Shown: positions 1 to 64,000 of the stretch, one piece after another | Position numbering within the stretch: the stretch's first letter is position 1 | Layout of the letters: every line of letters starts with the position of its first letter | Assembly (NCBI GenBank): GCA_948567375.1 | Contig: OX419762.1 | Location: 1,369,001 to 1,433,000 of the forward strand | DNA from: Lunularia cruciata | Lineage: Eukaryota; Streptophyta; Marchantiopsida; Lunulariales; Lunulariaceae | DNA length: 64,000 nt | Direction: 5' to 3' | Translations under genes and position numbers: made by a program | The notes under the pieces: model-generated | What the model was told of the DNA's origin: nothing | Database searches by the model: none | The model's input: only the letters and a program-made list of their open reading frames with translations

Positions 1-169
1 GACCTATAGCTAGTTCATTCTTTATATGGTATAGATTGCAGACAGGCGACTAACGATGGGGCTCCATAGCACTCGGCCTCTTGATCTTTGCCCATTAGAG
101 GGTATACCATATACTTAGAGTAGATGGCTATCTGGGGTTAGAGGGACCTAACCGCCAGCTAGGGGGGCG
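1..169. other. Unassigned left flank ending in a purine tract
   Basis: No convincing coding frame is visible here. The stretch ends in a G-rich run (AGGGGGGCGA, 161-170) directly before a TTGTGGCAC start. That looks like a polypurine tract followed by an LTR, and a similar run (TTAGGGGGGCG) occurs near 18392 at the 3' end of element A. This could therefore be the 3' end of another element of the A lineage, but I cannot identify any protein in it. Confidence 0.3.
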
Positions 170-274
170 ATTGTGGCACTTTAGAGTCTATGTATGACTT
201 ATATGTGAGTTGTGCTTCTATAGTGTATGATGTTGACAGCGATGTATGTTGTGTAGCGATGTATATACGCACGA
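170..274 (+). repeat. 105-bp direct repeat, copy 1
   Basis: This block begins ATTGTGGCACTTTAGAG and ends ATATACGCACGA. It recurs at 728-832 with only a few differences by eye (TATATG/TATGTG, AGCGATG/AGCTATG). It follows a polypurine-like run, so it may be the start of an LTR. Alternatively, the pair may be repeats inside one LTR. Confidence 0.75.
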
Positions 275-727
275 TAGCTGTCACGCCATTGGTAGTTCCG
301 CGTCTAGATGCTCGGACATTGGAGTTCCAGTGATGGTAGTTAGAGTTATTCTAGCAGTTTCTCAGGGACTACTTTCCAATGGTTAGATTTTGTGTTCGGG
401 GTACTGACTTCACGGTGGGGCCCACCGTCACTTTGCACCATTTGCACCGTCGAGTGTGCCGTCAGCGGGACCGTTAGGGTTTCAGGGCTAGCTCGAGTCC
501 AGGGGGTATAGTTTTGAAGTGAGCTCCAGAGAGCTCACTTCTTTGATGTTGAGCCTTTGAGTTCCTGGCTATGGTGGACAGAGGCCGGCGAGCGTCACCT
601 GGATTCTCTATGCTTGAGTGGGTGTGGCTTGAGTGTAATCAGTGCCTAGTTGTTGGCAGTTTATAGAGTGACAGATCAAGTACTAATCTGAGTTGAGTTG
701 AGTTGAGAATGTTAAGCAATCTGATTA
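275..727. other. Unassigned spacer between the 105-bp repeats
   Basis: This 453-bp stretch lies between the two 105-bp repeats. It contains an inverted-looking GAGCTC pair near 521-538 and a short AGTTG repeat at 691-705, and reaches TTAAGCA at 712-718. If the block is an LTR starting near 172, TTAAGCA could be its CA end, but I could not confirm a TSD. I see no gene. Confidence 0.3.
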
Positions 728-832
728 ATTGTGGCACTTTAGAGTCTATGTATGACTTATGTGTGAGTTGTGCTTCTATAGTGTATGATGTTGACAGCTA
801 TGTATGTTGTGTAGCGATGTATATACGCACGA
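728..832 (+). repeat. 105-bp direct repeat, copy 2
   Basis: This is the second copy of the block at 170-274. It ends exactly where gag-like sequence of element A becomes recognisable (after 832). It is either the truncated start of a second LTR or a tandem copy within one LTR. Confidence 0.75.
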
Positions 833-859
833 CAGAGCCGTAGGCGGAGGCAAAGAGAG

Positions 860-1520
860 GTGGATGAGGAAGCAATAGCCAAAGTGCCTATTTAGAGTAT
901 CTTGGCTGGGGCCAGCAGAGAGAAGGCGGAACAGCAAGTGAGCAAGGTGGCCAAAGAAGGAGTAGTTTATGAGATCTCACGACTGATGGAGGGGCTGAAG
1001 ATTCTTACCACCAAGGTTAACCAACTGCAGAGTGGGAGTAGCATTGCAAGAACAGGGTGGAGAGAGGAGGCAGCCCTATGGGTGCATGTGGTGTGACAGT
1101 AAGAGTCATGCCAAAAGAGACTACCATTAGCTATCAAAAGGAGTACGCAAACAGTGGGTGAAGTTTGTGGGGGAACTTGGGATGAAGAAGATAGCCTTCT
1201 ACAATATCGGAGAGCCATTACCGCTGAATGGTATCGAGGGAGGCATGAAGGCTCTACTAGAGAGACACATGGGCAAATGTGAAGTAGGTATGGCAATCAA
1301 TGCTTTTGAACCTAGTGTGTATAGTGCGGGGAGTGAGATGAAGCAATGTGCAGACCTAGGAGAAGTAGAGAAGAAGAGACTTGCAGACCAGGTCCAAAGG
1401 AAATTGGGATGGGATGTGCAAGTAGCAATAACTACTATCATAGTGGAAGTTGGTGCTACTTGGGATGCAATGGTGGAGGAGAAATGGAAGTTTGATCATT
1501 GTGCAGAGAGTGAAGGGTAA
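860..1520 (+). pseudogene. Element A gag remnant with degenerate zinc knuckle
   Basis: Gag would package the element RNA into cytoplasmic particles. Only the C-terminal part survives, in two frames. The first (about 902-1090) is a helical, charged segment. The second (1083-1520) opens with a knuckle of CWCDSKSHAKRDY type, in which the final Cys of C-x2-C-x4-H-x4-C is a Tyr. A stop follows two codons later. After the knuckle comes an open stretch of about 120 residues with the GGMK motif that follows the knuckle in related elements. The remnant is followed by a B LTR fragment and then by the protease. The protein identity rests on order and the knuckle only. Confidence 0.6.
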
Positions 1521-1565
1521 GCAAGAGAAAAGCAGCAACAAGTGGAACCAAAGAGAAGGTAGATC

Positions 1566-1972
1566 TGTGAGCCGGCATGTCTCTCACTCAAGATGAACCT
1601 CTGATGGCTATTATGGTTGCGCTCCATGGACTAAGAAAGCAAGGAACCCCAACTCCATCATACTCCACCAAGGCTAACACTCCAAGACTCAAGACATTGC
1701 TCATTAGAGAACTCAATGAAAGAAAGATAGTTGCAAATGAAAGGATGATGAGTACCTCCTCACTCCTTGTTTATATACTTGTGAAATAGTTATGCATCAA
1801 AGTTACTAATTACCATAGTAACTCAAGTTACTAGACTAAAAGTCAAGTAAAGTCAAAAAGTAGAAAGGAATATCCATTCACATGGGCATATTCCACTAGC
1901 ATGTGATCTTATCTTGACCTAACCACTAAGTCCAGGATTCCTTCACATGGGCTATCCTTGGACTATAGAAGG
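1566..1972 (-). mobile_element. Truncated B-family LTR fragment
   Basis: The fragment starts TGTGAGCCGG, the reverse complement of the B LTR end (CCGGCTCACA). It matches the reverse strand of the 42171-42862 and 49298-49989 LTRs for about 400 bp, including the CTCACTCAAGATGAACC block and the TATA region. It stops around 1972, so the first ~290 bp of the LTR are missing. It separates gag from protease of element A. No TSD can be tested because one end is lost. Confidence 0.85.
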
Positions 1973-1979
1973 ATCCAAC

Positions 1980-2671
1980 CGGGTTGGCTATTGAGCCGGG
2001 ACATGGAGATGGAACTCAATCCTCAAGAGATCGCTAAAAAGTTCTGGAAACAAGAAGTGAGAGGGTTCACGGATGATGAATTCTTTGGTAGCTTGAGGAA
2101 GGATGTGCATGATCTTATCTTGGTCAAAGCAAAGAAGAAGCGGTTCAGCAAGGAAGGGCCATAGATGTCTTTATTGTATGAGGACGGGAGTGAGGTTGAG
2201 GAAGAAGTAGGCACCTACGGCCTGGAGCTTGAACATGAAAAGCCAGAGGATGAGACTAGAGAAGCACATGTTTATGATGTTGCTCATGAGGATGAGAAGC
2301 CTTTTATGCCTTTGTCTGAAGAGGTGCAAGATTCTTTTTGGGCAAGGAGTTGCAGCAAGTGTGAGATTGAGATGCAAGGGGTGAAAACACTGGTGAGAGC
2401 ATTGATCGACTCAAGATCTGAAGTCAACCTCATGTCAAAGGCTATCTACAAAGAAGGACGTTGGAAGGTAGACCACGACATTGACTGGAAGGTAAACTTT
2501 GTGAATAGAACCAAGAATGAGTTGTGGGGAGCTTGTCATGATGTCAAGATCAAGATAAGGAATGTAGTAGAGCCGATCAACATGTTTGTGCATGATACCA
2601 TGCCCTATCTGGTCATACTAGGACATCCTTTCATCACTCAGTTTAGGATGGAGAGAAAAATCTCAGTTTGA
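1980..2671 (+). pseudogene. Element A aspartic protease remnant
   Basis: Retrotransposon proteases cleave the Gag-Pol polyprotein. Two in-frame pieces (1958-2164 and 2165-2671) are split by one TAG. The active-site region reads ALIDSRSEVNLMS at about 2399-2437. The usual D-[ST]-G triad is D-S-R here, so the catalytic loop glycine is lost. A downstream ILGHPFI block (about 2620) matches the conserved second half of the retropepsin fold. Residues before the active site are acidic. It continues into the RT linker after 2672 with further stops, and is inactive as it stands. Confidence 0.75.
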
Positions 2672-4003
2672 ATGATGGGACTCATGTGGCAAAAATTAGG
2701 AGTCAGAACGGGGCCAGAATAATGCAGTTCCCTACTATTTTTCCGGGCAATGATAGGAACAAGAGAGAGTTGAGAGAACCAAAAAAGCCTAGTGGAAGGT
2801 GGTGTTTCCACTAGGCGCCTTGGCAAGGAAGGTGGAAGAACAAGGCGCCATATATAGTATTCCACCACATGAAATCAGCAAACAGGACTGTTTTGATAGA
2901 ACCTTTGTTGGAGTCCAAAGAGATATGACCGTTTTCTTTATGCACGTAGAGAGCACTTCAAGAATTTTGCAGAAAAGGATCAGAAAGAAAGAGAGAGTTC
3001 TGGAAAAAAAAGAGATAGATGATAGCGAGGCTATCATTGGAGTGTTGGAAGATTGGGGAGAAGATAGAGAAGTCTGGTAAGTGATCAATGCAATAGAGAA
3101 GAGAGAATCTGTGATTGAGATAGGGAAAGGGCTTTATGGTTGACTTTCAAAATTGGTTCATGAAGTGGAGTGCAATACCAAGTATAAAATAGTGGACAAA
3201 AAGGTTTGTCCCGTTGTTGTTCCATTGCCATTGGATGCATCTGATTTGCTATGCAAGACTAGAGAAGAGCCAAGGTTGAGGAAGGTGAAGAATATTGGTC
3301 ATTCCTTTTCTGAGGAGACCTTAGCAAAACTTATTGTTGGAGGGGATGGTTTGCTCATTGAGGTTGAGTGCCAGGCATTTAAAGAGGTGATCAATAAGTG
3401 TGGGAAAGCTTTTGCTTTCAAGATTGAGGAGATTGGGTGTGTGAACCCATAGGAAATCACACCAATGATCATTTTTATAGTTCCTCATGTACCTTAGGAT
3501 CTGAGACCAATACCGGTACTAAAGGCGCTTCTGCCCCAACTAACGGAGCTATTAAAGGAGAAGGTCAGAGCAAAACATTTGGAGCTGTCAAAAGCACCGT
3601 ATTTGAATTGTAGGTTCACAATGAGAAAGAAGAACAAGAAGCTGCGGTTCATATAGGATATGCAACCGCCAAACAAGGTTATAGTTTGAAATTCAGGTGT
3701 AGGACTGGCTGTAGATGATTTTGCTGAAGAGTTTGCAAGAAGGGCAATTTACTCTATTGGAGATCTATATTTTGGGTATGATCAGTTTCAGCTTGCTCAA
3801 GGAAGATGTGACATAACCACCATGTGGACACCACTAGGTTTGATGCATATGTGCACTCTCCCAATGGGAGCTACTAACTCAATGGCACATATGAAAAGTC
3901 CTATGAATTGTATTTTGCAGGCCTTCATTCCTGAAAAGACCCGTCTCTTCCTGGATGATATACCTATTAAGGGTTGCACAATGGGTGAGAAAGACAAAAC
4001 CTT
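2672..4003 (+). pseudogene. Element A reverse transcriptase, N-terminal part
   Basis: 2672-3150 is a broken linker with a helical, charged piece (2799-3080). From 3153 the frame enters the RT N-terminal region, and from about 3480 it shows the RT fingers and palm: VPHVP, RFI-DMQPPNK, IGDLYFGYDQFQ (motif A region) and LPMGATNS. The catalytic box reads FLDDIPIKG, so both aspartates survive. At least five stops interrupt the frame. It is cut at 4003 by a solo LTR, and the duplicated target ACCTT occupies 3999-4003. The reading continues at 5934 as LVDGGIRRF. Confidence 0.85.
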
Positions 4004-5928
4004 TGTGACAACCTGGCAAATATCACTATTGCGGTAATCAGGTAAGTAAGGTTCATTCCCGTAGAAATACGAGTCAGGAATGTCCAAATACAAAGCAAAG
4101 TAACAATCTCAATTCTTCTTGGTTGCGTCTTTAGTCTCTTTGGTAGAAACCACACCCAAAAAAGAGTAACAAGCACTAATTTACAGTCTTGTCAGGAATT
4201 CACACTCCATAATCACAACTCCATCAAATCTTTCCAAACAATTTTGATTTTTGATGATTCAGATTCTCTTGAAGACGGCACTTCACTATAAAACAACTTT
4301 GCCTCAGAATTGTGTTCTACCCTTCCACTGAAGGCACAACTTCCTTGATCAAAATTGCTTCACATCAACATTGTGTTGCACTCACAAATGGAAAATACTA
4401 CCGACACTACAATTCCTCTTAGATTTGTCAAGGCATTGCTCTGATTGCACTTCACTCAAGATCAAACACACAGAGTAATGATCAAGGCTATGGAATCCAG
4501 AATCCAACATCCAACAAACACACTGACTTGCACTTTGAAATTCTCCACACACTCACAAACACAGACATAGAGTTGACACTCAGAATTAGGCTCAAGCAAC
4601 GAGCACTACTTCACAACACTTTGCTTTACCTATTCTCAAAAATAATGAGTATTGAACAACATTTTCTTGCAAATGCCACTCTTAAATAGTTAAGCAATCG
4701 ACAGGTACTAACAACTATACCATTCCCTAACAGCTCTTTCTACCTGCAGATCCAAAATGACAATGCACCTTTTCATATCTACCTCTTCAAATCTCAAACC
4801 TGTTACTACTCCAATCCGATGTCTACTTCTTCCTTGGCTTTCAAACCCGATGATCTTCCTACTACTTCTCCTTCTTCGGGTATATCTGATTCTACCAAGT
4901 CCTTCACTATTTCTACTACTTTTGCACTAGGAACTACAATTGAGATCATAGGTAACTCTTCTAGCTCCTTATCTCTCGACCCACTCTTCTCTAAAGTGTC
5001 AAATGTCAGATCCAAAGACACATGAATTCCTACATTTGCAACATCATACTTTGCTACTATCAATTCTTTTGTTAATTTTACTATATCCTCATCAAGAATT
5101 GTAATTGAAAGCATGGGTACATTATCTACGCTTTCAATTTGTAACCCACTGTCCCCTAATAGCTCATGTTACTAACCCAAAGACACTTACTATCTGATCT
5201 TGCACTTCAGGTTCATTCACTCCTTCAATTTCTATCCCAAATTCAATCAAAACTGAAATTGAAGTCATGGGTATCCTAAATATCTTCTTTCCTTACTCTA
5301 ACTTTCTCTAATGTGGCCGGCAAGACTCTTGAAGTCACCTTCAATGCACTCCAAGATTCAACTACCTTGTGTTGAATCATATTTGTCTTGAGGTGAAGTC
5401 TTGTAAACCCAAAGTCTGAATTCCAAAGTCTGAATTCCGAAGTCTGAAGTCCAAAGTCTTGTAGACCCAAAGACACTAACCCAAAGACACTTACCTACTC
5501 TATGCATCTACTTCCAAAACTTAAAATGCTTGGTACTTTTGCTATAGACCTCCAAACTCTATGATTTTGGTGGCAAAAGAAAGCCCTAGACTAGATACTT
5601 CTAATGAAATATAGCACATATGATTTGTTCCTTTTTTCATTGAGATACAGCCCCCGCAGGAATCTTAACCTATAACCTTCATTTTGATGCAAAGTACACT
5701 CTTTTGGTGTCTGACCTCCTTCTTCTTCTTTTTCCTCCTCTGATACAAAGTAAATGTCTTTGGGTTTGGTCCAATCCAAGTCCTTCTTCCTCCAATATGA
5801 AGTTGACTTCCTCAGGCTTGATCAAAACAAAGGCTTCCACTCATTTCTTCTCCATTTGGTTTCAATTTGGTTTCAACAAGGCACTTCTTCTTCAAAACTT
5901 GTCCAAAATGAAAAATGTGGGTACCACA
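4004..5928 (-). mobile_element. Solo C-S LTR with perfect TSD (ACCTT)
   Basis: This 1925-bp LTR begins TGTGACAACC and ends GGTACCACA on the plus strand, so it lies in minus orientation. The five bases before it (3999-4003) and after it (5929-5933) are both ACCTT. It therefore arose by insertion of a C element into the RT gene of element A and later recombination between its two LTRs. It keeps an antisense open tail (5114-4806) ending LKAKEEVDIGLE, the C-terminus of the long-LTR protein. Near 5402-5500 it has an AAGTCTGAAGTC-type simple repeat. A CTTAAATAG motif near 4682 gives a TATA-like box on the minus strand. Confidence 0.95.
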
Positions 5929-6576
5929 ACCTTGGTGGATGGTGGTATAAGGAGGTTTGTCATGGATCACATTTGAGATGTGGAAGCTATACAAAAGCGG
6001 TTGATGGAAGCATGAGTGACTCTTTCTGGAGAGAAATCAACATTTGGGCTTGGAGAGATTCTGGTTGTAGGGCATCTATGTGGTTCCTATGGGCGGAAAC
6101 CAAATCCAGAGAAGGTGGACGTTACATGGAAGATCAGAGATTGTTCCTTGGTTTAGGAGGTAAGACGGTTCTTGGGAGCATGTGTTTTCTATCGTATCTA
6201 GATACCTCATTTTGTTCATCTTGTAGAACCGCTTTACTAGCTTCTGAGGAAGGGAATTAAGTTCATCTAGAGGCCGGAGAATTCCATTGCTATGGCAAAG
6301 CTGAAGGAAGCGCTACAAAACCCGCCAGTGCTTCATCTGCTTGACTACAATTGTGGCTGACCAATCATAGTTATGGTGGATTCAAGTCCTTATGCTGCCG
6401 GGTGGGCTATGGGCCAAGAAGATGAGAATGGCAGTAGATATGCAACAAGATTTGGAGCAAGGATCTTTGTGGAATGGCAGCAAAGGTATCCTCTGATCAA
6501 ACAGGAATTGTGGGGTGCCAAGATAGTGTTAAGACAAGATAGAAATTGCTTAATAGGTGCCTTTATCATCATAGAG
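5929..6576 (+). pseudogene. Element A RT C-terminus and RNase H N-terminus
   Basis: After the ACCTT duplication the RT thumb and connection resume (GIRRFVMDH, then helical sequence with several stops). RNase H starts at about 6373 with VDSSPYAAGWAMGQEDENG and contains KQELWGAK and a DRNCLIGAF segment. The catalytic first Asp (VDSS) and the Glu of QELWG are present. The frame is cut at 6576 by the complete C element, whose duplicated target TAGAG is 6572-6576. It resumes at 16442 as TYCLPLLGMVANC. Confidence 0.85.
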
Positions 6577-8363
6577 TGTGGCAATCCGGCAAATATCACT
6601 TTTGCGGTAATCGGGTAAGTAAAGTTTGTTCCCGCAGAGATACTATCAAGAATTGGTCAAATACAAAGTCAAAAGTCACAATTGCAGTTCTTCTTGATTG
6701 CTTCTTTAATCTCTCAGGTAGAAACTACACCCAGAAGAGAGTAACAAGCTCACAATCTTGACAACTTGTCACGAATACACACATATAATCACATCATAGT
6801 AAATTCTGTCCAAACAACTCTTGATTGTGATGATTCACATTCTCCCAAAGATGGCACTTCACTGCAAAGACCGATTTTGCCTCAAAATTGTGTTCCACCC
6901 CTCCATTGAAGGCACAACTTCCTCAATCAAAATTGCTTCACATCAACTTTGTACTACACTCACCAATGTAGAATACTAACAACACTACAATTCCTCTCAG
7001 ATCTATCAAGGCATTGCTCCGATGCACTTCACTCAGGATCAAACACACAGAATGAAGATCAAGGCTGCAGATTCCAACATCCACAGACACACTGACTTGC
7101 TCTTCGGAATTCTCCACACACTCACAAATACAAACACGAAATTGACAAGCAAATGGTAGATTTGCCTACCTAAGCACCGCTTCCTAACATCTCTTCCTAC
7201 CTACAAATCCTAAGTGATAATCTATCTCTTCATATCTGCCTCTTCCTATCTCAAAATTGACGTTTATTCTGATCCGATGACTACCTCATCATCGGCTTCC
7301 AAACCCGATGATCTTCCTATTACTTCACCTTCTTTGGGCATGGCTACATCTACCAAATCCTTCACTAATTCTACAACTTCTTCACTAAAATCTACAATTG
7401 AACTCCGGGTTACTCCATCTACACTCTTATTTCCCAACCCACTCTTCTCTAAAGTGTCAATTATCAAGTCTGATGACACCTGTACTCCTACTTCTACAAC
7501 ATTGGGTCTAATTACAATGAATTCCTTTGCTAATTCTACTATATCCTCATCACAAATTGTAATTGAAAGCATGGGTACACTATCTACGCATTCAATTTGT
7601 AACACACTTTCCCCTAATCACCCATGTTATTGACCCGGAGATACTTACAATCTGATCTTGCACTTTGGGTTTATTCAGTACTGCTACTTCTCCTTCAATT
7701 CTTGTTCCATCTTCAATCGGAACTGAAATTGATGTCATGGGTATTCTAGCTATCTATTCTTTCTCTGTCCTAAATCTCTCTAATGCCTCTGGCAAGATTC
7801 CCAAATTCATCTTTATTGCACTCCAAGGTCCAACTATCTTAGATACAGTCGTCTTCGTCTTGAGTTGAAGAAGCTTCTAACTCGAAGTTGTGTTAACCCA
7901 AAGTCCAACATCTAAAGACCAAAGTCTGAAGTCAGAAGTCCAAAGATCAAAGTCTGAAGTCTGAAGTCCGAAGATCCAACCCGAAGACACTAAACTACTT
8001 TGTACAGTTACTCCCAAAACTTTAAATACTTGTAACTTCTTCTAGAGACCTCCAAACTTTGCGATTTTGGTATCAACAAGAGAGACGAGACGCTTCCAAC
8101 GAGATATAGCATGTTTGATTTGGACTTCTGATCATTGAGATATAGCCCCCGCAAGAATCTCGACCTATAACTTCTATTCCTCCTTTGAGTCTGCCCTCTT
8201 TCAATCTTGGCTGAGTCCGTCTTCATTTGACACAAAGTAGACTTCTTTGGGCTTGATCAAAATACAAATTTCCTCTCATTTCTTCTCCATTTGGTTTCAA
8301 TTTGGTTTTAGCAAGGCACTTCTTCTTCAAAACTCATCCAAAATGAAAAATGTGGGTACCACA
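6577..8363 (-). repeat. 3' LTR of the complete C element, promoter-deleted
   Basis: This 1787-bp LTR is about 122 bp shorter than its partner at 14528-16436. The missing piece lies near 7150 and corresponds to about 15090-15215 of the other LTR. It includes the TATA-like CAGTATTTAAGGGG on the minus strand. An antisense frame at 7605-7264 encodes a 113-residue acidic tail ending LEADDEVVIGSE, related to the C-terminus of the long-LTR protein. Confidence 0.95.
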
Positions 8364-8376
8364 TACCCCCTCACTC
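8364..8376 (-). promoter_or_regulatory. Polypurine tract of the C element
   Basis: On the minus strand the sequence reads GTGAGGGGGTA directly before the 3' LTR start TGTGGTACCC. This is the expected position of the plus-strand primer for reverse transcription. The integrase stop codon (8371-8373) lies inside the tract. Confidence 0.85.
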
Positions 8377-9264
8377 AAATGTGAGTGTCCACGCAAACAC
8401 ACAACAAGGATTTTTATACAAAGTCGGGTTTGGGGTCCAATATTTTCTAACCTGCCAACCATTGACGCGAGTTGCAAAAGGATTGCCATCCAGGTCTGCG
8501 AGTTGAATAGAACCATTATCATAAATGTGCATCACACGATACGGTCCCATCCACCTCAGATGTTATTTTCTTGGAAAAAATAGGTGGCGATTATCATATA
8601 ATAATACCAAATCTCCTTCTTGAACAGTCATAGGTTTGATTCTTTTATCATGCCAAACTTTCCGTTGGTCTTGAATTTCCTTTGTAGTTTGCATTGCATT
8701 GTCCTTTTTCTCTTCCAACCACATCAATTGATGGATCCGAAGATCTTGACTTTCTTCCTCCAACAAACGTTCTTTGCACAATATTCTATATGTTGGTACT
8801 TCAAACTCAACTGGTAATATGGGATGCAATCCGTATGTCAGAAAATAAGGAGTCTGCTTGGTAGTAATTTTTTCCGCTGTCCGATATGCCCATAATGCTG
8901 CAGGTAACTTCATATCCCAGTCATAGGCATAATTGACTGTCACCTTATTTAAAATTATACACAACAATCCATTGGCTTTCTCCGTGAGTCCATTTGCTTT
9001 CGGGTTGTAAAGCATGGTCTTCCGATGCTTAATTTGGAAGTATTTGGTTAACACTTCCACTATTGAGTTCAAAAAATGAGTTCCCTGATCATTGACTAAT
9101 TCGAGAGGACACCCATAATGGGAAATGATGTTTCGGAAGAAAAATTCTGCTATTGTCTCTACATCATCTCTTTGTGTTGCCTCTGCTTCCACCATCTTGG
9201 TGGCATAATCCGTACATACTAAGATGTACCGCTTCCTTGTGATATGGGGTACCGGTTGAATAGG
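8371..9264 (-). pseudogene. C element integrase: catalytic core and C-terminus
   Basis: Integrase inserts the cDNA into the genome. The core continues from WGIDFV in the previous frame, after a stop at about 9262-9264. The second Asp is in LVNDQGTHF and the Glu in KANGLTEKANG, giving the D,D-35-E set. After the core comes a helical EESQDLRIHQLMWLEEK segment and a DLVLLYDNRH / LRWMGPYRV block, which corresponds to the GPY/F domain. One stop (about 8563) splits the end, which then runs to a stop at 8371. No chromodomain is visible. The same tail occurs at 63596-64000, showing that C-S and C-L elements share the same pol type. Confidence 0.9.
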
Positions 9265-10182
9265 TCACACAAAATCAATACCCCATTTCTCAAATGGGGC
9301 CAGAGGCAAAATTGGTTTCAAAGGCCACTGGGAAGTTGCCGTCGGTTTCCTTGTTCTTTGACAGGCATCACAACTCCAAATATGGGCATGCGTATCTCTA
9401 TACATTGTAGGCCACCAATATCCTGCCGAAAGAATTTTCTTCACCGTATTTTTCAGGGCATAATGTCCCCCCGATGCTTCTGAGTGCAAGGATTTGATGA
9501 CTCCTCCTACTTCGTATGCTTCTAGGCATCTCCAAAGTATTTCATCTTTGCCCATTTTAAACAAAATGTTGTGTTTTAACTGGTACGGTCCCATTTTCCA
9601 AAGGAAGACTGCCCTTTGTTCCGGATCCAACCCCTCAAGACAATGGCACGTATGCAAATACTCATATTCTGCTGCATACCGCATACTTTGAACCGTCATT
9701 AAATGATATAGCTCTTCATCAAGAAACCGATCATCAATTTCCAAATCTTGGTCTTGAGTTCCCAACCTGGATAAGAAGTCCGCATTTGAATGCAAAGCTC
9801 CTTTCCTTACTTGTACAGTGTATGTGAATTCTTGTAACAACAAGATCCATTGTGCAATTTGCCCAGACAAATCCGCCTTCTTGACCAAGCGTTGCAGTGC
9901 ATAATGGTCCACATAGAAGACGAACTCGTATCCTAACAGATAGTGACAAAATTTCTTGCTGGCATACACCATACCGAGAGCTTCTCTTTCAGTTGTTGAA
10001 TAGTTCTTTTCAGAAACAGAAAGTTGTCGGCTGGCATAATACACCGGGTAGTCCTTTTTCTTCTCGTCCTTTTGACTTAAGACAACTCCGATGGCCATGG
10101 ATGAAGTGTCCACATACACATGAAAAGGGGCGTCCCAATCTGGGGCCCTCATGACTGGTGCTTCAACCAGTTTCTTCTTCAA
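9265..10182 (-). pseudogene. C element RNase H and integrase zinc domain
   Basis: One open frame of 305 codons. RNase H comes first: FHVYVDTSSMAIGVVLSQ (first Asp), TEREALGMVYA (Glu), VDHYALQRL (Asp) and HSNADFLSR (Asp of the ADxLSR motif). A spacer follows, then an HHCC zinc domain (HSEASGGHY ... CDACQR) and the first integrase Asp (WGIDFV), where the frame stops. It is bounded by a stop at about 10185 upstream, which separates it from RT in the same frame, and by one at 9264 downstream. This is the best-preserved coding piece of the element. Confidence 0.92.
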
Positions 10183-10185
10183 TAC

Positions 10186-10950
10186 TTAGAAAGCTTCTTC
10201 TTGGGTTGCTTCCCACAGATAATCTTTGGATTTCTTCAGCAGCTTGGTAAGTGGTGCAGCAAGCACAACATAGTTTGACATGAAGCATCTGTAGTATCCA
10301 ATGTGTCCTAAGAAGGCTCTCAGCTCCCGGAGGTTCTTCGGGGATTCTAAAGCTGTAATTACTTTAACCTTCTCGACATCTACTTCAATTCCAACGCTTG
10401 ACACCCGATGCCCCAGAAGAATTCCTTCCTTCATTGTGAAGAAGCATTTCTCCGAGTGTAATGACAAACCGGCAAAACAACACCTTTCAAAAGTTTGGCA
10501 AAGATAATCTATATGTACATCTCTTCGCCCAAACACACAAAAATCATCAATGAAGACCTCCACAAATTTTCACAGGAAATCTTTGAATATTGAATTCATC
10601 ATCCTTTGGAAAGTAGCAGGGGAATTACACAACCCAAAGGGCATTTGATTGTAAGCAAGAGTGCCCTAATCCGTCATGAATGTGGTTTTGTCCTTGTCTT
10701 CTTCTCAAATGGATACTTGATTGTATCCTGAAAATCCATCGAGAAAACTATAGCATGGATGACCAACTACTTGGTCCAGAATTGTGTCTGTGAATGGTAA
10801 AGGATGATGGTCCTTTCTGGTGACTGCATTCAATTTGCAAAAATCTTGGCATACTCGAATTTTCTCGGTCTTCTTCTTTGGAACGATGACAATGGGTGAA
10901 ACCCACTCACTGCTTAGAACAGGGAAAATTATTCCGGCCCCAAGTACTTA
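10186..10950 (-). pseudogene. C element reverse transcriptase
   Basis: A frame change at about 10925 moves reading into GAGIIFPVLSSEWVSPIVI, then a VPKKKTEK / RVCQDFCKLNAVT region with stops, then MPFGLCNSPATFQRMMN. The open part (10563-10186) begins with the catalytic box VFIDDFCVFG (both Asp present) and includes the LLGHRVS and FLGHIGYYRCF motifs of Gypsy RTs. About four stops occur upstream of it. RT copies the genomic RNA into cDNA in the virus-like particle. Confidence 0.9.
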
Positions 10951-12008
10951 TCAATTTCATCTTTTACTAGGAGGGAGTACTTTGGGTTCAGGCGGTATTG
11001 TCTCTGCCAAACCGGAACTGCACCTTTGACCAGATCAATCCGGTGCTTGCCAAATTCTCGTGGAATTCCCGGCATTTGGTCAATAGACCAGGCAAATACA
11101 TCTTGGAATTCTATAAAAAGGGCAGTGTATCCTGCCAACTCCTCTGCGGTGACTGTCTTTGAAATTTTTAAAATCTTTTCTTCCATCAAGACCACATCTT
11201 GACAGTCATCGGGATTAATGACACCTTCTACGTGACTTACTCGGCTCAACCCAAGTTGTACTGCCGTCAAACCCCCTTCCTCCAAGTCTTGTTTACCCGA
11301 GGTGATGTCGTATGGGTCTTCATCGTCAACTTCTACCTCGTAACATTCCAAATAATTTACTTGGACATCGGCTTTGGAGTCCTCAGAAGACGAAGATAAT
11401 GAATCTTTGGATTCATCCTCGTCTTCTGACAAAGTAGTTTCCCCAAGATGAGGAACCTTCGTCCAACTTACCGTCACCAGCTTTTGTTCTTTAGACAAAA
11501 TGTCTTTAAATCATAATTTTTGCTGGTGCCAATCCACCATAACCTGGGTACTATACAACCAGGGTCTCCCGATCAAGAGAGGGTAGCCTGTTTTGGTTAC
11601 CGGTCTTAACACAATGTAATTTAATTTAAAAGGCACCCTTCCGATAATTGTGGTAATATTTGACAACATGCCCAAGGGCCATCTCTTGGTTTGATCCACA
11701 AACTTAAGAATCCGGGGTGTTGGTTCAAATGATGTGTACCCCAGTCGATGTGCAGTGTCTTTGGTCATGACATTTACACCCGACCCCAAATCAATGGGTA
11801 TGGATGTAATCATGCAGCCTGCTATCTCCGCATCCACCTCGGGAGATCCTAAATCTTCCTGTTCAATACGATAAATTGTGGGCAAGTCCTTCTTTGTCAT
11901 CACCCTTACTTTCTTGAGAGCTGAGCTTAGCTGCTTTTTATAGAGCTTATTGTCCTCCCATAATTGCTTAAATGTGACATTCGCGCTTGTAGACACCATA
12001 TCTGCCAC
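10929..12008 (-). pseudogene. C element protease and RT N-terminal linker
   Basis: The protease frame (12008-11511) contains SIPIDLGSGVNVMTK, a D-x-G-S active site, and YPLLIGRPWLYS, the second conserved block of retropepsins. After one stop (about 11511) the same frame runs from 11498 to 10929. That piece is an acidic Ser/Glu-rich linker (DEDESKDSLSSSSED), then VFAWSIDQMPGIP and KYSLLVKDEIDKYL, the standard lead-in to Gypsy RT. The frame is lost after LGPE. Confidence 0.9.
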
Positions 12009-12017
12009 GATATTGTA

Positions 12018-12540
12018 CTATGGGACTCCTCCCAATTTCACCTGCTTTGTCCTTGGCTTTGGTTCTGAGTTGTGTGCCTGTTCAAAACAAACTTCGGGAT
12101 GCTTGAGGATGGTAACCGGTGTGCGTAAGTGGTTGATCCAATGATCATCGGGTTGACCTACTTTGGCTTGGATCAGGTCTTTGACTTTAGACCTGATATC
12201 TGCCGGAAATACGGGGGTTTGCGTCTTCACATTTGCCTCCACACTCATCTCCCGCGTGCGTAGTACTGCTTCCTTAATTTCTTTCTGCAAAGCTTTTGCT
12301 TTAGCTTTTTCTAGGACCTTTTCCTCCTTTGCAAAGAGAATAGATTTTGGTCGCAGTCTCTTCATTTTCCGGGAGGAAGACGCCAACATACTTGTTTCTT
12401 TGGAAACTTGATTCTTTTGCTCCGCGTGAGTTTCTACCTTCAAAATTTTGAGGTCCGGCCAATCTTCTTTTGAAGCCGGACTTCCTTCTTGAGGCCTCTC
12501 TTCCTCAAGTGTAATACAATTGACGTTAGTGTCCCCCTTT
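12018..12540 (-). pseudogene. C element region between gag knuckles and protease
   Basis: A 141-codon frame (12443-12018) is rich in Lys, Glu and Ala (KEEKVLEKAKAKALQKEIKE) and then has VKDLIQAKVGQPDDHWINHL. It is in frame with the third gag knuckle upstream and with the protease downstream, apart from stops near 12540 and 12015. It is probably part of the Gag-Pol polyprotein. I do not recognise a known domain in it. Element D lost the equivalent region. Confidence 0.7.
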
Positions 12541-12542
12541 GC

Positions 12543-14445
12543 TTAGAGCGCAGCATGCTTAGCAAGAGTCTCTACATAGTTGACAGGGGTCTTCGGATTG
12601 GGTGGTTGCGGGCACTGGTTTCCTGTGTGCCCCAATCCTTTACAATTCCCACAAAGGGGTACGTACCCAATTTGTTGTCTTTGCTCTGGACAATTTGGAG
12701 ACCAATGTCCCATTGAGCCACAATTGTAACAAGCACCCGGTGCCACATTTTGAGGTCTATTCTGACCACCCATTGGGGGTCTTTGTGGAGCACTAGTAGG
12801 ATTGTACTCTCATGGTCCAAACCTGGGACCTTGATATGATGGGCTTGATGGAGGTTGTGTATCTTGGGTTTGATATACCGTATCTTCTTCTTCGCCTTGA
12901 TCCCATCCAGGAACCCAATCTATTTGTTGCATTGGAAATGCCGTGCGACTTAAACACTCCGTATTAGCATGGCCGGATTTACCACACGCAGGTGCACCAT
13001 ACATTTGGTCGTCCAAATGATGGGGGTTTTCTTCGGTCCTTCACCCCAATCATCTGAATTTTAAAATCCGCAAACTCTTTAATCAAAGTTTCCAACTTTT
13101 GATCTGCCTTGGATGTATTCTTTACTGGCGGTGTTACAAGCTTCTTTCCCCCACGTCTTTGTATTTTTCTCGGCTTGGGTTCTTTGTCAGATTCCAAAGA
13201 AGAACTAGAAGAAGTGGAGGATTCTTCCAAAGAAGGAGAAGTACTACGTGAAGCTCTTTGTCTTAGCTTTTTGCCTTTCTTCTCACGATTTCTTTGATTA
13301 CTGGACAAGTTCAAATGAGCCGCCTCATATTGGGCAACATGTTTGAGGACTTTGTCCAGGGAGGTTACATTTCTCTCCCTGGCCAAGATTCGAATCTCTG
13401 GTGAAAGTCTGCCGAGAAACCAAGTAATGGCTTGGGCATCGGAATACCCCACCACCCCGGATTGCTTCAGAACTCGGTTCAATAAGGCCATGAACCGCTC
13501 AGAGTAATCTCTCAATTTTTCCTTCTTTCCTTGATCCAAATCATTGAGTGCCGCGAAGACACTCGTATCATAATCCACTTCTTGAAATCGTTCCAAGAAG
13601 CCATTCCGTAAGTCTGCCCAGTCCGCTGGGGTAAATCCCTTCTGCGTTACATGAGTATACCAGCTCCGAGCCTTCTTTCGGAGCAGACTTGGAAAAATCC
13701 ACAGTCGATCCGCAGAGTCATATTCCTTGTTGGCAAAGGAAATGACTTTGAATTCCTCAATGAATTTGTTAGGATCTTCGTCTTGCTCTATACCTTTGTA
13801 CTTTTGATAAGCATGTCGGGTCACAGGTAACAAAGACATTGTTTGGTGCGGCAGGTTTGAGTGTGGTAAGTTTGAACTTACGGAAACCGCAGAGCTACTT
13901 GGTATGGACGCCGTGTTGTCTGCCCACAGGTTCCAATTTGTCGAGTTCAAATTGGGGTTGTCTTTGACAATTTCTTCTTCTCTGGTGGTGTCGACTTCAA
14001 CCTGATCAGAAGTAAGAGGGTCCACAGCTTCCGTCTGATCTTCGAATCTTGTTCGGGATAACCGAGGAATTTTTTGTGCCAGATGTTGACACTCTTGCTC
14101 CGTAAGTGTGCATGCTATCTTTTTGTGAACAAACTTCTTAATGAAATCAACTTCCTTTACAGCTTTAGGGGAAGTCGGTGTACTGGGTCGTAGTGCGTAT
14201 GTCTGCCCACTTGAGTCTTTCTTGGTCTTGGAAGACGGGGATGAAAAGTAGCCTTGCCAACCTCCTTCATGTCTCTTTTGATCAAGTTCGCACAGGGCCG
14301 CTTGTACTTCGTGGAGAAGTTGAAAGTCCAATTCTTCTCGTTCGATTTAGTCTGAAGTGTATGGGGCTTTCAAACGTTCATCTTCTTCACGCTGCACCGC
14401 TCGTCTTTGAGCCCTCTCGTCTTGTTGTTCTCTCGATGCAGACAT
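12543..14445 (-). pseudogene. C element gag with three zinc knuckles
   Basis: The ATG at 14445-14443 (MSASREQQDERAQRR) is the likely start; one TAA follows about 32 codons later. The main open part (14331-12979) includes the capsid-like Retrotrans_gag region: RHAYQKYKGIEQDEDPNKF, KKARSWYTHV, LRNGFLERFQEVDYDT and ITWFLGRLSPEI. It then has a Ser-rich basic stretch. A frameshift near 12990 falls in the first knuckle (CGKSGHANTEC), followed by two more: CYNCGSMGHWSPNC and CGNCKGLGHTGNQC. Three CCHC knuckles is more than the one or two usual for plant Gypsy Gag. The frame ends at a stop near 12540. Confidence 0.9.
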
Positions 14446-14502
14446 TCATATTGCGTGAACACCCAATGGCTTCGTATTTGGCTTCTACTTCCAAGATTTG
14501 TA

Positions 14503-14520
14503 TCCCCGTGGGCGGCGCCA
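14503..14520 (-). promoter_or_regulatory. Primer binding site, tRNA-Asp-like
   Basis: The minus strand reads TGGCGCCGCCCACGGGGA, seven bases inside the 5' LTR. It matches the complement of the plant tRNA-Asp 3' end (known sequence ends GGCGCCA) at about 14 of 18 positions. The central four bases differ. Confidence 0.8.
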
Positions 14521-14527
14521 AAAATCA

Positions 14528-16436
14528 TGTGACAACCCAGCAAATATCACTTTTGAGGTAATCGGGTAAGTAAAGTTTGTTCCCGTAGAGATACTATCAA
14601 GAATTGGTCAAATACAAAGTCAAAAGTCACAATTGCAGTTCTTCTTGATTGCTTCTTTAATCTCTCAGGTAGAAACTACACCCAGAAGAGAGTAATAAGC
14701 TCACAATCTTGAACTTGTCATGAATACACACATATAATCACATCATAGTAAATTTTGTCCAAACAACTCTTGATTGTGATGATTCAGATTCTCCCGAAGA
14801 CGGCACTTCATTGCAAAGACCGATTTCGCCTCAAAATTGTGTTCCACCCCTCCATTGAACGCACAACTTCCTCAATCAAAATTGCTTCACATCAACTTCG
14901 TACTGCACTCACCAATGCAAAATACTAACAACACTACAATTCCTCTCAGATCCGTCAAGGCATTGCTTTGATGCACTTCACTCAGGATCAAACACACAGA
15001 ATGAAGATCAAGGCTGTAGATTCCAACATCCACAGACACACTGACTTGCTCTTTGGAATTCTCCACACACTCACAAATACAAACACAAAATTGACAATCG
15101 GAATTAAGCTTAAGCGACGAGTACTGAGAACAGCACTTCGCTTTATCTATCTTCAGAAAGTTGAATACAGAATAACATAAGACTGCGAATGCTCCCCTTA
15201 AATACTGAAGCAAACGGCAGATTTGCTGACCTAAGCACCGCTTCCTAACATCTCTTCCTATCTACAAATCCTAAGTGATAATCTATCTCTTCACATCTGC
15301 CTCTTCCTATCTCAAAATCAACATTTATTCTGATCCAATGACTACCTCATCATCGGCTTCCAAACCCGATGATCTTCCTATTACTTCACCTTCTTTGGGT
15401 ATGGCTACATCTACCAAATCCTTCACTAATTCTACAACTTCTTCACTACAATCTACAATTCAAATCCGGGTTACTCCATCTACACTCTTATTTCCCGACC
15501 CACTCTTCTCTAAAGTGTCAATTATCAAGTTTGATGACACCTGTACTCCTACTTCTACAACATCGGGTCTAATTACAATCAATTCCTTTGCTAATTCTAC
15601 TATATCCTCATCACAAATTGTAATTGAAAGCATGGGTACACTATCTACGCATTCAATTTGTAACACACTTTCCCCTAATCACTCATGTTATTGACCCGAA
15701 GACACTTACAATCTGATCTTGCACTTTGGGTTTATTCAGTACTGCTACTTCTCCTTCAATTCTTGTTCCATCTTCAATTGGAACTGAAATTGATGTCATG
15801 GGTATCCTAGCTATCTATTCTTTCTCTATCCTAAATCTCTCTAATGTCTCTGGCAAGATTCCCTAATTCATCTTCATTGCACTCCGAGGTCCAACTATCT
15901 CAGATACAGTCGTCTTCATCTTGAGTCAAAGAAGCTTCTAACTCAAAGTTGTGTAAATCCGAAGTCCAACATCTGAAGACCAAAGTCTGAAGTCAGAAGT
16001 CCAAAGATCAAAGTCTGAAGTCTGAAGTCTGAAGTCCGAAGATCCAACCCGAAGACACTAAACTACTTTGTACAATTACTCCCAAAACTTTAAATACTTG
16101 TAACTTCTTTTAGAGATCTCCAAACTTTGCGATTTTGGTATCAACAGAAAGCCCTAAACGAGATGCTTCCAACGAGATATAGCATGTTTGATTTGGACTT
16201 CTGATCATTGAGATATAGCCCCCGCAAGAATCTTGACCTATAACTTCCATTCCTCCTTTGGGTCTGCCCTCTTTCAATCTTGGCTGAGTACGTCTTCATT
16301 TGACACAAAGTAGACTTCTTCGGGCTTGATCAAAATACAAATTTCCTCTCATTTCTTCTCCATTTGGTTTCAATTTGGTTTTAGCAATGCACTTCTTCTT
16401 CAAAACTTGTCCAAAATGAAAAATGTGGGTACCACA
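14528..16436 (-). repeat. 5' LTR of the complete C element
   Basis: This LTR is 1909 bp, nearly collinear with 6577-8363 apart from the 122-bp block missing there. The two share the AAGTCTGAAGTC-type simple repeat near 15985-16035. The antisense frame 15666-15460 is a further remnant of the acidic tail of the long-LTR protein. Confidence 0.95.
15195..15208 (-). promoter_or_regulatory. Probable core promoter (TATA) of C-S LTR
   Basis: The minus strand reads CAGTATTTAAGGGG. A TATTTAAG-type box at the same relative place is found in the solo LTR at 4004-5928 and in the C-L LTRs (60491-60502). This supports a conserved promoter that marks the U3/R boundary. Confidence 0.6.
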
Positions 16437-16441
16437 TAGAG

Positions 16442-18015
16442 ACATATTGCTTGCCGCTGCTTGGGATGGTTGCCAATTGTGATACTCCAGATATTGCAAT
16501 GTTGCATTGGATTGCATTCATTTGGATCTTGAAATCCAAAGCTAAGATCCAAAGCTGGGAAGGACAATCAAATGGCTGATATGATGTCTAGAGCATGCTA
16601 TGATGGAACTGAAAATGACTGTAAGGTAGATGTGCATGAGCTGGATCTGAATCTACCCTTTAGAGAAGAACTATACTCCGATGATTTTCTTGTCCTTGGG
16701 AAGTATCTCAGCTCTTTAGAGAAAAGTTAAGAATGGACCAAAAAGGAGTTTGAGAAAGTTAGGAGAAAGTCCGGCAAGTTCCTATTGAAGGACGGGTATC
16801 TTTGGCAAAGGTCCAAGGACCATGCTGGAGTTCCGTTGAGAGTGTTGGGAGATGAAGAGATGAAGCAAAAGGTACTACATGAATCACATGATGCAAAGGC
16901 TGCAGGTAATTGTGGAGCTCAGGGTATGTAGGAGAGCATTTGGAGGTTGTATTGGTAGCCTAGGATTTACACAAATGTACAACATCACGTGGAGACATGT
17001 GAAACTTGTCAGATCTACTCCAAGGTACGGCACAAAGATGAGTTGAATTCTACTTACCTGCTGAACCTTCATTTTCAGTGGGCTCTGGACATAGTGCATA
17101 TGCCTTCAAGAGTTTGGGGAGCAAAGTATCTAGTACTTGCCAGGGAGGACCTATTGAACTTTGTGGAAGGCAAGGCTTTGACATCTACACATACCCAACA
17201 AGTATGTCGGTTCGTTTTAGAAAATATCATTGCCAGGCATGGATGTTTCTACCGGATGAGGGCAAATTAAGGAGAGTTGGATGCAAGAGAAGCAACTGAT
17301 TTTTTTGCTAAGTTCAACATCAAACTGAATCAGACAACTACCTACTATCCGGAATCCAACGGTAAGAGTGAACAAGGTCATCCACCGATAGTAAATGCTT
17401 TGGTGAAGGCTTGCCAAGGTGAGGCATACAAATGCCCTGATTTGCTGCCCTTAGCGCTTATGGCAGATACGTTGACATGCAGCTTGTTGATTGGAATGCC
17501 ACCTGCTGAGTTGGTGTCAGGGCATTTTCCAATTATGTCCATAGAAGAGGACATTGCAAGCTGGAGGACTATTCAATGGGAGGATAACATGTAGATAGAA
17601 GAATTGATTTTGCACAAGATTGAGCATTTTGATCTTACACTGCAGAAAATTCAGGTGGCAAGAGATAAGGTGAAGGAAGCACGGTTGAAGAGCAAAGCAT
17701 ATTTTGATAAGATACACTGGCTTCAACCAGTGCCTATTTAGGAAGGAGATTGGGTGCTAATTTCAGATAACAGTCTAGGCGTGCAACACTCAACACTCAA
17801 GAAGTTTGCCTGTCGCTAGCATGGATCCTTTGTCATCACCAAGGTGCATGAAAATGCAACCTATAGCGTGCAGGAGCTAGATGGTACAAGGCACCAACTG
17901 CCATATGCGGGAAAGAGAGTTAAGCTCTTCAAACAGCGAGTAGGAACTAGAGAAGGAGATGACCACAATAGCAACTTGGAGGATGAACCAAAAGAGGCTA
18001 ATGGAGAAGGTTGAA
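16442..18015 (+). pseudogene. Element A RNase H C-terminus and integrase
   Basis: After the TAGAG duplication RNase H resumes with YCLPLLGMVANCDTPDIAM and MLHWIAF, then a broken ADMxSRA region. The integrase zinc domain reads HESHDAKAAGN ... HHVETCETCQIY. The core has WALDIVHMP (first Asp), a degraded second Asp region near 17250 and PESNGKSEQGH (Glu). The C-terminal part has EGDWVLISDNS and DGTRHQLPYAGKRVKLF. The frame has at least seven stops. The LPLLGMVANCDTPDIAML block is typical of a Gypsy group known to me from fungi and early-diverging plants. That placement is from memory and untested. Confidence 0.85.
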
Positions 18016-18257
18016 ATTGAACACCTTGAGCATGATGGTGCAGACCGAAGGCTGCACAGCATTAGTGGGAGTGGATGTCGTTGGGGAATATGATTCATGG
18101 TTATCCTTGGTGCCATTTGGTGAGCTCAAGAGTTTCCTTTTATGTTACATAAGATTGAGAGTCTCTTTTAATTTTTTTTCATGAGCTGAGTTAAATTTAT
18201 GTTACGCCAACTCATGACTTTAGTTATGTTCTTGGTGTCCCAAAGGTATTTTTTTAA
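18016..18257. other. 3' untranslated region of element A
   Basis: A 240-bp stretch follows the integrase frame. It holds no coding signal that I can support. It leads into the 39-bp repeats and purine tract that end element A. Confidence 0.5.
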
Positions 18258-18390
18258 GTGCATTTGAGCAAAAGAGTCGGGAGTATTTGATTGATGCATC
18301 TGAACAAAAGAGTCTCCAGAGTATTTTATTTGGTGCATTTGATCAAAAGAGTCCCAAGGGTATTTTAGTTGGGGCACTTTGAGCAAAAAA
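18258..18390 (+). repeat. About 36-39-bp tandem repeat, four units
   Basis: The core TGCATTTGAGCAAAAGAGTC recurs at about 18259, 18295, 18334 and 18373 (spacings 36, 39, 39), each followed by a GTATTT run. The last unit has decayed to GGCACTTTGAGCAAAAAAA. The array lies directly upstream of the purine tract. Confidence 0.75.
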
Positions 18391-18402
18391 ATTAGGGGGG
18401 CG
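18384..18402 (+). promoter_or_regulatory. Probable polypurine tract of element A
   Basis: CAAAAAAATTAGGGGGGCG lies downstream of the integrase, in the position expected for a plus-strand primer. A similar run ends the left flank at 161-169. An LTR should begin just after it, but the following sequence does not match anything at the left end of element A. Confidence 0.55.
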
Positions 18403-18531
18403 TATTTCATGTTTGGAGTGACAAAGTGAAAAGAGGAGAGATATTTGGGGGGATTTTGGCTTGGGCCTAGGGCTATGACAGAACTTCAAGAGAAAGGACG
18501 GCAAGAAGGGCAGAGTGAGAAAGTGGGACAA

Positions 18532-19090
18532 AAGTGAATTTTTGAAAGTATGAGGTTTTTTTCTTGGAGAGAGCTGGACAGAAGTGAATTTTGGAAGCAT
18601 CAGGTTTGTTGCCAAGAGAGAGCTAGATAGAAGTGAATTTTCAAAAGTATGAAGTTTGTTGTTGGGAGAGAGCTGGACAGAGGTGAATTTTTGAAAGTAT
18701 GAGGTTTGTTGTTGGGAGAGAGCTGGACAGAAGTGAGTTTTCAAAAGCATGAGGTTTGTTGTTGGGAGAGAGCTAGACAGAAGTGAATTTTTTAAATTAC
18801 AAGGTTTATTGTTGGGAGAGAGCTAGACAGAAGTGAATTTTGAAACCATGAGGTTTGTTGCTGGGAGAGAGCTGGACATAAGTGAATTTTTGAAAGCATG
18901 AGGTTTTTTGCTAGGAGAGAGCTGGACAAAAGTGAATTTTTGAAAGTATGAGGTTTATTGCTGGGAGAGAGCTGGACAGAAGTGAATTTTTGAAAGTATG
19001 AGGTTTGTTGCTAGGAGAGAGCTGGACAGAAGTGAATTTTTGAAAGTATGAGGTTTCTTGTTTGGAGAGAGCTGGACAAAAGTGAACTTT
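18532..19090 (+). repeat. 50-bp minisatellite, eleven units
   Basis: The core GAGAGAGCTGGACAGAAGTG recurs with GCTGGACA at 18573, 18622, 18672, 18722, 18772, 18822, 18871, 18921, 18971, 19021 and 19071. The period is a steady 49-50 bp. Units differ at a few positions. Antisense reading frames through it are repeated peptides and are not genes. Confidence 0.95.
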
Positions 19091-19149
19091 CGAATGAGGG
19101 TTTGCTGCTGTGAGAAGGTTTGCAAAGGAGAACTCACAAAAGGAGAGAT

Positions 19150-19530
19150 TGGAGAGGAAGGAGCAAGCTTGGACAGGAGATAAATTTTTGAGTGTAAAAG
19201 AGGACTGTGCAGGAGCAGAAGGCAGTAGGGTTTTTCCCATAGGAAGAGCTGAGTGCAAGCTTAGACATGAGATGAGTTTTTGAGTATAAGAGGTGATTGT
19301 GCAAGAGCAAAGGGATTAGGGTTTTTCCTGCAAGACAGGCTGAGTGCAAGCTTGGAAGGGAGACAAATTTTTGAATATAAGAGGTGACTATGCAAGAGCA
19401 GAGGGAGTAGGGTCTTTCCCAAAGGAAGGGTTGAGTGCAAGCTTGGACAAGAGATGCATTTTTGCATTAAGAGGTGACTGTGCAAGAGTAGCGAGAGAAG
19501 GGTTTTTCCCGCAAGAAGGGCTGTTGTGAG
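19150..19530 (+). repeat. 91-bp tandem repeat, four units
   Basis: A second array abuts the 50-bp one. CAAGCTT (CAAGCTTAG in one unit) recurs at 19164, 19256, 19347 and 19438 (period 91-92). Each unit holds a TTTTTGAGTATAAGAGGTGA block and a GTAGGGTTTTTCCC block. Confidence 0.9.
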
Positions 19531-20480
19531 TGTGGACAGAAAGGGACATTTCCAATGAGGGTTTGCAAGAGACAAGACAGGCAAAGGAGAACTCACAAAG
19601 GAGAGGCTGGCAGAGAGAAATTTCAAATATAGAGAGGGCTGTTGTGAGTGTTGATAGAAGGGAAATTTCCAATGAGGATTTTGCAGAAGTACTGGTGGGG
19701 AGAGGAGAGGAATTTCAAATGAAGGTTGCAGGAGTGTGGATCTGCAGTGTAGAAACCTCATGAAGGAGAAGCTGGAAGAGAGGAGAGAATTTTTGAATGT
19801 ATGAGGGCTGTTGTGAGAGAGCTGGACAGATGAAAGAAATTTTGAATGTTTGAGGGCTGTTGTGAGAAAGCTGGACAAAGGAAAGAAATTTTGAATGTAT
19901 GAGGGCTGTTGTGAGAGAACTGGACAGAGGAAAGAAATTTTGAAAGTCTGAGAGTTGCTGTTGAAAGAGGAAAGACTTTTCAAAAGTAAAAAGGTTGTTG
20001 CTGTGAGGGTTGGCAATGGAGAAATCTCACAAAGGAGAGGCTGGGCAGAGAGGAAGTAATTTTTTGAATATAGAGTGTTGGCTGTTGTGAGTGTTGACAA
20101 GGAAGTGAACTTTTGAATGAGGATTTGCTGTTGTGAGGGTTGGTAGTGGAGAAAACTTCACAAAGGAAAGTGACAGTGTGGGAGTTTGACAGGACAATAA
20201 ACATCAAAGAAGGAGAGCTTTGAAAGAATGCTCTATTGGTAATGACAGACTAGTACGGGTTATGAGAATGCTTTGAGAGGAAGTTTTGACTGATGGAGAC
20301 ACACATGATATTTTGAGAGAATGATCTGCTGAGGTGAGACAAGGCAAAGAGGGTTTTGATATGAGAATATTTTGAGTTGATAGAGCTTGACTGAGTGACA
20401 CTAGTGAGGAGATCAGATGTTCAAGGAGTCCAGTGTGAATTGACAGCATAAATGGACGGAAAATTTTGGAAGAATGGCCT
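19531..20480 (+). repeat. Degenerate repeats, including a 49-50-bp array
   Basis: Units of the type GAGGGCTGTTGTGAGAGAGC recur near 19803, 19852 and 19902 (period about 50). Looser copies of GCTGTTGTGAGTGTTGACA and AAACCTCA/AACTTCACAAAGGA blocks extend to about 20160. 20200-20480 is non-coding; part of it (about 20365-20455) recurs at about 21205-21300, beyond the B LTR. I see no gene. Confidence 0.75.
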
Positions 20481-21167
20481 ATGAGCCGGCCTGTCTCTCA
20501 CTCAAGATGAACCTCTGATGGCTATTATGGTAGCACACCATGGACTAAGAAGGCAAGGAACCCGAACTCCATCATACTCCTCCAAGGCTAACACTCCAAG
20601 ACTCAAGACATCGCTCACTAGAGAACTCAATGAGACAAGGATAATTGCGAATGAAAGGATGATGAGTACCTCCTCACCCCTTGTTTATATACTTGTGAAA
20701 TAGTTACGTACCAAAGTTACTATTTACCGTAGTAACTCAAGTTACTAGACTAAAAGTCAAGTAAAGTCAAAAAGTAAAAAGAAATATCCATTCACATGGG
20801 CATATTCCCCTAAGCATGTGATCTTATCTTGACCCAACCACTAAGTCAAGGATTCCTTCACATGGGCTATCCTTGGACTAAAGGAGAATCCAAAACAAAA
20901 AGGCTTACGGGCCCAAGAGTTCTCAACTCTTTCCTCAAAGCCAAACACCTAGGAATAATACCAAGTCAACACACTAAAATCCAAAATAGTGGTGCTCATC
21001 TTTTCTACTTCCTCTAAAGGTCCCCTCTATCTTAGCTATGACTAACTTTAGCTAACCATGACTAATATAGAACCATCCTTTATCTCTATATAAATAATAT
21101 CTCTTAAGTACTTGTAATACCAAGCTAAATATCACAATACCACACACATGCACAAATGGGTGTTACA
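20481..21167 (-). mobile_element. Solo B-family LTR
   Basis: This B LTR of about 687 bp is in minus orientation. The terminal TGTGAG is TATGAG here, and it ends GGTGTTACA at 21167. Flanks (GGCC left, GGGC right) do not form a clean TSD. Sequence similar on both sides (about 20365-20455 and 21205-21300) shows that it interrupts the repeat-rich block. Multiple mutations make it older than the 42171 element. Confidence 0.9.
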
Positions 21168-21649
21168 GGGCAATGTGTATTGACAGGAGAAAAAGTAGTT
21201 GAGAGAATATTTTGAGTTGATAGAGCTTAGTAGTGACAGAAGTGAGGAAAGTAAATGCTCAAAATGAGACCAGTGCAAATTGGTAGTGACAGCAAGGAGA
21301 ACAATGCTTGAGTGGGGAATGATAGACCAATAAAGCTTACCTAATCCATAAACCCAAAAACCCAAACGTAATAAAAAAATAATAGGCCCTAAAAGAACAT
21401 GAGAATTAAATCAGCTAAAGGATCTCAACACAACAGATCTAGGAAGGGGTTCAAATAGAACAACCGCAAATAGGCTATCCCATCAATAGGAGGAAGCTAC
21501 TTCCGGATGAAAGACTAGAATCTAGAACAGCCTACGGAATAAATTACAATCCACCAATGACTAAGACAATCTAAGCACAAGCAGTCAGGTGCCTAGTGCA
21601 CTCTCAAGGCCTACAAATCCCCATGACAATGCTCAAGTAGATGTTATTC
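21168..21649. other. Non-coding continuation of the repeat-rich block
   Basis: 21205-21300 resembles 20365-20455 (shared GAATATTTTGAGTTGATAG). From about 21330 the sequence is A-rich and unlike anything else in the window. I found no gene and no element ends. Confidence 0.4.
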
Positions 21650-23214
21650 ATTTGAAAGTTATGGCAATAATGATGGGAAAAAAGTTAGATAGCTTGAAAA
21701 TGAGTGTGGTAAAGAAAGATTGAGCTTGGTAAAGAGAATTGACTGCATGAAGTTAGGAGGAGGAAAGATAAGGGCTGATCAAAGGAATGGAAGTGCAAAT
21801 TAGACAAAATGTGAACAAGAAGGAAGCTTTGAAAGCCAAGTTAGAAGACAAGGTGAAGATGTATAGGGAGGAGTTGCAGGTGGAAAGAGAAAAACTAAAG
21901 ATACTTGGGCCAAAGATAGTTGAGGAAGTAGTAGTGAGAGTAAAGGAAATGCTCAATATGGCATCTAAAGTTCATTGGAGGACGTAAAATTGCATAAATT
22001 GGAATTGTTAGTGCAAGAGATAAGGAAGAAGAAAGTAGAGGATGTAAATTAGAATAAGTTATTGATTAGTTTAATGGAGAGAGTAGATAGGAAGATGTTA
22101 AAGCATGAGATAATGTTTGTCTAATATTAGATTTAACAAGAAAGGAGTTAGATGAACTTTGGGGTAGGACAAAGAAGAATATCCAATCCAAAGTAAGAGA
22201 GGTGGGAGTGCAAGTGTCATTGGGTGAATAAACTAAGACATTAGAAGAGAGTGGATCCAAGGATAAACATACAGATAGATTACCCATGATTTCAATTGCA
22301 AATCATGGCAAAGAAGTAGAGGAAATGGTAGCAGATCTAGTAGTATTTGATAGACCCAAGGAAGGGGAAATCTGTGAAGTAGAATTGGGTTTGGAAGCCA
22401 AAGTCAAGGTTGACATTGGATTAGAGTAGTAATAATTTTGAGATTTGAAGAGGCAAATATGAAGAGGTGTATTGTCATTTTGCATCTATAGGTTGAGAAA
22501 ATTATTATAGAACGGTATTTTGGTTAGATAATTGTTGAATTTCTCAGCCTATTTAAAGGAAGCATGGGCAATGTTGTGTTGTTTAGTATTTATATTTTTG
22601 AAGTTGAAAAAGTGAAGTGGTGTAACTTAGTGCTCATCATGTTAGCTTAATTTTGAGTATCAATCCTAGGTGTGTGTTTGTGAGTGTTTGGAGAATTTCA
22701 AAGTGCAAGTCAATGAGCTTGTTGGATGTTGGATTCCACAATGCTGATTTTCATTATATGTGTTTGATCCACAAGTGAAGTGTAATCAAAGCATTTCCTT
22801 TATAGATCAGTGAGCAATTGTAATGTTGGTAGTATTTTGCATTGGTAAGCGTAGTGTGAGATTGATGCAAAGCAATTTTGATTGAGGAAGTTGTGCCTTT
22901 AGTGGAGAGGTGGAATGCAATTTGAAGTGAGATCATTTTGTAGTGAGGTAGCCTTCTTCAAGAAAATCTGAATCATCATAATCAAGATTGTTTAGAAAGA
23001 TTTGATGGAGTTGTGATTATGGAGTGTTAATTTGTGACAAGACTGTGAGTTAGTGCTTGTTACTCTCTTCTAGGTGTGGTTTCTACCTAAGAGATTAAAG
23101 ATACAAACAAGAAGAACTGAAGTGATATTGTTTACTTCACATTTGATCATTTCTGACTTGTATCTCTAAGGGAACAAACTTTTACTTACTGATGACAACA
23201 AAAGTAATACTAGC
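21650..23214 (+). mobile_element. C-L LTR fragment, 3' part
   Basis: The plus strand carries the coiled-coil end of the long-LTR frame (21787-22430: KAKLEDKVKMYREELQVERE, then a tail near LEAKVKVDIGLE). The conserved R-U5 half follows (GAGAATTTCAAAGTGCAAG, TTGTGCCTTTAGTGGAGAGG, TACTCTCTTCTAGGTGTGGT). It breaks at about 23214 just short of the expected GTTGTCACA end. The first half of the LTR is missing. Confidence 0.8.
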
Positions 23215-23487
23215 CAAGTTTTTGCATACTCCTTCAAGGCTAACACTCCAACACTCAAACCATTACTCACTAGAGAACTGATAGTTGCGAGAGAAAGAGA
23301 GAAAGATAGTTGCAAATGAAGGGATGATGAGTAGTTCCTCACCCTTAGTTTATATACTTGTAAATAGTTACATACCAAAGTTACTTATTAATAAAGTAAC
23401 TCAAATAACTAGGCTAAAAGTCTAATAAAATCAAAAGTCTAAAGGAATATCCATACTCATGGGAAGTCATTTCTTTTATAGTCCAAG
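23215..23487 (-). mobile_element. Rearranged B LTR fragment
   Basis: About 250 bp match the reverse strand of the B LTR (AAGGCTAACACTCC ... GGAATATCCAT). The last ~27 bp (TTCTTTTATAGTCCAAG) are in forward orientation, so a small inversion or template switch is present. It joins a plus-strand C LTR fragment to a minus-strand one. Confidence 0.75.
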
Positions 23488-26400
23488 AATTGTGTTCCAC
23501 CCCTCCATTGAAGGCACAACTTCCTTGATCAAAATTACTTCACATCAACACTGCGCTACACTCACAACTGCCAAATACTACCAACACTACAATTCCTCTT
23601 AGATCTGTCAAAGCATTGCTCTGATTGCACTTCACTCAAGATCAAATACATAAAATGAAGATCAAGGCTGTGGAATCCAACATCCAACAAACACACTGAC
23701 TTGCACTTCAAAATTCTCCAAACACTCACAACTACAAACACAAAGTTGATACCCGGAATCAAGCGCAAGCAATGAGCATTGCATCACAACACTTTGCTTA
23801 TCTATTCTCAAAATTATGAGCATTGAACAACATATGACTTTGAATGCCACCTTTAAATAGGCAAAGTAATTGACAGTTAAGTAACAACTATACCGTTCTA
23901 CAACAACTCTTCTAACCGGCAGATCCAAAATGACAATGCACCTCTTCATATCTACCTCTTCATATGTCAAACTATTAATACTCCAATCCAATGTCTACCT
24001 CTTCCTCGGCTTCCAAACCCGATCCCAAAGTAACCTCACATACTACTCTATCCTCAAGTTCCACAACTACTAAATCTTCTACCAATTCCATTATTTCTTC
24101 TTCTTGATCTACAATTCCCGTCATGTATAACCTTTCTAATTCTCTATCTCCCGACCCACTCTTCTCTAATATCTCCAATGATAACTCCAAAGATTTCTAT
24201 ACTCCTATATCATCTATTCGGGCTTTGCTCTTGCATCCTTCCGAAGTTAACTATCTCCAACTTTACTAAATCTAATCTAATCGTGATATTATCTTCTACT
24301 TCCAATATCTTCCTATCTACACGAGTTTTGAGACTAATCAGCAAGGCATTCAAATCTTTATCCTTCACATGTCTCCTCCTCGTCTCTTGCACCAGCAACT
24401 TCAACTCATTCAATCTTGTTTCTTCAATTCTTTCACTGGCTTCTGTACTCAGCATTGCATTCATCTTCGTGACAATCTCCTTCAATGGCTCAAGTCTCAT
24501 CCTCCTCTTATGTTCTCTATCTGCCAGCCAATCTTCTCTATACATTGTCAGTTCAACATCAAATTTGGCTTTCACAGTCTCCTTCTCCTTCTCCTTCTAA
24601 ACAATCTTCTCCTCCAAATTATGAAGAAGCTCTAGTAATCTTTCTTCTTCTCTATATCTCATTGTCAACTCCCTTTGCCAGAGCTGCTTCTTCTCTTCTA
24701 CACTCTCCATCACTCTTTCAAGCTCTTGCTCCTTCTCTGCTACTCTTGCCATAGCATGGATAATCTCTAATTGTGAATCAACAAACTACTATTTCAAGAT
24801 TTCATACTCTGCTATCAGTCTTTCCCTTGCTATGACATTCTGCTCTATTACTCTCTCTCTAGTTCCCACCTCCTTCTTTAAATTCTCAATCACTTGATTC
24901 TGTACTATTGCATCTACTTGTAGTACTTCCTTCTCCTCCTCACCTTGGATTATACTCTTCTTCAACTCCAAGTTCTATTCTTCTAATCTTGCTAACACCT
25001 GCAACACATTCTTCACTTTTGGACACTTTGATTGCATCTCTTTCTTCTTCTGCTTCAACTTTGTTAACAATGGGCATACAACCTCCCACAAATACTCCAC
25101 TCCTTCACTCTGATTTTCCTTGACTTGCAGGCTTTTCTTCTTCTTTGCTTCTTCTTCACTTAAAACTTGCCTTCTCAGCCGTAATTGCCTTATTAGAATG
25201 GATTCTTTGCTCCCCAAACTTCCACTCTCCTCTTCCATTCTCTTACTCAGTCCTGCTTCATACTTTCCTTTCCTTTTGGAAAGGACTCCTCTCTGAATGG
25301 TCACCCTCTTCTCCTCCTTCCTAGAACTTCATCTTTGGGTCTTGAGTTACATTCTTCCTCCATTTCTAGCTTTCCTTCTTCCTCCATCAATTGTATATCT
25401 ACTCCATCACCACTCTGCAATGTGCATTCAGGTTCTTCCTCCTTCTCCAAGTCTTCTCACTTGTGCTCAGCTTTGCCTTTTGATTCTTCACCCAACGACG
25501 CGATTACCAACAAGTCTTTCCTCAGGTTCATCTTCTTGGTCTTCCAAGGTCTTGTCATCGCTACTTCTTCTTCTTCTTCCCATTGACTCCTCTTCTTTGA
25601 CTTTGGAGTGTTCACTTTCAATTGCATGTTTTGCTCCATTTTCACGTAGTACTTGTCACTGCTCCTTATTTGCAAGATGTATTGCTGCTCCTCTACATCA
25701 ACATCTCTTCTTAAATTAGGGTGAAAGTGCGACACCATCTTGTGTCTCTCCGCCGTGTTCAACAAATTCAATCCCAAGTAGAAGTGGCTGCAAATGGCAC
25801 AATATACTGTGGAGGTGACTTGTCCCGCAAGTTCCACACCATTTGTCTCATATGTTGATGAAAACACTTTGCACAATTGATTGGTTCCCTTGCAAACATC
25901 TTATGGAAGAACAATGCTTGATGTTTCATCACATAAGTAGTTTGCTCTGGCTTCAAGATAGCAATTGTTGCACTTACGATGCCTCTCCTTATAGGGTCCT
26001 TATAGCTCTCAACTTTGTAGCTATTCTTTGTGCACTTTGAAGAGAAGGTATCTCTCACTTCTTGGGTCTCTACCGCTACCTCTCCTTTCTCCAAGAATGT
26101 AGCTCCTTGCTCTTTGCCCGCCTCTCTTCCAAGTGCTAACCTCCAATCCGACTCTGTCCAGCAAGCCAGATTTCCTCTCTTATCTTCTCCCTCAAGCCCC
26201 TTGAGACATTTAATCTTGATGATCTCAGTCATGAAACCTGGAAAGCTAATGTTCCAGTTCCATGCCAAGACTGTGATCCAAAGCCTACTAAGACTTCAAT
26301 TCTGACGATCACATCTAATCTCTAATTGCATGATTTCTCACTACAAATTCCAAGTTCTTCTTTCCACCTCCCATCTTACTCTCCTCTTCTCTAGGTTGGT

Positions 26401-26850
26401 GGCTACTCTTCCAACTATTTCCCAGACTAACTCTCCTAACTTCCTCTCGACACACCAACACGTCTCTTACTACATTTCCTTTCCCACGATCTCCCTCAAG
26501 ATGACTCCTTAATGGCAATGGAAAATTACTTGTCATCTCTTCATCTCTATCCCAAGTCTTATAGTGGCACGTCTTCTTTGTATTTCTTCACTTCAACTTT
26601 CTACCAAGAAATCACACCTTCTTCATGCTCTTATCACTATCAATTTTCTCCCGCTCATAGGCTAGCCATTTTTGTGTGCGGTACCTTCTTGAATGTCCAA
26701 CCCCAAAGGAAAATTGTTACACTATCTTCACCTCGGGTTGAGCACCCCCAAGCTGAAGTCTCCTTGCTTCGGGTTGAATGTTGATAGGGCAATCCAAGTA
26801 CTTTGTCTTCTGACACAAAGTCACTTTACCTTGGGTTACAACCCAAAGAC
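23488..26850 (-). mobile_element. C-L LTR, minus orientation, both ends truncated
   Basis: It begins within the R-U5 half (TTGTGTTCCACCCCTCC) and ends within the 5' part (TTGGGTTACAACCCAAAGAC) before the terminal TGTGGTACC. It carries a nearly full-length copy of the U3 reading frame (26536 to 23975). A B LTR starts abruptly at 26851. Confidence 0.9.
23975..26536 (-). pseudogene. U3-embedded coiled-coil protein, copy in 23.5-26.9 kb LTR
   Basis: The span from ATG (MTSNFPLPLRS) to the final stop is 2562 nt (854 codons), with the same frame at both ends. The N-terminal domain has MGGGKKNLEF, LAWNWNISFPGFMTEIIK, YKVESYKDPIRRGIVSA, KHQALFFHKMFAREPINC, RQMVWNLRDKSPPQYIVPF and VSHFHPNLRRD. A basic/acidic linker follows, then a coiled coil (charged heptads, about 25300-24200) and the tail LEAEEEVDIGLEY. 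Several stops and frameshifts interrupt it. I do not recognise a known family; function unknown. Confidence 0.8.
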
Positions 26851-27529
26851 CATTTGTGCATGTATGTGCTATTGTGATATTTGGTTTGATATTAAGTACT
26901 TGAGAGATATTATTTATATAGAGATAAAGGATGGTTCTACATTAATCATGATTAGCAAAAGTTAGTCATAGCTAAGATAGAGAGGACCTTACATTAGAAG
27001 AGGTGGAAAAGATGAGCACCACTATTTTGGATTCTCGTGTATTGACTTGGTATTATTTCTATGTGTTTAGCTTTGAGGAAAAAAATGAGAACTCTTGGAT
27101 CCACAAGCCTTCTTGCTTTGGATTCTTTTATAGTCCAAGGATAACCCATGTGAAAGAATACTTGACTTAATGGTTAGGTCAAGATAAGACCACATCTTGG
27201 GATAAAATTCCTATGAATATGGATATTCCTTTAGACTTTAGACTTTATTTAACTTTTAGCCTAGTAACTTGAGTTACTCCAATACTTAGTAACTTTGATG
27301 CATAACTATTTTACGAGTATATAAGCTGGGAGTGAGGAGGTACTCATCATCCTTTCAATTGCAATTATCTTTGTCTCATTGAGTTTTCTAGTGAGAAATG
27401 GGTTGAGTCTTGGAGTTTTAGCCTTGGAGAAGTATGACGGAGTTGAGATTCCTTGGGTTCTTAGTCCATAGTGCATTACCATAATAACTATCAGAGCATC
27501 ATCTTGAGTGAGAGACAAGCCAGCTCACA
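26851..27529 (+). mobile_element. B LTR lacking its first bases
   Basis: It matches the B LTR from CATTTGTGCATG onward to GCTCACA (27529), about 679 bp. The initial TGTAACACC is missing. The left flank is the 23488-26850 C LTR, but that LTR does not continue on the right. This is a recombination or deletion junction and not a clean insertion. Confidence 0.85.
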
Positions 27530-27770
27530 ATACCAACTAAGAAGGTACACTCAACATGAAAGGTTACTTCATGTGGGGCTTTACAAGATAATGACAAGAG
27601 TAACACATTCATAAGGTATGATCATTGATTGAGTTTCAACTAATGAATGATTGAGATCCAAAGGAGTATAAAATTGAGACTTTGTTGAGAAGGTTTTGCA
27701 ATGTTGAAAGATTATCTTGCATCTTTGTGTAGTTTAGAGAATCATGTTAGAATAACAAGCTGAGTCATGG
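27530..27770. other. Unassigned stretch
   Basis: About 240 bp of A/T-rich sequence follow the B LTR. They show no reading frame or element end that I can support. They may be decayed 5' LTR of element D. Confidence 0.3.
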
Positions 27771-28134
27771 GGTTCTTATGTGCAAAGCCAAGTGAGAAAG
27801 AGAGAAACACAATGCCATTCAAGGGAGGATGATAGGTTTTTGTCATCTTGGTTTGAAATCAGTCAATTAGGAGGATAGATATAGTAGCACAATTTGAAGT
27901 CTTGAGCTTACTTTGGATCACTAATTTTCTAGGATTCTTGACTAAAATTGCTACAAGTAATTGTGAGGAGGATCTGAGCAAGGAAGGAAAGAGAGGAAAC
28001 CCAACCCAATGGACTGAAGCTGATTGGAGGCTAGTTCTTTAAAGTGATGCAAGAGAACCCATGGGGATCATCTTTGATTGGAAGTGTGATCATGCGTAAG
28101 AGATGGAGGACCTGAGGGCATCCTTCAATGATCC

Positions 28135-29780
28135 TATGGAACCCACATTTTTCATTTTGACAAGTTTTGAAGAAGAAGTGTATTGAGAAAGCCAAATTAC
28201 CAAGGAAAGGATGGACTTATGTGTCTTTGGAGTGAACCTAAGGAAATCAACTTTGGGTCGAGAACCAAAAGTACTCGAATGGGGCTTACAAAGAGACAAA
28301 CCCAAAGAAGTGTGTCTTCAAAATAGGAAGCACAGGACAATACAAAGAAGATGTAACAACCTTTCTACATGTCAGGCCAGCCAAGAAAGTACACTTAAAG
28401 AAACGGCAAAGGCAAGAGAGGAATACTTTGAAAGTGATAGGAAACAAACATGCAAAAGAAGTGAGGGTTGATTTCAAAATTCACTGAAGAATGACTGCAC
28501 CTCAAGGTACTGTAAAATCATGATTGCATAGGGAGAAATCAAACATGTCAAGTAGATACCTTGTCCCTCTGAGTAGCCATCCTACATTAATGCATGTTAA
28601 GAAGCCAATTGAGAGTGAAATTTTCCAAAGACCAGAAGGGGTTAGAGTGTTGCATCCAAAAGAGGGGATAATCTTCCAACACCAAAGAACTCGTGAGCAG
28701 ATCATGGCAAAGAAGAATGCACTTGCAATGAGGAGTTTTTCAATTTGGCAATTAGATGCAGTGGCTAGAATTGATCTTGAACAGACTTTGTATCACTTTT
28801 TTGGCCAAGAACTGGAATGTTAGTTTTCCAGGTTTCATGGCAGAGATAGTTTCTAGTAATTGTGAGGAAGGCTTTGAAGTAATGGGGAAGAGAGGAAATC
28901 TGGCTTGGTGGATTGAGTTGGATTGGAAGCTCGTATAGAGGAAAGAAGCAAGAGATGCAATTGGGGTCACCTTTTATAAGAAGTGTGATATGGCAAAAGA
29001 AATTGCAGAAATTAGGAATTTGTTCTTTGCTTTGTGAACCAACAATGGCTACAAGGTGGAGTCCTATCAGGACCCAATTAAGCAAAGCATTGTGGAAGCA
29101 ATCATGGCAATGATCAAGCTAGAACAAATGATGTACATGAACATGCAATAGGCGGTCTTCTTCCACTAGATGTTTGCAAGAGAGAAGGTGAATTGGGCAA
29201 GTGCTTTCATCATAGAATGAGGTAGATGATTGTCAATTAAAGGACCAATTTTCCACCACACAACTTCACACCATTTGCAGCACATTTCTACTTGGAATTA
29301 AATTTGCTAACAATAGAGGAGAAGCATTGGATGGCTTCATGTTTCCATCTTGATCTTTGGCAAGAAGCAGATGAAGAGGAGCAACAATACATCTTGCAAC
29401 TACGGTCCAATGATGATCATTTCATCAGAATAGGACAGAGGAAGATGGTGGAAGGAGGAAGTCCAAAGATGAAGAAGCAGACTAAACCCAAAGGAGAAGC
29501 CTTATCCTAACCACAACAAAATCTAAATCATCACAATCAAAGTTGGTTTGGAAAGATTGGATAGTATTGTGATTATGGAGGATTAATTCATGATGAGACT
29601 ATGATCAATATTTTTTACTCTCTTCTGGATGTGGTTTCTACCTAAGAGACTAAAGAAGAACTCAAGAAGAACTGAATTGTTATTGTTTGCTTTGTATTTG
29701 ACCATTTTTTCTTGTATCTTTGTAGGAACAAACTATATTTACATGATTACCGCAAAAGTGATACTTGTTGGGTTGTCATA
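28135..29780 (+). mobile_element. Solo C LTR with perfect TSD (GATCC), intermediate deletion form
   Basis: This 1646-bp LTR starts TATGGAACCCAC and ends GTTGTCATA. GATCC occurs at 28130-28134 and 29781-29785. It keeps the N-terminal part of the U3 frame but lacks the coiled coil, the tail and much of the promoter half. It is a different deletion derivative from the C-S LTRs, which keep the tail and lack the N-terminal part. Confidence 0.95.
28545..29510 (+). pseudogene. N-terminal half of U3 protein in the GATCC solo LTR
   Basis: The frame starts MSSRYLVPLSS (compare MSSNFPLPL in other copies). It has MAKKNALAMRSFSIWQLDA, then NWNVSFPGFMAEIVSSNCEEG, YKVESYQDPI and a broken FFH-MFAREKVNWA segment. 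Conservation of the MSS start supports this Met as part of the coding region. Stops are frequent. The frame ends in a Lys-rich stretch without the coiled coil. Confidence 0.7.
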
Positions 29781-29785
29781 GATCC

Positions 29786-31468
29786 TTCCAAGAAGAATGG
29801 TTTTAAAGAAGAAACCTATGTAGACCCAATGAGGTGAAGTATCATTGGAGCAATGATGGCTATGATGAAGCCAGAGCAAACCACCTATGTAACTAAGCAA
29901 CATGCGGTTTTCTTTCACCTAATGTTTGTAGGAGAGAGTGTAAACTGGTCAACTACTTTGACCCACTACTTTGTACCTTTTATGACACATTATAATTTGG
30001 GGGTTAAACCTACTCACCCTTGATGAACAACATAAGATGGTGTTGCATTTTCATCCAGACTTGCAATGAGTTGCAGATCAAGAGGAGAATAGGAATGTGG
30101 TGAAAGTCAAAGCAAGTGACCAATAATTTGCTTATATGGGATGAGAGAAGACCTTGGCAGTTCTAGTACCCCCAAAGGAGAAGGAAGAAGAACCTAGGAA
30201 GGTATTCCACCAAGAAATACAATCTCAATGCCTTGCTAGAGCAATTTGTGCCAAGCTGAGTGAACTCAAGGAGGAGGAAGAGAGCATGTAGGAGATGAGC
30301 CTAAAGGTATGAAGATCCTGACTTTGAAATCTGGCACAAGTATTGGCATATAAAGACAAAGGAGGAACACACAAGAATACTTTCAAGGGTGTCAACTACC
30401 TTTCAAGTATTTTTTGCCCTTTGTTGGTACATTTGCAAGAGAAAATGCAAGAAGTAAAGGAGGAGCATCTAGAGGTGAAGAATGAAATTTAGATGGTGAA
30501 GGTGTTGAGTGGAGAAGTAGTGCAATTGAAGTTGATGCTTACTCAAAGTAGACACAAAGCTAAGGTAATTTGGGTTGATGTTGTAATAAGACAATAGAGC
30601 TTCAACGACTTGCATGGCAGTTTTGAGCAACTTGGTGGTTACCTAGAGCATCAAGGAAGAGCTAGTGGAGCAAAAGGAGGCACTTGAGAAGATAAAGGAA
30701 GAATTGGAGAGCATCTAGACCAACTTAGTTCACCATAGAACCCAAATCCACTTGTAAAAACAAGTTATGGAGGAATTAAGACAAGTAACGGTGGAGAAGG
30801 ATCAAGCTTGGCAAAGAGAACTCACAAAAGCTCAGGTTGCCAACAATGAAGTGGAGAGAAAGAAGATGGAGGCAAAGTATGCTAATAAATTGTAGCAACT
30901 TTGTACAAAGTGGGAAGAAGAGGTGACCCGATGTGAGTCACTCTTATTAAAGGAGGGTTCAGGTTTAGTAAGTGCGATTGATACCCACTTAATGGCAATG
31001 TTTAGTACTAGATCCAAGGTAGTGTTAGAGGAGGCCTACCTACATGAGCTTAAGTTGTTAGTACAAGAAACCCAAAGGAAGAAGGCAAAGGATGTAAACT
31101 TAAATACTTTATTAATTTTCCTTAGAGATAAAGTAGATAGGAAGATGACTGAAGTAGGGGACAATATATGCCTTAGGCTAGATTTAGTTAAGACTGATGT
31201 AGAAAACCTCACTTGCACTTTGTGTGAGAATAGAGTGATCTAATCTGAAGTAGTTAAGATCAAAGTGCAAGTGACCTTGGTTGACTTAACCGAGTTATTT
31301 AAAATGATTAGAATAGGAAAGGAGAAGATTGTTAAAACATCTATGACTTCAGTTGGAGCACAATCTGATGAGGTTGAGATAGTAGTAGAAGTAGATGATG
31401 AACCCAAAGTGCAAGAGAGACTTGTAGTTGATTTGGGTGAGGAAGCCAAAGTCAAGGTAGTACTCTGA
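29786..31468 (+). pseudogene. U3 protein remnant in D 5' LTR
   Basis: The frame resumes after the GATCC duplication with TYVDPMR, AMMKPEQTTYVTKQHAVFF and MFVGESVNWS, then decays. The coiled-coil section is visible as charged helices in several frames. The clearest piece is 30923-31243 (LHELKLLVQETQRKKAKDV, NICLRLDLVK). The tail (31265-31468) still reads EVDDEPKVQERLVVDLGEEA before the stop. Its N-terminal start is 27900-28134. Confidence 0.7.
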
Positions 31469-31942
31469 TTGGATCAAACCAATAAGTCGTTACAAATCCA
31501 AAGTGGTAGATTTGTAACTAAGATGTTTTGTATTTGAAGATTTGTAAGAAATAGTAAAATAGTTTAGACAGTTTCTATAAGTGCCAAGTGGTCTGCCTAT
31601 TTGAAGCAACCATTGTAGTACTTTGTATTTATTATTTGAGCAAAAGAATGAGTAAAGTCTTTTTATGGAAAAGTAGCTTCTTTATATCAACTAAATCATC
31701 ATGATTGAAGTCAACTTGGAATGAAACTAAAGAAATGTGATTTTGAGTGGTAGTTATTTGTGACAAAACCTATGTTTAGCATTTGCTACTCTCTTCTAGG
31801 TGTTGTTTCTACCCAAGAGATCAAGAGAACTACATTGTTACCTTTTACTTTATATTTGACCATTCTTGACCTACTTCTTTGTGGGAACAAATGATTACTC
31901 ACATATTACTACAAAAGTGATTGCTAGGTTGTCACATGATTT

Positions 31943-31961
31943 TGGGCACTACTGTAGGGGA
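31943..31961 (+). promoter_or_regulatory. Degenerate primer binding site of element D
   Basis: TGGGCACTACTGTAGGGGA lies six bases after the LTR end. It lines up with TGGCGCCGCCCACGGGGA of the complete C element, with several changes. Confidence 0.6.
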
Positions 31962-32339
31962 TACAAACCATGGGAGTGGAAGAATACTAAGGGCTTTGTA
32001 TGTTGATTGTCCCTCAAATATGAATGTCTACTTCAACAAAGCAAAGAGAAGAGAGGGTGCCATAGACAAAATTTTCAATGTGAAGAAGAAGAATGTAAGA
32101 AGAACTAATGCTCTACTAAACAACAAGAGGAAGCATTGGACTTAAAACTTCTTCACCATGTACAAGATGCCTTTAGACAACTCAGACAACAAAAATGAGA
32201 AGTCAAGTGGAGTGATCTATTTACACTACCTCATCCTAAAAGGAAGAAGGATGCCAACAGATAGGCATATTTGTTGAGACATAGCACACCAACTTCCCCA
32301 AAAATTGTGAAGGGAGCCGGTTACTTGAAGAATTAAATT

Positions 32340-34125
32340 GTGATAAGAATGCATGAATCTGATAGAGGAGGAGTGCCAATACATCTTACATAACATTCCC
32401 TATCATCTTGGTAGGATCTTGAAGAACAATTTGATAATATTGACACTCTTCCACAACCTCAAGTCAAAGAGGAGGAAGTCTTTGTACAAGAACCACTATT
32501 GCATTTGGTACCTTGGGAAGCTTGCCCCAAGCCCAAAGTAGGACTCTTTGAGTGTGACTTAGGACAACCAAGTCAAATACCCCAATAGGTTATCCTTTGA
32601 CCGGTGTCCATGTTGTCACACCCATTATGATGCAAGCCTACCAAAAGTATAAGAGATAGAATGGGATGAAGACTTTGACAAATTCATTAAGGAGTTTGAA
32701 GTGATTTCTGTTTCCAACAAGGAGCACAACTCCCAAGATAGACTGCAAATGTTTCTAAGTTTCTCCAAAAGAAAGCTCAAAGTTGGTATACCCACATAAC
32801 TCCAAATAAGTTTAAACCAACCAATTGGATGGAACTTTGGGATAACTTCCAAGAATGGTTTTGGGAAGTGTATTATGATATGATTGTCTTTGATGCATTC
32901 AATGTTTTAGATGAGAAATTGAGAGGTAAGAATGAGAAGTTGAGAGATTATGCAAAATGATTCATAGCATTATTGAATTGAGTGCCTAATCAAGCAAGGG
33001 TGGTTGGCTTTTTGGATGCCCAAGCCACCACCTAGTCCTTGGAGACCCATCACTAAAGATGTGTATCCTTGCAAGAGAGAGGAATGTAATCCCTAATGAC
33101 AAAGTACTCAAACATGCCACCTTTTATGAGGCAGCTCACTCTCATTCTGCTTATAATTGGAGAAATTAGGAGAGAAAAGGGTATAAGGCAAGAAGAAGGT
33201 TATCTTGTAGTACCACCTCATCTTTGGACTCATGTACCTCATCAAGTTCCTTATCATCATCAGAAGATGATGATAAGCCAAAGAAGAATCAATGGAAGTT
33301 GAGTCAACAAATATTGCAAGCTCTAGCAAAACATGTCAACAAGATAGACATGGTTGACTATGTTCCCAAAAAAAAGATTCTATTTTTCAAATCAAGAAAG
33401 AAGCACTACCAAAGTGGCTATACTAAGCTGGAGACTCTTATAAAAGACTTTGTAGATTTCAAGATTGAGATGGTTGTGGTGAAGGATAGAAGAGAACTCC
33501 TCTCATTTCAAGACCAAAAGTCCGGTGTACTTCATGTGGTAAATTGGGTCATGCAAACAGAGAGTGCTTGAAGAACAGATATGTGTACAAAAAATTGATT
33601 GGGTTCCAACTTGGGATCACAACCAATATCAAGAATCAGAGGAAGAGGTGGTCTATCAAACTCAAGAGGTACGAGCACAACAAGTCAAGCACTATCAAGC
33701 ACGACATTCCAAGGTTCATGCTATGGACCAAGGGAGTATATGGATAATGCTCCACCAAGGTAGATCCCAATGTCAAATCAGAATGGACCCCAAAATTTTT
33801 CACTTGGTGCTTGTTATAACTATGGGTTGCTTGGACATTGGTCACGCAATTGTTCTAAGCCTCAATGGCAAATTGGATATGTTCTTTTGTGCAAAAATTG
33901 TAAGGGATTGGGTCATGTGCCTAGCTAGTGTCCCCTACTCCAAATCCAAAGCCTCTGGTGAGGTATGTTCAAATCCCACCAGAACGTCCTCCACTACAAG
34001 CCAAAGTGGAGGCCACAATGAATTGTATTTCTTTGGGAGAAGAAGTTCCAAAAAAATCACATCCAACCTTAGACAAAGAATGTTCTTGTTCCATCACCAC
34101 CACCACCACCATTGCCTTTGAATGT
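32340..34125 (+). pseudogene. Element D gag, heavily decayed
   Basis: Segments match the C gag in order: NLIEEECQYILHNIP (C: TLTEQECQHLAQKIP), a QKYK block near 32640, a YDMIVFDAFNVLDE block near 32875, a Ser-rich/basic stretch (33224-33400) and VKDRRELLSF (33480). All three knuckles can be traced: near 33540 (GHANRECLK), 33810 (GCLDIGH) and 33895. The copy is in several frames with many stops. It ends in a CATCACCACCACC run, where inverted LTR sequence takes over. 31962-32340 is leader without a recognisable gene. Confidence 0.75.
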
Positions 34126-36266
34126 AGCACCTGCAAGTATGCATCCATGAATTCTCCCTTCAATTTCTTGAATGTTGCCTTCTACTCCTTCAATTCTTCA
34201 GTTTGTTGTTCAAGTTCTCCTCCATGCTTTACACAACTCTCCTTCAGATTATCAAAACTCTTCTTATGAAGAACAACATCAACCCAAAGTTCTTTGGCTT
34301 CCTTCTCTCCTTGGGTTAACTTACTCCCAACTCTGAGTTGTCTTTGTTCAAGAAGTTCATGACATTGAACTCATCCTTCACTTCCGGATGATCTTTCTTT
34401 AATTATTCCTTCTTGTTTTGTAATTGTGAGAACAAAGGACAGATGATCTTTGATAGATTAAGTACCCCATTGAATACTCCTTCTTCTTTGCAATCTTTGG
34501 CTTTGGTTGGCACTTCTTTGACTGGCACCTTACCTTGAAGTCACAATCTTTGCACCTTCAGAGTCACTCCGTCTGAGCTTTCTCCCTCCTCTTTGGCTTT
34601 ACTTGGTTTTGCAACTACAACCTACACACTTCTCTTCAATCTTGCTACCCTTGGAAACGCCAAGGCAGTCTCTCCTACTTGTTCTTCCTCCAACTCTACT
34701 ATAGGTAACTCTAGACAAGGCTCGTCTCTTCCTTCCACATGGTCAATTGCCGCATGGAACTCCTCATCCTCTTCTCTTACTATTTCATCCACTGATTGTT
34801 CACCCTACTCTATGGAGTGAACTCTTTTTCCTCTCTTGAGTCCTCAGACTTTGACTCAACTTTTCCTTCCAATTCTTCCTCTCAAGAATGGTCCTTCACC
34901 ACCTCCATTTTTGGCTTTGGATTTAGCCTCCTTGTTTGTTGTGGCGGCAATGGCAATATTCTTCTTTGGATTTATGTCTCTTCCTTGTCCTTGGGATGTC
35001 AACCGACATTATCTTCTCCTTCGTACTCTTGATGTTGTATTCATCACCCTCACGGACTTGCATGATGTAGTATTGCTTGTACTCATCCAATACTCTTTGT
35101 AAATGAGGATGAAAGTGGGACACCATCCTTCCTCTCTCCTCCAAGATGAGTAGGTTCAATCCAAAGTAGAAATGGGCTGCAAAGGTACAAACTAGTGGGA
35201 CGGCAAGTCTAGTCTCCAATTATTAATCATTTAACCTACTTGCTGGTGAAAACACTTTGCCCAATTCATTGCTACTCCTACAAACATCTAGTGAAAGAAC
35301 ATAGCTTGTTGCATTGTCAAATAGGTAGTTCATTCTAGCTTAACCATAGCCATCATCATGCTAACTATACCCCTTTGTATTGGTCCCTATAGTTATCTAC
35401 CTTGTATCCATTCTTGATGCAAGGTGCAAGGAACAAATTCCTCACCTTGGTTGTTTCTTCCAAAGAATCACACTTTTGATAGAAGGTGACTCCTCCCACT
35501 TCTCTTACTTCCTTCTCCAAGACTAATCTCCAATCTAACTTAGTCCCTTGAGCCGTATTTCCTCTCTTTCCCTCTATCTTGGGACCATCTTTGCAATTGC
35601 TAGCATTCTAGGGCCATGAACCCTAAAAAGCTCAAATTTTAGTTCCATGCTAAAAAGATGATGCAAAGTTTGCTCAAGACTTTGATCCTTGCCACTACGT
35701 CTAATCAGCAAATTTCATTCTACTTATTTACTTTTGGTGGCATTGTGTGCTTGCTTACTCTTGGTCTCTAAAAGATCAAACCCTCCACAAAATCCAAGAT
35801 CCTAACTCCTTTGGGACAACTATTGAGAGGCATGAGATATCATCATGATATTTCAAAAATCTCTTGACAAAGCCTCAATCTTATATATTTTTGGCTGAGC
35901 ATCAATTCTTCAATCAATCTTCAATTGACATGCCAATTTTGCATGTTTTTTTTCTATCACTCCCAATGTCATCTTGATCCTGAGGTAGTCATTTTCTTTA
36001 CATGAACTTTCTTGATTGGCTAGACCCAAGGAAAATTTGTTACATGTTCTTCAGATCCGGTTGCACATCCCAATACAAAGTCTCCTTACTTTGGGTTCAT
36101 ACTTCCTTAAGTCCAACTCAAGTCCATCTGACTCTAACCTAAGATCAACTTCTTTGGGTCTATGCCAAACTCACAATTCTTCTCTTTTCTTCTTCCTTAA
36201 GCTTCAATTTGGCTTCAAAAATTCACTTCTTTAAAACTCATTAAAACAAAATATGTGGGTACCACA
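34126..36266 (-). mobile_element. C-L LTR, minus orientation, 3' end truncated
   Basis: It ends in the canonical GTGGGTACCACA (36266) and begins inside the coiled-coil region (about 34126). The minus strand shows LKGEFMDAYLQV, then the N-terminal domain at 35219-34923 (AHFYFGLNLLILEERG, VSHFHPHLQRV). The R-U5 half is missing. Confidence 0.8.
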
Positions 36267-37415
36267 TAGATAGAGTAGATAGAAGATGGTTGAAGTAGGA
36301 AACAATGTCTATCTTAGGTTAGATTTGGTTAGATCAAAATAAGATGAAATTTGTACTAGTGTGAAGGTAAGAACTCAATGTGACGTAGCTAAAGTAGGAG
36401 TGCAAGTGACTTTGGGTAAGTTACTTGAGTTGGTTGAGATAGTTAGGGTAGAGGAAGAGAATGTAGTTAGTAAGATAATGAATTTAGTCCCAATTCAAAC
36501 TGAAGATAGGACAATTATAGAAAGAGATGTAGAAATAGTGGATGAACCCAAAGTGCAGGAGATGATTGTAGAGAATTTGGATACAAAAGCTAAAGTAAAG
36601 CTAGACATCAGATCAGATTAGGAGTAACTATTTGAGATCTAGAGAGGTAGATATGAAAAAGTGGAATGACAGTTTGGATCTACGGATTTGTAAGTAGAAA
36701 TTGAAGTGGTTTAGGTATTTTTTTAATTATTAGTTGCTCTACCTATTTAAAGGAGGCATGTGCAGTGTCATGTTGTTCAATAGTCATATTTTTGAAGTTG
36801 AGTAAAGTGAAGTGCTATAACTCAGTGCCTTTTGTTTTGGCTTAATTTCAAGGATCAATCTTGTTTGTTTGTCAATGTTTGGAGAAGTTTGAATTGCAAT
36901 TGGAGTGTGTAAGATGTTGGATTCTATAGCTTTGATTCCATTGTGTGTATTTGATCCTAAGTAGAATGCAATCAAAGCAATACCTTGACAAATCTATGAG
37001 GAATTGTAGTGTTGGTAGTATTTCACATTTGTGATCACAATGCTAGATTGATGCAAAGCAACTTTGATTGAGAAAGTTGTGCCTTCAATGGAGGGGTGGA
37101 ACACAATTCAAAGGTGAAATCATTTTGTGGTGAATTAGCCTTCTTCAAGAAAACCAAATCGTTACAATCAGTATCAATTTGGAAAGCATTTGAAGAATTG
37201 TGATTATGGGTGTTTTTTATTTGTGATAAGTTTGCAAAGTAGTTACTTGTTACTCTCTTTTGGGTGTGGTTTCTACTCAAGAGACTAAAGACACAATCAA
37301 GAAGAACTGATTTGGGAATTTTACTTTGTATTTGACTATTCTTGACCATCATCTCTATGGGAATGAACAATTACCTATCAATTACTACAAAAGTGATACT
37401 TGTTGGGTTGTCACA
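36267..37415 (+). mobile_element. C-L LTR 3' part, plus orientation
   Basis: It starts within the coiled-coil end of the U3 frame (GNNVYLRLDLV-type sequence near 36300) and includes the tail 36361-36621 (EVGVQ-like, VDEPKVQEMIVENLDTKA). It continues through the R-U5 half to GTTGTCACA (37415). Element D coding resumes directly after. The inverted LTR at 34126-36266 replaces its 5' part. Confidence 0.8.
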
Positions 37416-39636
37416 TCCCCACCTCAAGGAAACTACTATATCTGAAGAGGAAGATCAATCCAAGGATTCATCTTCCTCATCTTTGAAAGACTTGGACCAA
37501 GAAATCCAAGTAAATTATTTGGAACGCTACAAGGTGGATGTCAAAGAGGAAAACCTATATGATGTGGCCTCTAGTAGTAGTGATTTGGAGGAAAGGAGTT
37601 ACAAATCGACTTGACTTGGATTGAGTTAAGTCAATCATGTGAAGGAGTCATCCATCTCAATGACTATCAAGATATAGTCTTGGAAGAAGGCAAAGTACTT
37701 AAAAATATCCAAGATAGTCACTCCCAAGGAATTAGAAGATTATATTATCTTATTTAAAGAATACCATGATGTATTTGCCTAGTCAATCAATCAAAAGCCT
37801 AGAATCTCCACACAATTTGGGGAGCATCATATTGATCAGGTAGAAGATGCAATTCTAGTTTGGCAATGCAAGTGCAGATTAAACCCAAAGTACTCACTCT
37901 TGGTGAAGGATGTGATTAACAAATACTTAGGAGGCCAGAATTATATTTCCAATCTTGAGTAGTGAATGAGTATCCCCAATTGTCATTGGTCCAAATAAAA
38001 AGATAGGAAAATTTTGGGTGTGCCAAGATTTTTGCAAGCTAAATATAATCACAAAGAAGGATCATCATCATTTGCCATTTACGGATACAATTCTAGATCA
38101 AGTAGTAGGTCATCTTTGCTATATTTTTCTTGATGGATTTTTAGGCTATAGTAAAGTGTCCATTTGAGAAGAAGACAACAAAAAACTACATTTTTTACCA
38201 ATCAGGGTATATAATTAAATATCTTTTGGGTTGTGTAATGCTCTTGCTATATTTCATCTGAAGATGAATGGGATATTTAAAAACTTTGTTTGTAAGTTTA
38301 TGGAAGTCTTTATTGGTGACTTTTTTGTATTTGGATAAAGAAAGGTGCATTTGGACTACCTCCATCAAACATTTGATAGGTGCTGTGTTGCAAGATTATC
38401 CTTACACCCAAAAATATGTTTTCTTGCCATGACAATAGGAATGTTGTTGGGACATTGGGTGTCAAGCCAAGGAATAGAAGTTGATGTTGAGAAGGTGAAG
38501 GTTATAAGCCTTGGAATCTCCTAAAATATTTGGGAGCTAAGAGCTTTCTTGGGTCATGTTGGATATGACAAGCGCTTTCTCACTAATTATGTAGTGTTGG
38601 TTGCACCCTTAACAAAGTTATTAAAGAAATTTGAAGACTATTTGTGGGAGGCAAAGCAAGAAGAGGCCTTCTAGGTGTTGAAAAGGGAAGCTAGTGGAAG
38701 CACCAATCACAAGGCTCCAAATTAGGATATCCCTTTTGTTGTATATGTGGATACTTTTTCTATAGCAATAGGAGTAGTCCTTAGCAAAAAGGATGAAAAG
38801 AAGAATGATTATCCTATTTATTATGCTAGCAGACAATTGTCAATTGCATACAAAAATTAAACCACTATGGAACAAGAAGCACTCAAAATAGTGTATGCTT
38901 GCAAGAAGTTTCAACATTGCTTCTTGGATGCAAGTTTGTTTTCCATGTGGATCATTATGCACTACAATACTTAGTCAAGAAAGTTGATTTGTCAAGGCAT
39001 GTTTGATTCTATTACTACAAGAATTCACATATATTGTACAAGTAAGGAAGAGAGCTCTACATGCAAATGCAGAATTTTTGACCATGTTAGAAACCCAAGA
39101 GCAAGACCAAGAGATAGATGACCATTTCCCTAATGAAGAGCTATACCATTTGAATTACAAGATAGAAAGCATAAGATGTGCATCAAAATACCATTATATA
39201 CATAAATGTCTTGAAGGATGTCTTAGATGTCTTGAAGGATCGGATCCAAAAACAAAGTGCTCAATAAAATAGGACCGTATGAGCTCAAGCATAACATTTA
39301 AGATGTGTGAATATGAGATGTTGCATAGGTAGGGCTAGTAATAGAATCCCTACACTTTGAATCATTGGGGGGTGATTATGCATTGAAGAACATAGTTAAA
39401 ACTCCTTTTGGTAAGGTTCTGGAGGCCTATGATGTATAAGGATACACAAGCTCATATCACAAGCTATGATGCTTGTAAACACATGGTGAAACTTATGTCT
39501 ACTACTTAGTGGCCATTGACACCAATTTTACCATTAGCTCCATTTCAGAAATGGGGTATTGATTTTGGGACCAATTCAACCGATCACCCAATTCACCAGA
39601 AAGAGGTACATTTTAGTATGCATTGATTATGCTATT
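37416..39636 (+). pseudogene. Element D RT linker, RT, RNase H and integrase zinc region
   Basis: The segment starts at the acidic linker HLKETTISEEEDQSKD, which in the complete C element lies after the protease. RT motifs follow in broken frames (LNPKYSLLVKDVINKYLGG, GLCNALA-like, IGDFFVFG in place of FIDDFCVFG). RNase H (38740-39100: YVDTFSIAIGVVLS, YASRQLS, HANAEFLTM) and the start of the integrase (39420-39636) come next. The copy is cut by an LTR insertion at 39637, whose target GCTAT is 39632-39636. Confidence 0.85.
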
Positions 39637-41050
39637 GTGGTACGCACATTTTCTATTTTGGATGCATTTTAAAGAAGTGCATTATTTGAACTAAATTGAA
39701 CCCAAATGGAAAAGAAAGAGAAGAAGCATGTGTTTTGATCTGACCAAAGGAGGTCGACTTCGTGTCAAAGGAAAAAGAACTTGGATTGGACTGGAAGTAC
39801 AATAAGGATACTTCATCAAAGAATGAAAGTTGTAGGTCAGGATAACTGCAGGGCTTGTATCTCAATGACCACATGTCAAAATTGTGCTTGCTATGTTTTG
39901 TTGGAAACGTCTCTTCTAGGGCTTTTTGTTGCAACAAAAACTGTTGAGTTTGGAGGTCTATAAGTTTGGAGTTACAAGCATTTGAAGTTTCTATAATAGA
40001 TGTATGGAGTAATTGCATGACTTTGGGTTGGGTTCTTTGGGTCTATATGATTTTTGGACTTATATGACTTTGGGTCTATACAATTTTGGACTTATATCAC
40101 TTCAGGTGTATATGAATTTGGACTTATACAACTTAAGGTTTACATGACTTGGGGTCATGACATTTTGCCTCAAGACAAAGGTGACCCAATTGGAGGTAGT
40201 CAAACATCGGAGTGCGGGGCAAGTGATTTTGGATGTCTTGCCAAAGTCATCTAAGGAACTTAGAGTAGGGAAAGAAGAGATAGTTAGGATACCCATGACT
40301 TTAATTTCAATTCAAATTGAAGATAGGATAGAAATTGAAGGAAAAGTTGAAGTAATGAATGAACCCAAAGTGTAGAATAAGACAATGAGTGTCTTTGGAT
40401 TTGTCATTTGAGCCTTTAGGGAAGAGTGGGTTGCAAGATAAAGAGGTAGATAGCTCACCCATGTCTTGAATTGCAGATCAAGGTGAAGACATGTTAGAAT
40501 TGGTAGAAAATTAGTGGTTGTAGAACCCAAAGTACATGAGGTAAAGGGACTTTCTTCAGGTTAGAAGCCAAAGTAGAAGTGGACATTGGATTGAGGTAAT
40601 AACAATTTTGAGATAGAAAAGAGCAGATATGAAGAGGTGCATTGTCATTTTGGATCTGGAAGTGTGGTACCCACATTTTTTGTTTTTTTTCAAAATGGAG
40701 AAGAAGAAGTGTATAGAGAAGTCAGATTGCGTCTATATGGCCAAAGAAGGTGAAGAAAAGAGCCTTCGGGATGAAAACCGAGGTAAAGTAGCTTTGGGTC
40801 ATAAGGCAAAGTACTCGGATTTGCCCTGTCAACATACAACTCAAAGTAAAGAGTCTTCGTATCGGGGGGAGCTCAACCTGAGGCAAAGACAATGTAACAA
40901 CCTTTCTTCGGGGCGAGAAATTCAAGAAGGGACCGTTCAAAACCGGCAGCCCATATGCGTGAAGTACAATTGACAGTGACAAGCGCATGCAAGAGGTGTG
41001 ATTTCCTTGGTAGAAACTCGAATTGAAGAGAGACGAAGAAGGCGTGACTC

Positions 41051-41060
41051 TATAAAAATT
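41051..41060 (+). promoter_or_regulatory. TATA box upstream of the U3 reading frame
   Basis: CTCTATAAAAATTG lies 27 bases before the first ATG (41078). The same CTCTATAAAAATTG occurs at the same place in the 59823-63584 LTR (63187-63200, minus strand). A TATA this close would start transcription near the first ATG, so translation might begin at the next in-frame Met, 41216 (AAGATGGGA), which has a good Kozak context. Confidence 0.6.
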
Positions 41061-42170
41061 GGGCTAACGACAAAGCAATGTCAAGCAATTTTCCTTTGCC
41101 GTTGAGGAGTCGTCCTGTAGGTGATCGTGGGAAGGGAAGTAGAGTTGAAGACGCGCTAGTGTGTAGAGGAGAATTTGAGAGAGTGAAACCGAGAGACAGT
41201 GAGGAAGCAAGAAAGATGGGAGGAGGAAAGAAGAACTCCGAATTCACAGTGGGAAATCATGCAATTTGGAGGTTAGATGTGATCGCAAGAAGCAAAGTCT
41301 TGAGCCAACTTCGGATCACATTCTTGGCATGGAATTGAAATGCAAGTTTTCTAGGTTTCATGACTGAGATAATCAAGAGTAAGTGTCTCGATGGCCCCAA
41401 GGAAGAGGGGAAGAGAGGAAATCCGGCTTGCTGGAACAGAGTTGGATTGGAGATTAGTGCTCGGGAGAGAGGTAGGCGCGGAGCAAGGTGCCACATTCTT
41501 GGGGAAGGGAGAAGTAGCAAAAGAAACCCAAGAAGTGAGGGATGCCTTCTCTTCAAAGAGAATGAAGAATGGGTATAAGGTTGAGAGTTACAAAGATCCA
41601 GTGAAGAGAGGGATTGTGAGTGCTCTCATGGCAATCTTGAAGCCGGAGAGGACGACTTATGTGATGAAACACCAAGCAGTGTTCTTCCATAAGATGTTTG
41701 CAGGAGAACCTATCAATTGGGCGAGGTGCTTCCATGGGAGGACAAGACAGATGGTGTAGAATTTGCAGGAAAAGTCGCCTCCACACTACATTGCGCCGTT
41801 TGCAGCACATTTCTACCTCGGGTTGAATTTGCTCAATTTGGCGGAGTGCAACAGAATGGTGTCTCACTTCCATCCCGACATGAGAAGAGAAGTCAACATG
41901 GAGGAGCAGCAATACATTCTTCAAATCCAAAGCACGGATGCGTACTATGCAAAGACAGGAAAGAGCATGGAGATAGAAGTGAGTACTCCAAAGTCGAAGA
42001 AGTGGAGTCGACAAGGAGAAGCCAAAGATGTGGAGAAGACAAGACCTCATAAGACCAGGAGAGGAAACTTGAGGAGAGGCAAAGTGGTGATTGCATCAGA
42101 AGAGGAAGACTCGGAAGGCGAAGCCGAGTGCAAGTACGCAGACTTAGAACACGAGGAAGAACCGGAGCTC

Positions 42171-42862
42171 TGTAACACCCATTTGTGCATGTGTGTGGTA
42201 TTGTGATATTTAGCTTGGTATTATAGGTACTTAAGAGATATTATTTATATAGAGATAAAGGATGGTTCTATATTAGTCATGGTTAGCTAAAACTAGTCAT
42301 AGCTAAGATAGAGAGGACCTTACTTTAGAGGAAGTAGAAAAGATGAGCACCACTATTTTGGACTTTAGTGTGTTGACTTGGTATTATTCCTAGGTGTTTG
42401 GCTTTGAGGAAAGAGTTGAGAACTCTTGGGCCCGCAAGCCTTTTTGTTTTGGATTCTTCTTTAGTCCAAGGATAGCCCATGTGAAGGAATCCTTGACTTA
42501 GTGGTTGGGTCAAGATAAGACCACATGCATAGGGGAATATGCCCATGTGAATAGATATTCCTTTCTACTTTTTGACTTTACTTGACTTTTAGTCTAGTAA
42601 CTTGAGTTACTACGGTAATTAGTAACTTTGGTACGTAAATATTTAACAAGTATATAAACAAGGGGTGAGGAGAAACTCATCATCCTTTCATTTGCAACTA
42701 TCTCTCTCTCATTGAGTTCTCTAGTGAGCAATGTCTTGAGTCTTGGAGTGTTAGCCTTGGAGGAGTATGATGGAATTCGGGTTCCTTGCCTTCTTAGTCC
42801 ATGGTGCGCTACCATAATAGCCATCAAAGGTTCATCCTGAGTGAGAGATAGGCCGGCTCACA
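42171..42862 (+). repeat. 5' LTR of B element
   Basis: 692 bp, TGTAACACCC to CCGGCTCACA. It carries a TATATAAACA box near 42651. Compared with the 3' LTR most differences are transitions. Confidence 0.96.
42651..42660 (+). promoter_or_regulatory. TATA box of the B 5' LTR
   Basis: AAGTATATAAACAAGG is kept in the 3' LTR (about 49778-49787) and in the older B LTRs. It would place the transcript start near 42685, about 180 bp before the LTR end. Confidence 0.65.
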
Positions 42863-42866
42863 TTTT

Positions 42867-42883
42867 TGGTTCCGTTACCGGGA
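42867..42883 (+). promoter_or_regulatory. Primer binding site of B element
   Basis: TGGTTCCGTTACCGGGA lies four bases after the 5' LTR. It resembles TGGCGCCGTTGCCGGGGA, the complement of the tRNA-Asp 3' end, with about three changes and one missing G. Confidence 0.7.
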
Positions 42884-43722
42884 CCTCTCTAGAAGGCAAG
42901 ATAATGTTCCGCGTTCAATTCTACATTAGGCAGAAGGAGGCTATGAGAGCTTACTTGGAGAGAACATTAGGAAAGGAGAGGTCTGAACTTATGTTAGGAG
43001 AACCAAGATCCATTTTTATACCCTGTAGTTCTTTATGATGTCTTTGAGGTGATTTTGTACATCTTGTACACATGAGAGGAATTCGAGATATTGTGTGAGG
43101 TGGATTGCAGATTTTGGGGATTAAGGTGATTTTGGGCAAAATCTAAAGTTTGAGATCTGGACTTGAGATTTCTACACATGATAGCTTGGGTTATCTTTCA
43201 GTTAGCACATTCAAAATTATTATCAGAGCTACTATGCGCACTGGGCTAGAATTTTTGAAAGTTGATAGGGTAAAGTGCTCCCGCAACTGCATGCTCTCTG
43301 GAAAATTGTACAGAGTCTACCATTTCTTGAAATCTTAGTGAATTGTCCTGAAAATTTCCAAGAAAATTCAGTGCATTGTATTCTACCTGCTGCCACAAAC
43401 ATTAGAGAGAGATCGTTTTTGTGCAGGGCGTTATGAGTTTTTGAAGTGAGGGGGGTGGTTTTTAGACCAAATCTGAAATTTGTGTGCTGAATAGAAAGGT
43501 ATCTAGGCGAAATGGCTTGATGAAAAGATCTGAAATTTTGCAGGGAGGGACGCCCTAGAGTTGTGATCAAGTGTGCTAAATTTCAGAGGACTATGACATA
43601 CTGGTTGGGAGATTTGAGTGACATTGTGAGGAAGGGTCAATTCTGCAGAGTGGAGATCTCATGCATGAGGAGTTTGAGATCAACAAAAAGCATGTTTGAG
43701 TGTTTAGATTCATCTTGGGAAC
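42884..43722 (+). other. B element leader before the extra ORF
   Basis: This is 840 bp of transcribed leader. A matching leader is found in B copy 2 (54838-55696). A short frame (43150-43338) has a partly similar counterpart in copy 2 (55079-55300 region: GLEFLKVDRV in both). Many stops are present in both, so I do not call it a gene. Confidence 0.55.
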
Positions 43723-44160
43723 ATGGAGTGTTATCAAGAGTGGAAATTGAGATTATGCAAGGTTCCCCAAGGGTTTGAGATGATTTTAGGGGTGGATTTG
43801 AGGAAAAGAGAGTTTACAATAGAATTTGAAGGGAGTGTTGAGAGGATCCAAAAACCTACACCACTTGGAGGAAAGAGTGAGTCTAAGTGCTTTCTATGTG
43901 GAGAGATGGGACACAAGGCAAGTTCATGTCCATTGACCTTTGAGAGCAAGAGATTGAGGGAAAGGAGATGCTTACTTGACTTGGGTTTGCATGTTGGACC
44001 TTCTTCACCAAGATTGGGAGGGAGAAGATCTAAGACCAAGGAGTTGTGTGAGGTTTGTGGAGTTGAAGGACTTCCAAAAGGACATGAGTGTAGTGGAATA
44101 AAAGCACTTTTGGAAACTTTGGTGAAGGATCTTGGAGAGAGTCTTAGTACAGCTATATAA
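43723..44160 (+). CDS. B leader ORF: zinc-knuckle protein upstream of gag
   Basis: The ATG has the context AACATGG. The 145-residue product has a CCHC knuckle (CFLCGEMGHKASSC, about residues 57-70), a basic SKRLRERR stretch, GGRRSKTK and a second Cys/His cluster (CEVCGVEGLPKGHEC). A C-terminal helix follows (KALLETLVKDLGESL). Knuckles bind nucleic acid, so an RNA- or DNA-binding accessory role is plausible (inference). Gag of this element has its own separate knuckle at 45275. B copy 2 preserves the same protein (55697-55712 and 59235-59678) and ends SSQD, 11 codons later; the TAA here seems to be a new stop. It looks like an extra ORF of the kind known in some plant Gypsy groups. Confidence 0.7.
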   Translation: MECYQEWKLRLCKVPQGFEMILGVDLRKREFTIEFEGSVERIQKPTPLGGKSESKCFLCGEMGHKASSCPLTFESKRLRERRCLLDLGLHVGPSSPRLGGRRSKTKELCEVCGVEGLPKGHECSGIKALLETLVKDLGESLSTAI

Positions 44161-44198
44161 ATACTACCACCTTCATTAGCTAGTTCTCAAGATTAGTG

Positions 44199-44363
44199 AT
44201 GGAGATAATCTTTCAACTTATGGATAAACTATCCATGAGAGTTAGATTAATATGCACTCTAGGATTTGATATTGCTATAGAAATCTTGGAACAACCTAAA
44301 CCTTTTGTGTTCCCTAGAGTGGATTATTCTCAGATTGTGTTAGTCATGTATATACTCTATTAG
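44199..44363 (+). other. Possible small ORF between leader ORF and gag
   Basis: The ATG lies a few bases after the ancestral stop of the leader ORF (TAGTGATGG). It reads MEIIFQLMDKLSMRV ... EILEQPKPFVFPRV, 54 codons. B copy 2 has the same peptide with a single stop (59689 onward). The agreement is at protein level but the two copies are also similar in DNA, so coding status is uncertain. Confidence 0.35.
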
Positions 44364-44431
44364 TAATAGAGTGAGAAAAAAGAAAAAAGAAAAAAAAATT
44401 TGAGAGAAAAGAAAGATAGTGAGGGGTTAAG

Positions 44432-45418
44432 ATGGGGAAACTTCCGGTTTTCTTTGGCAAGGATGGAGAAGATGTGGAGGCCTTTGTGAGAGACTTCAAG
44501 AGAGCTTGCATAGGAAATAATGAGAGGAGGAAGAATGAGTGGGCCTCATTATTACCAGATTTCTTTGAGGATGCAATACTTACATGGTATGAGTCAGAAT
44601 ACCAAAAGAGAGAGAGGAGAGATGGGGAAGAGGACTCTTGGGAGACTTTGAATTCAGCACTCATTAAGAACTTTCTTCCTGATGAGAGTTATGAGAGATT
44701 GATGAGTGAGGTTACATTTCTCAAGCAAGGACATGGAGAGAAAGTGAGAGTCTATGTAGAAAGAGCTGAAAAGTTGGAGTCCAGATTTCGCATAGTGTGG
44801 AGGAAGGGTGGGGATGATGTGGAGACTACAATGATTGGCATAGGGGCCATGCTCACCAAGAATTTTGTGGGAGGGTTGAGACCACAAATTAGAAGCAAGG
44901 TGAGATATGAGAAACCTTCTTCCAAGGTTGAAGCTATCAAGATCGCAATTCGTATGGAGAAGAGTTTGGAAGGGGATAAGAGTGATTTGGTGGTGAAGGA
45001 GGTTGTGCATCATCCTCAAGGCTACAAGTATGGTGGAACTTCTGATACTTTGGTGACAAGGGTTGCACCACAAGTAGTAGTTGCTCCAATTGTTGCACCT
45101 CCACCAAAAGATCCACTCCAAACCATCACAGAACAACTTGCGGATCTCAAGATCAATGTGGTGTAACTATGGGAGAAGAGAGAGGTGGATCAGAATGTAG
45201 GGAGAGGGCCTAGGAGTTATGGAAACTGTCCATATAGAGGAGGCAAACCAGCCAACAATTTCAATGATAGAAATTGTTTTGGTTGTGGAAGAAGAGGCCA
45301 TATCCAAAGGAATTGCCCAAATTCCACTTACCATGGGGTTATGAGGGAGCCAATAGAGAGAAAGAGGGAGGTAGTGAAACCCAAGTGGCTCCTAATCCCA
45401 AAAAAGGTAAGAGGATAG
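44432..45418 (+). pseudogene. B element gag
   Basis: The ATG follows an A-rich run. The first 244 codons include the Retrotrans_gag region: VEAFVRDFKRACIGNNER, NEWASLLPDFFEDAILTWYE and LNSALIKNFLPDESYERLM. A TAA at 45164-45166 interrupts it. The same frame then continues through VGRGPRSYGN to a CCHC knuckle (CFGCGRRGHIQRNC, about 45275-45316). It loses frame soon afterwards, where the protease frame takes over. Gag builds the particle and binds RNA. Confidence 0.88.
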
Positions 45419-46094
45419 CATCCATAGATGTGGTTGAGAGCAAGTATGAGAAGGGAGAGTGCTCAAACTCCAAGGGTCTTAATTTGGAGCTTTTGGCACA
45501 AGAGAAGAAGAGAGCTCGTTTTGCAAAGGATGTTCACTCTTCTCAAGGATTTACTTCAAGCAAGGATACTCCTATGTCTATTAGGAGCACTCACACCTCA
45601 ACACCATCAACAACAAAGACTCCAAGGAAGAAGTTGGGGATGGAGGACTTCTTGATCTCAAAGCAACAATGGAACTACAATGTGTTGGAGGATGTTGATA
45701 GTCACAAGGCTAACATCATAGTGGGCCAATTGATTGCTTTGAACCCTACCTTGAGAATGGAGCTGAGAGGTGGTTTGAGTTCTACAAGGAGCAAGAGGAA
45801 GAAGAAAGCAAAAGTTCCAGTATCAATGGGGGTGGTGGATGCCAAGCCAACACCATGGGAGGCTTGTGAATATACCTCCAAGATTGATGTGAGAGTGAAT
45901 GGTCACAACATCAAGGATGCATTGGTTGATGGAGGATCAGCAGTAAATGCCATGTCAGAAAGGTTGATGAAGAAGTTGGGTATGATACCCTCAAGACCTT
46001 CAACATTTGTGGTGAGCATGGCAAACAAGCAACAAGTTTGACCAGTAGGGGTGATGGATAAAGTGGTAGTTTCTATTATGGGAGTTCAAATCTC
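45274..46094 (+). pseudogene. B element protease region
   Basis: The open frame (to 46041) is shifted relative to gag, with the frame change between about 45320 and 45400. It has a basic, Ser/Thr-rich spacer, then MEDFLISKQQWNYNVLEDV and the active site ALVDGGSAVNAMSERLM. The site is D-G-G-S in place of the usual D-[ST]-G-[AS]. A TGA follows at 46039. The protease continues in another frame from 46095. Confidence 0.82.
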
Positions 46095-46685
46095 ATGACT
46101 TTCCAAGTCTTGAAGGATTCAAGCTATGACTTACTTCTTGGGAGGCCATGGTTGAGAGTAGCACGCACAATTGATCGATGGCACAAAGGGTACTTGAGGA
46201 TTGGGCCATCAAACCATAGAGTCACAGTTCCTATGACTAACACCACCAACACTTCACATTTAGATACACCATCTTCTGATTATTGGGAATCAAATTCTGA
46301 AGAAGGAGCTTTAGGTGTGGACACAAGCATGGAAGAGGAGACTTACATGGAGGAGGATGAATCTGAATCTGATTCAGATGTGTATCCTTTGTGTGCTATG
46401 GATTTTGCACCTAAGCCAAAGGTTTTGAAGGACCCAGACAAATCACCATTGACACTTGAGGAGGTAGAGAGAAGGTTAGCTACCCTCAAGTATGGTCCAA
46501 ATGTTACCAAGGAAGAGAAGGTGAGATTTGAGGAGATTTTCCGCAAGTTCATCCATGTGTTTGCTTTCAGTTACAAGGATTTGAAGGAAGTCACCTTGGA
46601 GGAGCACAAGATAGAGGTAGAGTCACATGCAAGACCAATCCGCCAAAAGCAACGCGCATTAGCCCACCAATATCTTTGGTTGTGA
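46095..46685 (+). pseudogene. B protease C-terminus and RT lead-in
   Basis: SSYDLLLGRPWLRVA is the second conserved protease block. An acidic stretch (EEETYMEEDESESDSD) follows, then FRKFIHVFAFSYKDLKEV and IEVESHARPIRQKQR, the usual segment before Gypsy RT. The frame is lost at about 46660, and RT is read in the frame starting 46676. Confidence 0.85.
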
Positions 46686-48187
46686 AGGAGGAGATTGATA
46701 AGCTCAAGGAGGCTAGATTTATCTTTGAGGTGGAGAATTCAGAATGGGTGTCTCCAATTGTCATTGTGAAGAAAAAAAATGGCAAGCTTTGGGTATGTGT
46801 GGATTACAAGAAGCTCAATGCTGTTACCAAGAAGGACTACTACCCATTGCCATTCATTGATGAGATCTTGGAGGAGGTTGCAGGTCATGAGAGGTACAGT
46901 TTTGGAGATGGTTATAGTGGATATAACCAAATCAAGATTGCACCAGAGCATCAACAACTCACCACATTCACCACACCTTGGGGAACTTACGCTTTCAAAA
47001 TCATGCCTTTTGGGCTTTGCAATGCTCCAGCCACATTCCAACGGTTCATGAACAAGGTATTTGAACCTTTCATTGGGAAATTTGTGAGAGACTTCATTGA
47101 TGACTTTTGTGTCTATGGGAGCAAGGAGGAGCACTTTGAGCACCTTATCAAAGTCTTGCAACGCTTAGATGAGGCAAATGCATCACTCAACCTAGAGAAG
47201 TGCATTTTTGGATGTGAAGAAGGTCTACTTTTGGGGCACATCATCTCCAAGGATGGAATAGCAGTTGATCCTAAGAAGGTGAGGAAAATCTCAGACCTTC
47301 CATTCCCTTCAAGCTTGACAAAGTTACGCCAATTCTTGGGGATGGTTGGATACTATAGGAGGTTTATCTTCTCATTTTCCAACAAGGTTTATGCATTGAC
47401 CATCTACATGAAGAAGGGTGTAGATTACATGGTGATTTTGGAGGACAAGGAGGCTCTCAAAGCTTTTGAGGAGCTCAAGCAATCCCTTGTTGTAGCTCCA
47501 ATTCTTGCTAAACCTGATTGGAGTAAGCCTTTCATCCTCTACACTGATGCTTCTAATGTAGCTATAGGATGCACTCTTAGTCAATTAGACCAAGATGGGC
47601 ATGATCATCCAATAGCTTATGCTAGTAGGCAGATGGTTTCAGCAGAGAAGAACTACTCTGTCATGAAGAGAGAAGGGTTGGCAGTGATCTTTGGTCTCAA
47701 GAAGTTTAGACACTACTTGATTGGAGGGAAAGCCACCATTGTCACGGATCACAAGGCTTTGAAGTACATCTTCAACAAGCCTAATGTTGAAGGGAGACTA
47801 GCAAGGTGGATGATATTCTTGTCTGAGTATGACTACACCATTGAGGATAGGCCAGGAAAGAAACATGCAAATGCTGATTTGTTATCTAGAGCCTATGATC
47901 ATGATGGACATGAGCCAGTGGATGATTCCTTCCCAGATGAGGAGCTCATGACAATCTCAGTCACTCAAGAGGTTCCAATGGAGTACAAGGAGATTGTGGA
48001 TTTTGTGACAAGAGGTTACTATCCAAAAGGGATGCATGCTAGGGAGAGGAAGGCCCTTGCAGCAAGATCTAGACCTTACACAATGGTGGAGGATATTCTT
48101 TTTCACCAAGGAGCAGATGGTCTACTTCGAAGAGCAGTGGGTAAGGAAGAGTCTATCCTACTCATAAAGGAGTTTCATGAAGGTTAA
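46676..48187 (+). pseudogene. B element reverse transcriptase and RNase H
   Basis: This is a 503-codon uninterrupted frame, the longest in the window. RT motifs in order: EVENSEWVSPIVIVKKKNGK, VDYKKLNAVT, YPLPFIDEIL, DGYSGYNQI, TTFTTPWGTY, MPFGLCNAPATFQRFMN, the catalytic box DFIDDFCVYG, LLLGHIIS and FLGMVGYYRRFI. RNase H follows: FILYTDASNVAIGCTLS, VMKREGLAVIFGLKKFRHY, VTDHKALKYI and HANADLLSRA. A first stop at 48185 ends it just before the integrase zinc domain. All RT catalytic aspartates are present. One GDG replaces the more usual LDL before GYSGYNQI. Confidence 0.92.
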
Positions 48188-49249
48188 GTATGTGGAGGAC
48201 ACTTTGCAGGAAAGGTGACTGCTTTCAAGATTCTAGATGCAGGTTACCATTGGAGAGGGATTTTCAAGGATTGTCTTGATTATTGCAAAACTTGTCATGT
48301 TTGTCAAGCTTTTGCTAGAAAGTCTACATCCACTTCACCACTTAGATCAATTCCATTACTAGGACCTTTTGAGAAGTGGGGAATTGATTTTGTAGGTCCT
48401 CTCAATAGAACCCCAAGGAACAATCAGTATATTGTGGTAGTTATTGATAACCTTACCAAGTGGGTTGAGGCTAGACCATTCACGGACAAGAATGAAGATG
48501 AAGTGGGTAGATTTCTTTATGAACTCATTATCACTAGGTTTGGATGCCCTTTGGAGTTGGTTTCTGATAGAGGAGGAGAGTTTACAGGAAGCATAACTAT
48601 AGCCATGCTACAACATTTATCTATCACACATAGAGTAACTACATCCTATAAGCCAAATTCCAATGGCTTGGTAGAGAGAACCAATCAGACCTTGTGCATG
48701 ATGTTGGCCAAAGATGCAAAAATGGAGGGGGCTAAACATCATTGGGACAAGAGGATTCATGCAGTTTTGTGGGAGTATAGGACAACTATGAAGACTTCCA
48801 TCGGATATTCTCCATTTCAATTGGTGTATGGTATTGAGTCTACCTTACCTATTCACTTTGATCTTCCTACCTTCCAAAGCATTCATAGGAGATTGAAGAA
48901 AGCACAAGGAGGTGATGCATAGAAGTCAAGGAAGGATCAACTCATGGAGTTGGAAGAGGCAAGAGCAATTGCTATGGTTTGAGTGGAGCAAGCCCAATGG
49001 AAACAAAAGGAGAGCTATGACAAGAGGCAAGGCAAGAAGAAGGTAGAGACTTTCAAAGAAGGTGATTGGGTAATGTTGTTTGATTCCATTCGATTCAAGA
49101 GAGTGCAAAAGAAGTTTTTGCCTAAGTACTTTGGACCTTTCATAGTGGAGAAGGTGTGGGGCAATTACACCTATGATCTCAAGGAGTTGGGAGGAAGACA
49201 CTTTGATAGGATTAACCATGATAAGTTGAAGATGTACCATAGAAGGTAG
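48188..49249 (+). pseudogene. B element integrase
   Basis: It is in frame with RNase H after one stop. The zinc domain reads CGGHFAGKV, GYHWRGIF and CHVCQAF. The core has WGIDFVGPLN, LVSDRGGEFTG and KPNSNGLVERTNQTL, giving D, D and E. The segment SPFQLVYGIESTLPIHFDLP is typical of the core end. Two further stops (48920 and about 48980) precede a basic helix and the GPY/F-like block KYFGPFIVEKVWGNYTY. No chromodomain is seen. The frame ends at 49249, about 30 bp before the purine tract. Confidence 0.9.
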
Positions 49250-49281
49250 AGAGACCTTCACTTTGAGGACAAAGTGAAAAC

Positions 49282-49297
49282 TTAGTCCGGGGGTAAA
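49282..49297 (+). promoter_or_regulatory. Polypurine tract of B element
   Basis: TTAGTCCGGGGGTAAA abuts the 3' LTR start TGTAACACCC. It is interrupted by a TCC but sits in the expected place. Confidence 0.75.
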
Positions 49298-49989
49298 TGT
49301 AACACCCATTTGTGCATGTGTGTGGTATTGTGATATTTAGCTTTGTATTGCAGGTACTTAAGAGATATTATTTATATAGAGATAAAGGATGGTTCTATAT
49401 TAGTCATGGTTAGCTAAAACTAGTCATAGCTAAGATAGAGGGGACCTTACTTTAGAGGAAGTAGAAAAAATGAGCACCACTATTTTGGACTTTAGTGTGT
49501 TGACTTGGTATTATTCCTAGGTGTTTGGCTTTGAGGAAAGAGTTGAGAACTCTTGGGCCCGCAAGCCTTTTTGTTTTGGATTCTTCTTTAGTCCAAGGAT
49601 AGCCCATGTAAAGGAATCCTTGACATAGTGGTTGGGTCAAGATAAGACCACATGCTTAGAGGAATATGCCCATGTGAATAGATATTCCTTTCTACTTTTT
49701 GACTTTACTTGACTTTTAGTCTAGTAACTTGAGTTACTACGGTAATTGGTAACTTTGGTATGTAACTATTTAACAAGTATATAAACAAGGGGTGAGGAGG
49801 TACTCATCATCCTTTCATTTGCAACTATCTCTCTCTCATTGAATTCTCTAATGAGCAATGTCTTGAGTCTTGGAGTGTTAGCCTTGGAGGAGTATGATGG
49901 AATTCGGGTTCCTTGCCTTCTTAGTCCATGGTGCGCTACCATAATAGCCATCAGAGGTTCATCCTGAGTGAGAGACAGGCCGGCTCACA
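49298..49989 (+). repeat. 3' LTR of B element
   Basis: 692 bp, the same length as the 5' LTR with about 18 differences and no indels seen by eye. The bases after it (GCTC) repeat those before the 5' LTR. Confidence 0.96.
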
Positions 49990-51590
49990 GCTCACGCTGC
50001 AAAGTGGGGATATGAGTAGCAATAGTGATGAAGGTGGAGAGATGATGTTGGTACATGCTGCTACTGAAGAAGAAGAAGAAGTTCGAGTGGAGCTCAAAGA
50101 AGAAAATAATGCAAAGTTGGAGGACAAGGTACCCAAGCCAGAGGAGAAGAAGTTTACGATTCAGAGAGGAGTTTGGTTGAGACGCAAGGTGAAGTGTGAA
50201 GCGGGTCCAAGCAAGGCAAGGGAAGAGGCAAATGCTAGCTCGGGAAGTGAAGCGTTTATTCCGATACAAAGACTGCAGAGAAGAACACAAGTATCAAGTG
50301 AAGAAGAGGTAAGGAACAAGATTTCTACGCAAGAGGAAGTAGTTGCGAGTGATGGAGTGGAGTACCTGTGAGAAATTGTGTGCCCATTGTTGGTGAAGTT
50401 GGAGCATAAGAAGAAGGAGATGCAGTCAACATGTACGGAGGTGAAGACTGTGTTGCAAGTTTTGGTGAGATTGGAAGAAGAGAACTCGGAGTTGAAGAAG
50501 AGTATAACCTGAGGTGAGGAGGAAAGGGAAGTACTACAAGGGGATGCAGTAGTACAAAGTCAAGTTATTGAGGACTTGAAGAGAGAAGCAAGGTATCGAG
50601 AAGAACTTGTGAAGAAGAGTGACATAGCAAGGGAAAGACAAGTAGCAGAGTACAAAATCTTGAAGCAACAGTTTGTTGATTCCAGACTAGAAATTATCCA
50701 TGCTATGGCAAGGATAGCAAAGAAGGAACAAGAGCTCAATAGAGCGATGGAGAGTGTAGAAGAGAAGAAGCAACTATGGCAGAAGGAGTTGATAGTAAGA
50801 TATAGGGAAGAAGAGCGATTACAAGAGTTACTTTGTAATCAGGAGTAGAAGATTGTGCAGAAGGAGAAGGAGAAAGAAACTATGAAAGCCAAGTTTGAGG
50901 CAGAGTTGGCAATGTACAAGGAAGATTGGCTTGTAGATTAGGAGCGTGAAAGGAAGATGAGATTGGAGCTATTGAAGGCGATCATAATCAGGATGAATGC
51001 AATGTTGAGTACTGAAGCCAGTATTCATATTGAAGAGACGAGGCTACACGAGTTGAAGTTGTTGGTGCAAAAGACGAGGAGGAGACATGCAAAGGATACA
51101 AACTTGATTGCTCTGTTAATTAGTCTCAGAACTCGTGTAGATAGGAAGATATTGGAGGTAGAAGATAATATCACAATTAGATTAGATCTAGTGAAGTTAG
51201 AGATAGATAAACTTTGGAAAGATGTTAGAGAAAAATGCAAAGTAGATGAAGTAGGAGTACAGATGTCTTTGGAGTTGCCATTGGAGACATTAGAGAAGAG
51301 TAGGTCAGCAGATAAGGAGTTAGATAGATTACCCACTAGTGAAATATCAGATCAGGAAAGAGAATTGGATCTGGTAGAAGATGTAGTAGTTATGAAACCC
51401 GAGGATAGAGTAGTAGGAAGTATAGTTACTTTGGGTTTGGGTTTGAAAGCCAAGGAAGAAGTAGACATTGGATCCGATTAGTAACCGATTTGAGATTTGA
51501 ATAGGCAGATATGAAGAGGTTCATTGTCATTTCAGATCTGCAAGTTTGTAGAGGCATTAGGAAGAGGTGCATTAGGAAGATAATGGTCAA

Positions 51591-51648
51591 TTGCTTCACT
51601 TTTTAAGAGAGCCATTCGATTGCTTCACTTTTTAAGAGTCCCATTCAC
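51591..51648 (+). repeat. 29-bp duplication over the LTR2 core promoter
   Basis: TTGCTTCACTTTTTAAGAG occurs at 51591 and again at 51620, followed by a near-identical GCCATTC/CCCATTC. The TTTTTAAG motif is where other C LTRs have their TATTTAAG box. LTR2 therefore has two TATA-like boxes. Confidence 0.7.
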
Positions 51649-53043
51649 AGTCTTATGTTGTTTAGTGCTCATTATTTCTTAGAATAGATAATGCAAAGTA
51701 CTGTGAAGCAATGCTCATTGCTTGAGCTTGATTCCGAGTATCAACATTGTGCTTGTGTTTGTGAGTGTGTGGAGAAATTTGAACTGCAAATCAGTGTGCT
51801 TGTTGGATGTTGGATTCCATAGCCTTGATCTTCATTTTGTGTGTTTGATCCTGAGTGAAGTGCAATCAGAGCAATGCCTTGATAGATTTGAGAGGAATTG
51901 TAGTGTTGGTTGTATTCTGCATTTGTGAGTGCAGTGCAAAGTTGATGTGAAGCAATTTCAATCAAGGAAATTGTGCCTTCAATGGAGGGGTGGAACACAA
52001 TTCTGAGATGAAGTTGTTTTGCAATGAAGTGCCATTTTTGGGAGAGCCTGAATCATCACAATCAAGATTTTTTGGAAAGAATTGATGGAGTTATGATTAA
52101 GGAGTGTGAATTCGTGACAAGAGTGTGAATCAGTGCTTGTTACTCTCTTCTGGGTGTGGTTTCTACCTGAGAGATTAAAGACAACACCAAGAAGAACTGA
52201 AATTGTTACTTTGCTTCGTATTTAGACATTTCTGACTCGTATCTCTACGGGAACAAACTTTACTTACCCAATTACCGCAAAAGTGATATCTGCCGGGTTG
52301 TCTCAACAAGTTGGTAGAGTTGTTAGGAATTGGTTTAAGAAGTTAGATAATTGCTAAATGGCTATGCCTATTTAAAGGGGGCATTTGTAGTGCGATGTTG
52401 TTCAATGTGCATATTCTTGAGAATAGATAAAGCAAAGTGTTGTGAAGAAGTGCTCATTGCTTGAGCTTAATTCCGAGTATTGACGTTGTGTATATGTTTG
52501 TGAGTGTAGGGAGAAATTTGAAGAGCAATTTTCAATGTTAGATTTTGGATTCTACATCTCTAATTCCATTCTATATGTTTGATTCTGATTGGATAGCAAT
52601 CAAAGCAATGCCTTGATAGAACTAAGAAGAATTGTAGTGTTGGTAGTATTTTGCATTTGTGAGTACATCATGGTGTTGATGTGAAGCAATTTTGATCAAG
52701 GAAGTTGTGCCTTTGGTGGAGGGGTGGAACACAATTCAGAGGCAAAGTCATTTTATAGTGAAGTAGCCATTTTTGAGAAAGACTAAATCATCACAGTTGA
52801 ATTTTTTTTGGATAGAATTGAAAGATTTGTGATTATGGGTGACAAATTGTTGTGACAAGATTGCATTTTAGTGCTTGTTACTCACTTTTGGGTGTGTTTT
52901 CTACCTAAGAGATTAAAGAAGAACTCAAGAAGAACTGATTTGGTAACTTTGCTTTGTATTTGGATATTTTTGACTTGTATCTCTGTGTGAACAAACTTTG
53001 CTTACCTAATTATCACAGAAGTGATATTTGCCAGGTTGTCACA

Positions 53044-53883
53044 GCTACTAAAATGGTGGAGGCCAAAGGCAACCAAAAAAGATGATGCATGAATGGTAGC
53101 AAAATTTTTCTTCCAAAACATCATCTCTAAATATGGATATCTATTGGAATTAGTCAAGGACTAGGTACTCATTTTTGGAACTCACTTGTGGAAGCTTTAA
53201 CAAAGTATTTTCAAATTAAACATAGGAAGACAACTTACTACAACTCAAAAGCAAATTGGTTGATAGAGAAGGCTATGGGTTACTTCGTAAAATTTTGAAT
53301 ATAGTGATAGTCAATTATACCTATGATTGGGACACATAGTTACCTGTAGCTTTGTAGGCATGTACAATGATTGAAAAGATTACCACTAAGTAGACTCCGT
53401 ATTTCTTACATATGGATTGCATCCAATATTACTTGTTGAGTTTGAAATGCACTCATACCATATCCTATCTAAGATATGGTTGTTGGAAGAAGAAAGTCAT
53501 GATCTTTGGATTCACCAACTCATGTGGCTGGAAGAGAAGCAAGCCAATGCATTGCAAACTACACAAGAAATACAAGCTCAATGAAAGAACATGCATGATA
53601 AGAGGTTACAACCTGTCATTATTTGTGAGGGCAACTTAGTGTTGTTATATGAAAATCAACTAATATTCTTTCTAGGGAAGCTATACTTAAGGTAGATGGG
53701 GCCATACCAAGTGATGCATATTTTTGAAAATGGTTCTATTCAATTGGCTAACTTGGAAGGAAATCCTTCTACCACTAGAGTGAATGGTTGGAAGGTATGT
53801 TGTTATTAGACCGTGGACACCAACATAAAAGGAATAAACTCAACCAATGTTCATGGAGATGCTCACATTTGAGTAAGGGAGTA
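53044..53883 (+). pseudogene. Element D integrase core and polypurine tract
   Basis: Integrase resumes after LTR1 with TKMVEAKGNQK and continues through a GTHFWNSLVEALTKYFQIKH stretch, a degraded Glu region (KANWLIEKAMG) and MDCIQYY-type spacer. The end has MWLEEKQANALQTT-like and VNGWKV blocks in shifting frames. It closes with GAGTAAGGGAGTA (53871-53883), the purine tract before the 3' LTR. Stops are numerous. Confidence 0.82.
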
Positions 53884-54147
53884 TGTGGTACCCACATATT
53901 TTTTGATTGTTTTTAGGATAGAAAGTGTATTTTTAAGTAGAAAAAGAGGTTAAATGAAGAAGATTGGTGTGTTTGGATCTGAAGTAGGAGATCCAACTAG
54001 ATCCAATGAATTCAACTTCATATCATAGGAGAGGAGGACTTGGATTAAAATTTGGGAGGATGGCAGATCCAAACTGAGGACACTTCATATCGAGATAAAG
54101 ACGCCCAATCCAAAGATCTTTAATTGCAATCTTGACTTGGGTTGTAC
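53884..54147 (+). repeat. Start of element D 3' LTR
   Basis: TGTGGTACCCACATATTTTTT begins the LTR right after the purine tract. About 264 bp remain before B copy 2 starts. The rest of the LTR is not visible in the window and should lie beyond it if the insertion was simple. Confidence 0.85.
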
Positions 54148-54837
54148 TGGAACACCCATTTGTGCATGTGTGTGCTATTGTGATATTTAGCTTGATATTA
54201 CAAATACTTGAGAGATATTATTTATATAGAGATAAAGGCTTCTTCTACATTAGTCATGATTAGCTAAAGTTAGTCATAGTTAAGATAGTTGGAACCTTAC
54301 TTTAGAGGAAATAGAAAAGATGAGTACCAATATTTTGGATTCTAGTGTGTTGACTTGGTATTATTCCTAGGTGTTTGGCTTTGAGGAAAGAGTTGAGAAC
54401 TCTTGGGCCTGCAAGCCTTTTTGTTTTGGATTCTTCTATAGCAAGGATAGCGTATGTGAAGGAATCCTTGACTTAGTGGTTGGGTCAAGATAAAATCACA
54501 TGCTTAGTGGAATATGCCCATGTAGATGTATATCCCTTTATACCTTTTGACTTTACTTGACTTTTAGCCTAGTAACTTGAGTTAATTTGGTAAATAGTAA
54601 CTTTAGTGCGTAACTATTTCACAAGTTTATAAACAAGGGGTGATGAGGTACTCATCATCCTTTCATTTGCAACTATCTCTCTCTCATTGAGTTTTCTAGT
54701 GAGCAATGTCTTGAGTCTTGGAGTATTAGCCTTGGAGGAGTATGATGGAGTTGGGGTTCTTTGCTTTCTTAGTCCATGGTGCACTACCATAATAATTATC
54801 AGAGGTTCATCCTAAGTGAGAGACAAGCCGGCTCACA
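54148..54837 (+). repeat. 5' LTR of B copy 2
   Basis: Collinear with the 692-bp B LTR with scattered substitutions. The PBS after it is changed to TTGGTTTTGTTGTC. It is older than the 42171 element. Confidence 0.92.
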
Positions 54838-55712
54838 TTATTGGTTTTGTTGTCTAGATCTCTCTAGAAGACAAGATAATGTTCCGCATATAATTCTATA
54901 TTAGACAAAAGGAGGCTATGAGAGCTCACTTTGAGAGAACTTTAAAGAAGGAGAGGGCTGAACTTATGTTAGAGAACTTGGATCCATTTGTATACCTTAT
55001 AGTTCATTATGATGTCTTTGAGGTGATTTTGTACATCTTATACACATGAGAGAATTTGGAGAGATTGGGTGAGGTGGATTGCAAATTTTGGGGATTAAGG
55101 TGATTTTGGGCAAAATCTCAAGTTTTAGATCTAGACTTGAAAATTTTACACATGATATCTTGGGTTATCCTTCTGTTAGCACATTTGAAATTATTGTGGA
55201 AGCTACTATGCGCATTGGGCTAGAATTTTTGAAAGTTGATAGGGTAAACTACTCTTGCAACTCCATGCTCTATAGAAAATTGTACAGAGTCTGCCATTTC
55301 TTCAATTTTCAGTGGACTATTGTGAAACAATCCAAGAAAATTCAATGCATTGTTACCTACCTGCTGACACAAAAATTAAAGCAAGATCATTCTTGAACAA
55401 AGAGTTATAAGTTTTTTAAGTGAGGGGGGTGGTTTTCAGATTAAATCTGAAATATGTGTGCTGAATAGAAAGGTGCTTAGGCCAAATGGCTTAGTGAAAA
55501 GATCTGAAATTTTGCATGGAGGGATGCCCTGAAGTTGTGATCAAATTTGAAATTTTTTAAAGAATAATGACATATGAGTTGAGAGATTTGAGTGACATTG
55601 TGAGGAAGGGTCAATTCTGTAGAGTTTAGACCTCATGCATGAGGAGTGTGAGAGCAACAAAAAGCATATTTGAGTGTTTAGACTCATCTTGGAAACATGG
55701 AGGGTCACCAAG

Positions 55713-58700
55713 TATGACAACCTAGCAAATATCACTTTTGTGGTAATCAAGTAAGTAAAGTTTGTTCCACAGAGATATGATTCAGAATTGGTCAAATACA
55801 AAGCAAAGTAACAACTTCAATTCTTCTTGGTTGCATCTTTAATCTCTTAGGTAGAAACCACATCCAGAAGAGAGTAACAAGCACTGACTCGTCATCTCAT
55901 CACAACAATTTGTCGCACTTAATCACAACTTCATCAAATCTTTCCAAAAAATCTTCATTGTGATGATTTAGTCTCTCCCAAAAATGGCACTTCACTAGAA
56001 AATGACTTTACTTCAGAATTGTGTTCCACCCCTCCACTAAAGGCACAACTTCCTTGATCAAAATTGCTTCACATCAACTCTACGATGCACTCACAAATGC
56101 AAAATACTACCAACACTACAATTCCTCTCAGATTTGTCAAGGCATTGCTTCAATTGCACTTCACTCAAGATCAAACAATGAATGAAGATCAAGGTTGCGG
56201 AATCTAACATCCAACACTCACACTGATTTGCACTTTGAAATTCTCCACACACTCACAAACATAGACACAAAATTGATACTCAGAATTAAGCTCTAGCAAC
56301 GAGCACTAAAATCAGCACTTTGCTTTATCTATTCTTAGAATTATGAGCACTGAACAACATATGATTGTGAATGCCACCTTTAAATTGGCAAAGCACTTCA
56401 GCAATTACTAACAACTATAATGTTTCCTAACAACTCTTCCTACCTACCTGTAGATCCAAAATGACAAACCACCTCTTCATATTTGCCTCTTCAAATCTTA
56501 AAATTGTTACTACGCTGATCCAATGTCTACTTCTTCCTTGGCTTCCAATCCCAATCCTGAAGTAATCTCACATACTACTCTATCCTTAGGTTTCCCAACT
56601 ACTAACTCCTCTACCAATTCTACTACTTCTTCTTTCTGATCTACAATTCCCATCACAAGTAACCTTTCTAATTCTCTATCTCCTGACCCACTCTTCTCTA
56701 ATATTTCCAATGGTAACTCCAAAGATATTTGTACTCCTATGTCATCTACTTTGGGCTTTGCTTTTACATCCTTCCAAAGTTTACCTATCTCCAACTTTAC
56801 TAGATCTAATCTAATTGTGATATTATCTTCCACTTCTAATATCTTCCTCTCTACACAAGTTTTGAGACTAATGAGCAAAGCATTCAAATCCTTATCCTTT
56901 GCATTTTTCCTCCTCGTCTCTTGCACCAACACAATTCAACTCGTGCAATCTTGTTTCTTAAATCCTAACACCAGCTTTTGTACTCTCCATCACTCTATCA
57001 AGCTCTTGCTCCTTCTTTGCTACTCTTGCCATATCATGAATAATTTCTAACCGTGAATCAATAAACTATTGTTTCAAGATCTCATACTCTGCTATCTATC
57101 TCTCCCTTGCAATGACATTCTGCTCTATTATTCTCTCTCTACTCCCCACTTCCTTCTTTAATTTTTCAATTACCTCATTCTGTACCATTGCATCTACTCA
57201 TAGTACTTCCCTCTCTTCTTCACCTCGAGTTATATTCTTCTTCAACTCCGAGTTCTCTTCCTCTAATCTTGCTAACACCTCCAACACAATCTTCACTTTT
57301 GGATACTTTGATTGCATCTCCTGCTTCTTCTGCTCCAACTTTGCTAACAATGGGCACACAACCTCCCACAAATACTCTACTCCTTCACTTGGTTTTACCT
57401 CAACTTGTGGACTTTTCTCCTTCTTCACTCAACACTCACCTTCTCAGCTGCAATCTCCTTATTGGAATGGATTCTTTGCTCTCTAAATTACCACTCTCCA
57501 CTTCTCTTACATGACCCGGTCTTGCTTCATACTTTGCTCTTCTTCTAGAATGGACTCCTCTTTGAATGGTCACCCTCTTCTCCTCCTGCTCTAGAACTTC
57601 ATCTTTGGGTCTTTGGTTACCTTCTTCTTCCATTTCCATCTTTCCTTCTTCCTCTTTGGGTACCGACTGCATCTCCACTCCATCTTCACTCTCGCTGCTC
57701 ATGTCACTACTCTGCAACATGACTTTAGCTTCTTCCTCCTTGTCTAAGTCTTCTAACTTGTCTTAGGCCTCCTCTTCTGATTCTTTGCCCAACAATGCGA
57801 TTACCACCAATTCTTTCCTTGGGTTTACCTTCCTGATCTTCCAAGGTCTTGTCACCACTACTTCTTCTTCTTCTCCTTGTTGACTCCTCTTCTTTGACTT
57901 TGGAGTATTCACCTTCATCTGCATGCTCTGCCCCGTCTGTGCATAGTACTCATTGCTGCTCCTTATTTGCAAGATGTATTGCTGCTCCTCCGTGTTAGCA
58001 TCTCTTCTCAAATTTGGGTGGAAGTGCGACACCATCTTGTGTCTCTCCATCATGTTCAGCAAGTTCAGTCCCAAGTAGAAATGGGCTGCAAACGGCACAA
58101 TGTTGTGTGGAGGTGACTTGTCTTGCAAGTTCCACACCATTTGTCTTGCACGCAGATGAAAGCACTTCGCGCAATTGAATGGTTCCCCTACAAACATTTT
58201 GTGGAAGAACACCACTTGATGTTTCATCACAAAAGTGGTTTGTGCCGCCTTCAAGATAGCCATCATTGCACTTACAATGCCTCTCCCCACAGGGTCTTTA
58301 TAGCTCTCAACTTTGTAGCCATTCTTTGTGTGCTTTGAAGAGAAGGAGTCTCTCACTTCTTGGGTTTCTTCAACTACTTCTCCCTTTGCTAAGAACGTGG
58401 ATCCTTGCTCATCACCTGCCTCTCTTTAGAGTACTAACCTCCAATCCAACTCTATCTAGCAAGCCAGATTTCCTCTATTCCCTTCTTCCTCAGGGCCATC
58501 GAGACATTTACTCTCAATGATTTCAGTCATGAAACTTGGAAAGCTAATGTTCTTGTTCCATGCTAGGAATGTGATCTAAATCCTGCTCAAGACTTTGATT
58601 CTCGCAATCATATCTAATCTCTCACTGCAAAGTCAGAGTTCTTCTTCCCACCTCCCATCTTTCTCTCTTCCACTCTAGTTTGGTGGCTACTCTTCCTACT

Positions 58701-59229
58701 GATTCCCGGACTGACTTCCTATCGACACACCAGCGCATCTTTGACTACACTTCCTTTCCCATGATCTTCCGCAAGACAACTTCTTAACGGCAATGGAAAA
58801 TTACTTGTCATTGCTTCATCTCTAGCCCAAATCTTATAGTGGCCCACTTCCTCCGTCTTTCTTCACTTTGAATTTCTCCAAAAATTCACACTTCCTTTGT
58901 GCTCCCGTCACTATCAAATCACCTCTTGCTCATAGGCTAGCCATTTTTTGTGCACGGTACCTTCTTGAATGTCCAACCCCAAAGGAAAGTTGTTACACTA
59001 TCCTCATCTCGAGTTGAGCATCCTTGAGACAAAGTCCCCTTACTTTGGGTTTCAAGTTGATAGTGCAAATCCGAGTACTTCATCTTCTAACACAAAGTCA
59101 CTTTTCCTTGGGATTATAGCCCAAAGACATCATTCTTTGCCTTCAAATGGCATACATGCGCAATCCAACTTCTTTTGTACACCTCTTCTTCAAAAATAAG
59201 AAAAAAAAAACAAAAATATGGGTACCACA
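55713..59229 (-). mobile_element. Solo C-L LTR with perfect TSD (CCAAG)
   Basis: 3517 bp, TATGACAACC to GGTACCACA. CCAAG is at 55708-55712 and 59230-59234. The host sequence is collinear with the B leader at 43730-43740 once it is removed. It carries a U3 frame shortened within the coiled coil. Confidence 0.96.
56510..58811 (-). pseudogene. U3 coiled-coil protein, internally deleted copy
   Basis: The ATG at 58811 gives MTSNFPLPLRS. MGGGKKNSDF and the N-terminal domain follow (58356-57763 open: YKVESYKDPVGRGIVSA, KHQVVFFHKMFVGEPFNC, VSHFHPNLRRD). The coil begins at 57428 (VEYLWEVVCPLLAKLEQKK). About 250 bp of the coil are missing near 56990 (ERVMEST then LVLGF). The tail ends LEAKEEVDIGSA at 56510. 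The total is 2302 nt. It has several stops. Confidence 0.8.
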
Positions 59230-60490
59230 CCAAGAGTGGAAATTAAGGTTATGCAAGATTCCCCAAGGGAGTATTGTATTTGGGGAAAAGTGAGTTTAGA
59301 ATAGAATTTGAAAAGAGTGTTGAGAGGATCCAAAAACCTACACCACTTGGAGGAAAGAGTGAGTCTAAGTGTTTTCTATGTGGAGAGAAGGGACATAAGG
59401 TAAGTTCATGTCTATTGACCTTTGAGAGCAAGAGATTGAGGGAAAGGAGAGGCTTACTTGACTCAGGTTTGCATGTTGGGCTTTCTTCACCAGGATTGGG
59501 AGGGAGAAGATCTAAGACCAAGGAGTTGTGTGAGGTTTGTGGAGTGGAAGGACTTCCAAAAGGAAATGAGTGTAGTGGATTAAAAGAACTTTTGGAGACT
59601 TTGGTAAAAGATTTTGGAGAGAGTCTTAGTATAGCTACAGAAATACTACCACCTTCATTAGCTAGTTCTCAAGATTAGTGATGGAGATAATCTTTCAACT
59701 TATGGATAAACTATTCATGAGAGTTCAACTAATATGCACTCTATGATTTGATGTTCCTATAGAAATCTTGGAGCAACCTGAACCTTTTGTGTTACCTAGG
59801 GTGTATAACACTCAAATGGTGTTGTGACAACCCGGCAAATATCACTTTTGCGGTAATTGGGTAAGTAAAGTTTGTTCCCGCAGAGATACAAGTCAAAAAT
59901 GTCCAAATACAAAGTCAAATAGTAACATGTAATTCTTCTTGGTTGCGTCTTTAATCTCTCAGGTAGAAACCACACCCATAAGAGAGTAACAAGCACTGAC
60001 TCACAGTCTTGTCACAAATTAACACTCCATAATCACAACTCCATCAAATCTTTCCAAACAATCTTGATTGTGATGATTCAAGCTCTCCTAAAAACGGCAC
60101 TTCACTGCAAAACGACTTTGCCTCAGAATTGTGTTCCACCCCTCCACTGAAGGCACAACTTCCTCGATCAAAATTGCTTCACATCAACTTTGCACTGCAC
60201 TCACAAATGCAAAATACTACCAACACTACAATTCCTCTCAAATCTGTCAAGGCATTGCTCCAATTGCACTTCACTCAGGATCAAAAACATAAAATGAAGA
60301 TCAAGGCTGTGGAATCCAACATCCAACAAACACTCAGACTTGCACTTCAAATTTCTCCTAACACTCACAAACACAATCACAAAGTTGATACTTGGAATCA
60401 AGCTCAAGCGACGAGCACTGCTTCACAGCACTTTGCTTTATCTATTCTCAAAAATTATGAGCACTAAATAACATTTGACTGCGAATGCCA

Positions 60491-60502
60491 CTCTTAAATA
60501 GT
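60491..60502 (-). promoter_or_regulatory. Probable genomic-RNA promoter of C-L LTR
   Basis: The minus strand reads ACTATTTAAGAG, matching the TATTTAAG box of the C-S LTRs. It lies about 95 bp after the end of the U3 frame. Confidence 0.55.
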
Positions 60503-60594
60503 GAATCAATCAACAGTTCTAACAACTATTCTAACCTGCAGATCCAAAATGATAATGCACATCTTCATATCTACCTCTTCAAATCTCAAAACTG

Positions 60595-63171
60595 TTACTT
60601 ATCCGATCCGATGTCTACTTCTTTCTTGGCTTTCAAACTCGAACCCGAAGTAATCTTACTTCCTACTACTGTGTCCTCGGGTTTCACAACTTCTAATTCT
60701 TCTACCAATTCCAGCAATTCTCTTTCCTGATCTGAAATTCCACTAGTGGGTAATCTATCTAACTCCTTATCTCCCGACCCACTCTTCTCTAATGTCTTTG
60801 ATGGCAACTCCAAAGACATTTGGACTCCTATGCTATCTACTTCGGGTTTTGCTCTAACATCCTTCCAAAGTTTTTCTAGCTCTACTTTCACTAAGTCTAA
60901 TCTAATTGAAATGTTATCCTCTACCTCTAAAACCTTTCTCTCTACACGAGTTCTTAATTTGATCAACAAGGCATTCATCTCGGTGTCTTTTGCTTGTCTT
61001 CGCCTCGTCTCCTGCACCAACAACTTCAACTTGTGCAGGCGTGCTTCTTCAATTCAAACGTTGGCTTCTGTACTTAACATCGCGTTCACGCTGAGGACTA
61101 TCTCCTTCAATGGCTCCAATCTTGTCTTCCTTTCTCGCTCCCGATCTGCAAGCCATTCCTCTCGATACATTGCCAACTCTGCCTCGAATTTGGCTTTCAC
61201 CGTTTCCTTCTCTTTCTCCTTCTGTTCAATCTTCTCTTCTTGATTACGAAGTAACTCTTGTAATCTCTCTTCTTCTCTATATCGTGCAGCTAACTCTCTT
61301 TGCCAGAGTTGCTTCTTCTCCTCCATACTTTCCATCACTCTATCAAGTTCTTGATCCTTCGCTGCTACCCTCGCCATAGCATGGATAAGTTCTACTCTTG
61401 AATCAGCAAACTGCTGCTTCAAGATTTTGTATTCAGCTACTTGTCTCTCTCGTGCTATGTCACTCTTCCTCGCAAGATCCTCTCGATAGCTCACTTCCCT
61501 CTTCAGGTCTTCAATTACCTGACTTCTCTCTACTACCTCCGCTTGCAGTACTTCTCTCTCCTCCTCACCTCGGGTTACACTCCTCTTCAACTCCGAGTTC
61601 TCTTCTTCTAATCTCACTACCACCTGCAATACAGTCTTTACCTTTGGACAAGTCGACTGCATCTCCTTCTTCTTGTGCTCCAACTTCACCAACAATGGGC
61701 ACACTACCTCTTGCAAGTACTCCACTCCATCACTGGCAACTACCTCATCCCGCGGAGTGGTCTCTCTTTTCTCCTTTTGTTCTCCTGATACTCGCCTTCT
61801 TCTTTGGAGTCTTTGTATCGGGATTAATGCCTCACTGCCCGAGCCTTCTTCTACCTCTTCCTTCACTCTACTTGGCCTTGCTTCACACTTTGCCTTATGT
61901 CGCTAGCAAACTCCTCACTGAACTGTGATCTTCTTTTCCGCTGGCACCGGTACTTCGTCCTCCAGCGTTGTGTTGTCTTCGGCTTCCACCTTGGCTTGCA
62001 CTTCTTCTTCGTATTCTTCAGCCGCTGGCGCCAATGTCATCTCTCCACCTTCTTCACTATCACTGCTCGTATCTCCGCTCTGTAGTGTCAGCTCAGGTTC
62101 CTCCTCATGTTCCGAGTGCTCCGTTTTGAGCTCGGCCTCGCCTTTTGAGTCTTCATCTTTTGACTCAATAACTACCATTCCTCGCCTCGGGTTACCTCTC
62201 TGCATCTTTCGAGGTTTCTTGCTTTCTTTGGCTTCTCCTTGCCGACTCCTCTTCTTTGTCAGGGTACTCACTACGACCTCCACGTTCTTCCCTCTCTTCG
62301 TGTAGTAATCGTCCGTGCTCTGGATTTGGAGTATGTATTGCTGCTCCTTGACATTGACCTCCTTTCGCACATCAGGATGGAAGTGCGACACCATCCAATT
62401 CCGCTCCGCCGAGTTCAAAAAATTGAGCATGAGGTAGAAGTGTGCTGTAAACGGCACAATGTAGTGTGGAGGCAACTTATCCCGCAAATTCCACACCATC
62501 TGCCTCGTTCTCCCATGAAAACACCTCGCCCAATTGATTGGTTCTCCTGCAAACAACTTATGGAAGAACACCGCTTGGTGTTTCATCACATAAGTCGTTC
62601 TCTCCGGCTTCAAGATCACCATGAGAGCACTCACAGTCCCTCTCTTCACTGGATCCTTGTAACTCTCAACTTTGTACCCATTCTTCGTTCTTTTTGACGA
62701 GAAGGCATCTTTCACCTCCTGAGTCTCTTGGGTATCTCTCCTTTCCCCAAGAACGTGGCTCCCTGCTCCAAGCCTGCCTCTTTCCTGAGTACGAGTCTCC
62801 AATCCAACTCTGTCCAGCGAGCCGTATTTCCTCTCTTCCCTTCTTCCTTGGGTCCATTGAGACACTTACTCTCGATGATTTCTATCATGAATCCTAGAAA
62901 ACTTACGTTCCAGTTCCATGCCAAAAAGGTGATCCAAAGTCAGCTCAAGACTTTGATCCTCGCTATCACATCTAATCTCCAAATCGCATGATTTTCTCAC
63001 TGTGAATTTGGAGTTTTTCTTACCTCCTCCCATCTCTTCTACTTTCTCACTTTCTCTCGATTTCACTCTAGCAACTTCTCCCTTGCGCACTAACACGAGT
63101 CCAAGTCTATTTCCCTTTCCCCGATCACCTGCAAGACAACTCCTCAACGGCAAAGGAAAATTGCTCAACAT
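60595..63171 (-). pseudogene. U3-embedded coiled-coil protein, best-preserved copy
   Basis: 2577 nt (859 codons) run from MLSNFPLPLRSCL to LKAKKEVDIGSDK. Residues 1-45 are basic and reach MGGGKKNSKF. Two compensating indels (about 62980 and 62715) shift the next 90 codons. From 62700 to 60595 the frame is open except for three stops (two near 61905-61915, one at 61051). The domain has YKVESYKDPVKRGTVSA, KHQAVFFHKLFAGEPINW, RQMVWNLRDKLPPHYIVPF and VSHFHPDVRKEV. Acidic and basic linkers follow, then a ~300-residue coil (61720-60900: EYLQEVVCPLLVKLEHKKKE onward) and the tail. No signal peptide or membrane segment is evident. Function unknown; structural, Gag-like or host-interaction roles are all possible. 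Confidence 0.85.
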
Positions 63172-63188
63172 TTCGTCGTTGTAGTTTC

Positions 63189-63200
63189 AATTTTTATAGA
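63189..63200 (-). promoter_or_regulatory. TATA box upstream of the U3 frame
   Basis: The minus strand reads TCTATAAAAATT, about 18-30 bases before the first ATG (63171). It is the same motif as at 41049-41060. Confidence 0.6.
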
Positions 63201-63584
63201 GTTGCGCTTCTTTGTCTTCTGTCACTTCGAATTCCTATCAAGAAATCACATCTCCAACATGCAACTGTCACTGTCAATCAACCTTTGCGCGTATGTGCCG
63301 CTAGTTTTCAAATGGCCCCTTCTTGAATTTCTCGCCCCGACGAAAGGTTGTTAGACTGTCTTTGCCTCAGGTTGAGCTCCCCCCGATCCAAAGACAATTT
63401 ACTTTGGGTTGTATGCTGACAGGGCATTTCCAAATACTTTGCCTTATGACCCGAAGTCACTTTACTTCGGGTTTCATCCCGAAGACTCTTTTCTTTGCCT
63501 TCTTCGGCCATACAGGCGCAATCCGACTTCTCTATACACTTCTTCTCCTTTATTCTGAAAAAAACAAAAAATATGGGCACCACA

Positions 63585-63597
63585 TACCTCCTCCCTC
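63585..63597 (-). promoter_or_regulatory. Polypurine tract of the C-L element
   Basis: The minus strand reads GAGGGAGGAGGTA directly before TGTGGTGCCC. The integrase stop overlaps its start, as in the complete C element. Confidence 0.85.
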
Positions 63598-64000
63598 AAA
63601 TGTGAGCATCCCCACAAACATAGACCTTGGGTGTCTTAGAAACTTCCGAGTCTATGGTCCAATATCTCCGAACTCTCCACCTGTTTACTCGAGTGGCAAA
63701 AGGATTACCTTCCAAGTTGACGAGCTGCATGGATCCATTTTTGTAAAGATGAAGAACTCAATAGGGACCTATCCATCTCAAATGCAACTTGCTTGGAAAA
63801 AATATTCGGCAATTGTCATATAACAAAACCAAATCCTCTTCTCGTACAGTCACAGGCTTGATTCTCTTATCGGGCCTGACTTTCCTCTGTGCTTGTACTT
63901 CTTTCGTGGTTTGCATTGCATCGTCTCTTTTCTCTTCTAACCACATCAGTTGATGAATCCGAAGATCCTGACTTTCTTCTTCCGACATTTGTTCTTCGCA
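63596..64000 (-). pseudogene. C-L element integrase C-terminus (cut by window end)
   Basis: The frame shows EESQDLRIHQLMWLEEKRDD, KVRPDKRIKPVTVREEDLVL and LHLRWIGPY, then one TGA in place of the Arg seen in the C element. It continues with NGSMQLVNLEGNPFATRVNR to a stop inside the purine tract. It is very similar to 8371-8780, so long- and short-LTR elements share the same pol. Confidence 0.88.

What the first reader, a model, noticed from the sequence alone, without database searches (positions are those of the whole stretch)
60595..63171. A ~860-codon coiled-coil gene carried inside the LTR (U3) of a plant Gypsy family
Seen: the long C LTRs (3.5-3.8 kb) contain one reading frame of 2562, 2577 and about 2581 nt in three separate copies (23975-26536, 60595-63171, 41078-51481). 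Partial copies occur at 56510-58811, 28545-29510, 29786-31468, 34126-36266, 36267-36621 and 21787-22430. All share domain order: MSSNFPLPL start, MGGGKKN, a globular domain (KDPVKRGIVSA, HQAVFFHKMFAGEPINW, PPHYIVPFAAHFYLGLNLL, VSHFHP), charged linkers, a ~300-residue coil and a DIG-type tail. In each LTR it lies before the probable genomic promoter, so in U3. Known: extra ORFs in plant Gypsy elements usually lie between LTR and gag or after pol; a U3-resident gene is known from mouse mammary tumour virus (sag). Inference: this is a captured or evolved accessory gene, duplicated with each LTR, that also survives in solo LTRs.
Basis: partly seen in the sequence, partly recalled or inferred. Interest (0 to 1): 0.92.

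Follow-up and report, generated by a model that had tools for sequence, protein, structure and literature searches.

The report
Protein gene inside retrotransposon terminal repeats
A numerous group of plant jumping genes carries an extra protein gene of about 860 codons inside the repeats at its two ends, and natural selection has preserved that protein, although such repeats are normally thought to hold only switches.

Summary
C1 (59823-63584, minus) is the 3' LTR of a Ty3/gypsy element and contains a decayed sense frame of ~860 codons. The source genome is held (566 Mb). Of 37 sampled LTRs from it, 34 show a PBS downstream (5), a PPT upstream (11, one counted in both) or a 5-bp TSD as solo LTR (12 exact, 7 with 4/5). 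So the frame is LTR-resident, not internal. It is a real gene: over 39 copies dN = 0.117 dS + 0.032; variants shared by three or more copies fall 208/176/461 on codon positions 1/2/3, private ones 302/256/321. One sampled copy of a divergent family (36-51% protein identity) carries it in the same place. A TATA-like box lies 27 nt before the ATG in 35 of 39 copies. Every window copy is broken; 1 of 39 is fully open. No relative was found in Pfam (above cut-off), PDB or the protein collection; two structure predictions failed. Function is inferred. U3 rather than R/U5 is likely but unproven without a mapped transcription start.

The parts
59823..63584 (-). C1: 3' LTR, 3762 bp, TGTGG...GTCACA
   Evidence: PPT-like GAGGGAGGAGGTA directly upstream; interior 63585-64000 matches the A interior next to its 3' LTR; aligns in one piece end to end with 34 of 38 sampled LTRs
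60595..63171 (-). LTR-resident ORF in C1 (859 codons, 4 internal stops, a +1 stretch)
   Evidence: purifying selection
63192..63198 (-). TATA-like box (CTATAAAAAT) 27 nt upstream of the ORF ATG
   Evidence: TATAA in 35 of 39 copies; the divergent window copy D1 has CTGTAAAAT there instead
60494..60500 (-). TATTTAA box downstream of the ORF, probable genomic promoter
   Evidence: 25 of 39 copies, the rest mostly TACTTAA; present in two of the three A-family LTRs
63585..63600 (-). polypurine tract of the C1 element
   Evidence: similar tract upstream of 11 of 37 sampled LTRs, 4 of them read by eye
63585..64000 (-). interior of the C1 element (runs off the window)
   Evidence: 75% to 8366-8778, the A interior next to its 3' LTR
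55713..59229 (-). C2: solo LTR inside a B-type element, TSD CTTGG/CTTGG
56510..58811 (-). decayed ORF in C2
40663..42170 (+). C3: first part of a solo LTR, split by element B; N-terminal part of the ORF from 41078
49990..52305 (+). C3: second part; rest of the ORF to 51481; flanks GGAAG/ACAAG (read as a degraded 5-bp TSD)
23486..26849 (-). C4: truncated C LTR with ORF 23975-26536
28545..29778 (+). D1: divergent ORF N-terminal half plus the last ~265 bp of its LTR
29786..31936 (+). D2: divergent ORF (N-terminal piece at 27848-28180) and LTR end, followed by a PBS-like site and gag: a 5' LTR
34328..35714 (-). D3: divergent ORF copy, strongly decayed; LTR context not established
21628..22426 (+). 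E: divergent ORF C-terminal part, running into an LTR tail that ends near 23220
15328..15570 (-). stretch of an A-family LTR homologous to the ORF C-terminus (others 4809-5138, 7267-7539)

Best explanation
It is an accessory gene of ~856 codons living entirely inside the LTR of a large group of non-chromovirus Ty3/gypsy elements, in sense, most likely in U3. Shown: LTR residence; long-term purifying selection while LTR-resident; presence in 5' LTRs, 3' LTRs and solo LTRs; presence in two families that differ greatly in protein sequence; near-absence in a third (A), whose LTRs match only its last ~80-110 codons. Inferred: the gene is transcribed from its own TATA-like box near the LTR start and ends at the LTR's polyadenylation site, so each LTR, solo ones included, is a self-contained gene; genomic RNA starts at the second box downstream. 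Replication passes the gene through one U3 copy at the 3' end of the genomic RNA and writes it into both LTRs. The protein (basic N-terminus, conserved domain of ~240 residues, basic stretch like a nuclear signal, acidic linker, ~300-residue coil-like stretch, tail) probably oligomerises and acts in the nucleus, helping elements in trans, for example against silencing or in nuclear entry or targeting. The role is my least certain step (about 0.3 for anti-silencing or nuclear adaptor).
For: LTR ends with PBS, PPT or TSD in 34 of 37 sampled LTRs. Two interiors each flanked by two ORF-bearing LTRs, LTR-LTR divergence 6.9% and 6.4%; one of these elements has AAAGA on both outer sides. Selection: with A-element pol as positive control (0.10-0.18) and neutral simulation. 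Frame-breaking indels 0.38-0.55 per kb per copy in the ORF against 3.8-4.0 in its LTR flanks. ATG in 38 of 39 copies; stop codon TAG or TAA in 31 of 39. Divergent-family LTR with TSD GATGG and codon-position differences 99/85/152 and 214/173/272. TATA-like boxes. Hydrophobic heptad periodicity for residues 460-770, 0 of 1000 shuffles as strong, proline plus glycine 1.9%.
Against: No transcript data. The upstream box lies only 27 nt before the ATG, so a usual TATA-to-start distance (recalled) would put the mRNA start at or past that ATG; the divergent copy D1 lacks a clean box there. Codons 1-46 show only a weak position-3 excess (9/15/18), though few indels (2). Some segments and pairs are weakly constrained or uninformative: tail 0.32-0.68, N-terminus of C1-C3 0.67, linker of C2-C4 0.55, linker saturated in three pairs. 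Heptad periodicity is not significant in residues 560-700 alone. 38 of 39 copies are broken. A-family elements amplified without most of the gene. No relative and no usable fold model.
Confidence: 0.8

Rival explanations
1. The box near position 387 of the LTR is the genomic promoter. U3 is then only ~0.4 kb, and the ORF lies in R/U5 as the first reading frame of the genomic RNA, ahead of gag, like the 5' extra ORFs of Tekay/Retrosat2 elements but reaching into the LTR.
For: It is the better and more often conserved TATA consensus of the two (35 of 39 against 25 of 39), and the ORF starts just after it.
Against: The three A-family LTRs have no TATA[AT]A and only the end of the ORF, but share the downstream part of the LTR, with a TATTTAA box in two of the three, so at least A must start downstream. 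The strong-stop copy would be ~3.3 kb.
Confidence: 0.17
2. It is an ordinary internal 3' extra ORF (Athila/Tat/Retand style) and the LTR was wrongly delimited.
For: Such ORFs between pol and the 3' LTR are common in plant gypsy elements (PMC7264820, parts 1-2 of 3; PMC6317226 passages).
Against: Solo LTRs with TSD contain it; 5' LTRs with PBS contain it; the PPT lies upstream of it.
Confidence: 0.01
3. The frame is a by-product of base composition or of neutral decay, not a gene.
For: 38 of 39 copies are broken, and parts of the product are rich in a few residues.
Against: Codon-position bias in shared but not in private variants, few frameshifting indels, and wrong-frame and simulation controls.
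Confidence: 0.01
4. The gene is a diverged Athila/Transposase_32-type 3' extra ORF that became LTR-resident when the PPT moved upstream of it. This concerns origin and is compatible with the best explanation.
For: One of 16 domain sequences matches PF20167 at E 0.012, profile 113-160 of 177. Athila-type elements carry such ORFs (PMC6317226, PMC11728184 passages). A PPT shift is mechanically simple (inference).
Against: An implausible family (N6_N4_Mtase) scores better in another member, E 0.0057, so the match is at chance level. The fully open copy and the D-family sequence match no Pfam family. PF20167 finds nothing in this genome, but its controls were also silent.
Confidence: 0.25

Closest known systems
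MMTV sag (superantigen gene in the LTR)
   Same: A protein gene wholly inside the U3 part of a long LTR; [quoted passage not shown]
   Different: MMTV is an animal retrovirus; the product is 320 residues (PMC3621094 passage), a superantigen made from spliced mRNAs (PMC3026287 passages). Here a plant element, ~856 residues, and a TATA-like box of its own in the LTR.
[quoted passage not shown]
   Same: Long ORFs lying in LTRs, listed in PMC2664473 (passages).
   Different: nef only partly overlaps the LTR (recalled); most HML ORFs there are antisense and of doubtful coding (same passages). Here the whole gene is inside, in sense and selected.
Internal extra ORFs of plant LTR retrotransposons (Athila ORF-1, Retand Transposase_28, Ogre plant mobile domain, Grande gene23)
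   Same: Extra protein of unknown role in plant gypsy elements; one shown nuclear, one with an SMC-like match (PMC7264820, parts 1-2 of 3; PMC11963269, PMC6317226 passages).
   Different: Those lie between LTR and gag or between pol and 3' LTR. No Pfam family for them was matched here, apart from one sub-threshold Transposase_32 match.
Retrosat2/Tekay ORF0
   Same: Gypsy elements with LTRs over 3 kb plus an extra ORF (PMC3485330: abstract, section 10, passages).
   Different: ORF0 lies upstream of the gag-pol ORF as an extra ORF, in chromoviruses (PMC6317226 passage); here no chromodomain match was found in the pieces scanned and the ORF is in the LTR.

Membership tests
Ty3/gypsy LTR retrotransposon | gag, protease, RT, RNase H, integrase in gypsy order between LTRs, PBS and PPT | tested here: met
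   Pfam gag, RT, RNase H, integrase matches in that order in the interior of one complete element; PBS TGGCGCCGCTGCCGGGG a few nt after the LTR, PPT before the 3' LTR. Protease not matched in this element; a sub-threshold match only in A.
Chromovirus (Tekay, CRM, Reina, Galadriel) | chromodomain at the integrase C-terminus | tested here: not met
   No chromodomain match in the pol pieces scanned; frames are broken, so a decayed domain could be missed.
Tat (Ogre, Retand, TatI-III) | second, archaeal-type RNase H | tested here: not met
   No further RNase H match in the open pieces scanned; stretches between open pieces were not scanned.
Athila | placement by RT/RH/INT phylogeny | not testable with these tools
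   No reference set held. The PBS and its spacing resemble Diaspora/Calypso, which use tRNA-Asp (PMC1142308 passage); likeness of this PBS to tRNA-Asp is recalled.
Plant internal extra ORF (eORF-5' or eORF-3') | lies between LTR and gag, or between pol and 3' LTR | tested here: not met
   Inside solo LTRs with TSD and inside 5' LTRs.
Transposase_32 (PF20167) proteins | match over the curated cut-off of 45 bits | tested here: not met
   16 bits in 1 of 16 domain sequences, not reported for the other 15 at E up to 10.
U3-resident gene, as a way of working | gene wholly within U3 | tested here: inconclusive
   Wholly within the LTR and upstream of a box found in two of three A LTRs; transcription start not mapped.
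MMTV sag, as a family | homologous superantigen protein | not tested
   No sag sequence was compared; the full-length product matched no Pfam family at E up to 1.

The most novel reading that the evidence does not exclude
The first protein-coding gene known to live wholly inside a plant LTR: a promoter-ORF-terminator cassette that turns each LTR, including the many solo LTRs, into a free-standing gene whose nuclear coiled-coil product helps related elements in trans, so that families lacking it (A) can exploit families that carry it (C, D).
Probability: 0.4. Interest if true: 0.87.

Novelty: new variant of a known kind. Interest (0 to 1): 0.75.

Why it matters
LTRs are treated as regulatory DNA, and the plant surveys seen here class extra genes only as interior. 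A selected gene inside the LTR is doubled at every insertion, survives when the element collapses to a solo LTR, and is expressed independently of gag-pol if its own promoter works. It offers a plant counterpart to MMTV sag for asking how genes enter LTRs, why they stay, and whether relatives without them live off them in trans. Gene predictors may also mistake such LTRs for host genes.

Tried and rejected
Plus-strand translation of the stated interval is full of stops; the frame is on the minus strand. For the ORF, Pfam gave only matches below cut-off or none. PDB sequence searches: one match at E 0.45 and otherwise none. Protein collection: none in three searches, with 934, 8000 (capped, perhaps swamped by coil words) and 349 candidates; how well plants are represented there is unknown. 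IMG/VR: 11 pattern hits, none confirmed. AlphaFold2 on two alignments: mean pLDDT 42.8 and 47.0; no fold search was run on such models. PF20167 in the own genome: nothing, controls silent. A genome search with the D2 coil did not complete.

Rejected: mis-delimited LTR, chance frame, Transposase_32 membership.

Full report
Setting. The window lies at C12:1369001-1433000 of a held, unnamed 566-Mb genome. It is a nest of old gypsy copies. Element A is complete (6577-16438, minus; LTRs 1.8-1.9 kb; PBS next to 14528). Element B is complete (42171-49989, plus; LTR 0.69 kb). The C units are 3.5-3.8 kb where not truncated. C1 (59823-63584, minus) has a PPT-like tract and A-like interior directly upstream, so it is a 3' LTR. 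C2 (55713-59229, minus) sits inside a B-type copy with TSD CTTGG on both sides, so it is a solo LTR. C3 (plus) sits inside another LTR with flanks GGAAG/ACAAG, which I read as a degraded TSD, and is split by B. C4 is truncated. The ORF is in sense with the LTR in all four.

The frame. In C1 the frame runs over 859 codons with four internal stops. Sliding codon-position analysis of C1-C4 gives a third-position excess from about LTR position 400 to 2990. Between about 600 and 870 the excess sits in the +1 frame, so C1 has two compensating shifts there. With frames corrected, pairwise dN/dS is 0.178-0.309, bootstrap limits 0.13-0.40, over 729-844 codons. Wrong frames give 0.69-1.12 and the 3' non-coding LTR 0.38-0.97. 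The pol of A against a relative, the positive control, gives 0.10-0.18. By segment the constraint is uneven: the C-terminal tail gives 0.32-0.68, the N-terminus of C1-C3 0.67, the linker of C2-C4 0.55, and the linker is saturated in three pairs.

Genome-wide sample. A protein search of the own genome scored 126 of 25,413 first-look candidates. Forty stretches were fetched: six for two LTR pairs with their interiors, 24 from about every fifth row of that list, and ten further rows, mostly chosen for long open frames. Of 38 LTR stretches one (L017) was incomplete and dropped; 34 of 38 align to C1 in one piece end to end. All 37 kept begin TGTGG. Five have a PBS after them, one of these a variant read by eye. 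Eleven have a PPT before them, four read by eye; one LTR has both, as in a tandem array. Twelve are solo with an exact 5-bp TSD and seven with 4 of 5 bases. Three were left unassigned by the rule. Two interiors are each flanked by two ORF-bearing LTRs, with LTR-LTR divergence 6.9% and 6.4%; the first of these elements has AAAGA on both outer sides. Its interior matches gag, RT, RNase H and integrase, with no chromodomain or second RNase H in the pieces scanned.

Selection. For 39 copies (37 plus C1 and C3; C2 was left out), 741 non-independent pairs give dN = 0.117 dS + 0.032, r 0.91, mean ratio 0.22. Private variants fall 302/256/321 on positions 1/2/3, those shared by at least three copies 208/176/461; the flanks are flat. 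The two LTRs around one interior differ almost equally at the three positions, 0.072/0.070/0.069 and 0.058/0.058/0.068, while different copies differ 0.093/0.077/0.180 (38 copies, C3 also left out). By the ratio, these two LTR pairs give 0.58 and 0.40, at or below the low end of neutral simulation (mean 0.85, range 0.60-1.19). So decay after insertion is near neutral but may not be wholly so, or the simulation misses something such as methylation-driven change. The main constraint acted on the lineages that moved. C1-C3 share the LTR-resident state, so it acted while the gene was in the LTR. Frame-breaking indels are 0.38-0.55 per kb per copy in the ORF against 3.8-4.0 in the flanks. One of 39 copies is fully open; the other 38 carry 2 to 10 stops and frameshifts together. 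The open copy set the frame, and the sample leaned towards long frames, so that count is not a rate.

Spread. The D1 domain finds 150 scored of 17,765 candidates, 66-76% identical apart from the window's own copy; these may overlap with the C candidates. One D copy could be fetched: a 3718-bp solo LTR, TSD GATGG, ORF at 51% (codons 43-325, no stop) and 36% (354-854, 7 stops) protein identity, position differences 99/85/152 and 214/173/272. In the window, D2 is a 5' LTR followed by a PBS-like site and gag. The three A-family LTRs match only the last ~80-110 codons. There the third position differs more than the second (62 against 30 of 108 codons), but by dN/dS (0.66, 0.70) the ORF frame is no better than another frame (0.53, 0.63). 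That A lost the gene is therefore an inference from the ORF being shared by C and D, not a shown fact.

Signals and protein. Two TATA-like sites are shared by at least 15 of 39 copies: LTR position 387 (35) and 3085 (25). The second occurs in two of three A LTRs, which is why I take it as the genomic promoter. The first is 27 nt from the ATG, uncomfortably close, and D1 has only CTGTAAAAT there; a very short leader, another start, or splicing are all open. The product has a basic N-terminus, a conserved domain (about residues 60-300), a basic stretch (305-331) that looks like a nuclear signal (recalled motif, not predicted by a tool), an acidic linker, a heptad-periodic stretch 460-770 (not significant for 560-700 alone) and a tail. 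No database relative was found and structure prediction failed.

Compared with what is known. LTR ORFs on record in the passages I read are of animal viruses: sag, nef, bovine foamy virus and doubtful HML ORFs (PMC2664473, PMC3621094, PMC3026287). The plant surveys seen class extra ORFs only as 5' or 3' interior (PMC6317226 passages; PMC7264820, parts 1-2 of 3). It works like a U3-resident accessory gene; it is not a member of any protein family tested.

Verdict. A real, selected, LTR-resident gene: near certain. U3: likely. Own promoter: plausible. Nuclear trans-acting role: a guess guided by architecture.

Noticed in passing
18467-20157: Tandem array of ~50-bp units with a long open frame on the minus strand that may be a by-product of the repeat.
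   Followed up: no
G000:C2:53599200-53614200 (L012-L014): An LTR with both a PPT-like tract before it and a PBS-like site after it, as in a tandem LTR-interior-LTR-interior array.
   Followed up: partly
C LTR flanks of the ORF in 38 copies: The non-coding LTR flanks are less diverged between copies (0.103 and 0.086) than four-fold sites of the ORF (0.204), while between the two LTRs around one interior they are similar: constraint on the LTR ends or exchange between families.
   Followed up: partly
C1 LTR positions ~2535-3762 against L049 and the A LTRs: C, D and A families share LTR tails at 75-81% DNA identity while their ORFs or upstream parts differ far more: LTRs look like mosaics with a junction near the ORF end.
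   Followed up: no
42171-49989: Complete nested gypsy element B; its LTRs are 97.4% identical, against about 95% for those of A.
   Followed up: no
27848-31936: A D-type 5' LTR interrupted within its ORF by another D-type LTR.
   Followed up: partly
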